DNA of 64,000 bases from Puccinia triticina (Eukaryota; Basidiomycota; Pucciniomycetes; Pucciniales; Pucciniaceae), in contig NC_070565.1 of assembly GCF_026914185.1 (NCBI RefSeq), positions 992,001-1,056,000 of the forward strand. Reading direction: 5' to 3'. Positions 1-64,000 of this stretch are shown here, piece after piece (position 1 is the stretch's first letter; each line of letters opens with the position of its first letter). Position numbers and translations under genes: made by a program. The notes under the pieces were generated by a model. It saw only the letters and a program-made list of their open reading frames with translations, made no database searches and had not been told where the DNA came from.

Positions 1-881
1 AGTAATGAAGAATTTTTTTATCCTATTTGGTGGTTTCAGTGACCTCGTCTTTGTTGTAAGGGAGTGGATCTAAGTCTCCGATTGTTTGATACCAATCCTT
101 GAAACAAAGGATGTCAGCGCCGGTCTCTTGTGTGACACGGGGCTGATAGGGTTTTTGACTATCTGTAGCGGCTAAATAGCGGCCAGAGGTCTTAAGGGTC
201 ACACTATAGCCTGATGGCCAGTGGAAAAAAGTCCAACTCAACGCCGGAAGGCGGAGGGACTAGCACCCTTACGTGAGTAAGGGGACGCGGCGAAAACTCA
301 GCCAAGCGCCGTTGCTTATAAGGGATAAACCACTTATCTTCTAGGTTACAGGTGTGATAACAAACACCTGTACCTAGGAGGAGATACATGAAGAGAGATT
401 GAAGCTGTAAAGGAAAAGGTTAGTAGACTATTGGAAAACCCCACTCACTATAATTCTAGTAAGGTGCACGGGTTTGTATGGTAATAATCTGGGGGGAAAG
501 GTCTCTCCAGAGGAAAGATCCCCCCCCTTTTTATATTACAGGGACCTGATCCTCCTTCGAGTCAAGGCCCCAGAGGGATCCTTAACTCCAAGGAGGGGGA
601 AGAGGTCCACGGAATTCAGAGGAGGAATTACATGAATAATTATGTAATCTCTCTATGTATGGTAAATCCATAGAGAGATATACTCCATTAGTACATTATT
701 ATTCTCAATCAAGGTAAATACATAATAAGTGTGAAATCATACAGTTTAGTACATATAAAGTGATGATTGCAACAAAAGTAATATTATAAGACAACAGGAG
801 GGGTTGAACACAGGATCTTACACAAGATCAAGATCAACCTTAAGGTAGCCTTTAGCCATTGGGTTATATGAGATGTAATTA
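1..881. other. No recognisable gene
   Basis: Two short overlapping minus-strand reading frames (about 23-241 and 204-389) look peptide-like, but I cannot assign them to a family and they lack a convincing start or splice structure. A G-rich/C-rich stem occurs near 490-530. This is probably the edge of a repeat that begins outside the window. Confidence 0.3.
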
Positions 882-1130
882 TCATTGTAGGCACATGGAC
901 AGTTTTCTCAGTGGCTGACAAAGGAGATGCTTGACTGAGTGTGGGTCAAGACTTGACCGCTGGGGACCAATGATATTTTTTGATTTCAAAAAGACTTTCT
1001 CCAATGATGCACTGGTGGCAGGAATGGCAAGGAAGCACTTTACCATTCCTGAGAGCGAAGGGAAGGTAATTGAGTTTTGGGCTGGTGGTGGTGGATTTGT
1101 TAGCTGGTTGTGGTACATAATCTGTCCCAA
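882..1130 (-). pseudogene. hAT transposase C-terminal dimerisation remnant
   Basis: The minus-strand translation contains FPSLSGMVKCFLAIPATSAS, then a Glu-Lys-Val-Phe segment and RSSLDPHSVKHLLC. This matches the hATC dimerisation region of hAT transposases, whose consensus has Leu-Ala-Ile-Pro-x-Ser/Thr-Ser-Ala followed by Glu-Arg-Val-Phe and Arg-Ser-Ser/Arg-Leu. Only about 55 residues are recognisable, and no upstream catalytic core or BED zinc finger is visible here, so this is a fossil rather than an active gene. It could be linked to the non-autonomous hAT element at 6817-7668, but nothing in the sequence proves that. Confidence 0.7.
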
Positions 1131-1498
1131 GTTTTCAGAAATAGGAGAGAGAGGCCGGGTACCCCCGGGTATACCTCACAATTTATGGGCATACTGTTGG
1201 GTAACTGCCGGGTAAGATACCTGCATCTACACGTGTACCCAACCCGCTCCCCGCGGGTATTTCCACGGGAGCATAAGCCTTAGCTTTTTTTGTCAGGTAT
1301 TACCACGGTAGGGCTGGATGCTCTAGGGTACCCTGTGGGGTCCAGCCCTAGGTTGAAGTGTTTGTTTGTTGATGAACCCTTGCTTCTACACTTCAATTTC
1401 AAAAAGGACAGGATACTGCACGTTGATTCTTTGGGTTAATTATGCCATTGCGGCAATGTTGAGTGAGCCAGATTAATTGGGTAACTTGCTTCCAGTTA

Positions 1499-2022
1499 CA
1501 CTACAAAAATTTATTATGTTGCCCAAAAAAAAAAACAAGTCAACATAAAAAAAATAAAACCAAAATTTCACTCAGGGGAACTGAGCATGCTGAGCCAAAA
1601 AAATTAAGATGTCCCAAACTGAGCAAAAATCATTGGACAATGTTTTGGGATGGTTTTTTTTTCACGGGCCTGCCGGGCCTGGAGCGGGCTTGAGCGGGCC
1701 TTGAGCGGGCCTGAGACGGGCCTGCCCCAACAGCACATTGCAGTATTGAAATTGAAGGAGTTTTGCCTTGCCCTGGGAGCTTCTTGGGCTTTTTATGGAC
1801 CCAAAATCTCAACATAGGCTTTTGGTGGTCTAGAAGTATCAACCCGGGCCACTGAATAGCCCATGGTCCTTTGAATTCCCAGAAAGCCCATCCATGAGCC
1901 CCCACATAGCTAATGGGCTCTTGGTAGCCCATGAAGATCTCCATGGGCCAACAGATACCCTCATGGGATTTTGGTGGCCCATGAAGATCTCCATGGGCCA
2001 ACAGATATCCTCATGGGCTTTG
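1499..2022. mobile_element. One-ended copy of CACTA-type foldback element
   Basis: The segment begins CACTACAA and runs through the same subterminal sequence (CTGAGCCAAAA-type motifs, then the repeated GAGCGGGCCT block and CCCATGAAGATC motifs) as the left arm of the complete element at 23449-26153. The opposite terminus is not visible: after about 2022 the sequence passes abruptly into a minisatellite. This is a truncated copy, or a half left after rearrangement. Confidence 0.6.
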
Positions 2023-2180
2023 CGGCAGAGGCACTATTAACTGTGGCGGAGACACTATTAACTGTGGCGGAGGCACTATTAAATGTGGCGGAGGCACTAT
2101 TAACTGTGACAGGGCACTATTAATTCTTGCAGAGGCGCTATCAACTGTTGCGGAGGCACTATTATCTGTTTCGGAGTCAA
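2023..2180. repeat. About 20-bp minisatellite
   Basis: Seven to eight imperfect tandem copies of a unit like GCGGAGGCACTATTAACTGT. No coding potential is apparent. Confidence 0.85.
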
Positions 2181-2297
2181 TTAGTAGCAGATATAACCAA
2201 AAGCCCCTGCTGCCTCAAAATTATTTTATGCTGGTGTGTTACTGTCTTGCAGCTAACCATTTGGTTACAGAGTATTTTATTTCATGATCCAAAAGTT

Positions 2298-2644
2298 TGG
2301 TGCACTTTGGGGCACTGTGGCAAAGGCTTTGGCGGATTTCCTTAGTAGGAAATCCGCCAAATTAGACCCACAGTAGCACACCCCTTTCCTGGGGTTTCCT
2401 AATGCCAAGAATCTCACCATGTGCCATTCAGAGGCTTTTATGACCACTGTAAAATTTTGGGGGGCTTTGGGGCACTGTAGCTAAGGCTTTGGCGGATTTC
2501 CTACTAAGGAAATCCGCCAAATTAGACCCACAGTAGCACACCCCTTTCCTGTGGTGTGCCAATGCCGTGAAGCTCATCAGGCTTTATTCAGAGTGCTTGA
2601 TGGCCGCTGTAAAATTTTGGGGCACTTTAGGTGCCCCAGTGCGG
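2298..2644. repeat. Tandem duplication containing a long perfect palindrome
   Basis: Two copies of a roughly 160-180 bp unit follow each other (about 2298-2457 and 2458-2640). Each begins with a TTTGGGGCACTGT-like stretch and includes a 15-bp perfect inverted repeat (TTTGGCGGATTTCCT and its complement), at 2328-2361 and 2488-2521, followed by AATTAGACCCACAGTAGCACAC. The 4-nt loop is TAGT in the first copy and ACTA in the second, which are reverse complements. Element C is inserted immediately after the second copy. Confidence 0.85.
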
Positions 2645-2984
2645 TGTAAACCCCCCGCGCCGCGGACGCTATGGAGTTCACAAACATGTCACCAGAACAA
2701 CAACAGTTCCTTATAGTCCCGCTGTCACCGCCCCTCCTAGCTCAGCAGAGACCCAACCCCTGACTGACTGTCTCTCTGAGCTAGGTAAGTTTCTCTTGTT
2801 TCCATTCTCCTCTTCCCTTCCCTTAAGATCAATTGTATATAGCAGAGACCCTACCCCTGACTGACTATCTCTCTGAGCTAGTTCCCCATTTGCAATCAAG
2901 CCCGACGTTGGTATCAGAAACTAAGGAGATCGGTGTCTCCCCTGTGCCAACGCCATAGCTCAGTGAAGAGCTCCGGCTCTTACA
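2645..2984 (+). repeat. 5' LTR of element C
   Basis: Begins TGTAAACC and ends TTACA. It contains two copies of a stem-loop block (CAGAGACC...CTCTGAGCTAG). Between the copies lies a 58-bp GTAAGT...TATATAG segment (2785-2842) that looks like a spliceosomal intron. Confidence 0.9.
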
Positions 2985-3585
2985 CTTTTTTTTTCTGATT
3001 CCGACGACGGCAATCAAAAGAATTTTTTTTTCCGAACTTGATCGCAGCGAACCAACTTGACTGAAGCTTGGATCTGACTATTCCGCTGCGTGGACTTATC
3101 TTACGAACTCACGGAATCTCCGAACTTAACCTGCCAACTCAACGGACTGTTGGACTCTATTACTCGGAACCCTTACTTCTTCCTAACTTCCTTGCCCACC
3201 CAACCTCTTTCTCTTTGTTGATGTCAACCCGGCGAACGACCTCCTCCGACCAACTCTTCCCTTTCACTGACCCTGAAGACATTCTACGCCGCGCGCAAGC
3301 GGAACAACGACGATTGCAACAGGCTGCCCTAACGGCCCAAAGGACCAAGACCACACCGACGTCATACCTTCTGGACCCAACTGAACCGTCCGAGACCCTT
3401 CCAAACCCCCCCCTCTCGTTGTCGGCTCGGCTCCAGCTTCTCTTCCATCCCCTCTCCAAGACTCTCTACTTACTAGGACCCACATTGAAGCCTCTGAGCC
3501 AACACCCCTGACAATCTCCCCGTCCAAACATCCTCTTCCACCCGAAGCCCACCCTCTTCCACCATCACCCACTCGTGCAGCACTC

Positions 3586-4431
3586 ATGGACGGCTCCTCC
3601 CTCGCTCCCGGTTCGGCTGGAGACAAAAAACAGCCCACACCAATGGACCACACTGGGTTGCCGAACGCGGGAAATACCACCACCCCAGCCGGATCCTCGG
3701 CCCCAGCTCCTTCGTTGACAACCTCCAATCTCTCGACAAAGGATTACATGAAGATGATGATGGCGGCACAGCAGGCTAGCATTGTGCAGGCACAAGCGGA
3801 ACGCGCAGAATATACGGCCCGCCTGGCCCGCAGCGACAAAGTAAACAAAGGCCGCATGGGTCGACTTGAGGAAGCGTTCATCAATCTTCTTAACCAACCC
3901 TCCCAACAACCATCAGGCCAGGTGGACCTTCGGAAAGTCAACACTACTGACACCCCTAAATACACGGGCCCGTACATGGAGATTGAACCTTTTCTCGTCT
4001 GGATCAACGGTGTGGAATTCTTTTTCACATCCAAAGAAATCACGGAGGATCGGCATAAAACTCTCCTCATCGGCTGGTTGATCTCGGAGACAAACCTTCT
4101 CTCCTTCTATCAGTCAGCGGCCGCCCATCTCCTCACCCTCTCATGGACAGACGTCAAAGACGAACTATTTGACACTGCGCTCCCGTCTGATTGGACCAGA
4201 GTTCTGGGGAGGCAGGTGCGCAATCTGAGTATGACGGATGCAGAGTCGTTTAACCAATTCACGACACAAGCGCGCACTCTTCAGCGTATGATCAACTTCG
4301 AGGGCAAATCTCTCACCGACTACAAGCTCGCGGAGGGGATGACCTTTGGGCTCCCAAACGAACTCGAACAGGAGGTCTACAAACTGGACCTCCTCAAACA
4401 GAAGGATTTAAAATTTAAAGAGTTCGTCTGA
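3586..4431 (+). pseudogene. Gag-like protein of element C, interrupted
   Basis: A 281-codon frame starts at ATG 3586. A Pro/Ser/Thr-rich N-terminus is followed by a helical segment with the ordinary capsid-like layout of Ty3/Gypsy Gag (Trp-Ile-Asn-Gly-Val-Glu, Lys-Asp-Glu-Leu, then Leu-Gly-Arg-Gln-Val-Arg and Tyr-Lys-Leu-Ala-Glu). A TGA at 4429 stops it, yet the same frame continues with plausible Gag sequence (Val-Gly-Ala-Phe-Tyr-Glu-Ala-Leu). A Cys-x2-Cys...Cys cluster resembling a zinc knuckle (CHHCKQHCGYAAGTC) lies near 4594-4650 in another frame, so at least one frameshift is also present. A later frame to about 5240 carries an acidic Leu-rich tail and stops where a protease would be expected. 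Presumed role: particle assembly. Assignment is by layout, not by a diagnostic motif. Confidence 0.65.
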
Positions 4432-5489
4432 CGGGTCGGCGCGTTTTATGAGGCTCTCCCCAAGAAAACCGCCAAGATTCGCTTTGGCCAGTCATCCGGT
4501 GGTTCCCAACAAACTGCAAAACACCTCGGCCGTTCCGAATCTGCCCAAGGAAGAGTACGTCTGGCGGATCCACGCCTACCTTGACTCGCTTGGTAAGTGC
4601 CATCATTGCAAGCAGCACTGTGGCTACGCAGCTGGCACGTGTCCCGGGCCAGTCTACCGCGGTCCTGTCGAGATTCCCACCAGCTTCATTGTCCCCCCAA
4701 AACCCGCGGATTATGTGGCCCCCAGGCCTGGACAAAGGCACAGGCGATGGGGCAGCGTTTGACTTCCACACAGCCGGGCCGGCCAGTGGGGAAACTGGCA
4801 GGATTAGCTGGAGTGGAAGAGGATCGTGGCTCTCCAGCAGAGATGGAGTATGAGGAGTACTATACGGCGGCAATCTCTTCACTTTCGGATATCAAGGCTA
4901 CGCTACGGGCAGATGTTGAGGCTACGCTACAGATGAATGACGGAGCGGATCTGTCGTCCACTCAGGCACAGGTAGCGGCCACAGCAGAGCTGCTCGACCT
5001 GGAGCGACGGCTTTTCTGGCAGGGCGAAGCGATGGAGGCAAATGTGCCATTATTCGAGACAGGTTCATTCGACGAGTTGACTCAAGGCTTGGCAGAGGAC
5101 GCTTCCGGAGATGAGGGGTATGTCCCCTCTCACCCAACCCACGATAAGAATCCAGCCCGAGTGCTCCATCATTTCAATGCGGGTAGATGCTTACGCGGTA
5201 CCGTTGACACAGTACGGAAGATACGGCTACCGACGCTCAATAACAACAGATTCCTGACCATCAAGCTACACTCCTCAGTGCCCACCTTGTTTGTTTGCCC
5301 CGCGTCTTCCCCTCCCGTCCCACCGACCCCACCAGAGTCAACACTGCTCCCACTGTCATCTCCCCAACCTCAAACTTCTGCCTCTCCCGCCCTTTACATA
5401 AACTCTCCCATCCAGCCAAAACTGCCCTCCTCCTCTGTTTCTTCTCACTCTTCCCTCCACTCTTCCTTCTTTATTATAGGGGGGGAGAC

Positions 5490-5829
5490 TGTAAACCCCC
5501 CGCGCCGCGGATGCTATGGAGTTCACAAACATGTCACCAGAACAACAACAGTTCCTTATAGTCCCGCCGTCACCGCCCCTCCTAGCTCAGCAGAGACCCG
5601 ACCCCTGACTGACTGTCTCTCTGAGCTAGGTAAGTTTCTCTTGTTTCCATTCTCCTCTTCCCTTCCCTTAAGATCAATTGTATATAGCAGAGACCTGACC
5701 CCTGACTGACTGTCTCTCTGAGCTAGTTCCCCATTTGCAATCAAGCCCGACGTTGGTAGCAGAAACTAAGGAGATCGGTGTCTCCCCTGTGCCAACGCCA
5801 TAGCTCAGTGAAGAGCTCCGGCTCTTACA
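5490..5829 (+). repeat. 3' LTR of element C
   Basis: The same 340-bp unit as 2645-2984, with the intron-like segment at 5630-5687. It is preceded by a G-rich polypurine tract and followed by the TSD TGCGG. Confidence 0.9.
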
Positions 5830-5834
5830 TGCGG

Positions 5835-6808
5835 AGGTATAAATTTTTCTTAATTTTCTGTCATTTTTTGTGAAATTGAAATTCCGACTCCCATTCTTGA
5901 GAGTAGAATTAATTTTCCAACTCCCAAAATGCGCGCGGGTCATAATTTGGTCCCGCGGACCGGGGACGGACGTCCAGAGGTGGTCTGCGCGACGTAAACG
6001 ACTTTTGGGAGTCGATTAATTAATTCATGGGAGTTGATTTTTCAACTCCCTAAAACAGGTAACATCTCAAAATGATCATAACCTTTTAAGGGTAATAGGC
6101 AAGGCTAATTTTGTAACAAATACTGATTATAATTCTGAATTTTATTAGTTTTATATGGCTGACTTATCTTTTATTTGGATCAATTAATTTTATTGCACAT
6201 TGGAACTACTCTTAATTGAGATGATGTAATGCAATCCGCATGGCAATGCCATTTTTTTTCTTATTGCGTCATTGGAGTTGTTGCTCTTTCCGGAGGTTAT
6301 GTTTTCCTCTCTCCCAAAGTTTTTTTTCCCTCTTTCTCTCTTTTCTCATTGAGATATTCTTTGTCATTAGGTTCTTCATATTATAAATCCGAGAAATTAC
6401 ATATCTCTATACTTTATAAAACAAACTCATTATTGAGCCAAATCGGTCTACTATTCAAGCACTTGGCGAGTTGTCCTCTTGGATAAACTTCATAGCCTAT
6501 ACATAGCTAACTGAATAGTAGGCCGGTCCTCACAACTAGGGGTCCAAGCCTCAGCTCCAGTTTCCGACAATAGGCAAAACAGTGCTTTAGGTGGCTTTGG
6601 GGCATCAGAACCAAGCCACCCCCAACGCATCAGCAGTTGTAACTACAGATGGCTAGGACACCCAAGAGGCATGGAGACACAGCGCCGGACCAAGTTCTGG
6701 GCCCAGATGAGCTAGCCAGGGGAACATAAAGGGAAGAAGACTTTGGGCCTCTGCCCAGTCCCCAGGCACTCCAGTCATCCGTCTACTACCCACAGCGTTC
6801 TAGCTAGT
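5835..6808. other. No gene recognised
   Basis: AT-rich sequence with several inverted AACTCCCA/TGGGAGTT motifs (about 5885-6050) that suggest an old foldback element. I could not define its ends or a target duplication. The frame at 6229-6486 has no recognisable features. Confidence 0.4.
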
Positions 6809-6816
6809 ATCACAAC

Positions 6817-7668
6817 TAGAGCTGGCCCCTAGTACCCATTTGCGGGTGCGGGTGTCTGGTTTTTCCTCAAAAAAATGGGTGGGTACCCGCCAGATACCCG
6901 TCCAGCTTACTGGGGAATGCAGCTAGCTGCGCGGCTTGCCTGCTAAGGAAATTTCTTGGCCACAGTACGGGGGACAGCCGGGTACCGGGTACCTGCACTG
7001 CAGCAAGCCTGCCACCAACTCTGATCTATTGGAACCTCTGCTCACAGCTTCACTCTTGAGTTCCCAATCGAAACACCTCACGTTGTTATGGCACAAAGCA
7101 AGAAGCGATCTAACCCCTCACCTAGATCCCCCTTGGCAGGACGAGGTGGGACTTGTTTGCTACTGCCCGCTTTCACAGAGCCAAGATGGCGACTGTTGGC
7201 GGGTGGGATTGTCCAAGGCCCATGCAACTCCATGACCTCCAACTTAAACTCTTTGGAACAACCCATTTTCCTGATCTCGATGCCTGGCAGGCTGGCCACC
7301 ATCCCACAAAATTCAACATCCAAAGATGGGTTGTGAAAACCCAGCGGCCCCGCGCAACCAATCAAAAACCAAGACACCCGCTGGTACCTGCCACCTGCAC
7401 CCGGGTACCTGCCTGTGCGGGCGCGGGTGCGGGTGCAGGTGCGGGTGTCCAGATTGAGGGGAAATTTAGGCTAGTGGAGGACTTCCTGTCAATCTGGGAA
7501 CTCAGATTTTTCCAGATTTTGCGGGGAAATCTGGGCTCCATTGTCCCAAATCCTAGATCTGCCTAGATTTCCCTGCAAAATCTGGGAGAATCTGGGTTTC
7601 CAGATCGGCGGGAAGTCCTCCAGTACCCGCACCCGCCACGGGTACCCGCGTGCCAAGTGTCAGCTCTA
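6817..7668. mobile_element. Non-autonomous hAT element
   Basis: Termini are TAGAGCTGGC... and ...GTCAGCTCTA. They are flanked by a perfect 8-bp duplication, ATCACAAC (6809-6816 and 7669-7676), which is the hallmark of hAT transposition. The 852-bp interior is GC-rich near both ends (repeated GGGTACC/CGGGTGCGGG motifs) and contains internal inverted segments around AGGACTTCC and GGAAGTCCT. No transposase is encoded. Confidence 0.88.
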
Positions 7669-7676
7669 ATCACAAC

Positions 7677-8650
7677 CTCGACATCATCCTTTTCCTTTTT
7701 CGACACCACCCGCCCACCCAAGATCTGCAGGAAGGAGGACCGGTAGAACCCGCTAGGGTCTAGCACGGATCCCCCTCCATGCGTGCTCTTTTCTTTTCTT
7801 CTGCTCAGGGGGTTTTTCCCTCCTCTCGAGCCTGCAAGACGCGAAGTAATCCCTACGCACTCTTGGGGCTCGGGGGACACGGGGTAAAACTCTCCCCCGA
7901 CCCACACGCGGCCGCCTTGGGATGCCGTTACAGGCATCCGAGACGGCCTAGGACACTAGGTTGGAGAGTCCTCTCCACACCTACGAGTCTGAACACGTAG
8001 GAAGAACTGAGATTATGCATGTCCAAGGGCACTTGGCAAGCAGCTACCCGGTGCAAACGGGAACGCGCACATAGGCACGCCTATGTGCGCGCCTGAAGAG
8101 AGACAGAGGCTCCTGAAGCCTCCTGTCACTACCGTAAACCCCTCACTCCCGACAGGTACCAGGAGAGACCCGTCGCGGCAGTGCAAGGAATGGATAAGCC
8201 CCTCCTTCGGAGATGCTTCACGACTTCTCGGATAGTCAAGCTCGCTTTTCACCGCGCTATGCAACTGCGAAGGGAGTTTGACAAGTTATTGATCAGAGGG
8301 CCGGGTTGTCTCAACAGTCTTGGGACCCTCGCGCCCCTCAAACCTAACTTAGCTAATTCCCTCCTCCTCGGGGGAGCGTAGCGACCTCCGAAGGGGAGAG
8401 TCCCTGCGGGACGGCGTCCCCCCTCCGCAAAGGGAGGGGCTTAGTTAAGTTAGCCCTCAAACGTCCCGCGGGTTCAGGGGACGACGGACTGGAGCTGCCG
8501 TTCTCGGAACGGTGAGGTTTCTCTTGATCGTTCCTGTGGTGTACAGCTGAAACGCGTTGTTGAGAAGCCGAATCCGAAGTCAGAAATAGCTGGCGCGATT
8601 GGTGTGGGTCCAGGGCTATATTCTTCTGGTTCGCATACATACAAAACACT
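7677..8650. other. No gene recognised; intergenic, locally GC-rich
   Basis: Several C/G-rich hairpin-like stretches (for example around 7870-7960 and 8360-8440). No frame has a family signature. The right-hand end passes into the 5' region of the secreted-protein gene starting at 8868. Confidence 0.4.
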
Positions 8651-8867
8651 TGTGTTTTGCATCCGGAACTCTTCTACGCTTCCGATCTACTCCGACCGTC
8701 GGGCCCCCTTACATATGATTTATCCAGCCCTCCACCTACTCGGCCACCAATCCATAGCAGACAACCTTCTTTCATAAATTTAAATCTGTCTAATCTGACG
8801 GGAGAGCATCAAGAAAAAGCAACCAGTGCAATTTCTTAGCAAACAAATCCTAGTCCTCCTGCCGAAT

Positions 8868-10031
8868 ATGTTTTCCAAAGGGATTTTGGCCTGGCTATTA
8901 CTGCTCTCTCAATCTTATCCGGTATTTGCTATGTACGCACGTGATTTTGAGAGTGCCCGACTGCCTTCTCAAATGGCACACCCGGAAATCGAGTCCAATG
9001 AGCTCGCAGCTGGGCCATCCAGTAAACAAGGCGAGTCTTTTCTAAAAATTTCCTACGCGAGCAACTTAATACGCAAGATGATCTCTTCCAAAAGAACTCC
9101 TAGTCCTACTGAGCTGTCCATGTGCTATAAGGTTACTGACAAAAAAAATCTTCTGATGAACCATGTTCGCGCCGTTAGGGTGTTTACCACTCCCCAAGTC
9201 TGTGAAGACGTTGGCCAGAAAAGTGGGAACCTCATCTGAAGATCAGCCCGAAGAGGTTCCGAAAAGTGTGAAAAGCATGATCGCCAAGACAGAGGATTCG
9301 AAAAATTTAGAAATAATGAAGAACACGATTTGTAAGTGGAATGTTCCCACTAAGAAAACTCGTTTCATTCTCTGAAATCGGTCTTCAACCCTTGGCGGTG
9401 CTGAATCAATCATGACTACCTTTCTGCCTATGTGTGTTTAGATAACAATATGGATACTACCATGGCTTTTCTCCGTGGAGGTAAGTATTTTGCGAGTAGA
9501 ACTTCTTATAGCACCATTTTCTTTCATCTGGACAACAAGCTGATACTCATATTTCCTTTATTCGTCCCTCTCAAATTCGCCATGATCTGCGACACAGAGA
9601 AATTCCTATCGGTCCACGTTGAAATGGCTTTCGAATCTAGATACCTTTATGGAAAATCACCACTCAAGCAGCTGTCGCGGCAGTATTTAATCGAAGCCAA
9701 ACTAGGGGAGGAACCGAGCTCCAAGATGATAATCGCACTCAACGATGCCATAGAAGAACTATTCGCAATCCAAGGTGTTAGTGATGAAAGCGCAGTGCAG
9801 ATTGGATATTACGGACACTTGTTTTGTGGCATAAGTGGTATTAACCCGGCAGACAGAACTCCATTTAATCAAATCATCATCTCACATATCAAACAGAGGA
9901 TGGAATCAAAACGCCAGCAGATGGGAAAATATCTTGGATACATCTATAATGCGATGAAGGAAGTGTGGTCACCGGGGACAGCCTTGAATACTTCGGGCGA
10001 CATGGGTACTCCGCTGAAAGAAGTACTGTAA
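8868..10031 (+). CDS. Predicted secreted protein, candidate effector (copy 1, four exons)
   Basis: The start at 8868 gives a clear signal peptide, MFSKGILAWLLLLSQSYPVF followed by Ala, then a mature protein without a recognised domain. My exon model is 8868-9131, 9199-9331, 9442-9480 and 9598-10031, giving 289 residues. The last two introns have strong GTAAGT donors and TTTAG/ACAG acceptors and join in consistent phase 1. The first junction (GTTACT donor, CCAAG acceptor) is the only in-phase solution I found and is tentative. The terminal exon is the best-conserved part relative to the second copy, sharing Ala-x-Asp-Asn/Asp-Ala-Ile-Glu and a Gln-Ile-Gly-Tyr-Tyr-Gly motif. The mature part has few cysteines. 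Small secreted proteins in local duplicates are typical of rust effector candidates. The function is unknown. Confidence 0.7.
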
Positions 10032-10279
10032 TAGATTTTATTTTGGAATTAATATATGTGTAGTTGACAGTCTTCCACATATATCTAGGGTCAGGCTGTA
10101 GGCACTCCAACTTTTTGTTGCAACACTGTCTCAAACTTAGTCAGTCCCTCTTCTGCCTCACACTTTGCAAGATAGAGACCCTGCGGGGCCCTCCTCCAGA
10201 GACTCACAAGGCTTTGTTAAGCTCAAAACTGTCCGAGATCTCAACTGCAACACCTGTCACAGCTATTGTACATAGACTA

Positions 10280-10510
10280 GGGGGATTCAAAGTTGGCCAT
10301 GCATGACTTGCATGTACTTTTGCAAGTTGGTGTTCAAGGCTTTTCTTGAGCACCAACACTCAAAAAACAATTCAAGAAGCTTGGGGGGGGGGGGGGGGGG
10401 GAGTACAATGTGACTTGCATGAACTTTTGCAACTTGGTGTTCAAGAATGAACTTGAACACCAACTTGCAAAAGTGCATTCAAGTCACATCTGGCCAACTT
10501 TGAAACCCCC
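10280..10510. mobile_element. MITE with TA target duplication
   Basis: Inverted termini GGGGGATTCAAAGTTGGCCA and TGGCCAACTTTGAAACCCCC bound a 231-bp segment flanked by TA on both sides, suggesting a Tc1/mariner-type non-autonomous element. The interior is palindromic (CTTTTGCAAGTTGGTGTTCAAG and its complement) and contains an uninterrupted run of 19 G at 10383-10401. Confidence 0.8.
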
Positions 10511-10533
10511 TACTATATAGTTCCCTTTTCTTA

Positions 10534-10797
10534 GAGCATTCACATTTTTTGTGTTAAGTTGACAATTTCTGGGAACTTAACCTGGGCGGCAAACAGATTG
10601 GTCTGGGCTAACCCTGGGTTAACAAACCTCAGGCTTGAACCTGAAATTTAGCCTCAGGCTAGGGCATTTCTGATTTCAGCTAGCCTGAAGCTGACCCAAC
10701 AAATGTGTTTGCCCACCCAAGATAGCCTTGGCCAGCTACCTGCTCACAAGCCCAGGCTTACTTGACCCAAGAATTTCACAAACAAATGTGAATGCTC
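10534..10797. mobile_element. MITE with TTA target duplication (PIF/Harbinger type)
   Basis: Termini GAGCATTCACATTT and AAATGTGAATGCTC, flanked by TTA (10531-10533 and 10798-10800). The three-base TTA duplication is characteristic of the PIF/Harbinger superfamily. 264 bp, non-coding. Confidence 0.8.
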
Positions 10798-10800
10798 TTA

Positions 10801-11812
10801 CTGAATGAGTAAAGTATCACATTCTCCAAGTCTTCTCTCCAACAGGTTATGAGCCTCTTGCCGGAGTAGCTCAAAGATTTTAACACCTCAAAACATCCAT
10901 AGCTGGTGCTAGGACAAGTCTTTCTCAGTAGTTTAATCAAGAAACAAGCATAGTAGTCAGCTCTGATGAGCCAACATAGTCTGCAGGCAAGCACCCCACT
11001 CAGCGCTCCAACCATTTTCTTTTCCTTTTCTCCGCCAACCACTTGCAATTTCATTTTTCTCTATTTCTCTCTTCATGAAAACCTCCAAATCATAACCAAC
11101 CACCATAAAATAAACAGACATACTTTGCACACTGTGCAGTGCGTGCACTTCCAAGCAATTTGTGCACTGCTGGTGAAGGAAGCAACTTTTTCAAGATTTT
11201 TTCAAAAATCTATAGACAAGAATTTGTTTGTCCTCTGTGAATTTTTGGGGAGTTTTTTGAAGCTTCCTTGTATGCTGAAAAACTCTCTCAAAAAAGAAAA
11301 CAAGGACAGTCATTTGGGGCCCTGGAATTCATGTTCCTGTATGCCAAAAACTCCAAATAATTGATGGAAATTCAACTGTTTTGGAATGTTTTGGATACTT
11401 TGTGGAAGAATAACGCTTTGAAAAATTAGGATATTTCTCCACATAATGGTGCACTTTGAGAAATTTCCTATTTTTCAAGACCTTATTCTTTGCCGACGCC
11501 TGCCCCTGTAGAAGCTTGTGTTGGAAGATTGGCCAATTGCAGTCCTTACCAGAAGGCCAACCTTGGAGGATATGCCGGCGGCGGCTTCCAATACATCCCT
11601 TGGGCCACCAAATTTGTTTGGGGTATTGGGGGCGGTAGGGCCGACGACATTCATTATGTTGGCCCTCTGTTGAACAAAGTCAGCACGTCCCGATACATAC
11701 CACCAGCTCTCACCAGTCGCCTTCTTGCCCCACTGACGATTGGAGAGTTGAAACCAATACTGGGAGAGTGCCCAAGCTGATCACCGACATGTTTCTAGAA
11801 TCACATTTATAC
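10801..11812. other. No gene recognised
   Basis: Intergenic. A 96-codon plus-strand frame at 11490-11780 has a glycine-rich start and no known motif; I cannot support it as a gene. Confidence 0.35.
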
Positions 11813-12050
11813 AAATGAAACTCTTCTGGTTTGTATCCAAAACTGTTCTGGTTTGCATCCAAAACTCTTCTTGTTCTGCTATACATACATACAACTCCAA
11901 CATTATCTTTGGCTGAAAATCTGTTGACCCGCGCAATGAAGAGACACGCAAAGAGCCCCCTCAATCCGCACTCAGCTCCTCTCTCCGCTCGGCCTCCAAT
12001 CCATATAAGCACACAGCCATCTTTCACAATTTACTCAATCCATCTATCAC
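11813..12050 (+). promoter_or_regulatory. Duplicated 5' region of the second secreted-protein gene
   Basis: This stretch resembles the 5' flank of copy 1 (about 8630-8800). It shares TTCTTCTGGTT, GCATCC-AAACTCTTCT, CGGCCTCCAATCCATA and a TTCTTTCA-like segment in the same order. In copy 1 the homologous flank runs straight into the coding start. Here it is cut off from its gene by the solo LTR at 12051-13209. Confidence 0.65.
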
Positions 12051-13209
12051 TGTCAGCCGGGCTACTATGATAAGTTAGAGCCCGGCTAACAATGCTAGCA
12101 TATGTAGTAGCGGCGCAAAGGGCCGCTGAAGATAAGATAGAAATTACATTCTTTCACTAATAGTAGCGGCGCAGAGCGCCGCGCACAAGGATAGAAAGGG
12201 TATTCATTAATGAATATTAAATGCAGCGCAGAAGCGCCGCGCACCAGAAACTATGCAATACATATCCCCTCAAACCTTAAACCAAGTTGAGGGGTGAATA
12301 GTAGAACTCCAGCCAAAAATGGCCGGAGAACCAGTTATGAATTGGTTGAAACCCGCTCTCAAGGTAAGAGAATGGGTTGCAAGACATTCTCCAGTTCGAT
12401 CGAACTAGGAGAAACAACAACAGAAGGACCAATGTGAAACGGCCGGAGGAGTGTAGCAGTAAAATGAACTACTGAATCTCCCCGGCCGCAGATGAACAGT
12501 CCAAGAATGACTAGAAAATCAAATACCCTCCCTCGGATCAAGGGAGAGAACCCGTCATCTCCAAAAGATGAATGACAGGAGCGATGTGGATCCTAGAATC
12601 CTTGAACGCTCCTGTCCATTCTCTACTCCTCCGGCCGAAGAGCCGAAGGAAGAATAACTAAACAGAGCTACAACCCTACCGGCTGTAGCTTGAATATATA
12701 AATGGGGGCCTTTGGGCGATTCAAGGTCCCCCAGATACATTTATAACCACTTCGAAGCTTTGCCCGTCTCGCCCTCGTCTAATTGACCTGTGCGCTAGCC
12801 GGACCTTGCCTTGACCTCGGTTTACTTGAATCAGTAGTCTTTTTTACCGCAGACCCTCGCTGAGAGTAAGTCTGCGTTTTTTCCCTTTTCTATCGGGATT
12901 TTATCCCAAACTATCTCCTGGGTGCGAGTAATCGCGCAACTACCCCCTTTCCAAGGGCCCCAGAAGTCACAGGACACAAAAACCCCTGCGCATTTTGTGC
13001 GCAGGCCCTGTAAGAACCGCGGAGGGCACTAAACCACCCCAGGCGCCCCTGGCCCCTCCGTTAACCTCTTTTTTTGTTTCATTAGAAGTAGCTTTTCCTA
13101 AGCTACTTTGCACTTCTACCGCGCATTTGCTGCGCGCTACATTGCACCGTGCTCTGTCGCCGGCGTAGCTAGAGGAGTATTCATACTCTTGGCATCACCA
13201 AGCCTGACA
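12051..13209 (+). mobile_element. Solo LTR, 1,159 bp
   Basis: Begins TGTCAGCC, ends GCCTGACA, and is flanked by a perfect 5-bp duplication, ATCAC (12046-12050 and 13210-13214). No internal coding region is present, so this is a solo LTR left by LTR-LTR recombination, assigned on ends and TSD alone. A TATATAAA box lies near 12693 and points toward the downstream gene. A CTGAGAGTAAGT splice-donor-like site lies near 12862. It separates the 5' region of the second secreted-protein gene from its coding start, so any transcription of that gene may now start in the LTR. Orientation is inferred from the TATA box. Confidence 0.85.
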
Positions 13210-13256
13210 ATCACTAATCTGAGGGGAGAGCAGTAGAATTTCTCAGCAAACAAGTC

Positions 13257-14569
13257 ATGGTCATTCTACCAAGCATGTCCTCAAAAAGTTTTGTGGCCTT
13301 GCTTTTATTACTGCTTTCTCATTTTTATCCGGTTTTTGCCATGTTATACAGAGGGTCTTATCAGTCAGAGGAAGATTTTTATTGGGAAAGAGCTCTCAAG
13401 CTCACAGAGTCATCCAGCAAACAAGGCGAGTCTTTGTTTAGAATTTTTCACCAAGCAATTCCCTGTGCAAGATAACCTGTTTTCTCAAAAAGCCCTCCTC
13501 CCCGCACCTCTGATCAGCTCTGAATTCTTCTGCGCTTTCCATGGGAACAGATTGCTGACCTTGAGAACAACCATAAAACCTTCTCCTGATCATTGCTCGC
13601 GCCGTTAGTTCCCTTACATGAAGAAAAAATGTGAGAATTAAATTCCAAGATGCAAGAATTAAATGCCAAGATGGAAGATCCAGAAACTTTGAAACAAATG
13701 AAGCAGAGGATTTGTAAGTGGGATGTTTTTACTGGTCACGCTTGGTTCATTCTCTGGAATTGTGGATGACAACCCTCGGCGGGGCTGAATCACTCATGAC
13801 TTAACCTTTCTGCCACTGTGTGTTTAGATAACAAAGTTCCTGAAAAGTATCCTGGCAAGGATACTACTAGGGCTTTTATGCATGGCAGTAAGTTTTTTTT
13901 TTTTTGCAAATAGAAATTGATTGCATTCCAATAATTTTTTTCATCTTGATTCAAGATGAAAAAAAATTGACTTAAACACAAGATGATATTCACATATTTG
14001 CTTTCTTTGTCCCCCCCCCCAATTTCGACATTATCCGCAAAAGAGAGGACTTCCTACCGGCGGAGGTTGAGAACGCATTTTGAGACAGATACATGTATAA
14101 AAAATCACCACTTCAAGAGGTGTTGCGACTATACAAAAAACCTCCACTCGTAGTACAACCATCCCCCACAGAATCCGTTGACCAAGAACGCCTTCCAACA
14201 AAATCCATTGACCAAGAACACCTTCCAGATGAAACAAAATCTGTTGATCAAGAACACCTTCCAGATGAATTGAACCCCAAGCTGATAACAGCACTTGACA
14301 ATGCCATAGAAGGACTATTTGCAATCAAAGATGTCAATCATGAAAGCACAGTCCAGATTGGATATTACGGACAAATGTTTTGTATTATCAGTTCTTTTGA
14401 GCCGGCAGGAAGAACTTGGTATAATGAACTCATCATCTCGCATGTCCAACAGGAGATGGAATCAAGACGCAAGAAGATTGGGAAATTTGGAAACCATCTT
14501 GACTACATCTACAAGGTGATGCAGAAAGTGTTGTTGATTGAACCCTGGCTGCCTCGGGAAGCCATCTGA
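13257..14569 (+). pseudogene. Predicted secreted protein, copy 2, broken
   Basis: Paralogue of the gene at 8868-10031, with the same exon order. The signal peptide begins at ATG 13257 or, matching copy 1, at ATG 13275 (Ser-Ser-Lys-Ser-Phe-Val-Ala-Leu6 run to Pro-Val-Phe-Ala). The Ser-Ser-Lys-Gln-Gly-Glu-Ser block is shared with copy 1, after which the frame is lost by an indel. The GTAAGT donors after ...AGGATT and ...GCATGGCA are conserved. The last exon (from about 14046) has a TGA at 14081-14083 where copy 1 has Glu. It also contains three tandem copies of an 11-residue unit (Val/Ile-Asp-Gln-Glu-His/Arg-Leu-Pro) at about 14175-14270 that copy 1 lacks. The terminal exon is otherwise well preserved to TGA 14569, so loss is recent or the locus is polymorphic. 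An assembly error at one of the two breaks cannot be excluded. Confidence 0.7.
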
Positions 14570-15406
14570 ATTTATCAGTCCTATTTGATATAAAGTTGCA
14601 AATGATGTTGCGTGTCATGCTGAAGAAAGTGTTACATATAGCTACTTCAATCCATTTCCACTTGACTGATGGCGGAGACACACTGGGACTTCTCTTCTTG
14701 TTTCCAATCCATGACCTCTTTGCAACCCACTTCTGTTGTTTCCCTTCTGTTAAAAAGTACCCATTTCACGACTTCAATAAACCATTGAAAACATGCATAA
14801 ATCATGAATCCCAAGTTCCAGGACCCCGGCAAGCCCAGCCAGAGGGTACATAGCTGTAACGTAAATTGCAACCAAACCTTAATGGGATTCATACCTTTTT
14901 GAAAAAATGTTCTTCAACTCTCAAAAATCACTGGTGCAAGACTGAATTAAAAAATTCGTGAACAGGGTGCACATTGAGAGTGCGCATCTCCTGCTGTTGG
15001 AAGTGTCCAAATTGCATGCATATGGTTGCAAGCCAAACTGTGAATCAAGTTGCATACCATTTCATGAGTCCTCTTTGGCTGGGCTCACTGGGGTGCTCAA
15101 GCACTGTGAGCTGTCAGATGTTTTTGCACTTGGTTTGATCTGGGTTGACTGAGGAGAATCACAGCTGGCGGGACCAGAGCTACGTTTGGCTAACTTGTAG
15201 TGTAGTGTTAGCGTGATGCGTTGCAGTGCTTTTTAGCGGTTTTTTGGCCTCTTTTTGCCGCTCACAGCACTGTAGCCTGGCGTAACAAAGCGTAGCGGTG
15301 CACTACCAACACAGAAATGAAGGGCCGCTGTTAGCACTGCTACACTAACACTAAAGGGCCATGTAGCGTAGTGGCCCACTGTTGGCGGAGTTCTGGTGGC
15401 CTAATA
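14570..15406. other. No gene recognised; small inverted-repeat element
   Basis: Intergenic. About 15190-15360 contains opposed GTAGTGTTAGCG and GCTACACTAACACTA motifs with internal GC-rich hairpins, likely a decayed MITE whose exact ends and duplication I could not fix. Confidence 0.4.
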
Positions 15407-15702
15407 GGGGGTATCAAATATGAGAAAATCCACCATTATTGAAAAAAACCACCAGCTTTTAAACATGTTGGTCCTTCAGCTACCCCTTTTGGGATGCACT
15501 GGACAACTTCCTGTGCAATCTGGGACCCTTGCAGAGGCCAGTTAAGACCCAAGAAGTCTGGATTCTTGCGGGCAAATCTAGCTTGTTGGGCTCTGCATCA
15601 CTTCTGGGAGGCCTGCAGATCTCCACGGGAAGTCATCCAATGGTGACCAATTTCATTTTTGGCTGATTGACTAATTGTAGATTCCTCATATTTGATACCC
15701 CC
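15407..15702. mobile_element. MITE with TA target duplication
   Basis: Termini GGGGGTATCAAATATGAG and CTCATATTTGATACCCCC, 296 bp, flanked by TA (15405-15406 and 15703-15704), consistent with a Tc1/mariner-type non-autonomous element. It starts with the same GGGGG as the MITE at 10280-10510 but has a different interior. Confidence 0.82.
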
Positions 15703-15704
15703 TA

Positions 15705-16330
15705 ATGGCTTGATTTAGAGGGATGGGCTGAGCCTTGTTTGCTGGTGGAAAACCTGATCCCAATCTCTACGTACTCACCAGCGGCCAGCTGCAAGGTTGA
15801 GATTTTTTGCGTCTAGACCAGACATTGTCCTCCAATATACTCTTGAAAGAGGTACATTTGGTATGCAAAACAGGTCCAAATCAATACAAATGTTGTTGGT
15901 TCTGTTACGTCGGGCCCGAATCGTTGCTTAGCGATCTTTTTCGAGGGACCTTGGACCCCGTCTGTTTCTAAATTCTGGAATCTTTCGAGCTGGGCTTTCT
16001 AGGGTCCTGCTTGAAGCACGTGATCGTGGTGTCGACGTGCTTCAACGAGGAATAATGGGGGTGGCGAGTCGGCGAGGCGTGGTTTTGAGTGGGCTCAAGT
16101 CAGGGGAGCATGCTCCTGAGGAGTTTCCTTTCAGGGTTTGTTTGCGTGAGCTTTGGGTGCTCGGCTGTTGATAGGCTGGTGGGGGATGCCCTTTTGGGTG
16201 GCCGACGTCGGCGGAACCGGGGAGAAATTAGTCGGCGGGGCTGGTTTCCCCTTCATCAACGAGCCGCCGCTTCCCTCCAACCACCCACTCCCCACCCCAC
16301 CACGCTCGCGGAGGCCGACGAACGACGGCG
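15705..16330. other. Upstream region of the GC-rich gene
   Basis: No separate gene seen. Base composition rises sharply in GC from about 16050 onward. No clear TATA box; the promoter of the gene at 16331 presumably lies here. Confidence 0.4.
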
Positions 16331-17810
16331 ATGGCCAGCAGCAGCCCCAGCCAGCCAGACACCCGGAGCCTGCGCAAGGTCCGCTTCGACTCCCTCGAGC
16401 CCATCCGGGCCATCTACCGCCGGGCCACCAAGGCCTTCGTGCTCAACCAGCACGGCCAGGTCTGGACGGCCATCCACGACGGCCTCGCCCGGATCGCCGG
16501 GCTGCTCCTGCCCAGGCCCCCGCCCGCCCAGCCGCCCTGCTGGCTCGCCCCCGCCGACGCCCGCCACCCGCCCTCGATCGACAGCACCCTCGACCACGAG
16601 CTCCTCCAGCTCGAGCGCAAGTTCCTCATCCTCAAGATCACCTTCCTCGCCGCCCTCAGCCAGGCCCACCCCGCCCAGCGCCCGCCCTCTATCTCCGCCG
16701 ACCTCTCCGCCGACCAGGCCGGCCTGCTCGCCCCCTTCCTCCAGCTCGCCGACCACCCCCACCAGCTCCTCCTCCGCCTCATCGCCGACATCTGCCCCGC
16801 ACCCCGCCTCCACCAGATCCACCCCTCCATCCTCGCCGCCATCGGCCTCGCCTCCATCAAGCTCTCCGTCCCCCAGACCGGCAAAGACCTCATCCAGGCC
16901 TGGTTCGCCGCCATCGAGCCCTTCCACCTCACCTTCACCTCCCCCTCATCCAACAGCCCCACCTCCGACCTCAAGCTCTCCTACCAGAACCTCATCCAGA
17001 TCTACGCCATCCACATCCTCGGCGCCCTCAGCCAATGGCAACTCGCCGCCGACTTCATCCACAGCCACCTGTCCGCCGACATCCTCCCCCCCGAAACCGT
17101 TGACGTAAGCCCTCCCTCCCTCCCAAAACCCCACTCGACACAGGAAACTGAGACGGCGTGCGCTGCGACAGACCCTCCTGGAGGCGCTCAAGACCGCCCA
17201 AGCCCACCAAGCCCAAGCCTCCAAACACACCCTCCACCGGCTCCACCAGCGCCGCGAAGAGGCCTCCCGGCAGCAGCAGCAGCAGCAGCAGCAGCAGGTG
17301 AGCGGCGGCCGGAGGGCCCCGAAGCCCGAGGCGTCCCGGGCGAAGTACTCCTCCGGCTCGTCCGCCGGCATGTCCACGGCTACAACAGCCTCGACGACGA
17401 CGACGGCCACGACGGCCACCGACGGCGGCCCGCCGTCCCCGCGCTCCGCCGACAGACGGCCCAGCCTCGGCTCCCCCTCCTCGCCCGGGTACGCCGGCTT
17501 CCGCACCCGCCTCAGCCGCTTCGTCGCCGCCGACCCGGGCGCTTCAGCGCCCGGCTGCCCCCGCAGGGCCGCCCTCCCGCCCCCCGCCCCCCCGCACCCG
17601 CCCGCTCACCGCCTCAAGCTGCTCCTCGCTGCCCTCCTCAGATCGCCCGCCGTCGCCGCGCCCTCCTCCCTCCTCCTGCTCTGCCTCTTCTTCCTCAGAC
17701 CCCGCCTCCCCATCGCCTCCGCCTCCCCCTCCGCCGCCGCTGCTGCCCTCAAAGCCTTCGTCTCGAGACTCCTCGCCCTGCTCAAGATCCTCGTCACCCA
17801 TCTCCCCTGA
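16331..17810 (+). CDS. Peroxin PEX26-like tail-anchored protein (two exons)
   Basis: Exon 1 is 16331-17104. A 67-bp intron (GTAAGC...GACAG, 17105-17171) joins in phase 0 to exon 2 (17172-17810), giving about 470 residues. Reading through the intron instead would put the protein in the wrong frame and lose the C-terminus. The first 300 residues are a string of amphipathic helices: an Arg-Ala-Ile-Tyr...Ala-Phe-Val-Leu-Asn start, a Leu-Glu-Arg-Lys-Phe-Leu-Ile-Leu-Lys helix, a Gln-Ala-Trp-Phe helix and a Tyr-Gln-Asn-Leu-Ile-Gln-Ile-Tyr helix. Then come a Gln-rich linker with nine Gln (17271-17297), a Ser/Thr/Pro-rich region, and one hydrophobic segment near residues 424-437 followed by a short helical tail. 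Helix order, spacing and the C-terminal anchor resemble PEX26, which docks the PEX1-PEX6 ATPase on peroxisomes. This is similarity of layout recalled by eye, not an alignment score. A tail-anchored protein of another organelle is the main alternative. The gene is far richer in GC than its surroundings. Confidence 0.55.
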
Positions 17811-17819
17811 CTGACACAC

Positions 17820-17834
17820 ATATATATATATATC
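17820..17834. repeat. TA microsatellite in the 3' flank
   Basis: A short ATATATATATAT run just after the stop codon of the preceding gene. A CT microsatellite follows at about 18045-18063. Confidence 0.8.
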
Positions 17835-18459
17835 GCTAGTGTATCCTTCTTTCCCCCCGCTCTCTCTAGCTCTGTATCTTTCTTCCAACCTTACCCCACC
17901 CCCTAAAAAAAAGAGCCTATTTATCGTGCTTCTTATATATTTACGTGTTGTTTGTAGGGCCCCTATGACCAGCGCGCCGGCTTACCTGCGGCCTTCTGTC
18001 GTCTTTCTTCCTCCCCCGCTCTTCTGTCCAAGTACACTATACTCCTCTCTCTCTCTCTCTCTCACAGTAATGTTTTCTTTTTTGGTTGGGTTCGAGGGCG
18101 GCCAGCGAAGAGCTAGTGCGCCGATTTGTACATGTGAACACCGCTTCCTTCTGGCTTCCGTGCAGAGTATGACCATGCTAGAAGAAGACCTTGCGAAGAT
18201 ATCCATGCCGTCTGTGTTTTGTACCGCATAAGTGTTGTGCCGGAAGGGCGGCTGAGAAGATGTGCCCAGAGTAGCACAGCACATCCATCTCTAGGTGGTC
18301 ATAAATCTTGGCCCGGGGATCCGGCTCAACATGCAGCCGGGAGCGACTTAATGGCAGCAGCCACCCACCCTGCTCTTGTCTGGGGCACTATCCCCTTTGG
18401 CCCACCGGGCGGTAATACCATGGCGCTCATGTATGTAAACCGGCTACACGGCGGACGCA

Positions 18460-18665
18460 AAACTCCAAAGTATCTCCGAAAGTATTTCGGAGAGCCTCCA
18501 AAGTACCCGCCAGCAGCAGCGGACGGTCGGCACTTGGTCAAAACATCTGACGAAGTTCCTCCGAAGTAAGATTTCAATGGAACTTCGAATGTCCTTCGGA
18601 GATCCTTCGGAGGAAAACCTTCCTCCAAAGACTCTCCAAAGGACATTCGAGGATCCTTCGGCAGG
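18460..18665. repeat. Clustered TCCGAAGGA/TCCTTCGGA inverted motifs
   Basis: At least eight copies, in both orientations, of variants of CTCCGAAGGA, forming several possible hairpins. Similar CCTCCGGAGG/CTCCGAA motifs recur at 21061-21290. These may be subterminal repeats of the DNA transposon whose fragment follows at 18683. Confidence 0.6.
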
Positions 18666-18682
18666 CCTATCACATATCTAAA

Positions 18683-19003
18683 ATGTCAGGCAGATGGTCA
18701 AATAAACCAAAGATTCACATGCTGCTACACCTCCCTCAATCAATCAGGCAATTTGGACCACCAATTCTGTTTGCCACAGAGAAATTTGAGAGTTACAATG
18801 GCATAGTCCGCACTGCGTCTATTCATTCCAACAGACAAGCTCGCAGTCATGATCTGGCTCTCACATTCAGCAATCATCATGTAGAGAGGCTCTTATTCTC
18901 TGGTGCCTATATTTATGATTGTCAAACAGGAGAATACTTCCAAGCATCATCGGAAATTACAAACATATTCAACGCTCTTTTGGTTACAACTCAAAATCAG
19001 TGA
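18683..19003 (+). pseudogene. Plavaka/CACTA-type transposase fragment
   Basis: A 106-codon frame contains Lys-Ile-His-Met-Leu-Leu-His-Leu-Pro, then Ile-Arg-Gln-Phe-Gly-Pro-Pro, Ala-Thr-Glu-Lys-Phe-Glu-Ser-Tyr-Asn and Ser-Ile-His-Ser-Asn-Arg-Gln-Ala. This succession (K-x-H-x-L-x-H-L, FGP, ATExFE-x-x-N, SNxQAxSxD) is typical of the C-terminal part of Plavaka-family transposases of basidiomycetes (CMC/CACTA superfamily). Only this piece remains. The non-autonomous elements at 23449-26153 and 58695-59907 have CACTA-like ends and could have been mobilised by such an enzyme. Confidence 0.7.
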
Positions 19004-20278
19004 ACCCCATGATTTCATACCCCTACTTATAAAATCCCAAAGTGAATCCGTATGATGAAGAGCAAATCCCATCCGCACTGAGGTTAAACTTCCCAAACAG
19101 TAGAATCAGGCAAGTTTCTTCAATCAAACTTAATTCAAAGTAAACCATTTACAAGGGAATGTTTTATTTGGTGAGCAAAGATGCAAAACACTCATAAAAT
19201 ACTACCACTGATAACCAGTAATAACAACACTATCCATTTTATGTGGCTAATAGGAGCAAGGTTCCCAAAATAGCCATGTGATAGCGTGTGTTCAATCAGT
19301 TTGGGAGGTCACTCCAGGGAATCGATTCTATTTGCGTTGAGTGGAATGCACACGTGGGCAGATAAATCATCATACACAAATGTGGACACTGGCCAAAAGT
19401 TCCACATCAACCATTGTACCTGTCCCTGTAAGTCCCTCTGATATAAAAAACACATGAGGATCCACTGAAAATAATCAAGAAGTTCAAGAGAAAGCTGATT
19501 CCTGACAATTACAAACAGATGGTCAAGTGTTGTCTCAATGTACAGCATAACTGCTTTGATGGAGGCTGCAATATGTTTGAAGGCGCAGTGCCAGTCAACA
19601 AGCAACAGGAGGGAACATCTGTGTGTCATCACATCCAACACACAAACTATAACAGTTATCTGCTGAATTCCTTTGCACATCATGAGGGTCAGATCCACCG
19701 CCATGAATCTTCTTTGCAACCACAATAAATTCCTGAATCACTCATGATGAACGCATTGCATGAGGGACTCCAGAAGTGGCGCGGAGAAAATGAGCCTGAT
19801 GATCTCAGTGATTAAAATGTCTTTGTTTATTTGAATGGATGTTCCTCTACTATGTAGCACAATTTATACCTTGTTGCTCCTGAATTTTTCACCCCATCCA
19901 TTTCATAAAAGGGACCCCAACCATTTCATCCAAAGGATGTAGCTGTTCACCACATACATTTCATTAATGGGTGTAGCATGTTTTATGTCAATCATTATTT
20001 ATGAAGCTAGCTTGGGAATTTCTCTTCATCATTGTTGTGCAAGCAAGTCTGCATGCTTGTTGAGTTATGTGCAGTATAGCCCAATTGAACTTAGTTTTTT
20101 TGGTTGACTTCTTTATTTTTCTTCAGAGGTAATTTGGATAAGTATTCTTCAGAGGGAAGAAGGATTTGTAGGGGCATGAGCTTATGGGACCAAAGAGGAA
20201 TTGCAGGGGGTGGGTCACAGGGCACTTTAAACAAACAAGTGAGGAGTGGGGGAGGTGGCGGGTGCGGCAGGGAAAACG
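19004..20278. other. No gene recognised
   Basis: AT-rich, repeat-like sequence. A 138-codon minus-strand frame at 19309-19725 has hydrophobic stretches but no motif, and its start and composition do not persuade me that it is a gene. Confidence 0.35.
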
Positions 20279-21036
20279 TCAGGTCTGGTTGAGTCGTTTC
20301 ATGGCCTTGGGGACGCCGTCTGTGAGCAAAACCGCAGGCCTGTAGCGGATCCCAAGGTTGCAGAGGGTCTTGACAGAGGTGGTCTTGAAGATAGACCAGT
20401 GGTAGAGCAAATGATTCTCGATTGCAGCTCAAGTCACCTTGTCCCCGGCCTTGATGTGGCACAATTTGAGATACTGGTTCATTGAAAGGTCACGTGGTGA
20501 GGTTGGAGGGGTTGGGGTCGCAGGTTCGGCTTGACTGTCGGTCTTCACTCGCTTTGGTGTTGGGGGAGATTGAGTCAAATGAGCCAACAAACCGGACAAA
20601 GCTAGTTGATCGACCCGTGACAACCGCTCCTCCTTTGGCGAGTGGGCGTTGTTGTCATCAAAGTCTCCGGAGAAGAACTGGTTCGTCTGTTCAACAAACG
20701 TCTCCAAGAAAAACTTGTGTTTCACAGCTCGCCGGGGGGGGGGGGGGGGGGGGGGGGTTGGGGTCGTCTTCTTGCAACACCACATTGTCTTGTTGGGGGC
20801 CGATAGGCTGCGACCCGTCGCAGGACTCCTCGCGAGCCTATTGGGTCAAATCGTGTGGTCAATGTGTGTTCTTTCTTGTCAGCAAGGAGGGAAGAAAAGA
20901 CTACCCGCTTACCGTTGGGTGGGTGCCCTCCTGCTGAGACGACATTGGTGGCTTTGTTGGCGGAGGGGAGCTGGTGGGGGATGTTGAGGAGACTGTCCAG
21001 GTGAGCGATGCCCTTTGCCATGCATGTTGGCACCAC
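20279..21036 (-). pseudogene. Repetitive basidiomycete protein family, decayed copy 1
   Basis: Read on the minus strand, a Ser/Pro/Thr-rich region precedes a C-terminal motif Ser-Met-Asn-Gln-Tyr-Leu-Lys-Leu-Cys-His-Ile ... Tyr-His-Trp-Ser-Ile-Phe ... Leu-Cys-Asn-Leu-Gly-Ile. This is a SAM-like helical bundle pattern found in multi-copy basidiomycete proteins of unknown role. A TGA near 20432 interrupts the motif, and a run of 24 G (20734-20757) interrupts the upstream frame. The plus-strand copy at 21901-23043 has the same motif. The function is not known to me. Confidence 0.5.
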
Positions 21037-21060
21037 TCGCCTCCATCAAACGGGTTGACA

Positions 21061-21285
21061 TTCAAAGGTCCTCCGAAAAATAATCGGAGGGGAGGGCTCC
21101 ACCTCTGAAGATCCATCGAAGTCACCAGCATTCAAAGGTCCTCCGGAGGTCCTCCGAAAAATAATCGGAGGGGAGGGCTCCGCCTCCGAGGATCCATCAA
21201 AGTCACTGGCATTCAAAGGTCCTCCGGAGGTCCTCCGAAGAATATTGGGAGGGGAGGGTCCTTCCTCCCAATGGACTTCGGAGTA
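21061..21285. repeat. 70-81 bp tandem repeat, three copies
   Basis: Units start TTCAAAGGTCCTCCG at 21061, 21131 and 21212. Copies 2 and 3 carry an extra CTCCGGAGGTC block. Each unit has an internal inverted pair, CCTCCGAAAA...TCGGAGGGG. Confidence 0.85.
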
Positions 21286-21900
21286 GAGTGAGATGTCAGA
21301 AAATAAGGTTTTATCCGGTCCAACCCGGTGGTCGGACGGATATTTCTGTCACCTTTGAATTTCATTCGAAGTTTTTGCCCCACCTTTGGAAAATCTCCAG
21401 ATTTTCTTCAAAGATCATCCAAAGGACCGCGACTTTGGAGGTCCTCCAAGTGAAAACCCAAAGGTTTTTTGGCAAAAAACCTTAAAAGTGCGTCCGCCGT
21501 GTACTTTCTATTTTCTCCTCAACACCGCAAAGTGAAACCTACACGCCGGGGGTTCTTCTTACCGCGCGGCCGTGTGGATGCGACGGGTCACACCAGATTG
21601 GGGATTTCGCCGTGCCCCCGTGATTGTGGGCACCCCGTCGAAAATGCACAGGGGTGTCAAATCCTCGTCAATCTGATGAGAAAACATCGATGGGCTCCAC
21701 GCAAGTACATAGATTTAATCCCGGTGGAGTCTGTGGGAGCCAATATTGTGTGCTGTCGAAACCACACACTGAAATATTTTCTATGAGGTTTCCACGGCTC
21801 TGTGCCTCCGGTCAGTCAGAGAGCCTGTTGAAGTTTTGCCTTCTCGGAAGAGCAGACCTTCAAGACCTTCACCACCCCTGAAACTCTCACATCACGCCCG

Positions 21901-23043
21901 TGATGACCAACCAACGCTCCGCTCCCACAGACCTGCAAACACAATTGCCACGCGTCGAGTTTGACCACCCCTCCTCTTTACAAACGGTCAGATTGGCCCG
22001 AGGTTCCAATGAGGCCCCAGATTCCAATGATGCGGGGAGGGAGACCGTCTCCCGAGGTCCTCACTCCTCCATCCCCATTCGAATCCAATACAGCCTCTAC
22101 TCAATGGTACAGAAGGGCGGCCAAGGTCCTGTGAGACGCCGGCGGATCTCCTCGTTGGAAAGTTGTGTCCCACCATTGGAACTGCACCTGACAGACATGA
22201 TGTTCTCCACATTCAAGTCATATGTCAAGGAGCACCAGCAGACCAAGTCGGAGCATGTCTACCCCATCAAACTTGTGGTGGGTCAAGCAGAGCAATACAA
22301 TGCGGTGTATTGGTCTTGGATTATACTCGAGTCGGCGGACTATAATCACCTCACCCCTGGTTCAATCATCCAACCTGAGTTTTCAACGGTGTGTTTGACA
22401 AGTTTGTCAGCACCGCGAAGAAATCATCCCCTGATGTGAGGGTTTCAATTTTCATTGAGATGCCAGAGGAAATCTGCACCTTTGAGCCCACCGCTTTATT
22501 AACCATGGTTGTAAGTTGATTTCATTACTTATGCTTATCTCTCCTGTCCGCTGACCATGGAACGCTTGATTTGTGTGCACAGGATTATTCCGACGCAAAA
22601 TGCATCTCCCACCTTCCCAGAAGCCTATCAAGCCGGGCAAAGAGTATGTCTGGATATTTTCTTGCATCACCCAAAGCTGTACTGATCCTCAAATCTGCCT
22701 GCACAGGATTATCCTGACCCGCATCCCCATCAAGCCCATTCAACCCAAAAACGTGTACTTGCCCCAGATCATCTCCCCCCTCCGAAACGTTGAGAAGTTG
22801 TGGGAAGCCTAGCTAGTATGTTGGCATTGCCATCATCAATGGAACATTTTCTTTCACTTTGTCACATTCCTCCTGATTATATACCTGTCCAAGATTTCAT
22901 TTCCAAGCATGATATCTTCCACTGGACTGCTTTTGAGGGCACCAGTTGTGAGAAGTTGGAATCACTGGGCCTGAAGTGGGGTCCAGATCAGTTGATATTG
23001 AGAGGTGTGATGAAGGCCACTGCCCTTTGCAAATATAATGTCT
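21901..23043 (+). pseudogene. Repetitive basidiomycete protein family, decayed copy 2
   Basis: The frame from ATG 21903 runs through a Gln-Thr-Lys-Ser-Glu-His...Ile-Lys-Leu-Val-Val-Gly segment to about 22385. The reading then continues in another frame (Gly-Val-Phe-Asp-Lys-Phe-Val-Ser...Phe-Ile-Glu-Met-Pro) up to a GTAAGT donor at about 22511 with a GCACAG acceptor near 22582. A one-base loss in the T run near 22380 would explain the shift. The last part, 22824-23043, carries Ser-Met-Glu-His-Phe-Leu-Ser-Leu-Cys-His-Ile ... Phe-His-Trp-Thr-Ala-Phe ... Leu-Glu-Ser-Leu-Gly-Leu, matching copy 1 at 20279-21036. It is not clear how the middle part splices. Function unknown. Confidence 0.5.
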
Positions 23044-23445
23044 AGTTTTTTTCTTATACATTGCCTCACCAAAGCCAATCAATGTTTTTCTCTGTATGAT
23101 TGGACTGCTCTTAATTCTTGTTTGACTTTATCAAGCATTCCAGATAAAAAATTTACATCCCACAACTGCAATGATTCAACACGCTAAATAAGAATAAAAT
23201 GGACTGGTGCACTGATTTTCAGTGGTTGCAGCTATTTAAAAACTCTATAATACAGGCTAAATCTGGAATATTTCCCTTTTTTAGAGCAGTGGCGGCTGCA
23301 ATGTCGTTGCATGCATTGAATTCAGTGGTAAAAACCAACTTGTACAAATTTAATTTATCTTGTAAATCATTGGGGCCTGTTTCCCATATCCTATGATGGC
23401 ATAAGGATTTCAGCTATCATTCAATATCATTTTAATTCATACATT
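23044..23445. other. No gene recognised
   Basis: AT-rich intergenic sequence between the decayed family copy and the CACTA-type element. Confidence 0.4.
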
Positions 23446-24464
23446 TTTCACTACAAACAGTTACTATTTTTCCCCCCCAAAAAAAATAAAAGTCAACATG
23501 AAAAAAACAAAACCAAAATTCCACTCAGGGGAACAAATTGAGCATGCTGAGCCAAAAAAATAAAAATGTCCCAAACTGAGCAAAAATCATTGGACAATGC
23601 TTTGGGATGGTTTTTTTTTTCACAGGCTTGAGCGGGCCTTGAGCGGGCCTGAGACGGGCCTTAGATGGGCCTGCCCCAAAAGCACATTGGGTCAGTATTA
23701 AAGGATTTTTGCCTTGCCCTGAGACCTTCTTGGGCTTTTGATGGGCCCAAACTCTCAACCTGGGATTTTGGTGGTCTAGAAGTATCAACCCGGGCCACTG
23801 AATAGCCCATGGGCCTTTGAATTCCCAGAAAGCCCACCATGAGCCCCCACATAGCTAATGGGCTCTTGGTGGCCCATGAAGATCCCTATGGGCCAAAAGA
23901 TACTTCCATCATGGGATCCCATGGGCTTTTTGCTTCCTTTCTGGGCCACAAAAAGCCCATGGGGAGCTTTTTGGACCACCAAAAGCCCATGAGGATATCT
24001 GTTGGCCCATGGAGATGTTCATGGGCCACCAAAAGCCCATGAGGGTATCTGTTGGCCCATGGAGATCTTCATGGGCTACCAAGAGCCCATTAGCTATGTG
24101 GGGGCTCATGGTGGGCTTTCTGGGAATTAAAAGGCCCATGGGCTATCCATTGGCCCAGGTTGATACTTCTAGACCACCAAAAGCCCATGTTGAGATTTTG
24201 GGCCCATCAAAAGCCCAAGAAGCTCCCAGGGCAAGGCAAAACTCCTTTAATACTGACCCAATGTGCTGTTGGGGCAGGCCCGTCTCAGGCCCGTCTCAGG
24301 CACGCTCAAGGCCCACTCAAGCCCGCTCCAGGCCCGGCAGGCCCATGAAAAAAAAACCATCCCAAAACATTGTCCAATGATTTTTGCTCAGTTTGGGACA
24401 TATCATTTTTTTGGCTCAGCATGCTCAGTTTGTTCCCCTGAGTGAAATTTTGGTTTTGTTTTTT

Positions 24465-26096
24465 TGGACTTTGCACACTGTGGGGGTCGTTGTTATGATG
24501 TCCAGCCCCCAGTGCGCGCTTCTGCGACGGCTCTTCGCGCACTGCAAATTAAAATGGGTGATTTTTCACTTTTTTTTGCTGCCAGCCAGCAGGGGGGATT
24601 TTTCTTGCCCCTCCATAAAATTCTTGGAGATTTTGCAACCCTCCGAATGACACAAAAGAGAGGAGAAAAATACATACTAAAAATAATCTGAACACCTGCT
24701 CCCAAGCACCCGGGACTTCCTCCACGGGGCTTTCTGACCTGCCAAAAATCAATTGGCCGGGTACCCAAACCCTTGAGAGCAAAGTTCAAGGGGCATAATC
24801 CATACATGTATGTTGTACCGGTGGCGGTACCCCTGGCCGCCGTTCTGGTGGAGCAAGAACAGGGGCAGCAGGCCGCTGATTCAACCCGGTTGATCAGGGA
24901 CAACCTGGCTGCCTGAAGACAAAACTGCTTCCCGGTCAATCAGGCTATACAACCTGATTGAATGGAATGAAATCCTCTCCTGATTTATTGGGAGGAAAGC
25001 CTTGCCTGATCAACCGGGAGGAAAGGCTGTTGTCGGCCACCTGATTGATTGGCAGGAAAAAACTGTCGTCGGTCACCTGATCAACCAGCAGGAAAGCCTC
25101 TTGCCGCCCCCCTGATCATTTGCTGTGGTCAATGGGCGAGCCAGGTGGGTCAATGAGTGCAGTGGCAAGTGAGCTTAGAGAGGTAGTGGCGCAGACGTTT
25201 TCCTCAGACTTCCATCTGCGCCGACGCTCTTGCTGAGGGTCAAGGAACTCATCGTAGGCTGTGAGTCCTCCCGTTTGATCAGGTGAGGTTTTGCTCCTGG
25301 TCGATCAGGCGAGGTTTTGCTCCCGGTCAAGCAGGTGAGGCCTTCCTCCCGGCCAATCAGGTTGTATAGCCTGATCAACCGGGAAGCAGTTTCCTTGTCA
25401 GGTACAGGCAGCCAGGTTGTGCACGATCAACCAAGTTGAATTGCCTGTTGGCTGCCCCTGTTCTTGCTCCACCGGCACGGCAGCCGGGGGTACCGCCGCT
25501 GGTACAACATATATGCATAGATTATGCCTGCCAAAATTTGCTCTTGAGGGGTTAGGTACCCGGCCGATTGAGTTTTGGCAGGTCAGAAAGCCCCGGGGGA
25601 GCGTTCCTGGGTGCTCAGGAGCAGGTGTTTGATTATTTTTAGTATTTATTTTTCTCCTCTCTTTTGTGTCATTCAGAGGTTTGCAAAATCTCCAAGAATT
25701 CCATGGAGGGGCAAGAAAAATCCCCTCAGCTGGCTGGCAGCAAAAAAAAAAAACAAAAAATCACATATTTTAGGGCCTGTACCATGGGCCTCAATTTTGG
25801 AAAATTTCAACTTTTTTTGCCCTGTACACAAAAATTGAAAACTAGCGGAGGGTTCAAAAGTTGAAATTCTTCACATTTGGGCTCAAGCCTACATTTTGGC
25901 CAGGCTCAGTTTTTGTCCCAAGAAATTTTGAGGTGAATAAATTTGGAAAATTTCAATTTTCATGCTCTATGGTACAGGCCCTTAATTGGCAGTGCCCAAA
26001 GAGTTGTTGCAGAGGCGCGCACTGGGGGCTGGACGCCAAAACAACTGCCCCCACAGTGCGCAAAGAGTTTTCCGCAGTGCGCAAAGCAAGTCTGTA
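24465..26096. mobile_element. Palindromic foldback element inside the CACTA-type element
   Basis: Long inverted arms occupy about 24475-24965 and 25357-26065. They share GTGCGCGC...CCAGCCCCC, the GAGGGGCAAGAAAAATCCCC region, the GGTACCCGGCCGATTG region and CAACCTGATTG. Between the arms are repeats of CCTGATCAACCGGGAGGAAA. Ends resemble GGACTTTGC and GCAAAGCAAGTC within poly-T, so the exact duplication is ambiguous. The right arm is interrupted by the MITE at 25773-25981. Confidence 0.7.
25773..25981. mobile_element. PIF/Harbinger-type MITE inside the foldback
   Basis: Inverted ends GGGCCTGTACCAT and ATGGTACAGGCCC, 209 bp, flanked by TTA on both sides (25770-25772 and 25982-25984). The other arm of the host palindrome preserves the uninterrupted site (complement of TTTTAATTTGCAGTGC), so the empty site can be read directly in the same window. 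Confidence 0.9.
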
Positions 26097-26156
26097 TTTT
26101 TTTCATGTTGACTTTTTTTTTTTTTTTGGGCAAAATAATAAATGTTTGTAGTGTTT

Positions 26157-26780
26157 ATTCCTGGCAGCCCTTTTTTCATCCATTTTTTTTTTGGAAGAGC
26201 CAAATGTTTTTTCCAATTCTGCAAGTTGGGGTATTGCTCTGTCATACATTTTGAAGCAGCTTCCAAACTTCTCCCGCCAGGCACAATGTGCATCTGAATA
26301 TTTCTCATCAATCATGCCAATGGGTTTGGGAGCTGGGAATTTGCTCATGTCTGGAAATGTTAGAGCAACAAAATGGCGTATGATTTCAATTTCCATGAAT
26401 GCCAATATAATGATGCAATTGGTATTTGGTCCAACAAAGTCGGGGAAGAATGATTGGCTTTCACGTTTTGAATAAAAAATGACTGGTCTCTGGAATGCAT
26501 TGGCAATTGGCCTTCCCATTCCAGGAATTCCCATCCAATATTTCACTGCACATGGTTCAGGTGATGGAACATCCAAACTCATTAAAGGTTCCTCAACTGT
26601 ATAGAAAGGGTTTGCTTTGGTGTAGAATTCTCTCCTCTTTTTCAATTCAGTCATTAGAGATGACTGTATATGCATGTATTGGCCTTCTCCTATTCCCAAA
26701 CAGAATGCCACAGCCCTAAATCCACAGTTTCCATCTCCCTGAACATCAAAAACATGTTCCACCCATGGTTGGATTTGCAA
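26157..26780 (-). pseudogene. OTU-like cysteine protease domain, truncated
   Basis: The minus-strand frame has the OTU catalytic signature DVQGDGNCGFRAVAFCLG (Asp, then the nucleophile Cys in Gly-Asp-Gly-Asn-Cys) about 12 residues in. The expected C-terminal His lies in Glu-Ile-Ile-Arg-His-Phe-Val-Ala-Leu. About 200 residues, the size of an OTU domain. OTU enzymes cleave ubiquitin-type linkages; in plants and rusts stand-alone copies of this form are often carried by or next to DNA transposons. There is no convincing start codon: the frame is open upstream to about 26810 without Met, and an N-terminal exon may be missing. At the 3' end the frame runs into the right terminus of the CACTA-type element, so the natural C-terminus has been lost or replaced by a Lys-rich tail. 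Confidence 0.7.
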
Positions 26781-26810
26781 TGGTAGCTCAGTTTTTACAC
26801 AATTAAAAAA

Positions 26811-29800
26811 ATTAAGATCAAGGGTCCCCCCTGTAAACTCACCAAATCAACAAAAAAATCAAGGGTTTCCCCAAGGTACAAATTTCAAAAAAGCAAAACA
26901 ATGTCTCATCAACAATAAAAAAATGCAACCAGACTATACAATGATACCAATAATCTAAATTGCAACCTAGTCTTCCAACATCAGCAGTGCTGTGCCCCCA
27001 GGCTCAACCTCCAGCCCACGTCAAGCGCGCAGGTCAAAAAGGTAGGACGTGAAGCCCCCCGGCCTGCAGCAAAGGCTGCAGACCCGTGGGGGGCCCACTC
27101 TTTGCCCCTCGGACTGCGCAAATGCAACAGCGGAGGGGTTGAGGACAACGGATAGCTGGAAGTGCAGCATCTCACGTCGCCTGGGGATTCCATCAGGCCA
27201 CACGTCCCCTTCCTTTATAAGCTCACAGCCACCACCCCTGCCAGCTCGACAGCCGTGAACATGCGATCCACCTCAACAGACCTTCAGAAGCCACCCCGTG
27301 GTCATCACAACTGAACCGCATACCGCCACGCCACCGCCTGGGCTATTCTGAGCAGATGCGGAATTCAAAATTAGACTAGCACCTTCTGCGACAATGAAAC
27401 ACACAACTGACAGATTCAGCTCCAATCAATCCACCACATTTGCGAGGCGCACCACATGTTGTCCATTACAACGGTAGTATGGGCCCGGCTGTGAACCCTT
27501 CAGCTGTAAGTTTTGCGAGGCTTCCTGTGATATCGCCTTCTCTCCATCATCCTGGTTTCCATTACAGGTTGCTGCAATAGCTTTGACCCCGCCTCCATCG
27601 ACCTCATCTGGTGGCCTCTGTTGCTGATATCACCTCGCGTGGGGTCTACTCCCGTTATTACGGCATTGTCTCCTTCTCCCGTCCGGCCGCCTCCCCCGCC
27701 TCCGAGCCTGCACCACCCGGCTCACAGCAAACAGTGGTCTGCATGGTCAAGGCCCATTTCCCCACCCAAAGAGGCTCCCAGATTGACGGTAACCAGTCCC
27801 TCAATACGCCTCCCACCACCGACCTCAACAGCGAACTGTTGGCCCCCAAAGTCCTGTCTGAAGACTCTGGCGCACTCACCGACAATGAGCGCCCACCTCC
27901 ACGCACCATCCCCCGGGCCTCCCTACCACCCGTCCTTCTGACATCCATCCGAGTCGATCAGCCTGCTGAGCTCCTCTCCAACCATCCTGGCCTCTCTGAT
28001 CCCAAGGCTGCTGATCACTTGTCCTGAGACTCCTTTGGGGAAGACAACGACGAGGGCGAGCGAGAGTCTACAGCCAGTAGTGCTAGAGACGAAAACAGAG
28101 CCAAATAGACAAGCCTTGGCGACCAACAAGACCCCAACCAAACCATCACCGCTCACTCTCTCTCTTGTATTGTCCAACCTACCCCGGCTCATCTCCACAC
28201 TTCCGCCACCAATAGCCCGATCAAAAATCCAATTCGTTTTACTACTGCTTCTTCTCTCAAATCATCCTCTGTTAAACTCTGCATTGGCCGTCCCCGGTCG
28301 GCTTTTTGGAGTAGGTTAGGAGTTGAACATTTTCCCTTGTTTATAAGTACTTTTGAATTCCCAGTTTTTTTGCAATTATGATCAGCATCTTTTCACCCCA
28401 ATGAAATATAGGAAGACTCATCATGCTTGAAGAAAAAGTCAATCATCAGATTAGTGTATAAGTAGCATAACGTCTTTGCACTTTACAAAGGTCTCCTGAC
28501 ATAGCGGATGTGAATATTGGACAGTCCTTCACTCTTATATTTTTTTGTAATCTATCATTCAAGCCAGAATCTCCGGAATCTATTGCCGGAGAAACTTCCC
28601 TGCCTGAAAATGTCTATTGTCTGTTGAGTGCAAACTGAATGCTACTGTTGAAATTATGCGGTACAGGAGTAGATATTGTGTATTTTCACCTGTGACTGTA
28701 TTTGACAAGCAAACTTTAGGCTCTGTTTGTATGCACCATTATATATCATAAATGGGAAAATTCATGATATGCAACCCTATGCAACCCCCCAGGGTTTTTA
28801 GAAATTTGGTGGCAATGGGGGGTGAATTGAGGCTTTGCCAGAGGGACTTGGCCCTATCAGGAATTCTTGCGCAACAATATTTTGAGTTTTGGTGGCACTC
28901 ACCTTTGAGTGCCCAGAACTCAACCTAGATGATTTGCTATCAATTCAAAAAATTAATTTACAATAGGCCTAGTGAAGTTTATCATCTAATGTGGTTGTGT
29001 GCCTCCAAAGGTGTGGCAGCCTGGCCCTGGATGCTTTAAACTTTTACCTTAATATCTGATAAGAGGAGTACTTTTGATTTTTTGGGATATTAAATTGAAA
29101 CAGCAAACTAAGCCTTGCCTGAGGCTTTACCAGAAAGCTTTAATTTTACTTCAAGGTGAAGCATGGATGTTGCTTAAACAATGTTCCCTTAATTTTGAAC
29201 TGATTTTAATTGGAATGAGGTATGGGACTTTTGCTGGAGGCTACCATTGAATCTACTGAAGGCAGGTCCCTTTGAAACTTAGGAATGCAACAGGGTCCAT
29301 GATGGCACATGTTTCTTGTGGATGGTGATGACAAAATTTCAGAGAAATACACCGAAAGTGCAGCCGCGTAGCCGCCTAGGACTCTATATTCCATAAAGCT
29401 TAGATACTGGGACCTGGGAGTGCAGCCGCGAAGCCGCCTTGGCCTCTAGTTGAGAAATAAAACATGTAAGAAGTACCCCGCCCAGCGCAGCAAACTGGAA
29501 ATACACTGTTTTCCCCAATTCCAATATTTATCCTAGTGGTTTCATTGTCCATTCATGGACATCAAATGGGTGAGGTGATTAAAGACTCTTCCTTTGAAAT
29601 GCTTCCAGTTTTTTCTGCGGAATCTGAAAAGTTAAGTCTCTCCCATATATGCATTTGCAGTTAAGCCTCTCAGTGGGAGCCTTTTACTATTAAAACTTAT
29701 GAGAAAATCTAATGAATTTGGCTTATGACACTGCAAAAAAAACTTGGACAACTGCTTGCAGTTGACATGCAGGATACTCAAGCCAAGATGCCATTGTAAT

Positions 29801-30324
29801 TCCACCTGAATGCACAAGTGCCTTTGTTGGTACAGTCACTGTGCAAGGTGCACAGTGCCTAGGCATTGAATCTTGGGTTGAGCCAAACCTTGAGTAAGGC
29901 TGATGTAACACCACAAGCTTCCTCAGAGTTACCACATGTCAACTGCTCAAAGCTGACACAGTTTATTTTTTTAGTGATGATGTTTTGTTTTGAGATTTGA
30001 TTGAAGGCCTCTTTGGTCAAGCAGTAGTCCAGTTGTTTTGTCAAGGCTATGCAAAGACTGAAATAATGAATTCTGTTTATGAATATGATTTTTGGTTTCA
30101 AGGTCTCAATCAAAATCTCTTTGGTCAACTCAAGCAGTATTCCAGCTGTTTTATGTTCTGTTTTGCTCATGTAACAGTAATTTGTGGATCAACATCCAAG
30201 AAGATTTGTTTGGAACCAAGTCCAGCCTGTCCCCACAATATAAACACTTAAGATTTGGCAAAGGTCTATTTCTATCAGGTTCAGGCTTTGTTCTATCAAC
30301 ATTGATCAGAAGAAATTTTCCAAC
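26811..30324. other. No well-supported gene
   Basis: A Pro/Ser-rich 138-codon frame at 27611-28027 has GC-rich codon use and could be an exon, but it shows no motif, and the surrounding frames give no splice partner I trust. Two GTGCAGCCGCG-AGCCGCCT segments near 29360 and 29420 are a short direct repeat. The remainder (28330-30320) is AT-rich and shows nothing recognisable. Confidence 0.35.
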
Positions 30325-31791
30325 ATGAAATTGTCTGCCCTCAAAAAGATATGATTCTTGGCCAGTCACATTAATTCTATCCTCACCATGCCAAATTTGG
30401 TCAAAGAAGAGGAAAAGGTTTTCAAAATGCCCATGGATTCAAGCATTTTACCACCTGAAGAACCACCCAATGCACATCAAATCTTCTTAGTACCACAAAT
30501 TCCATTTTTAGATCACCCAATATTAAATAATTCAATTTTACAGAGATCAAAAGTGGGAATACACTTGCCCAGCTCCACTTCAAAACCCTTTTCACCCGAT
30601 TATTGTTTACCTAGTAACCAAAAGCGTAAATGCATTGATATGGATGTGGAAACAAAACCAAAGATCAGCATTAGCAAATTAGAAGGAAGAAGAAAGAAGG
30701 CTAATTTTGTATTCCATTGCCCAAAAATCTTAGAACCAAAGATTGAAATTAAAATTGGAATTTCCTCCACTGATTCCATCCATTCAAGCAAAATAGAAAA
30801 AAAAATGTCTGAAAAATTCAAAAATGAACTCAAAAGTCAGACTGATAGTGATAGAAAGCAATGCGTAAATGAGAAAGAAGAAGAAGGTATCAATTTAGAA
30901 GACTGGTCATTTATTCAGGAAGAACCAAGAATTGAGATTGGAACTGATGAACAGAAGCAGGGCAATGTATATAACTCCAATGAATTGTTCCAATCTTTAC
31001 TTCAATTGAAAAAGGAAGTCAAACTAAAAGGGAGAAAAGAATCTAACCAGAACGTAGAAAAGCATTTCTGGATTCCAAGAGGGGATATAACAAAATTCAT
31101 TGATAGATATAGAAAGAAAAGTGGTACATTGAGCTATCCAAAAATCCTGAATAAACCCAGGGAAAGATTCAGGGAAATCTTCAAGATTATCTTAAATGTT
31201 TCAGACAAAAAATTGAATCTTGAAAGTTATCCAATATTCTCAGAGGATCAGTTCATGAATTTAAAACTCCAAGAAAATTACAAAGCTGCTTTCAAAATAC
31301 CCCATCCAAACTCAAAAGAAATGGTCAGTTACCGTGTTATATTCATCAAGAATCTAACAAAAGCTTCAACCGTTCTCCACTTGATAAATCTCTCAATCTT
31401 CAATGAACATGAAAAGGGAAAAAATACCAGAGAACACATAGAAAAATTCTTAGATTTTATTAAGGATCTTTGGAAAACTGTTGAAATTGGTGAAGATTTT
31501 AAACTGATCAATCATCATGAATTTGCAGATAAATTGAATAAAATATTGAAGTTCAAGACAGAAAGAAATACTCCACTCAATGGCAATCCAGGAACAAACA
31601 TGAAATATGCATTAGATATTGTTTATTACTTCCAGAAGAAACAAGGAGATCATCTGCCAGAAATACCCTCTGAGTATCATAGAGCAATGTGTGAGATTAT
31701 CAGCAAGATGATTATTTATTCCAACTATCAAACTATTTCCAAGAGAATCAGAAGAACTTCTTCAGCTTTTTTGGAGAAAGATGCTATGTAA
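30325..31791 (+). CDS. Unrecognised rust-type protein family, member 1
   Basis: An open frame of about 468 codons from ATG 30388 to TAA 31791, AT-rich and lysine/glutamate-rich. The second half aligns by eye with the protein at 60326-61771: Asp-Trp-Ser-Phe, Phe-Trp-Ile-Pro/Phe-Trp-Phe-Pro, Leu-Glu-Ser/Gly-Tyr-Pro-x-Phe, Leu-Asn/Phe-Asn-Glu-His-Glu-x-Gly-Lys, and Ile-Ile/Leu-Tyr-Ser-Asn-Tyr/Phe. I do not recognise a known domain. An in-frame ATG at 30325 would begin a signal-peptide-like stretch, Lys-Leu-Ser-Ala-Leu-Lys-Lys-Ile, stop, Phe-Leu-Ala-Ser. A TGA at 30352-30354 breaks it, so this copy has either lost its leader or starts at 30388. If the leader is lost, the gene may no longer be secreted. 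Function unknown. Confidence 0.65.
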
Positions 31792-32088
31792 GACCATGCT
31801 TGGGATTGTGAGAATATGCATCAGCTATATATTTTAGGGGAAAGAATGAACATACCAGGATTTTAACCCGGCAATTATGTGTTAGCTAATTAGTCACTTT
31901 TCTAGGAGTGAATTAGTACATACTAACTTGGCCACCAATGCTGATGCTCTGACATGACTGCAACAAAGTTGGTCTGTGATTGACCTAGACAGAAAGTCAC
32001 TAATTTGTCCCTGGTGCGGGGATAGGGGAATGGATGAGTGTTTTTGCATGTGGTGAATCTGGCAGTACAACCTGCAGGGGGCTTTTAG

Positions 32089-32120
<32 letters not shown>

Positions 32121-33030
32121 AGGTTGAGTCGTACATGGGCTGTGCACGGATGTTTGAGCAAGCTTAACAATGCCTCTTGAAAGGGGGTCCCAAAGGGAAT
32201 CTCTGTAGGAGAGGCTTACCTCCAAGGTCACCTGTGTGGCCTGAGCACTTTGAGGAAATGGCAAACTTTTCACCATTTTTAAGCTCAAGAATAATTTGAG
32301 CAAAAACCAAGCCCTTCGGAACAATTCTGAATCAGCAAAGTTGTAGCCTTGCTTCTCAGGCATCTTTTCCTTGTTTTGTTGGAAAAAAACAGTGTAAAAT
32401 AGCTGGTTGCTTGCAATTTGCAGTTCACTGTGTTTGCTCATTTTGTGAAGTCAAGCATGACAGGTGTAGAACTGTTGGGATCATTGGACAATGAACCCTC
32501 TCACAGGATTTTGACTTGCTGCAGCCAGGTGCTGATGTTAAATACATCAATAATATGTATTTGTTTTGTCTGCTGTGTGATACTTGGTTATGTATATAAC
32601 ACCAGATACATCCATTGAGATATCCGGGCTTGAAGAAGTCGGATTGTTTACAGTGGCATTTTATTTACACAATAATTCATTGGAAGGGATGAAGCTACTT
32701 GGGCATTTAAATCTGGAATAAATGTGCTTGGAATCTTGCACTCCTAATGGTGCCAGCGGCAGGATGTTTTTTGAAGTGCTAGTGGTGAATTGAGGGGGTG
32801 AGATCACCTCCCGGCCATTTGGCTGGTAGCTCTCCCCCTTGTAAGCCGACTTTGGATGCAATTCCCTCCCTTTGGGAGGCAGGCCCTTTGCCCCCCCCCC
32901 CCCCCCTCAAGTGTAGACGTGAGTAGGGCTGGACCCCGGGGACGGGGTCAACGGGCATACCCGGCTGTCCAACCCGTGGGGTATTCTCAGGTATAAAGGT
33001 CGGGAAACTTTGCCAATCTTACAGGGACCA
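31792..33030. other. No gene recognised; poly-C runs
   Basis: Contains an uninterrupted run of 30 C at 32089-32118 and 16 C at 32891-32906. A GGGTC/CGGGCATACCCGG-rich segment (32925-33030) resembles other fragments near 1150-1260. No coding sequence is supported. Confidence 0.45.
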
Positions 33031-33034
33031 ACGG

Positions 33035-34198
33035 TGTGGTAGACGGAAAAGTGAAAAATCAAAAGTTTTTTTCTCATACATATATTTACTCACCCTAGGC
33101 CTCAAGATACCACCAAATAGACCTCATAAATGGATTTTACGGCCAATTTTACCCCTAGTCACCATTGGAAGCGTCACTGGAACCCCGCAGGATTGGAAGT
33201 TACACCCTCTTGGACCCTCATGGACACGGCCAGCCTCAGTCATTAACCTGTCACACCCCTCAAGTCACCTTTCCCAGGTATACGCATACTCAGCCCCAGC
33301 CAAACAAATACTCTTTTCTATCCCTCTTATCTCCACTGCATATGCAGGGGACCAACCCCATTTCTTCTGTATTTGACATGTCCCCGCTTCATTTATGCAC
33401 TCCTTGCAGCTGCATGCAGTCTTCTGACCCCATTTCTGCACTCCTTGCATTAGTCTGACACCACTCATGCACCCCTTGCATGAAGTACCTCTGTATTTGA
33501 CATTTCCCCGCTTTGTTTATGCAGTCCTTGCATCAGTATGACATCATCTTTCATTTCTCACCCCACTTTCTGCCTGTATTTAGTATCTTCTGACACCACT
33601 TGTACACAGCCCACCAGATAAAATCCCTCATCCAGGGTCCCCCTTGTAGCTAAAATCCCTCACATTTGTCTATATAAGGATCTCTCTCCCCCCCAGTTAT
33701 TTTTCCCTCAGTTCTACCCACCAGTTATACAGATATCACCCATTACCCATTATCATCACCCTTACACTTTTATAACATACCATATCATCCCTCTTATCTG
33801 CAATAACCACTGAGCTCACTCTCATATTCTCATACTCTCATATCACTGGTTGCATATCACGCACCTGTCACGAGTTACCCAGTTCCTGGTTCAACTCCCG
33901 ACTAAGACATATACCCTTCTCAGTCCATATCACCCTCTCAAGGACCTGTGTTCAACCCCCACCGGAAACATCAAGTCAACTTTCACCCTTTCCATCATCA
34001 TAAATCCTCTCAACTCTCACATACCTGTCATCAAACAACTTCATCTGGAACTAGACCAGACCTATCACTTGATTAAAACTTGCCAAGCTTAGCTTGGTGG
34101 GTCTTGTTATCTGATAGTATAGAAGGGCAGAGTTTGCACCTCCATCATCCCCTTCTCCATTCAGCAAAAGGGTTTCACAACCGCTTTTGAGTCTTACA
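33035..34198 (+). repeat. 5' LTR of element A
   Basis: 1,164 bp with a TATATAAGG box near 33671 and a CCAAGCTTAGCTTGG palindrome near the 3' end. The last third is closely similar to the LTR of element B, so the two families share a promoter region. Confidence 0.93.
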
Positions 34199-34807
34199 AG
34201 GGAGTCCCCAACGTGATAGGATAACTTTGTTTGATTGACAACGGATAATCAACTTTGACCAAGAAAACCAGAAACCACCGCCCACAGATCTCAAACTTCA
34301 AGCGGGGAAAGAAATCAAATTCATCAACAAATCTATAACACTCAACGGGATATTCAGTTATTCTGTTGGACAACTAGTCAATTAATTACGAACCATCCAA
34401 GGAACCAATTACAAACCTCTGAAAAGAAACGTGTAACCACTGGATCTGAAAAGAGACTCTCGAAGAAATCAGCCAGTTATAAAACCTTAAGAAGGGCAAG
34501 AGTAAGACCTGAAGAATCTGGATAACTAGGAACCTGGTAGAAGAGAACTCCAGAATCATTCGAAGGAAGCAGCTGCTTATAAGACCTCAAGAAGGGCAAG
34601 AGTAAGACCTGAAGAATTTGGATAAGCAGATACTGTTAGAAGAAGTTTCCCAGCAGGGTAAAGTTATTTTAAATATTAAAAGAAAAACCCCCAATTTGCC
34701 CTGGTAAAGAGACCAGAGACCAGATATTATTGTTTCTTTTTCAGAGCACAGTAACAGTTAACGAACGATCGTCATATTAAGGAAACTAGGAATCAACAAG
34801 AATCAAC
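34199..34807 (+). other. Leader of element A
   Basis: Untranslated leader between the LTR and gag. It contains a tandem duplication (about 34487-34655) around AAGGGCAAGAGTAAGACCTG; a similar doubled leader occurs in element B at 37375-37560. A segment beginning GTAAAGAGACC and ending TTTTTCAG just upstream of gag is conserved in both elements and could be a very short intron; that is speculative. Confidence 0.6.
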
Positions 34808-36330
34808 ATGAGTTTACCCTTCAGTACATTAGAAATGGGAGAAGGATTTGCTTCAAGCACCCCTTTAAGGAACAGACCATTGGCAGGAACTTCAGGATTA
34901 CTTTGGCCAAGAAATACCACAAACAACCCACCACCACCACCTAGGAAAGACAAAGGAAAGGGTCCAGAAAACAACTTCAGAGATCCTGCTGAAGAAGAAA
35001 TGTCGGATTCCGATGAAACTCAACAAAATATCCCACCAAGAAACAATACCCCACGCCAACAACCAACCGGTTACGGAATTCATAGCACTGCAAACAACCC
35101 AGAAAATATGTATCAACCTCAGTTTCAACAGCAACCACAACCTCAGATTCCAATTCAACAACCTCAGCCAATATACGTCTATGCCCAGCCTGAACACTCA
35201 AACAAACCAAACATCATCAGGAACAAAGAAGGACTTTACTATGATGGAAGCCAGTTTATGAAGTTTCTACATTGGTTTGAACGAGCAGCCTATGGGTATG
35301 GTGCCACGGATCGAGAGAAAGCAATTCAGATACCACGATTTATACCAACTGAAGAATTGAAGTGCGAACTCAAGGAAATGGAGGGGTACAAAGAATACGA
35401 TTGGACCAAATTACAAGCCAATATGATCAAGACCTGGGGCGATTTAGATAATACCATCATGTACAACACGGATGATCTCATTAAATTAGCAAAACAACAA
35501 TCCAAGGAAGGGATCGCAAACCATCAAGATTACAAAGCCTACCTAGGAAAATTCACCGCAATCCTCAAGTACCTTGTGAAGAACGAACATGTCACCAAAA
35601 TGGACGAAGCCGGAGGATTATTCTTAAGTGCATTCTCAGTGGACAGTCAACAAAGTGTTAAACGCATGTTGGTCTACAACAAACAACTCCCAAAAGCTAA
35701 AGACGGGAGCAGCAAAGCGCCAAAATGGGAGGACTTGATTGCGGCTGCAGAAACAGAAGTTTGGGTCAACAAAGGGTATACCAATTTCTCCAGTTTTTCC
35801 GATTCAAACCAGATCATGCAGAAGGGCCTGGATCTCAAGAAAGGCAATAGCAAACAAAGGGAAAAAATGCTCAGAGAAGTTCCCGACAAGAAAGCAATTG
35901 CACAAGAAATCAAAGACACACAACAAAAGCTTGCTTCTCTCCAGCATCAAATGGAAAACCCTTTGCCCAGCACTTATAATCAATAGGGAGCTTCGGACAG
36001 ACAGGAATTCACACGGGGAAACGCTTGACCATCCACACCTTTATTCAAATCTCAGCCCTGCTTCTACTGTAGAGCGGAAGGACACTCCACTTATCAGTGC
36101 CCTGAAGCTTCAAAGGACAGAGCGCAAGGTCTGGTAAGGAAAGAAGGAAAAGACTGGTACTTACCAAACGGAGAATACATCCCATGGAACCCATCAGCAG
36201 CTTCAGCCAACCCTCAGATGCAAGAAGCTATCAAGAAGCTGGCGGACTCTCAACAAGGAGGAAATGGTAACACTCCAACAATGAAAGCCTTGGTACAAAC
36301 CATCCATTGGAGCCCTCCGACCTTAGGCGC
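34808..36330 (+). pseudogene. Gag of element A, part 1 (before the element B insertion)
   Basis: ATG 34808 opens a frame homologous to the Gag of element B, starting Met-Ser-Leu-Pro-Phe-Ser, with a Gln/Pro-rich region and then a helical capsid-like domain. It is stopped by TAG at 35984-35986 and by TGA at 36026-36028. The same frame then continues through a zinc knuckle, CFYCRAEGHSTYQC, near 36059-36100. Two nonsense codons are thus the only lesions here. The frame is cut by element B after Leu-Gly and resumes at 47777. Confidence 0.85.
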
Positions 36331-37005
36331 TGTGGTATACAAAATGGGAAAAATCAAAAGTTTTTCTCTCATTTGCGTAATTAGTCATAGAATGCCTCAT
36401 GGTACGACCATATGGACCCCAGAAATGGAATCTACGGCCAAATTACCCCCTAGTCTCCACTGAAAGTGTAACTGTAGCCCCACTGCACTGGAAGTTAGAC
36501 CCTCCGGACAACCTGTAGCACCCTGTTGACCCCTGTCACGCACCTCAAGCCACCTTTCCCTACTCCATGGTATCTCCACTGCATATATTATTTTGCCTTT
36601 GTTTTCTAGCTGCATGACATCATCCAGCACTGCCACTGCAGTCTGTTCCATTGTTCTCCGCATTCTAGAACTTTCACCTCCACTTTTGTTTGGTTTTATT
36701 GCATCACATGCCATTGTTCCCTGCATCATGCATGCACCCCTCGCATAAATTGTACACAGAGCAGGCCAGCTAAAATCCCTCACTGGGGCTGCCCTGGAGC
36801 TAAAATCCCTCACATTTGTCTATATAAGGGGCTCTCTCCCCCTCATTTTGTAGCTCCTCAGTTTATTACTCATTAGTGATTCACTCACCACCTTGTACTC
36901 TCAACACTTACAACTATACTCATAACAACCCTTATATATCAATAACAAATCTTTATAAAGTGTATCGAATAAACTCATCTTGAGCATTCACTCCTATCAC
37001 CTAAT

Positions 37006-37039
<34 letters not shown>

Positions 37040-37129
37040 AGCTGGTAGTATAGAAGGGCAGAGCTTGCAACTCCTTCATCCCCTTCTCCATTCAGCAAAA
37101 GGGTTTCACAACCACTTTTGAGTCTTACA
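36331..37129 (+). repeat. 5' LTR of element B
   Basis: 799 bp with a TATATAAGGG box at 36821 and a CCAAGCTGAGCTTGG palindrome near 37013. It ends TCTTACA. Confidence 0.95.
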
Positions 37130-37720
37130 AGGGAGTCCCCAACGTGATTAGGATAAATTTGTTCGATCAACACCAGATTACCAATTTCAACAACTTGGAA
37201 TAACGTCGAAGGATACCTACTTCTAGCGGCGAAAGGATCAAATTCTTCAACAAAATCTACAAACTCCACGGCATATTCACTTATTCTGTTGGAAAACCAG
37301 TCGAATACTAAAACATCATTTACGAAACGGATTACAAGCCTCTGAAGAGAACGTGTAACCACCAGACCTGAAAGGAGAATTTCGAAGAAAGCGGCTGATT
37401 ATATACTGGAAGACGGTGTGTCGTACCAAAGGATCTGGATAATCAGATACTGCTAGAAGAAAACTCTGGAGTCCACTCGAAGGAAACAGCCAATTATATA
37501 CTGAAAGACGGTTGTTGTACCAAAGAATTCAGATAATTAGGATACTGTTTGAAGAACACTCCCAGTACGGTAAAGTTATTTATATCAATTATTAAAGAAA
37601 AAGCCCCAATTAGCCCTGGTAAAGAGACCAGAGACCAGATATTATTGTTTCTTTTTCAGAGCACAGTAACCGTTAGCAAAAGATTGTGATATTACAAAAC
37701 TAGGATTCAACAAGAACAAA

Positions 37721-40240
37721 ATGAGTTTACCGTTTAGCGCACCAGATTTGGAGAATGGATTTGCTCCTCCATCAACCCCTTTTAGGAACAGACCTGCGGC
37801 CGGAACTTCAGCCTTGAATTGGAATCCGGATACAACAAACCCACCTGCACCACCCAGAAAAGACAAAGGAAAGGGAATTGACCTTCAACTCAGAGACCAA
37901 TACGGAGATGAATTATCAGATTCGGATGAAACTCCTCAAAACACAAACTTACCGCAACGTAACAATACTCCACATCAACCTATATCGGGGTACGGAATTC
38001 ACAACACGGAAAATATTCGAGAAACTATGTATCAACCTCAGTTTCAACAACGACAACAGCCAATTCCACCCCCACCGGTTCAACAACCACCCATTCAGCA
38101 TCCACAAGCTTTTTATCCACAGTACTACCAACCCCCACAGTTCCACCAAGTCAAACCAGTCATTATTAAAGAGCCTGGACTCTTCTATGATGGCAACCAA
38201 TTCATGAAGTTCTTAAAGCGTTTCGAAAGAACGGCCAACGCTTTCCAAGCAACGGATTACGATAAGGCGCTTCAGATTGGACAATTTGTGCGGACAGAGG
38301 AACTCAAGAGCGAACTTGAGGAGATGGACGGATACGATGACTGCGACTGGAAAAAATTACGGAAAGAAATGGTCAAAACATGGGGCGAATTAGATAATAC
38401 TATTATGTACACCACCGATGATTTAATCAAAGTGGCAAAACAGCAAGCCAAGAACGGAGTCACAAATTATCGAGACTACAAGACCTATCTTGGGAAGTTC
38501 ACCTCAATTCTCAAGTACCTTATTAAAAATGATCACATTAGCAAGGAGGAGGACGCGGCCCTGCTATTCCTAAGTGCCTTTTCAAATGAAAGTCAAAGAA
38601 GCATCAAACGGACTCTAGTCAACAAGGGACAACTTCCAAAAGCCAAGGATGGAAGCAATAAGGCACCTAAATGGGATGACCTTGTGGCAGCGGCAGAAAC
38701 TGAAATCCGAATTAACAAAGGCTATGTCAATTTCTCAAGCTTTTCCGAGTCAAATCAAGCTATGCAGAAAAATCTAGAGGCTAGGAAAGGTGACGGGAAA
38801 CGGCGAGAACAAATGTTACAAGAAACCCCAAATGACAAAGCAGTAGAACAGAAGTTAAATGAAGTCCAACAGGAGTTGGCATCGCTTAAGCAGCAGCTTA
38901 AAAACACGGCACCAGTTTATCGAAAGGGACCAGTGGAGAGACAAGAATTTTCTCGCGAAGCGCCAAGACCATCCACCCCACTATATGAATCTACAATCTG
39001 CTACTATTGTAAACGGGAAGGGCACTCTACCGGACAATGCCCAGAATTCATTAAAGACAAGAGTCAAGGATTGGTGAAGAGAGAGGGGAAAGAGTGGTAC
39101 TTACCGAATGGACAACACATTCCTTGGAACCCATCTCGGCCAATCCGTTCAGTAGTGGCAAGTGCTTCGGCAGATCCCGCCATGCAAGATGCGATTAGAA
39201 ACTTAGCTGAATCAAGACAAAATAACGGAAGCACTCCCATGATGCAAAGCTCAGCTCAGACTGTCGAATGGGAACCACCTCAACTTGGTGCAGAAAACTA
39301 TCTGAGAACTCATGCAATTACAAGATCTGAAGCTCAGAAAGGTCGGCGTAGCGTGAGGATCCAAGAACCAGAAAAAGACGGCATGGACATTGATGCGGAG
39401 GACGAATTAGCAGAAATTCAACAGGAAAATCCTAGAAAGGCACCAGAGAAAATATGGAGTCGAGAAAGGGCACCTATCAGTATCAAGAAAAATTCTCCGG
39501 AGGAATCACTACTACAAGATTTAGACCAAGTAAAAATTCCGACAACTTTTGCCCAGCTTACGGCTATTTCACCATCATACACGGAACAAGTCATTGCCAA
39601 ACTTCAAGGACGCCTTCCGGGTAAAAACAGTGCTACCTACATTGCTACGGAATCCACCAAAGTTTCAGCTGCAATGACTACACCCCAGAAAGACGAAGAT
39701 ATCTCAGACCCGTGTTATTATAGTTGTGCTCTGGGATATGTAACTGCCGAAGTGGGGGGAGCAAAAGTAGACTTCATGGTTGATTCCGGATCTATGGTAA
39801 ATGTCATACCCCGATCAGTTGCAGAAGACTTGGATTTGGAATTGGTTTCAGTAGACATACCCATGAAAGGAGTTGGCGGTGCTAGATGTGACATAAACGG
39901 TGTGGCGGAAAACTGCTCGTTAGCAATTGGTCAATTCTCCGGACCTGCTCACCTATTTGTTTCACCTAAAGCACAAGAATGCATTCTTGGAAGACCATTT
40001 ATTTTTGACTACGAATGTACGTTGGAATACCACGAAACCAGCGAGACACTCTCTTTCCAAGGATCAAAAGGCAGAAGAGTTTCTGTACCCTTGGCTAGAA
40101 TTGGACAAGGGAAAGGCTGGAATAATCGGAAGGATCTGAGCACAAACATACTTATGCCAGCCACTGAACACGGGTCTACAGGAGAAGGAGGTGAAGAACA
40201 TCGGATGTTTTCAAAGAAACCTACTCAATCTTTTTTATGA
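37721..40240 (+). CDS. gag-PR: Gag-protease polyprotein of element B
   Basis: 839 codons, apparently intact. The N-terminus is Pro/Gln-rich. The central part (about residues 150-400) is the capsid-like helical domain. A zinc knuckle, CYYCKREGHSTGQC, starts near residue 427. The retroviral-type aspartic protease has Val-Asp-Ser-Gly with Asp near residue 688 (FMVDSGSMVNVIP) and a flap-side partner motif, Ile-Leu-Gly-Arg-Pro. The ORF ends at TGA 40238-40240, immediately after the heptamer T-TTT-TTA. The polymerase ORF lies in the -1 frame, so Gag-Pol is probably made by ribosomal frameshifting. The product assembles the particle and processes the polyprotein. Confidence 0.93.
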   Translation: MSLPFSAPDLENGFAPPSTPFRNRPAAGTSALNWNPDTTNPPAPPRKDKGKGIDLQLRDQYGDELSDSDETPQNTNLPQRNNTPHQPISGYGIHNTENIRETMYQPQFQQRQQPIPPPPVQQPPIQHPQAFYPQYYQPPQFHQVKPVIIKEPGLFYDGNQFMKFLKRFERTANAFQATDYDKALQIGQFVRTEELKSELEEMDGYDDCDWKKLRKEMVKTWGELDNTIMYTTDDLIKVAKQQAKNGVTNYRDYKTYLGKFTSILKYLIKNDHISKEEDAALLFLSAFSNESQRSIKRTLVNKGQLPKAKDGSNKAPKWDDLVAAAETEIRINKGYVNFSSFSESNQAMQKNLEARKGDGKRREQMLQETPNDKAVEQKLNEVQQELASLKQQLKNTAPVYRKGPVERQEFSREAPRPSTPLYESTICYYCKREGHSTGQCPEFIKDKSQGLVKREGKEWYLPNGQHIPWNPSRPIRSVVASASADPAMQDAIRNLAESRQNNGSTPMMQSSAQTVEWEPPQLGAENYLRTHAITRSEAQKGRRSVRIQEPEKDGMDIDAEDELAEIQQENPRKAPEKIWSRERAPISIKKNSPEESLLQDLDQVKIPTTFAQLTAISPSYTEQVIAKLQGRLPGKNSATYIATESTKVSAAMTTPQKDEDISDPCYYSCALGYVTAEVGGAKVDFMVDSGSMVNVIPRSVAEDLDLELVSVDIPMKGVGGARCDINGVAENCSLAIGQFSGPAHLFVSPKAQECILGRPFIFDYECTLEYHETSETLSFQGSKGRRVSVPLARIGQGKGWNNRKDLSTNILMPATEHGSTGEGGEEHRMFSKKPTQSFL
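40231..40240 (+). promoter_or_regulatory. Putative -1 ribosomal frameshift site, element B
   Basis: In the gag frame the sequence reads T-TTT-TTA-TGA, an X-XXY-YYZ slippery heptamer directly before the stop. Slipping back one base leads into the polymerase frame. The homologous place in element A reads T-TTT-TTT-TAA. An alternative for B is termination-reinitiation at the overlapping ATGA, but A has no ATG there. Confidence 0.65.
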
Positions 40241-43200
40241 TCACCGGTGTTCACTTAGGGAATAGCTTGCTACAGCTGGTCGAGCAGGCTATGTCTCGAA
40301 CACTGGGTTTTTTAGACTGGCTCGAAACATCCTTTCTGTACTTATTGGAGAAACTACAAAAACAAACTATAAAATATTTCTCGAAGATTCTATCCATCAA
40401 ACCGGGACTAACAAGGACTAATGGGACAGCTGAATCAACCAAGTTTCTCAAATTTATTCTGTCTATCAATAGTGTAAAATTATTAGCTTCACACCAACCT
40501 ACCAACAATAGAGTTGGGAAGCTATTCGAAAAGGGTTTGGGCTTGGCATTTCAAGCAAAGTTATGTCAAAGTTGGAAGGATGGAAGTCTATGGTGTATGA
40601 CCAAATACAAACCAGTAGCAAAGAAAATTCGGCCCATTAATGAACCTATTCCGCAAACGCTAAACCCGCCTCTTCAACGACCACCACTCTCACGAGATCC
40701 GTACAAGACACCACTCACACCAAATCCTCCAGAATTCAAACCCACTGCCAGGATTACAGAAGAACGCCTAAAGGTAGTCAATTTTGGACCGGAAGGATGG
40801 CTTTGGGAAGAAGAATTGAAGCTCTTCAAGCACTTAATTATAATTCGAGAGAAGGCTATAGCATTCACCCCAGAAGAAAGAGGGCTTTTGAAGCATTCCT
40901 ACGGTTTGCCTTATATTATACCAGTAGTGGATCACCAACCTTGGCAGAAGAAGCCAATTCCAATACCTGCGGCAATTAAGGACGAATATGTGGAACAAGT
41001 ACGGGAACGTATACGAAACAAACTTTACAAACAATCAACATCCAGCTATTCTAGTCCAGTTTTCTGTGTCCTCAAGCATGATGGAAAACTAAGAATAGTT
41101 CACGACTTACAAGAAATGAACAAGGTTACCATCAAGGATGCTGGGCTACCTCCTGCAACAGAAGAATTTGTGGAATCCTTTGCAGGACGCGCCTGTTACG
41201 GACTAGGCAACATCATGGGCGGCTACGACGAAAGAGAATTGGCCCCAGAATCAAGACCCTTAACCACATTTGATACACCACTAGGAAGATTCCAACTTAC
41301 AAGACTTCCCCAAGGAGCAACAAATTCTGTGGCGGTTTACCAAGCTCAAATGATGTGGATCCTCCAGGACGAGATACCGGAACACGTAGGCGTATTTATT
41401 GACGATGGCGGTATAAAAGGACCTGTTTCAACATACAACAACGAGGCACTAGAAGAAAATCCGGGAATTCGGCGGTTTATTTGGGATTACGCTCAAACTC
41501 TTGAAAGAGTTTTATTTTGGATTGAAGAAGCAGGACTTACCATCTCAGGAAAGAAGTTTGCGTGTTGTGTACCGGCTTTGGACATTGTTGGACATGTGGT
41601 TTGCAGAGAAGGAAGGCGTGTGTCATCTTAGAAGAAAAACAAAATCTCAACCTGGCCTACTCCAAATAATGTCACAGAACTCCGAGGCTTCATGGGAATA
41701 GTAACCTATGTCAGAATTTTTATTAAAAATCTGTCAGATATTGCTGCACCTCTCAGGAAACTCACACGAAAGGATGTCGAATGGGCCTGGGACAAGGACT
41801 GTGATCAAGCTTTCAACCTTCTCAAGAAGATCATTGGAGAAGACATCACCTTGAAAAGCCTTGACTATTCTGAAGATGCCGGACTTATTATCTTAGCCTT
41901 GGATTCCAGCTTCATCGCGGCAGGAGGAGTACTTTCTCAGCAAGAACTACAAACAGGACTTATTCGACCAGTTCTCTACGAATCAGTTGTCTTCTCACCG
42001 GTGGAATCGAAATATTCCCAGCCAAAGTTAGAGCTCTGTGGCGTAGCTAGGATCCTCAAGAAATTACAGACACTTCTTTGGGGTCAACACTTTGAGTTAC
42101 AAGTTGATGCTCAATCCCTAATCCAAATGATCAACTCTCCTTCGCTTCCCAATGCACCTATGACCAGATGGGTGGCTTTCATTCAGCTATTCTCATTTGA
42201 TATGGTACATAAGCCAGGGAAGACATTTACTTTACCAGATGCATTGTCGAGAAGACCTATAAGCGATGACGAGGACGAGTTTTATAACGATTCAGACGAC
42301 TTTGATGAAGAGGAACCACTGATTAAAGTCTGCTCCCGATTTAGAACATGCTCAATGTCCACAAGTATTCTAGAATGGGAATCATCTGGATTTTGGAAAG
42401 ATCTCAAGGACTATTTACAAACCCTGCGTAAACCACAAGGATTGGATCCTGAAGAATTTCAGAAACTCAAACGAAAATCAGCAAATTATTTTATTCAGGA
42501 TGGACGACTGATGCGCCGGCACTCTCCAATGGCGCAACTAGTAATTTCTAACATCTCGTATCAAAGTAAGCTCTTACGGAAGGTTCACGAGGAACTTGGT
42601 CATCGAGGACTTGAAGAAACATACCAACGCCTAGTCTGCCGATTTTGGTGGCCAAGTCTGAAGAAAAAGGTTCGCTTATGGGTAAAAAGCTGTGAACCAT
42701 GTCAAAAAAGGGACCCACTGGTACCTAGGGAAATTCGAAACCCAACTGGTGAAAACACTTTATTCGGACGAGTAGCGTTGGATGTCTGCCACATCAAGGC
42801 TGGAAGATATAAATATTTACTTGTGGCTCGAGATGACTTATCAGGATGGGTAGAGGCAGCTCCTTTGGTCAAACTCACAGCGGCAACAATTGGAAAATTT
42901 CTCTTGGAGGAATGGGTTTATCGGTATGGGGTAATCAAGACGGTTACGGCGGACAATGGACCCGAATTCAAAAATGAATTTATCAAAGCTGTGGAAAAGA
43001 TTGGTGCAACTTTCAAACCGCCTACACCTTATTATCCGGAGGCCAACGGCATGATAGAAAGAGGACACCGGCCAATTAAAGACACATTGATCAAGATGTG
43101 CGGCAAGTCTGGAGGAAAATGGAGAGAATATCTACCTCTAGTGCTTTTTTCAGACAGGATTTCAACAAAACGTACAACAGGTTACTCACCATTTGAACTT

Positions 43201-43791
43201 GTTTTTGGACAAAAAGCGGTGCTACCTGTGGATCTAGAAATGGACACCTATCTAGGAATTGATTGGACGGAAATCAAAACTACAGAACAGCTGTTAGAAG
43301 CTCGAACAAAGCAATTAGAAAGGAGGGACGAAATTCTGGAAATAGCTCACAAGAAACTAATGAAAGCTAGAGAATCCTCTGTTCGGTACTGGGACCGAAA
43401 AATGGCAGCAAGACTCCGAAACCCTCTTGATCCTGGCGAACTAGTTTTAATTTACAATAAAAGCTTGGAGGACCAATGGGGAAAGCTTTTTCTTAACCGA
43501 TGGAATGGTCCTTTTAGAATCACTAAACAACTACCAAAGGGGTCGTATATCTTGGAGGAATTGGATGGTGTGGAACTTAAAAGGGCTTACGCAGCTTCTC
43601 ATATCAAACGCTTTTACCCACGTGGACGTGAACTTGAGGAGATCCAACAAGACGAGGATCCAGATCAACCTGATTTGTCGGATGAGGACGACACTGGTGA
43701 AAATTTGCATGAAGATTCTGATGAAGAACTGGACAACAATCTGAATTGGTGCCCATCTCCAAGTTGGGGGAGAAAACAACATTCTATTTGA
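40237..43791 (+). pseudogene. pol: RT-RNase H-integrase polyprotein of element B, one nonsense codon
   Basis: About 1,180 codons in one frame with a single TAG at 41629-41631 (a CAG codon in element A). The reverse transcriptase has Leu-Pro-Gln-Gly and the catalytic VFIDDGG with Asp near residue 389. RNase H follows (Leu-Ala-Leu-Asp-Ser-Ser, Lys-Leu-Glu-Leu-Cys-Gly-Val). The integrase has an HHCC zinc-binding motif (His-Glu-Glu-Leu-Gly-His...Cys-Glu-Pro-Cys) and a DDE core with Asp near 849 and 906 and Glu near 941. A GPFRI-like C-terminal module and an acidic tail end the protein; no chromodomain is evident. Apart from the TAG it looks functional. Readthrough or an assembly error could also explain the stop. 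Confidence 0.9.
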
Positions 43792-44242
43792 GAATGTTTT
43801 TCTCCCTAGCAAAAGTATTATATTTAAAATTGAAATTTTTCTCTTTGGGTTATTCTTGAACAACACATTTTCTCTATGTTGAAGTCATTCAGAACATTAA
43901 AAACTCACTTCTCAAGCAAGGTTGAGGCCAACCTGTTTAAGTTGGGGGAGGGGTGTTGGTGTATATATTTCAGGCTAATAATCAAAAGATAAAAAGAGAC
44001 TAGCCTACTGTACAAGAGATAAAAAGAAAAGAATAATACATTTTTTAGTTTTACCTCATATAAGTTTTTTTTATTTTATTTTATTTTTTCTATTATCTAT
44101 CGATTTTTTTTGGTTTTGTGACGATTTTACCCCAGGAAACACACAGCATAGGCGACTAAAAGAAAAAGCAAAGCAAAAATAATTAGTATAAAAATAATAA
44201 TGCATAAAAAAAAAAAAAAGAAAGATAGAAACTCACTTTTGG
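43792..44242. other. Spacer between pol and the antisense gene of element B
   Basis: AT-rich with poly-A/T runs. Contains AAGTTGGGGGAG at 43939, and another copy lies just upstream, inside pol, at 43761. The same motif forms the polypurine tract before the 3' LTR. The two genes are convergent here. Confidence 0.6.
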
Positions 44243-45627
44243 TCAATTGGCTTGACGAACAAGATGGTTGGTGGTCAGATATCGATGGGCCCAGGCCTGA
44301 AAAAGGTCGATACGTTCCATGTGGTCGAATCCATTCGGAGAAGGGTTGCGGTTAGAGAACGCAACAAAGTCCTCGACCATTCCGACATAGAAATGAAAAA
44401 GGATAGCTGGTTCAACCGTGGCGGGAGTCGTTGGGACAATACCGTGTCGGCGGGTAAGAAGCGCTTCGATTTGATGAGGGCGAAGGAAGGGAAATTCCGT
44501 TATACCATAATCACCGCGAACAGACGGCGAAGGGATGCGCGGGAAGCCCTCAATGGGTTCATTATCGTGGTCAGAAAGTTCATCGATTTCGGATCTGGGA
44601 TGGGCCGGCTCGTTCTCAGTAGAAGCCAACTCATCCACCTCGATAGCCTGCTGAGTTTTGGGCTGCAATGGAAGGCCGCGAGGACGAACTGTCCAAGCGG
44701 GTAGCGGTGTCCAGGAGTCTTCAAGAGCAACTCGGTTGGACGATAAGACCTATGTAGATATACAACTCAATGGGCATCAGCACAGTTCTGCGCTGAGAAA
44801 AGAATCAAAATAGTAACTTACCGGCGCTGGGGAACTGTCAGGGGCTCTTGGATGGAAGATGGGCGAGTCAGGGTTAGGCAAGCAATCTGGGGTTCGAGGG
44901 CAGTAGACCGGCGATCCGGCAACAGGATTAATACCCTCAGGCGGGCTAGAAGTTGGATACGGTGTTGGAGTTCTGAATCGGGGGTGAATCCCAACCAAAC
45001 CGGGAGGGATTGCCGGGGCTGCGACCTCAGCTGCAGAGGAAGTCGAGCCAAGGAGAGTTTGGACGTTCGGAGGGGCCCGATCACTGTTATTAGAACCCAA
45101 GAACTACACAAGATAGGGTCAGATGGCAGTATGGGCAAAGATGACTAAAGAAAATACCTTACCGTCTCTAAAGTCTGCATGGTTGCATCGCCAACAATGA
45201 ACGGTCGAAGAGCCACCGGGGACTCAAGACAGATGTCAGACATCATCAGCGAGTTTGAGAGATAGTCACGCTGGTCCTGGGTCCAGTTCATGTGATCAAG
45301 TGAAGAATGGGTTGGCGGCTCAGCAGGCGCATCAGCACGAGGCGTCTGGCGAACACAACGATCAGTTTCCCTTGAAATAATAAAACATCAGAGATACAGG
45401 GAAAGAAAACCTACCTTGGGGAATGGCTGCCCAAGAGGGTGGTGGTTTAAGAGGTTTTGATCGAAACCCATGGTATCAAGGACCAAGGAATTCATCTACA
45501 GAAGAGAGCATCGTTAGCAAGGATGAAAGTTGAATCTGAAGAAGGGAGGACGCACCTGTTTTGCAGCAGAACTCACACGAGGACGTAAATAATAAGGGTG
45601 TGAAGGTTGGCTAGAGGAGGTAGTCAT
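44243..45627 (-). CDS. Antisense accessory gene of element B (five exons)
   Basis: Minus-strand exons in transcript order: 45627-45556, 45495-45415, 45345-45163, 45103-44822 and 44749-44243 (TGA stop). They encode 24, 27, 61, 94 and 168 residues, 374 in all. All four introns are 57-72 bp, have GT...AG ends (donors GTGCGT, GTAGGT, GTAAGG, GTAAGT) and are phase 0. The protein has no domain I recognise. It has a Pro/Ser-rich middle with PPGLVGIHPRF and a repeated Pro-Val-Tyr/Pro-Ile-Phe motif, an acidic segment (Asp-Glu-Leu-Ser-Asp-His-Asp), and a C-terminal helical part with Gln-Ile-Glu-Ala-Leu-Leu and Met-Val-Glu-Asp-Phe-Val-Ala-Phe. The same gene, decayed, lies in element A at 52875-54679. 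Splicing would allow expression only from the minus strand. Role unknown; regulation of the element is one possibility. Confidence 0.8.
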
Positions 45628-45725
45628 AACAGGGTCGATGGGGATTGAAGGAACTAATGCAAAAGGGTGGTTGGACGCTGAGGAGATGATGGGGAGGAAA
45701 CCTGAATCAACGGAGAGAAGGCTTG

Positions 45726-45732
45726 TTTTATA
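45726..45732 (-). promoter_or_regulatory. TATA box of the antisense gene, element B
   Basis: TATAAAA on the minus strand, about 100 bp upstream of the ATG at 45627. Element A has TATAAAA at 54770-54776, about 95 bp upstream of its ATG at 54679. Confidence 0.6.
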
Positions 45733-46977
45733 CCCTTCAGAGAGCCTATCAGCCTTGCCCGTATGGCCGGACATCACCAGGAATCAGGATGCGAGTAGAC
45801 GACTTACCTGGCTGCCTGGCGACAACAAAGGCTTGAGGGCCCTGCCTCATTATTCGGATCCTTTGATCACGGCTCGGTGGGCGATGGCCGAGGTAATATA
45901 ACCAAACGCACCCGTCATGAAGCCGGTCATGACCCGGACGTCCCAACCGGAGCATAACGTACTGAGTAAAGGATGAAAGGGCTTCAGCTGGAAGACAATG
46001 CAGCTGAAGCAATATAGACTTAATATAAACAAATAACATTACATACCTTATGGGCTCAGCTTTGGCTGTCCGGAAGAACGAAGCGGGGATCGAATTCCTG
46101 CAGCTCAAGGCCGCAGAAGCAAGCTCGAGTTCAATCCTGAAGGCTGGTGACGACGGCAGGAGGCGGCGAAATCGACGGATTGGCTCTGAGGCACTGAGTG
46201 CGCCTCAAAGGAATCCGCCCCGGGAGATGGAGGAGGTGGTCGGCGAAGTTGGCTTGTGAGTTGTTTGGAGGTCGTTTGGATCGAGAAGACGCCGGAAGGT
46301 CGCGAAGTTTGGTCCCATGCAGCTCGAGACTGCAGAAGCGAGCTCGAATTCGTTCCTGAGGCTAGCGGTGGTGGAGGCGAAGACAGCTTGATGAATCGTG
46401 GGAAACGAACTATGTGTCGGGAGGATTATATATGATCCGAGTCGGACCTCAGGTATGGTCGGAGCCAAACACGATCGGCCGGCATCGCAGACGGGGGGAT
46501 CAGACAGACTGGACGGGTAGCGCGCGCCCCCGATCACTACTCAACAACAGAACGGGCGGGCGCGATCAACACAGAGCACCCGGGCCCATGGCCCGTTTAC
46601 TCAGGAACAGCGTACGGGTCCCCGATCAATACTCGTTGATCCGGGCTCGCGGCTTCAAGCGCGCGCACTCTGGAGCTCTAGCGCGGCAACTACGTACAAC
46701 GGCGACACGAAGTCACATGCTGCGGCGCTGCGGACTGCGCGCAGCACTTTGACTCCCAGACATGAAAAATTTTCCAGCTCACAAAGCACCTCAAAAATCA
46801 CAAAATCCAATTTTTGTGCAAACTTCACTCCATGGTACTCCAGCGACAAAAGAAAGCCAATATTCCAGAATTCTGGAATGACAGCTGTGCAAACTCAACT
46901 TTCAAGCTTTCAAAAATCTAAACGGGGCACTTTTTCACGGCGAATTGTCTGGGGACAGACAATAAGTTGGGGGAGAA
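45733..46977. other. 3' untranslated region of element B
   Basis: GC-rich, no gene. Near 46720-46755 a TGCGGCGCTGCGG...GCGCGCAGCACTTTGAC segment resembles 55430-55470 in element A, suggesting a conserved structured RNA stretch before the polypurine tract. Confidence 0.5.
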
Positions 46978-47652
46978 TGTGGTATACAAAATGGGAAAAA
47001 TCAGAAATTTTTCTCTCATTTGCGTAATTAGTCATAGAATGCCTCATGGTACGACCATATGGACCCCAGAAATGGAATCTACGGCCAAATTACCCCCTAG
47101 TCTACACTGAAAGTGTAACTGTAGCCCCACTGCACTGGAAGTTAGACCCTCCGGACAACCTGTAGCACCCTGTTGACCCCTGTCACGCACCTCAAGCCAC
47201 CTTTCCCTACTCCATGGTATCTCCACTGCATATATTATTTTGCCTTTGTTTTCTAGCTGCATGACATCATCCAGCACTGCCACTGCAGTCTGTGCCATTG
47301 TTCTCCGCATTCTAGAACTTTCACCTCCACTTTTGTTTGGTTTTATTGCATCACATGCCATTGTTCCCTGCATCATGCATGCACCCCTCGCATAAATTGT
47401 ACACAGAGCAGGCCAGCTAAAATCCCTCACTGGGGCTGCCCTGGAGCTAAAATCCCTCACATTTGTCTATATAAGGGGCTCTCTCCCCCTCATTTTGTAG
47501 CTCCTCAGTTTATTACTCATTAGTGATTCACTCACCACCTTGTACTCTCAACACTTACAACTATACTCATAACAACCCTTATATATCAATAACAAATCTT
47601 TATAAAGTGTATCGAATAAACTCATCTTGAGCATTCACTCCTATCACCTAAT

Positions 47653-47686
<34 letters not shown>

Positions 47687-47776
47687 AGCTGGTAGTATAG
47701 AAGGGCAGAGCTTGCAACTCCTTCATCCCCTTCTCCATTCAGCAAAAGGGTTTCACAACCACTTTTGAGTCTTACA
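46978..47776 (+). repeat. 3' LTR of element B
   Basis: 799-bp copy of 36331-37129, followed by the duplicated target GCGC and then the remainder of element A gag. Confidence 0.95.
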
Positions 47777-48726
47777 GCGCGGAAAACTTCATGAGATCCC
47801 ATCCTGTCACTAGGTCAGAAGCTCAAAAAGGCCGACGCGAAGTTAGGATCCAGGAACCAGAAAGAGACGCCATGGATATAGATCATGAAGAAGAAGTGGA
47901 TAGATCACCAAAAGAAACTCCAAAAAAGGCGCCTGAGAAAGTCTGGAGCCGGGAACAAGTACCAACAATCCTGAAGAGAGACTCACCAGAGGAAGTCCTA
48001 CTACAGGACTTGGACAACGTCAAGATTCCCACAACGTTTGCACAACTCACCACAATATCACCTTTGTACACAGAACAGATCATAGCAAAATTACAGGGAC
48101 GTCTTTCAGGCAAGAATACCTCCACCACCTACATTGCATCCGAAGCGGCCAAAGTAGCTGCACCAATGACCACCTTACCAGAGGATGAAGGACCTTCAGA
48201 TCCATGCTACTACAGTTGTGCCCTAGGATACGTAACCGCGCAAGTTGGGGGAGAAAAAGTCGACTTTATGGTGGATTCCGGTTCTATAGTCAACGTCATA
48301 CCCCAATCAGTAGCGGAGGACTTGGAGCTAGAATCTGTGATAGTGAACATACCCATGCAAGGTGTTGGTGGAGCCAGATGCAACATAACAGGCGTAGTTG
48401 AGAACTGCCCAATACAGATTGGTCGATTCTCCGGACCCGCTCACCTCTTTATATCACCAAAAGCTCAAGATTGCATTTTAGGACGACCTTTTCTATTTGA
48501 TTACAATTGCACTCTAGAATACCATGAAACAGGGGAGACTCTCACATTTCAAGGAAACAAGGGTCGGCGAATTTCAGTACCATTGGCTCAAACTGGACAA
48601 GGACAAGGATGGGATAATTGAAAAGATCTCAGTACCAATAGTGTGAAATCGGCTCCAACATCTGAACCTAGCAATAGTGAAGAACACCAAATGTTTAAGA
48701 AGAAACCGAATCAGCATTTTTTTTAA
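47777..48726 (+). pseudogene. Gag-protease of element A, part 2
   Basis: Continues the gag frame split by element B. The protease motif FMVDSGSIVNVIP and Ile-Leu-Gly-Arg-Pro are intact. TGA at 48619-48621 replaces an Arg codon of element B. The same frame then runs to TAA at 48724-48726, directly after T-TTT-TTT (48717-48723), the equivalent of the frameshift site in element B. Confidence 0.85.
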
Positions 48727-51700
48727 CTGCCAGCGTTCAAATAGGGAATAACTTGCTTCAGCTAGTCAAACGGGTTATATCTCAAGCGCCAGGTTTTTTA
48801 GACTGGCTCAAATACTTTTTCTTAAAATACCTTAAAAAAACGGCAAAACGAACAAAAATATATCTCTTCAAACTCTTATCAAGCAAAAAGAATATCCTCA
48901 TCATTTTTCTTACTCTAATAAAAATCTTTAGTAACCGGAAGAAGAACTCACCATCTAAATCTGAATTATCTGAAAAATCTATAATCCTTGAATCAATCCC
49001 TTCCATCAACACCTCAAGAATAGAACCCACCAGACAAGCCACACAACAAACTATTGAATCCCTACTATCTAATGGCTTAGGATCATTGTTTCAAAGCAAG
49101 TTATGTCAGAGTTGGAGGGACGGAAGCTTGTGGTGCATGACAAAGTATAAACCTGTAGCAAAGAAAATCAGACCAATCAATCAACCAATTCCACAAGCAC
49201 TGAACCCACCTCTTCAAAGACCACCGCTATCACGAGATCCCTACAAAACACCTCTTACACCTCACCCACCGGACTTTACGCCTACCGCTAGGATTACGGA
49301 AGAACGCCTGAAGGTAGTAAATTTTGGACCCGACGGATGGCTGTGGAAGGAGGAATTAAAGCTATTCAATCACCTAATCGTGATGTGAGAAAAAGCCGTG
49401 GCTTTCACACCGGAGGAAAGAGGACTCTTGAAACATTCATATGGTTTACCCTATGTCATACCGGTAATTGATCATGTACCATGGCAGAAGAAACCAATTC
49501 CAATCCCAGCAGCAATCAAAGACGAATACGTGGAGCAAGTACGGGAACGGGTGCGGAATAAACTGTACAAGCAATCAACATCAAGTTACTCTAGTCCGGT
49601 TTTCTGCGTACTCAAACATGACGGGAAGTTAAGGATAGTTCATGACTTACAAGAAATGAATAAAGTCACCATCAAAGATGCAGGACTACCACCTGCAACA
49701 GAAGAGTTTGTTGAATCCTTTGCCGGACAAGCCTGTTATGGATTGGGCGACATTATGGGAGGATACGACAAAAGGGAATTGGCCCCGGAATCGAGACCTC
49801 TCACCACCTTCAATACTCCACTAGGAAGATTTCAACTCACTAGACTTCCGCAGGGTGCAACTAATTCAGTAGCAGTATATCAAGCACAAATGATGTGGAT
49901 TCTTCAGGATGAAATACCCAACCACGTAGGTGTATTTATTGACAATGGCAGTATCAAAGGGCCGAGCTCCACATACAATGATAAAGTTCTAAAAGAGAAT
50001 CCAGGAATCCAACGTTTTATCTGGGAATACGCCCAAACACTGGAAAGAATATTATTCCAAATTGAAGAAGCGGGACTCACTATCTCAGGGAAAAAGTTTG
50101 CATGCTGTGTACCTGCCTTGGATATTGTGGGTCATGTGGTCTGCAAAGAAGGACAAAGGGTTTTGGATCAGAAGAAGAATAAGATAACGACATGGCCAAC
50201 TCCCAATAACGTCACGGAACTCCGAGGCTTCATGGGAATCGTAACTTATGTCAGGATTTTTGTCAGGAATCTGTCTGAAATAGCTGCTCCACTCCGAAGG
50301 CTGACACAAAAGGACGTAGAATGGCTCTGGGACAAAAGCTTTGACAATGCCTTCAATCAGCTAAAAGAGATAATTGGAGAAGATATCACCCTGAAGAACC
50401 TTGATTATTTGAAAGACGCAGGGCTTATTGTTTTAGCAGTAGACTCCAGTTTCATTGCAGCCGGTGCAGTACTCTCACAACAGGAGCTTGAGACCAGATT
50501 AAATCGACCAGTATTATACGAATCAATTGTGTTTTCGCCGGTTGAGTCACAATATTCGCAGCCTAAACTGGAACTCTGTGGGGTGGCACAAATCCTGAAG
50601 AAACTACAAACGCTCTTATGGGGTCAACATTTTGAACTCCAAGTGGACGCACAGTCCTTAATCCAGATGATCAACTCGCCTTCCCTTCCAAACGCCCCCA
50701 TGACAAGATGGGTAGCATTCATTCAACTTTTTTCATTCAAAATGGTGCATAAGTCAGGGAAAACGTTCACGATGCCAGACGCTTTGTCCAGACGCCCAAT
50801 AAGCGACAAAGAGGAAGAATTCTACAAAAATACGGAAGGCTTTGACAAAGAAGAACCCCTAATCAAAGCCTGCTTGCGGTATAACATAATCTCAGCTTCA
50901 ACGGAACTATTGGAGTGGGAGGCTTCTGGTTTCTGGACAGACCTTAAATATTATCTACAAACACTGCAGAGGCCTTGTTCTATGGATCCAGAGGACTTTC
51001 AGAAACTTAAACAAAAATCGGTTAACTATTTCATCCAGGATGGACGACTCATGAGGAGACACTCACCCATGCCGCAACTAGTGATTTCCAAGATATCCTA
51101 CCAGAGCAAGTTATTACAAATTGTGCACGAAGATCTAGGAAATCGGGGGCTTGAGGAAACATATCAACGTTTAGTCTATTGATTTTGGTGGCCAAGTTTA
51201 AAGAAAAAAGTCAAGTTATGGGTACATAGCTGTGAAACTTGTCAAAAGAGGGACCCACTAGTCCCACAAGAAATACGGCACCCCACAGGAGAGAGCAGCT
51301 TATTCGGACGAGTAGCTTTGGACGTCTGTCATATCAAAGCTGGACGGTACAAGTACTTACTAGTGGCACGGGATGATTTGTCCGGATGGGTCAAAGCAGC
51401 TCCTCTGGTGAAACTGACAGCTGCAACCATTGGGAAATTTCTCCTTGAAGAATGGGTCTATTGGTACGGCGTAATCAAAACAGTGACGGCAGATAATGGA
51501 CCAGAATTCAAGAACAAATTTATCAAAGCAGTCAAAAAGATTGGAGCAGTATTCAAGCCGCCCACACCTTATTATCCTGAAGCCAATGGTATGATTGAAC
51601 AAGGACACCGGCCCATTAAAGACACCCTAATCAAGATGTGTGGCGAATCTGGTGGGAAATGGAGGGAGTATCTGCCTTTAGTCCTCTTCGCTGACAGAAT

Positions 51701-52277
51701 TTTGACAAAGCGCACAACAGGATATTCACCTTACGAGTTGGTGTTTGGCCAGAAAGCGGTTCTCCCGGTTGACTTGGAAATGGATACTTATCTAGGAATT
51801 GATTGGACTGAAGTCAGCACCACGGAAAAACTCTTGGAGGCAAGGACTATGCAACTGGAACGTCAAGAAGAAATTCTAGGAATAGCTCACAAAAAGTTGA
51901 TGAAGGTCAGAAATTCATCTGTTAGATACTGGGATCAACGAATGGCTGCAAGACTTCGAAAACTGTTAGACCCAGGAGAGTTGGTGTTGGTCTACAATAA
52001 AGGCTTGGAAGATCAATGGGGAAAACTCTTTGCAAATCAATGGAACGGACCGTTTAGGGTTAAGAAACAATTACCAAAAGGATCTTACATTTTGGAAGAG
52101 CTTGACGGTGTCAAACTGAAGAGGGCCTATGCAGCCTCCCATATCAAACAATTTTATCCTCGCGGACGTAGCCTGGCGGATATACAGCAAGATGAAGACC
52201 CTGGACAAGGAGAAGAAAGCGGGGATGATGATTCTAGTAACTCTTCCGGCAATGACGTATCAGATACCGCAAGCTAG
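48727..52277 (+). pseudogene. RT-RNase H-integrase of element A, with nonsense codons
   Basis: The -1 frame relative to gag, homologous over its length to the polymerase of element B. It is stopped by TGA at 49386-49388 and TGA at 51180-51182, each at an Arg codon position in B. The reverse transcriptase motif reads Phe-Ile-Asp-Asn (near 49938-49946), so the second catalytic Asp is lost. RNase H and the integrase DDE residues (Asp-Val-Cys-His, Ala-Asp-Asn-Gly, Met-Ile-Glu) are retained. As it stands the enzyme cannot be made or work. Confidence 0.88.
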
Positions 52278-52874
52278 TCTTACCTCCTGGATACGAGACT
52301 AAACTGTTCAATCATACCAAATATCACTCATTTTTTTTAAGTTGGGGGAGGATACTCACACTCTTTTGATCAGTCATTCTTTATAGATCTGTCCTTCTCC
52401 TACCCATTGGTTTATCAGTCAAGAGTTAAGGACATCCCTGGCAAACACGCTTACTCCTCTTCACAAATCCTCTTTCCTTTCTTTCTTTTCTTTTCTTTTT
52501 TTTTTTTTTCTCTTTTCTCAAATTTCTTCTCTTGGGTGGAAGGTTGGGGACAACCTGTCTAAGTTGGGGGAAGGGGGTCTGGGAGGTTCAATCAATTTCT
52601 CAAGAAAACAAAAATTCAAGCCTAAAACATTAAAAAAAAAAAAAAAAAACAATAAAAATAAAACTAATTATCATTTTTTTAGTGTTATGGTTGCATAAGT
52701 TTTTTCGGATCTACTCCACTTTTATTGGTCAGGTCTTGAGTAAGCAGGAAAGAAATTTGGGAGCAATCACTAAAAGCAAGGCAGCAAGATCAGCAAAACA
52801 AATCAAATATAATGAGACAAAACCAAGAGGGGACTTACAAAAGACTGGGTGGCCACGATTTGGAAGACCTCAAC
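52278..52874. other. Spacer between pol and the antisense gene of element A
   Basis: AT-rich with long T and A runs, and two AAGTTGGGGG(A) purine motifs at 52339 and 52561 like those in element B. Confidence 0.6.
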
Positions 52875-54679
52875 TTAGTGTTTGAATAAGGCAACACTGG
52901 TAGGCATCAAGAGCTCATCGAACAAGCGGTTTCCGCGGCAGTAGAAGACGAAACTGGTGATAAAATTCTTGTAGAGATAGGTTACCTTGTCGGAGTGCAC
53001 ATTGGGGATTGCCACACCCCGGTACTCGGTTGGACAGAGAAGAACTTGGATATCAGCATCGGATAGGGACGGGTAGTCTGCAATCGGTACAGGAGCAAGT
53101 ACTAGCGGGGACAGAGACCGCATTGGAGAGTCAGCATCAGTGGACTCAGCGGCGTTGGCGTCAGGTTTGGATTCCGCAACCCCCTCAGAGGGGTCAACTT
53201 TGATGTCCTGAGGGAACGTGTAAAACCCCCGCGCCGGAGGCGCCGCGGATTTCACAAGCCTTTCACAAGACTCCACTTCGATCCGATATAGCCTGTTCCC
53301 CGGTCTCATCCTAGCTCAGCAGAGATCCCGACTGACTACTCATCTCTCCTGAGCTAGGTGAGCCTCCCCTTTTCATTCTTCCATTTCCCTTCCACTTAGT
53401 TGTATATAGAGGAGAGATCCCGACTGACTACTCATCTCTCCTGAGCTAGACGTGCAATACAAGCCCCACGTTGGTATCAGAACTCCTGAGACCCTCGTCT
53501 CCCCTGTGCCAACCCTCTAGCCCAGTGAAGAGCTTTGGCTCTTACAGAACGTCTCAGGCGTGGCTGGGCGATCCGCTGTCGTCCAGGCGGGAAGATCCGT
53601 TCACTCACGGTCTGTTCGGACCGGATTGGGAGGAGGGACCTACACAAAAGAGTGTCAGCAATCAATCAACGACTCAAGTTTAACAATAAGAAAGAAACTC
53701 ACCCCAGTACCCCAAACAAACAGCGTATCGTTATTGGCGGGAGCGGAAGTACCATTGTCTTGAGGGCCCAACCCAGGAGGGTATGCCAAGCCACCGGTAC
53801 CCAACGTACACGCGGAAGAATCGACTCCCAGGCCTTGAGGACTCAAGGAAGGGGATGTGATATTGGACGGACGGGGGGCAGCGGGAAGCGGCCAGTCGCC
53901 ATTGATGACCATCCAATTGCTGGTCATCATCTAAACACCCGCACAAACAACTCAGTACTGACAAAAAAAAAAAAAAAAAGGGGACAATTCTGAATTGACA
54001 TTACTTACTGGAGAGCCCTGCTCAGCAGGGCGGTACACAGGAGAGGTACCACTCGGCGCCCAGCCGGCTTCACGGCGCTGGTAGACGGGCGAAGCAGGGG
54101 CCGCCCCTCCAGGGGTCGGCGCCAGTTGGAAACGGGGGTGTAAACCCACAAAACCCGGGGGTACCCTCGACGGGCTTGGACTCGGGGTTTCAAAAGCTGA
54201 CGGGGTCGGGGTAGAAGGTCTATTACCCAGGAGCTGCGGGTCGGATACCCGGATCAACAATGATCCGCCAGACCAGACCGGATAAACAGAAGAAATACTT
54301 ACTTCGTTGACCTGGGATACGGCGGCCGGATCGACCACAAAGGGACAATCAGGATCTGCTCCCTGATATTGGGATCCACGGCCACGACGGGCTCTTGCTT
54401 GAGCAGACCGCTTGAAACCGTCCAGACGAGTCTGAGACCAACAAAGCCACGACGGGCTAATTCTGCGAGCCCGGTAAACGGGCTGATCCAGAATGATAAT
54501 AGGATTATGAATCAAGGAACCCGCCTAGCAAACGAATAGCGTGAGACTTGGAAGGAGACTAAAAGACACGAGTCAAGAAGAAAACGCACTTGCAATGCGG
54601 CCCCTGCGGAGGAAGCTCAACAACCAATAGGATAGGGCGCTGGGGAATAATAGGTTTTAAAAGTCAAGCAGACCGGCAT
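52875..54679 (-). pseudogene. Antisense accessory gene of element A, decayed
   Basis: Minus-strand exons by homology and splice sites: 54679-54590, 54524-54303, 54233-54009, 53930-53703 and 53639-52875. All junctions are phase 0, as in element B. Exon 1 ends at the same GTGCGT donor. The exon ending ...Val-Asn-Glu has a GTAAGT donor in the same place as in B. The next exon carries PPGFVGLHPRF. The exon at 53703-53930 has no counterpart in B. The last exon matches B in Leu-Pro-Ala-Trp-Thr and in the C-terminal helical region. Lesions: TGA in exon 1 (codon 21), TGA near 53601-53603 (a Trp codon in B), and a solo LTR inserted at 53219-53546. The last two exons of B's N-terminal half appear fused in A. 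Confidence 0.75.
53219..53546 (+). mobile_element. Solo LTR of the element C family
   Basis: 328 bp, begins TGTAAAACCC, ends GCTCTTACA, flanked by GAACG (53214-53218 and 53547-53551). Related to the LTRs of element C, with the same doubled stem-loop block (AGAGAT...ATCTCTCCTGAGCTAG) and an intron-like GTGAGC...TATATAG segment at 53358-53409. It is inserted in the last exon of the antisense gene of element A, after that element had arrived. Confidence 0.9.
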
Positions 54680-54769
54680 GATAGAGGAAGACTAGTTAGT
54701 ATAAGGTGGTAGGCTACTGTTGAAGGGAGGAGCGAGTGAAGAAAAGAGGAGGGACTGGGAAGAGGCCTC

Positions 54770-54776
54770 TTTTATA
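54770..54776 (-). promoter_or_regulatory. TATA box of the antisense gene, element A
   Basis: TATAAAA on the minus strand, about 95 bp upstream of the ATG at 54679; matches the element B arrangement. Confidence 0.6.
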
Positions 54777-55716
54777 GCTTCTCAGTCCCTCAGGGAGACC
54801 ACTTACTTGAACGATTCAACACAAAAACTCAGCACCGTGTTCCAGAAGGGACCCACGGCAAAGGTCATTGTACAAGGACCGACCTCAGATCAGGCCGAAT
54901 TGAACAAATTGCGGGGCAAGCTTGAGGACGTTTAGCTTGAATGATGGCGTTGGTGACAACAAGGCGAGATCTGACAGCTGCAGGCCTACATCAGGCCGGA
55001 CGGTTATGTAACCCGTCAGTACGGTACTTGAAGAACGATCAATTCGACCAATTGTTTGCCCTCCACTAGTAGGGGGGGAGGGAGTACTCACCCAAAGCAC
55101 AAACAAGTCAAAACCCGCCCAAGAAAAGCGGCGGGAAAGCGTTGGCGGCGATCCTCGGCGGCAGGGAGGTCGGCGGAAGAGTGGAGGATATACCCATAAC
55201 CTCCATGGGTATGGGATACCCCAGTGACCGGACTGAGACACAGCGGGCGGGCGCAAGCAGCGCAGAACACCCAGGCCCAAGGCCCAACCAAACTTAGACA
55301 CTGGGACCGGTCCATGGGCCCCTGATCAAAACTCAATAACCAAACCTTGCGGCTCCAGGCGCGTGCACCCTACCAAGAGCAGCGCAACGGCTGCGGACGC
55401 TACGACTTCACTACGTCAACTACTGCGGTAGTGCGCGGCTGCGCAGCTGCGAACTGCGCGCAGCACTTTGACCCCCCAATACCTCAAAAAAAAATTCCTT
55501 CAAGAAAAGTCAGAAAAACAACAAAAATCAATTTTTCTGGCCAAAACTCACCCCGCTCAGCCTCTCAGTCACTGCACCCAGGAGACGTCCAACGGCCAAT
55601 TTCCCAAGGATTCATCATGTCACTCAGCAAAAATTCAAGCCTCAAAATTCCACAAGTCAAGATACGGCACTTTTCCGGTGGAATTGTCTGGGGACAGACA
55701 ATAAGTTGGGGGAGGA
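54777..55716. other. 3' untranslated region of element A
   Basis: No gene. Contains the GC-rich GTGCGCGGCTGCGCAGC...CTGCGCGCAGCAC stem near 55430-55465 shared with element B, then the polypurine tract AAGTTGGGGGAGGA at 55703-55716. Confidence 0.55.
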
Positions 55717-56879
55717 TGTGGTAGACGGAAAAGTGAAAAATCAAAAGTTTTTTCTCATACATATATTTACTCACCCTAGGCCTCAAGATACCACCAAATA
55801 GACCTCACAAATGGATTCTACGGCCAATTTTACCCCTAGTCACCACTGGAAGCGTCACTGGAACCCCGCAGGATTGGAAGTTACACCCTCTTGGACCCTC
55901 ATGGACACGGCCAGCCTCAGTGATTAACCTGTCACACCCCTCAAGTCACCTTTCCCAGGTATACACATACTCAGCCCCAGCCAAACAAATACTCTTTTCT
56001 ATCCCTCTTATCTCCACTGCATATGCAGGGGACCAACCCCATTTCTTCTGTATTTGACATGTCCCCGCTTCATTTATGCACTCCTTGCAGCTGCATGCAG
56101 TCTTCTGACCCCATTTCTGCACTCCTTGCATTAGTCTGACACCACTCATGCACCCCTTGCATGAAGTACCTCTGTATTTGACATTTCCCCGCTTTGTTTA
56201 TGCAGTCCTTGCATCAGTATGACATCATCTTTCATTTCTCACCCCACTTTCTGCCTGTATTTAGTATCTTCTGACACCACTTGTACACAGCCCACCAGAT
56301 AAAATCCCTCATCCAGGGTCCCCCTTGTAGCTAAAATCCCTCACATTTGTCTATATAAGGATCTCTCTCCCCCCCAGTTATTTTTCCCTCAGTTCTACCC
56401 ACCAGTTATACAGATATCACCCATTACCCATTATCATCACCCTTACACTTTTATAACATACCATATCATCCCTCTTATCTGCAATAACCACTGAGCTCAC
56501 TCTCATATTCTCATACTCTCATATCACTGGTTGCATATCACGCACCTGTCACGAGTTACCCAGTTCCTGGTTCAACTCCCAACTAAGACATATACCCTTC
56601 TCAGTCCATATCACCCTCTCAAGGACCTGTGTTCAACCCCCACCGGAAACATCAAGTCAACTTTCACCCTTTCCATCATCATAAATCCTCTCAACTCTCA
56701 CATACCTGTCATCAAACAACTTCATCTGGAACTAGACCAGACCTATCACTTGATTAAAACTTGCCAAGCTTAGCTTGGTGGGTCTTGTTATCTGATAGTA
56801 TAGAAGGGCAGAGTTTGCACCTCCATCATCCCCTTCTCCATTCAGCAAAAGGGTTTCACAACCGCTTTTGAGTCTTACA
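55717..56879 (+). repeat. 3' LTR of element A
   Basis: 1,163 bp copy of 33035-34198, preceded by the polypurine tract AAGTTGGGGGAGGA. Small frames inside both LTR copies are shared simply because the LTRs are duplicates. Confidence 0.93.
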
Positions 56880-56989
56880 ACGGGTATTTGGGCTTGGTAA
56901 GAAAGCCTGAGATAGCTTCCTCAGGTAACGGTGAAAAAAATACAATACATGTATCTTTATGAGGCAGGCTAAATGCACACCAAAGATTT

Positions 56990-57160
56990 ACTTCATGCAC
57001 ACCAAAAATGGAGTGAACAGTAGTTAACTCCAAACTTTTTGGTGTGCAAATGTGTCCACTCCAAAATTTTTGGAGTGGATGATGCTATACTCCAAAAATC
57101 CCCAAATTTGGAGTGCCCAACCATGCACTCCAAAATTTTTGGAGTGAACACCGGGGCACT
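56990..57160. repeat. Palindromic CACTCCAAAA repeats
   Basis: CACTCCAAAATTTTTGGAGTG, a near-perfect palindrome, occurs at about 57058-57077 and 57126-57146, with related half-copies around it. Probably a small MITE; target duplication not resolved. Confidence 0.6.
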
Positions 57161-57169
57161 CCTCCCATC

Positions 57170-57397
57170 ATGAATGGCCAGTCTGGACTCTGCGCCTCCC
57201 ACAGAGAGCAGTACATATCCCTCTCAATGACCGGCACAGACCGGTCATCAAGAGGACAGGCACAGCCCTCTCTTTGACTGGGACGGACTGGCCATCAAGA
57301 GGATCAACCCTCTCAATGACCGGGACGGCCCGGCCATTGAGAGGACACACCCCTCTTGATGACCAGCACAGACCAGCCATTGAGAGGACACACCCCT
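57170..57397. repeat. Palindromic minisatellite, short array
   Basis: Four to five imperfect units of the type CTCAATGACCGG...CCGGTCATCAAGAG, the same family as the large array at 62390-63250. Confidence 0.75.
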
Positions 57398-57697
57398 TGT
57401 AAGGACTCTGTTGAGTCCTTAATGTTGTCAAAGGGGCATGGGAAGTGGCATGAAGGCCGTGAAACATTCTAGTTCCAACGTCAGGGGGATTTGTTGCATG
57501 TATCTAGACCGGAGAGAGGGAGAGCTCTCTCTGTAAGTAAAACTAGGAAAGACAAAAGAGAAGGAAAAACATGACTGGCTTACCTAGAACGGAGAGAGGG
57601 AGAGCTCTCTGCCGGTAAGGAGGGGGAGGAGGCAAGTTGGGGCTGATGTAAGCGGGTGACAGGACTTGTGAAACCCCACAAGGGGTGGGGGTTTACA
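57398..57697 (-). mobile_element. LTR related to element C, minus strand
   Basis: On the minus strand it begins TGTAAACCCCCACCCC and ends GAGTCCTTACA. It has the family layout: two AGAGAGCTCTCCCTCTCTCCG stem-loop blocks separated by an intron-like GTAAGCC...CTTACAG segment (57531-57583). On the minus strand the sequence just upstream reads AGGAGGGGAGAC, a polypurine tract, so this is a 3' LTR. No second LTR is seen. Confidence 0.78.
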
Positions 57698-58470
57698 GTC
57701 TCCCCTCCTGTAAAAAAGGCAAGGGAGAGGAAGAAAAAAAAACAGGAAGGAAGGGACAGGCGGGATGGGATGGTCGTGGTGCATTTGAAGGGATGCAATG
57801 GCATGGGCGGGACGGGAAGGAGGGGACGGGCAGGACGGGCAGTACAGGTGGGACAGGTGGGACAGGCAGAACGGGCAGGAAGCAAAATGTGGGGGACTGA
57901 GCCCCTCAATAGGGGCCTCCACTACAAGCCCTTCAAAAAGGACCCCCAATGTGCTTCAACAGGACGGGCGGACGGGCGGGAAAGGGCGGAAGATTGAGGA
58001 GGTTGGAGGGGGTTTGGATGGGTGCGGATATTTTCGGGGGTGTCGGATCGGATCGGGGGCTTGGATAGGGTTGGAACGGGTTGGGCAGGGAAGGGCAGTG
58101 GGAGAAGGATGTTGGCGAGGCCACCAGTGGGCAAGGAGGGGCGAGGCCAGGTGGGCGAGGAGGGGCAAGGCCAGGTGGGCGAGGAGGGGAAAGGCCAGGT
58201 GGGAAAGGAGGGGCGAGGAGGGGGCGCAGAAGAGGAGCAACGGAGCGCCAAGGACGAGTGCAGAGGAGGTGCTGGAGACAACAAGCGGGGGAGTGTTTGT
58301 GGTGACCAGCAGATAGAGTTTTGCAAGGTTTGCAAGGGGGATGTCAAGCACTTGAGCCGAGATCAAGAAGAAGTTTCAGCAGTACTCTCTCCCCAGGGGG
58401 ATCCCATTGACCCCTCTGAGGAAGAGAGGAACAAGTAGCTAGACGTCGAGGGCGGGGATCCAGTGGCAGC
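57698..58470 (-). other. Truncated interior of a minus-strand LTR element
   Basis: Lies upstream of the LTR at 57398-57697 in minus orientation. Low-complexity Pro/Ser coding remnants and four copies of a 26-bp GAGGCCAGGTGGGCGAGGAGGG-type tandem repeat (58130-58215, given here in plus-strand letters). No protease or polymerase. The 5' part is missing. Confidence 0.5.
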
Positions 58471-58694
58471 GTCCAGAAACGGTCAGAGAGGCAGCTCAAA
58501 GATGTCGCAAGCAAGGCTCAAAACAGGGTGGCAGTCGGGGCAGCGGCAAGAGTGTCATTAAGATTTGACAAGTCACAGAGTCACAATATAATTAGCCACC
58601 TATACAGATGCTCTAAGTTTGAGAAATCTTTGGATAATGGACTGAAACAGAATCTTGAAAATCAAATCAATTGCAATAATGCAGGGTTGGTTAT

Positions 58695-59907
58695 CACTTC
58701 AAGGATAATTAAATTTCCCAAAAAAAATACTCAAAGTTTGAGGTTGGGAAAATCATTGAAAAAAAATCACTCTGTACTGAAAAAAATGCAAACTGAGCGT
58801 GCTCAGCCAAAAAAATAAAAATGTGTCAGACTTAGTAAAAAACAATGGGGCACATTTTTGGGGTGATTTGTTGGACGGGCCTGTACAAGGCCCGCATGGG
58901 CCCCTAACAGGCCCTTTGGGCCCATTGACAAAGTAGTATTTGTTTGGAATTCTGATGCTCTGCTAAAATGTGAAATGGGTCAAACTGAATAAAAAACATG
59001 GGGGTACATTTTTGGGGAGATTTTTTGGGCGGGCCTGAATGAGGCCCACATGGCCCCCACAAAGCCCACTGGGCCCATTGAAAGAGTAGCTTTTGTCAAG
59101 AATGCCTATGCTTAGCTAAGAAACAAAAATGTGTCAACCCGAGTAAAAAACATGGGCCACACTTTTGAGGAGGGCTTATTGACAGACCTGCATCAGGCCC
59201 GTCAGGGCCCACCCAAAGCTGGTTTGGCCAACCCAGAAGTAGTCTTGGTTAAGAATGCCCATATGATGTTTCAAACAGCACCAATTGACCACTAATCAAC
59301 AGAAGATATTGAAGGGCTACCAACATCTGTATGACATTTGTGCACTCACAGAATGTATGTCCAGGCCCTTTCCTTTTACTTGGAACCCTGTTGGCCCGTA
59401 CGGGCCTGATTCAGGCCCCTCCAAAAGGCCTCCCCAACAATGTGCCCCTAGGGTTTTTACTCAGTCTGACACATTTTATTTCTTAGCTGAGCATATGCTT
59501 TCTTAACCAAGGCTACTCTTTCAATGGGCCCAGTGGGCTTTGTGGGGGCCATGTGGGCCTCATTCAGGCCCGTCCAAAAAATCTCCCCAAAAATGTACCC
59601 CCATGTTTTTTATTCAGTTTGACCCATTTCACACTTTAGCAGAGCATTGGAATTCCAAGGAAATACTACTTTTTCAATGGGCCCAACGGGCCTGTTAGGG
59701 GCCCATGCGGGCCTTGTGCAGGCCCGTCCAACAAATCACCCCAAAAATGTGCCCCATTGTTTTTTACTCAGTCTGACTCATTTTTATTTTTTTGGCTGAG
59801 CCGCTCAGTTTGCATTTTTTTTCAGTACAGAGTGATTTTTTTTCAATGATTTTCCCAACCTCAAACTTTGAGTATTTTTTTTGGGAAATTTAATTATACT
59901 TGAAGTG
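58695..59907. mobile_element. CACTA-like foldback element
   Basis: Ends CACTTCAAG and CTTGAAGTG, flanked by TTAT (58691-58694 and 59908-59911). Inverted arms run inward through AATTAAATTTCCC, AAACTTTGAG, and subterminal CTGAGCG/CAGCCAAAAAAATAAAAATGTG motifs that resemble those of the element at 23449-26153. Each arm contains about three repeats of a 150-bp unit with AATGGGCC..CATTTTTGGGG and GGCCCATTG motifs. No transposase. Confidence 0.78.
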
Positions 59908-59911
59908 TTAT

Positions 59912-60325
59912 CCTGTTTGAACTTGATCAGGATTTTTTGGAACTCTGATAATTATTCCAATCGGAGATTGCAGTGAAGATAGATGAACATCAAAAGTACA
60001 ATTTCACTTTCTCCACCGACTACTTGTGCACAAAAATCGCTGGGTAGTTCCGGCAATGTTGAGTGGATATGCAGGTGGGCATAGATGACATCAAAAGCAT
60101 CTTGAAGCCAGGTGGAGAGTATTTCAAGGAGGGTGTTTCATTCTGTCAGTTTCGTGCTTGCTTGTCTGAGGAAGAGCTTTGAACTTTGGGATGGCCAAGC
60201 CGTTATTTGCGAGGGGGTACAAACATGCATGGACTGTGGCCACACATACACGGATAGTATTTCAGCCTGATTGCGCAAAAATCCTCTCAGTAGTAAGTAC
60301 GTTCAACGCGCGACAATTAGACGAC
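59912..60325. other. 5' flank of the second unrecognised-family gene
   Basis: No gene seen; an alternative upstream start at 60191 exists, but the segment up to 60325 reads like a 5' untranslated region, with GTAAGT at 60293 and a possible TTAG acceptor at 60320. Confidence 0.4.
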
Positions 60326-61771
60326 ATGATATTATTCTTCATTCGACGTCTCTATTGGATGCTTGTCGTGATTGAACATGCACTTGTAATCACTACTTCA
60401 GACCCACAAGGGGAAACGGGTACTAGAATGCTTATAGATTTAAACGAGTTTCCTCCGGATGACCATGTCACTACGCCTCGAATATGTTCCTTAAGAAAAA
60501 CTCCTTCATACGATAATTTGAAGAGAAATTCTGTCGCACAGAGCTACCCGCACTGGTTGGCCTCCGCGTCAAACACCTTTCCGGTGAACGATTGCTCGAC
60601 TAGTTCTCGCAAGCGCAATAGCGATGATGCTGGTATAGAACAAAGAGAAACGATGGTGCTGATTGACTCAGCCCAAAGGCAGAAGACTAGTTTAAAATAC
60701 CAAAAAAATTGGCTAGTCGATAATGCAAGGAAACCGGGAGGTATCACAGCTGACCTCACCAAATTGCGCCAAAAAGAAAAACAAGTAATTGATAACTTGA
60801 AAATCACGACGAACGATCGAAATAAAGACACTAGCCGACTTGAAGAAAGTGAAAGAATACGTGTGCCTTTCAATGCTAATGACTGGAGTTTTGTCAGCGA
60901 AAATAAGAACATGCAAAGTAATAAGGATTACAAGAACGCGTCTAAGGCATTTAGCGCTGAGAATTTTTTCAGAACTGTGAGAAAATGGAAAAGCGAGACC
61001 GAATTGAAAGTGTTGAAACTAAAGCCTCATCAACACAGTAATGAGGATTTCTGGTTTCCAAAACAGCATCAAACAACGTTTATTAGTCGGTTTAGAGAAA
61101 CATCACGATCAAAACTTGCCTATCCAAACGAGGAAATCTTATCTGCTCGTGACAGAAATACACAGATTTTGAACACCATCTTGAGACTTTCAGATGAAAG
61201 ACTTGATCTTGAAGGTTACCCGGTTTTTTGGAACGAAATCGTAAAATACATGACCCAAAAACTTAGTGACAAATTCAAAAAGGCTAGCAACAATTCCTGG
61301 AGAGAAAATGAACGAATTGCACCAAGAATTGAACATATCAAGACAATAACTAAATGCGCGACTTTCCTCCATATAGTCTCTCTTTCTCTTCTTAACGAAC
61401 ATGAAAATGGAAAATTGACAAAAGGTTACATTGAAGGTTTTCTGATCTTCCTTGGTCATGTCTGGCAAGATCTTGAAAGTGGTTCAAATACTGTTCTTGA
61501 GCAGAGTCTTGGTCAGCAAGTGCGTATATTGCTGATCTTTAAAAAGCGTTGGGCAGCTGAGGGCACTGCATCAAATATCTTGGGGATTTCCTGGAAGATT
61601 GTTCGATACTACGCAAAAGAGAAGCACATCTTTTTTCCAACAGATCATTTTGTAATCTCGGAGATGGTTAACAAGTTAATTCTATATTCAAACTTTGAAG
61701 CTATTCTCAAAAAAGCCCAAGAGAGCAAGTTGGTGCGGAAAGAAATGAAAAATAGAATCAATATACAGTGA
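60326..61771 (+). CDS. Unrecognised rust-type protein family, member 2, predicted secreted
   Basis: Start chosen at ATG 60326 because it opens a hydrophobic leader, MILFFIRRLYWMLVVIEHAL, followed by a polar stretch, giving 481 residues to TGA 61771. An upstream in-frame ATG at 60191 would put this leader inside the protein, and GTAAGT...TTAG just before 60326 suggests a 5' intron. After the leader there is Leu-Ile-Asp-Leu-Asn-Glu-Phe-Pro-Pro, a Lys/Arg-rich middle, and a helical C-terminal region that matches the paralogue at 30325-31791 (Asp-Phe-Trp-Phe-Pro; Leu-Asn-Glu-His-Glu-Asn-Gly-Lys; Leu-Tyr-Ser-Asn-Phe). No known domain. Two distant members in one window, one with an intact leader and one with a broken leader, suggest an expanding lineage-specific family of secreted proteins. 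Role unknown. Confidence 0.72.
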   Translation: MILFFIRRLYWMLVVIEHALVITTSDPQGETGTRMLIDLNEFPPDDHVTTPRICSLRKTPSYDNLKRNSVAQSYPHWLASASNTFPVNDCSTSSRKRNSDDAGIEQRETMVLIDSAQRQKTSLKYQKNWLVDNARKPGGITADLTKLRQKEKQVIDNLKITTNDRNKDTSRLEESERIRVPFNANDWSFVSENKNMQSNKDYKNASKAFSAENFFRTVRKWKSETELKVLKLKPHQHSNEDFWFPKQHQTTFISRFRETSRSKLAYPNEEILSARDRNTQILNTILRLSDERLDLEGYPVFWNEIVKYMTQKLSDKFKKASNNSWRENERIAPRIEHIKTITKCATFLHIVSLSLLNEHENGKLTKGYIEGFLIFLGHVWQDLESGSNTVLEQSLGQQVRILLIFKKRWAAEGTASNILGISWKIVRYYAKEKHIFFPTDHFVISEMVNKLILYSNFEAILKKAQESKLVRKEMKNRINIQ

Positions 61772-62389
61772 AACCTGTCTAAGGGTAGATCATTTTATTC
61801 TCATGAAGGCATGCAAAAGGGCTTCCCCAAATTTATGCCTACAAATTCATTATCTGTAAGAGCATAAAATCTCTAAATTTATCCTTCTCCCAAAGGACAT
61901 GCCCTTGGACAGGTTTTTGGCTTAGATATAATAAACCAAGTTCCCTAGTTCATCCATACTTTGTGAGGTTTTGTTATTTTTTTCCTATCCTCTTGGACCA
62001 AAACAAGATTCAAAATTATATCAATCTTTCTATCCTTCTTTCATGTAAATGAAAAATATTATGGGATTCCTGGCTTGAAGTGTATCTCCACTGAATTATA
62101 AATTTTCTCTGGTATTCTCTGCTGCTCAGCCCAGCTACATACACCTATACATCTCTGCAAAGTTACAGGATTGAAATATCAACCTCTGATGAATATCCTG
62201 AAAGAATTGATATACAGATTTAATTTGTGCACAGAGGGAAACTTGTAGCACACGGGAATTTCCTTTCACTTGACTTCCCTTGACATTGGGCTCCCCTCTG
62301 TGCGCGCCACCAGCTCCCCTCAAAAGACCATTGGCACACGGGAGCCGTGCGGTGACAGGTGGCCAGGTTGAGACACTTTGGCCATCCGG
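61772..62389. other. No gene recognised
   Basis: AT-rich 3' flank; nothing supported. Confidence 0.45.
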
Positions 62390-63250
62390 AGGAATCAATC
62401 CTCTCAATGACTGGTACAGACCAATCATCAAGAGGCCACATTCCTCTTGATTACCGCAGTAGATAGGTCATGAAGAGGATAAATCTCTCTCTCTGTGAAC
62501 GGAATAGACAGGTCATCAAGAGGCCACATTCTTCTTGATGACCAGAATAGACCAGTCATCAAGAGGACGCATCCCTCTTGATTACCGGTACAGACCAGTC
62601 ATCAAGAGGAAACATCCCTCTTGATGACCAGTACAGACTGATAATCAAGAGGACACATCCCTCTCAATGACCAGAAGAGACCAGCCCTGAGAGGATACAT
62701 CTCTCTCAGTGACAGGACAGACCGGTCATTGAGAGAGATGTAAACAGCATCCCTCTAGATGACCAGAATAGACCAGTCATCAAGATGACAAGAGTACACC
62801 AGCCTCTCAATGAACGGAACAAACCAGTCATCAAGAGGGCACATCATTATTGAGAGGTTGATGCTCTTGATGACCAGTCTGTCATTGAGAGGGTGATGCT
62901 CCTGAGGACCGGTCTGTCATTGAGAGGATTGATTCCTCTTGATGACCGGTCTGTACCGGTCATTGAGAGAGATATGTCCTCCCAATTCCCAGTCTGTATG
63001 GTTCATTGAGAGAGATGTGTCCTCTTTTTGACTGGAATGCCGTTCATCAAGAGAGATTTATCCTCCTGATGAGTGGTCTATTCCGGCCATTGAGAGAGAT
63101 GTATCCTCCCAATGACCAGTCTATTCCAGTCATCAAGAGGGATTTGGCCTCTGGATGACCGGTCTATTCTGGTCATAGAGGGATATTTATGCTCTTTATG
63201 ACTGTTCTATTCCGGTAATCAAGAGCTAGGGGATGTGGCCTCTTGATGAC
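62390..63250. repeat. Large palindromic minisatellite array
   Basis: About 15 imperfect units of roughly 50-60 bp built on CTCTTGATGACCAG...CTGGTCATCAAGAG. Every unit is itself an inverted repeat, so single strands could form many hairpins. Frames through it are chance. Confidence 0.85.
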
Positions 63251-63419
63251 TGGTAGACATGGCCCCAACAAACCTGTCGCGGGTACCTGCTATCCGCTGG
63301 CGGGTACCTGCCCATGGTCGGCGGGTACCCGCCAGCGTGTGCGTGTTTGGGTGCGGATGCTGGATTTCTGAGATAAATCAAGCAGGTACCCGCTCTTGTT
63401 TGGGCAGGTGGCGGTTGCC

Positions 63420-64000
63420 ACGACAACCAGAAGGACTGGGAAGGCCTTCCTTCCAGTCAAAGAGGTTTTGTAACCTCTTTGACTGAAAGGAATCCTTCCT
63501 CTCAAAGAGGTTTTGTAACCTCTTTGACTGGAAGGAATCCTTCCGCTCAAGGAGGTTTTGTAACCTCTTTGACTGGAAGGAAGGCCTTCCACTCAAAGAG
63601 GTTTTGTAACCTCTTTGACTCAAAGGAATCCTTCCTGTCATAGGTGTTACATAACCTCTTTGACTGGAAGGAAGGCCTTCCAATTGAAGAGGTTATTAAA
63701 CCTCTTCGACCGGAAGGATTCCTTCCAGTCAAAGAGGTTACAAAACCTCTTCAAGCGGAAGGATTCCTTCCAGTCAAAGAGACAAAACCTCTTTGAGAGG
63801 AAGGATTCCTTCCAGTCAAAGAGGTTACAAAACATCTTTGAAAGGAAGGATTCCTTCCAGTCAAAGAGGTTACAAAACATCTTTGACCGGAAGGATTCCT
63901 TCCAGTCAAAGAGGCTACAGAAAACCTTTGACCCAAAAGAATCCCTCCGTTCAAAGAGGTTTTGTAACCTCTTCAACTGGGAGAAATCCTTCAGGTCAAT
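63420..64000. repeat. Palindromic 55-60 bp minisatellite, continues past the window end
   Basis: About ten units of CAAAGAGGTTTTGTAACCTCTTTG plus GGAAGGAATCCTTCC-type segments. In some units the loop reads TTGT, in others ACAA. Long minus-strand frames here are produced by the repeat alone. Confidence 0.88.

What the first reader, a model, noticed from the sequence alone, without database searches (positions are those of the whole stretch)
44243..45732. Spliced, opposite-strand gene conserved in two LTR retrotransposons
Both nested Ty3/Gypsy elements carry, between pol and the 3' LTR, a minus-strand gene with its own TATAAAA box about 95-100 bp upstream of the ATG and phase-0 GT-AG introns. 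Every exon of element B is a whole number of codons. The copies are diverged yet keep the first-exon donor GTGCGT, the donors after the third-exon and fourth-exon regions, PPG-(L/F)-VG-(I/L)-HPRF and the C-terminal helical part. Because the introns splice only from the minus strand, the gene cannot be a by-product of the genomic RNA. Antisense ORFs are known in some plant Ty3/Gypsy elements (Ogre/Retand, Grande, RIRE2 lineages). An intron-bearing one in fungal elements is, to my knowledge, not described.
Basis: partly seen in the sequence, partly recalled or inferred. Interest (0 to 1): 0.88.

Follow-up and report, generated by a model that had tools for sequence, protein, structure and literature searches.

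The report
Spliced antisense gene in rust retrotransposons
Retrotransposons of the wheat leaf rust fungus carry, on the strand opposite their own genes, what looks like a real protein gene with introns that is kept by selection and swapped between elements like a cassette; antisense genes of this sort are known elsewhere, but this multi-intron, shuffled form is unusual.

Summary
Window 45627-44243 (minus) is a five-exon, 374-codon gene with four phase-0 GT-AG introns, 105 bp downstream of a TATAAAA, between pol and the 3' LTR of a Ty3/Gypsy element. It is not chance: against 85% relatives the introns are twice as diverged as the exons and carry frame-breaking indels, the exons carry none, and dN/dS is 0.26-0.29 (null mean 0.81 for one pair). 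In this genome (Puccinia triticina Pt15 haplotype A) 84 of 113 listed integrase matches have it antisense downstream. Two annotated proteins carry the same four exon joins. B and L040 are 87-99% identical in pol, 47-73% in the gene, and 92-98% again up to the LTR; exon blocks are shuffled in a second group. It lies between two hairpin-plus-polypurine modules whose arms covary. Antisense genes of Ty3/Gypsy elements are known, also in a fungus (Boty brtn): a new variant of a known kind. Expression was not testable here; the function, an accessory regulator of the element, is inferred.

The parts
36331..37129 (+). 5' LTR of element B (TG..CA, 799 bp); direct flanking repeat GCGC
   Evidence: 799 bp, 4 mismatches, 0 gaps to the 3' LTR; GCGC on both sides
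37670..40240 (+). gag-protease frame of element B
   Evidence: Asp_protease_2 PF13650 E 2.5e-8
40195..43791 (+). pol of element B (RT, RNase H, integrase), with an in-frame TAG at 41629 between RT and RNase H in this copy
   Evidence: (RVT_1, RT_RNaseH, Integrase_H2C2, rve)
43761..43773 (+). PPT1: AAGTTGGGGGAGA at the end of pol
43920..43951 (+). PPT2 module: hairpin GGTTG-AGGC-CAACC followed by AAGTTGGGGGAGG
44243..44749 (-). exon 5 of the antisense gene (168 codons + TGA); the part used for counting copies; helices predicted in its last 80 residues at low confidence
44750..44821 (-). intron 4, 72 nt, GTAAGT..TAG
44822..45103 (-). exon 4 (94 codons; contains IPPGLVGIHPRF)
45104..45162 (-). 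intron 3, 59 nt, GTAAGG..TAG
45163..45345 (-). exon 3 (61 codons)
45346..45414 (-). intron 2, 69 nt, GTAGGT..CAG
45415..45495 (-). exon 2 (27 codons)
45496..45555 (-). intron 1, 60 nt, GTGCGT..TAG
45556..45627 (-). exon 1 (24 codons, ATG at 45627)
45726..45732 (-). TATAAAA, 105 bp upstream of ATG
   Evidence: TATAAA 86-105 bp before the ATG in 11 of 11 copies in which the ATG was located
44154..46153 (.). exchanged cassette: 47-79% identical to L040 in 150-base steps, against 87-99% before it and 92-98% after it up to the LTR (boundaries approximate)
46945..46976 (+). PPT3 module: hairpin TTGTCTG-GGGA-CAGACAA followed by AAGTTGGGGGAGA, next to the 3' LTR
46978..47776 (+). 3' LTR of element B
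33035..34198 (+). 5' LTR of element A; direct flanking repeat ACGG. Element B sits inside element A
52875..54679 (-). diverged, broken copy of the antisense gene in element A (ATG 54679, TATA 97 bp upstream, introns placed at 54589-54525, 54302-54234, 54008-53931; insertion inside the last exon)
55717..56879 (+). 3' LTR of element A

Best explanation
The feature is an accessory gene that belongs to a large clade of Ty3/Gypsy elements of Puccinia triticina. It is read from its own TATA promoter on the strand opposite gag-pol, and its four introns are removed only from that antisense transcript; because the element's genomic RNA runs the other way, the introns pass unspliced through reverse transcription and persist (this step follows from strand logic and from intron positions shared between families). 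The product is an acidic, proline- and serine-rich protein of about 370-500 residues with a conserved C-terminal region. Shown here: the frame, intron sites, purifying selection between families, a TATA in the 11 copies examined, presence beside most of the listed integrases, annotated relatives with the same exon joins, and replacement of the gene as a cassette or by exon blocks. Inferred: that it is transcribed, spliced and translated; that the protein acts in trans on its own element's expression or replication, as HBZ and the APH proteins do for HTLV; and that the exchange of versions means that its specificity has to differ between co-resident elements.
For: Gene structure. Selection: dN/dS 0.26, 0.26, 0.29 for B against L010-L012; for B and L010, 200 random placements of the same changes gave mean 0.81, lowest 0.44; against the L040-L053 family dN 0.37-0.40 with dS saturated. 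Introns: all four at matching places in 15 of 18 further copies of two subfamilies and one family, and in 4 of 5 more distant copies, L055-L058 but not L059. Annotated proteins P0001 and P0003 carry the same four joins as my models of L048 and L057; the PTTG gene set used RNA-Seq (PMC5295586, passages), the Pt15 set full-length cDNA (PMC9927501, passages). Context: 56 of 62 integrase copies listed with B's frame and 84 of 113 listed with A's have the gene antisense downstream, 52 at 299-709 bp and 78 at 365-809 bp. TATA in 11 of 11. Cassette exchange: integrase dS 0.18 but gene dS saturated for B and L040, sharp identity steps, exon-block shuffling among L055, L057, L058. No basic cluster and low hydropathy in four proteins.
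Against: No transcript, splice junction or protein was seen here, and I do not know whether the annotated models had transcript support. My aligner allowed only phase-0 GT-AG introns, so phase agreement outside B is partly built in. The four proteins examined have no basic cluster that would suggest nuclear import; there is no Pfam family and no solved relative, and the fold prediction of the last exon is poor (pLDDT 45), so the regulatory role rests on analogy. Constraint is weaker than on integrase (0.26-0.29 against 0.13-0.17 for the same pairs). In-frame stops in L010-L012 (one each) are not fewer than in random placements by a clear margin (mean 4.4, lowest 0, terminal stop counted). Elements of the 79-81% integrase band (2 of 14) and the 60-71% band (1 of 12) mostly lack a detectable copy, so parts of the clade live without this version. 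9 of 18 further copies have in-frame stops. Part of the high divergence reflects recombination, not only selection.
Confidence: 0.55

Rival explanations
1. The protein is an anti-silencing factor: it protects its own element family from host methylation or small-RNA silencing, and the exchange of cassettes is escape from recognition.
For: The gene is far more diverged than integrase (52% against 93% aa identity for B and L042), it is exchanged, and 33 of 45 changes within the B subfamily are C>T or G>A, as expected in methylated DNA.
Against: No small-RNA or methylation data were used here; the C>T excess is also the ordinary decay of a methylated repeat; part of the divergence is recombination; no domain match.
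Confidence: 0.2
2. The protein is a structural or trafficking helper of the particle or of the pre-integration complex, not a regulator.
For: A conserved C-terminal region in the seven sequences compared and an acidic, proline-rich make-up; a role in the retrotransposition process is suggested for plant antisense genes in PMC7264820 (parts 1-2 of 3).
Against: A particle part would be expected to be made together with gag-pol; an own promoter and exchange between elements with nearly identical pol fit poorly with a tight fit to Gag or integrase. This is inference.
Confidence: 0.15
3. The antisense transcript, not the protein, matters: it forms double-stranded RNA with the genomic RNA and triggers or tunes silencing.
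For: Antisense RNAs of this kind are discussed in PMC7264820; the gene overlaps the genomic RNA completely.
Against: Selection is on codons: third positions hold 81 of 140 changes between B and L010, no exon indel, intron positions kept.
Confidence: 0.06
4. It is a captured host gene that rides along and serves the host or nothing.
For: Introns suggest capture from genomic DNA (inference); 41 of 124 gene places were not paired with one of the 113 listed integrase matches.
Against: I did not examine most unpaired places one by one.
Confidence: 0.04

Closest known systems
Antisense additional ORFs between pol and 3' LTR of plant Ty3/Gypsy elements (Grande gene23, RIRE2, Retand ORF4, PvRetro13), reviewed in PMC7264820
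   Same: Position, orientation, presence in most copies, mostly no known protein relatives; for Grande an own promoter is reported
   Different: Different hosts; no TRP28/PF04195 match here. No intron in them is mentioned in what I read: PMC7264820 parts 1-2 of 3 ('introns' occurs 0 times) and passages of PMC11963269 ('intron' 0 times). Cassette exchange is not mentioned there either
brtn of the fungal Ty3/Gypsy element Boty (Botrytis cinerea, Zhao et al. 2011)
   Same: Antisense gene between pol and 3' LTR of a fungal Ty3/Gypsy element (as cited in PMC7264820, and PMC8365987, passages)
   Different: Sequence and exon structure of brtn not seen (paper not held), so homology and introns were not compared
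HBZ and APH-2, -3, -4 of HTLV-1 to -4
   Same: Antisense accessory protein genes of a retroelement with spliced transcripts; they lower viral or LTR-driven expression (PMC10186651, passages)
   Different: Their promoter is in the 3' LTR, here the TATA lies 1.2 kb away from the LTR; HBZ is a bZIP protein, here no Pfam match
env-like sense ORFs of LTR retrotransposons
   Same: Same slot between pol and 3' LTR
   Different: Opposite strand; highest 19-residue hydropathy 0.69-1.40 in four proteins, no transmembrane-like stretch

Membership tests
Ty3/Gypsy LTR retrotransposon (host element) | LTRs with TG..CA ends, short flanking repeat, order protease-RT-RNase H-integrase | tested here: met
Chromovirus branch of Ty3/Gypsy | chromodomain at the end of integrase | tested here: not met
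   no chromodomain match at E up to 1 in the 719-residue frame
Antisense aORF between pol and 3' LTR | antisense to gag-pol, downstream of pol, in most copies | tested here: met
   56 of 62; 84 of 113
Antisense aORF between pol and 3' LTR | frame kept by selection | tested here: met
Antisense aORF between pol and 3' LTR | transcribed from its own promoter | not testable with these tools
   TATA 86-105 bp before the ATG in 11 of 11, but no RNA data
Retand TRP28 protein | PF04195 domain | tested here: not met
Boty brtn | sequence homology to BRTN | not tested
   sequence not available
HBZ-like antisense regulator | promoter within the 3' LTR | tested here: not met
   nearest TATA before the ATG at 45732, LTR starts 46978; the true start of transcription is unknown
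HBZ-like antisense regulator | bZIP domain | tested here: not met
HBZ-like antisense regulator | represses the element's LTR | not testable with these tools
   needs an experiment
env-like protein | sense strand and transmembrane segment | tested here: not met
   (highest 19-residue hydropathy 1.23 in B)

The most novel reading that the evidence does not exclude
The antisense cassette is a retrotransposon counterpart of a phage immunity region: a self-specific regulator, with its own promoter, that is swapped whole or by exon blocks between elements whose replication genes are nearly identical, so that families sharing one genome escape each other's control (or a shared host defence). The duplicated hairpin-PPT modules around it would be the template-switch points that make the exchange easy.
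Probability: 0.2. Interest if true: 0.85.

Novelty: new variant of a known kind. Interest (0 to 1): 0.62.

Why it matters
The function of antisense genes in LTR retrotransposons is an open question (PMC7264820 calls for a look at antisense and spliced transcripts). Here is a large natural series, 124 detected places in one genome, with conserved introns, open and broken copies, two exchange cases and annotated gene models, so that coding, splicing and specificity can be tested with existing data. It also shows how introns can persist in an element that replicates through RNA, and that such genes enter annotations as 'hypothetical proteins' (P0001-P0010).

Tried and rejected
Chance ORF: rejected by frame, indel and dN/dS tests. 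Known domain: none in Pfam; none in the PDB sequences (0 matches; best E 0.12 to a designed protein, taken as chance). Fold: one AlphaFold job (A3, three sequences, collected) gave pLDDT 45 and three weak helices; too poor for a fold search, none was run. A second job with nine sequences was not accepted because the machine was busy. Elements without a detectable copy: L066 and L067 have antisense frames between PPT2 and PPT3 but no convincing homology or codon selection (0.40-0.52 in a 254-codon frame of L066 with frame-breaking indels; L067's sense strand even scored higher, 70 against 44): inconclusive. I first thought that the DNA after PPT2 was a relic LTR start; the sequences do not support it and I dropped it. 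Relatives in other species: three protein searches gave 10 proteins, 10 of 10 from P. triticina; one search scored only the 8000 candidates sharing most words, and the database's coverage of fungi is unknown, so this does not show absence elsewhere. Literature: ten answered searches, eight of them on antisense genes or these proteins, one on polypurine tracts and hairpins (99), one to identify the genome (107); among the rows listed I saw no account of this gene.

Full report
WHAT WAS CHECKED. The window is G000:C8:992001-1056000. G000 has 122,823,596 bases in 18 contigs and contig C8 has 7,485,535 bases; these are the total length, contig number and N50 printed for Puccinia triticina Pt15 haplotype A in Table 1 of PMC9927501 (passages read). 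The window holds two nested Ty3/Gypsy elements. Element B has LTRs 36331-37129 and 46978-47776 (799 bp, 4 mismatches, flanking repeat GCGC) and lies inside element A, with LTRs 33035-34198 and 55717-56879 (flanking repeat ACGG). B encodes protease, RT, RNase H and integrase; no chromodomain was matched, and this copy has an in-frame TAG between RT and RNase H.

THE GENE. On the minus strand of B, between pol and the 3' LTR, five exons of 72, 81, 183, 282 and 507 nt (stop included) join in phase 0 to 374 codons. The four introns of 60, 69, 59 and 72 nt begin GTGCGT, GTAGGT, GTAAGG, GTAAGT and end TAG, CAG, TAG, TAG. A TATAAAA lies 105 bp before the ATG. TATAAA lies 86-105 bp before the ATG in 11 of 11 copies in which I located the ATG.

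IS IT MORE THAN CHANCE. A DNA search of the genome gave 24 matches: nine near-identical full-length copies including the window's own (98-100%), three full-length copies at 85-86%, the rest fragments or distant pieces. Between B (L001) and the 85% copies L010, L011, L012, exons differ at 140, 147 and 150 of 1125 sites with no indel; introns differ at 68, 68 and 69 of 253 sites with indels of 1, 2 and 4 nt (Fisher p 5.5e-8, 2.6e-7, 2.1e-7). By codon position the changes against L010 are 35, 24, 81 (p 3e-9). Frame +0 of the joined exons is the only open one in B (L010-L012 have one internal stop each); the other five frames have 7-31 stops. The sense-strand frame -1 also shows a low ratio, 0.32-0.34, as the mirror of the same codon pattern, but has 13-16 stops. 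dN/dS in frame +0 is 0.26, 0.26 and 0.29. For B and L010, 200 random placements of the same changes gave a mean of 0.81 and a lowest value of 0.44; they made 4.4 stops on average (lowest 0) against 2 observed, terminal stop counted, so the stop count alone is not telling. Against the family with about 52% protein identity (L040, L042, L048, L052, L053), dN is 0.37-0.40 and dS is saturated or undefined. Within subfamilies the ratio is near neutral (L001-L009 1.20; L010-L011 0.90; L010-L012 1.53; L011-L012 0.74) and within the 52% family 0.36-0.71, as for copies that decay after insertion. Integrase of the pairs B with L010-L012 is more constrained, 0.13-0.17.

INTRONS. A spliced protein-to-DNA aligner that I wrote, which allows only phase-0 GT-AG introns of limited length, found all four introns at the matching places in 15 of 18 further copies; the other three have three: L026 and L019 carry deletions over intron 4, and in L040 the acceptor of intron 1 is changed. 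9 of the 18 have no in-frame stop, though one of these nine, L026, carries the deletion. Of five more distant copies (about 45% identity), L055, L056, L057 and L058 show four introns at matching places; L059 does not in full. Three wrong-strand controls (L057, L060, element A) scored 41, 33 and 37 against 608, 137 and 149 on the gene strand. Independently, the annotated proteins PTTG_05371 (P0001, partial) and PTTG_07089 (P0003) carry the same four joins as my models of L048 and L057. The PTTG set was built with RNA-Seq (PMC5295586, passages) and the Pt15 set, which holds P0006 and P0007, with full-length cDNA of germinated urediniospores among its evidence (PMC9927501, passages). I do not know whether these particular models had transcript support.

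ELEMENT A. Its copy is recognised with the P0005-type protein: introns at 54589-54525 (GTGCGT), 54302-54234 and 54008-53931, TATA 97 bp before the ATG at 54679, and a C-terminal piece at 53198-52935. The copy has in-frame stops, and an insertion with two 36-bp repeats (53322-53357, 53414-53449) lies in its last exon.

HOW WIDE. Four protein searches of this genome merge to 124 places of the gene, nearly all of the C-terminal exon (the listing was cut, so this is a lower bound). Of the 62 integrase copies scored with B's frame (of 3170 candidates), 56 have such a place on the opposite strand within 6 kb downstream, 52 of them at 299-709 bp; one same-strand neighbour was seen. Of 113 matches listed with A's integrase (112 of 2615 candidates scored; two of the matches lie close together in one place), 84 have it, 78 of them at 365-809 bp: 42 of 45 at 86-100% integrase identity, 28 of 30 at 82-85%, 2 of 14 at 79-81%, 0 of 1 at 76-78%, 11 of 11 at 72-75%, 1 of 12 at 60-71%. 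These 84 pair with 83 gene places; 41 of the 124 places were not paired with a listed integrase. Three protein-database searches gave ten proteins, all from P. triticina.

THE GENE IS A RECOMBINING CASSETTE. B and L040 are 87-99% identical in 150-base steps through integrase and the first two PPTs up to about 44153, then fall from 79% to 47% across the gene and its promoter (47-73% in the steps that hold the gene), and rise again from about 46154 to 92-98% up to the 3' LTR; inside the LTR identity is 96% at the start, then 65-90%. Integrase dS between B and L040 is 0.18, about that between B and L010 (0.16), but gene dS is saturated against 0.33. L042 and L052 show the same step at the gene; beyond the gene their identity to B is lower and uneven (41-95%). 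A second case: L055, L057 and L058 are 95-100% identical through integrase, but in exons 1-3 L055 and L058 agree (95% aa, dS 0.05) against L057 (55-57% aa, dS 1.3-1.5), while around intron 4 and the end of exon 4 it is L057 and L058 that agree (90-92% DNA against 72% for L055 and L058); over all of exon 4 the amino-acid identities are 81% (L057-L058), 76% (L055-L058) and 66% (L057-L055). So the gene is replaced whole and also in blocks. B against L010 is also uneven: 92-96% at both ends of the gene region, 73-91% between.

HAIRPIN-PPT MODULES. In the elements whose stretch reached the places, the polypurine motif AAGTTGGGGGAG occurs at the end of pol (PPT1), again 178-409 bp later (PPT2; 65-70 bp later in L066, L068, L069, L070), and at the 3' LTR (PPT3); the gene lies between PPT2 and PPT3. 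Exceptions: L040's PPT2 has one mismatch, L056 showed only PPT2 and PPT3, and L048, L059 and L062, where no integrase was found in the stretch either, showed none with up to two mismatches. PPT2 and PPT3 each follow a short hairpin. Over ten distinct hairpins that I chose from those seen, 91% of cells pair, 12 cells have changes on both sides (0 of 500 shuffles as high), and the covariation score is 0.467 against 0.182 in shuffles (0 of 500) and at most 0.175 in slid controls; the number of pairs with such changes, 4, is not unusual (144 of 500). In L066-L071, PPT1 and PPT2 were found in 6 of 6 (one mismatch in L067 PPT1 and in L069 PPT2) and PPT3 in 3 of 6.

HOW IT MOST LIKELY WORKS. The protein of B is acidic (pI 5.46), 13.9% proline, without a transmembrane-like stretch or basic cluster, without Pfam or PDB relatives. 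That argues against an envelope role and leaves no domain to name. Because the gene has its own TATA, it could be made when gag-pol is silent; because it is antisense, its introns are invisible to splicing of the genomic RNA and persist. By analogy with HBZ and the APH proteins (PMC10186651, passages) and with the role proposed for plant antisense genes (PMC7264820), I think that it regulates its own element. The cassette exchange adds a specific prediction: versions should not work on each other's elements. The regulatory step is inference; I give about 0.93 to a real, selected, spliced protein gene and about 0.5 to a regulatory role (anti-silencing being the main rival).

COMPARISON. Antisense genes between pol and the 3' LTR are known in plants (Grande, RIRE2, Retand, PvRetro13) and in the fungal element Boty (PMC7264820, parts 1-2 of 3; PMC8365987 and PMC11963269, passages). 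What I did not find in the texts read is a multi-intron gene with intron positions shared between families, or exchange of the gene as a cassette. My searches cover only an open-access library, and the brtn paper itself was not available. I therefore call it a new variant of a known kind.

Noticed in passing
43761, 43939, 46964 (B); 52339, 52561, 55703 (A); L055, L057, L058, L060, L061, L066-L071: Several copies of a polypurine motif per element, two of them preceded by a short hairpin whose arms covary between families.
   Followed up: yes
L066, L067 (and L068-L071): Elements without a detectable relative of the gene still have hairpin-PPT modules; L066 and L067 have antisense frames between them, but coding could not be shown.
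   Followed up: partly
exon 4, codon of R in HPRF (B); L010-L012, L040, L042, L052: The same arginine codon reads TGA in copies of two different groups, and CAA in L048 and L053: a recurrent C>T or G>A site, perhaps decay of a methylated CpG.
   Followed up: partly
44236 (B) and the same place in L010, L040, L053, L061; element A: A splice-donor-like GTGAGT or GTAAGT follows the stop codon within 4-36 nt in 6 of 11 copies, perhaps a 3' untranslated intron; the cassette edge near 44153 lies close to a possible acceptor at 44156.
   Followed up: partly
30355-31791 and 60170-61771: Two long frames that flank the nested elements are paralogues (28% over 451 residues).
   Followed up: no
9405-10031 and 14084-14569: Two neighbouring frames are paralogues (38% over 161 residues).
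   Followed up: no
53322-53449: Two copies of a 36-bp motif inside the insertion that cuts the last exon of the element A gene, perhaps a small mobile element.
   Followed up: no
62389-63999: Tandem arrays of 43-45 bp units that are also inverted repeats of each other.
   Followed up: no
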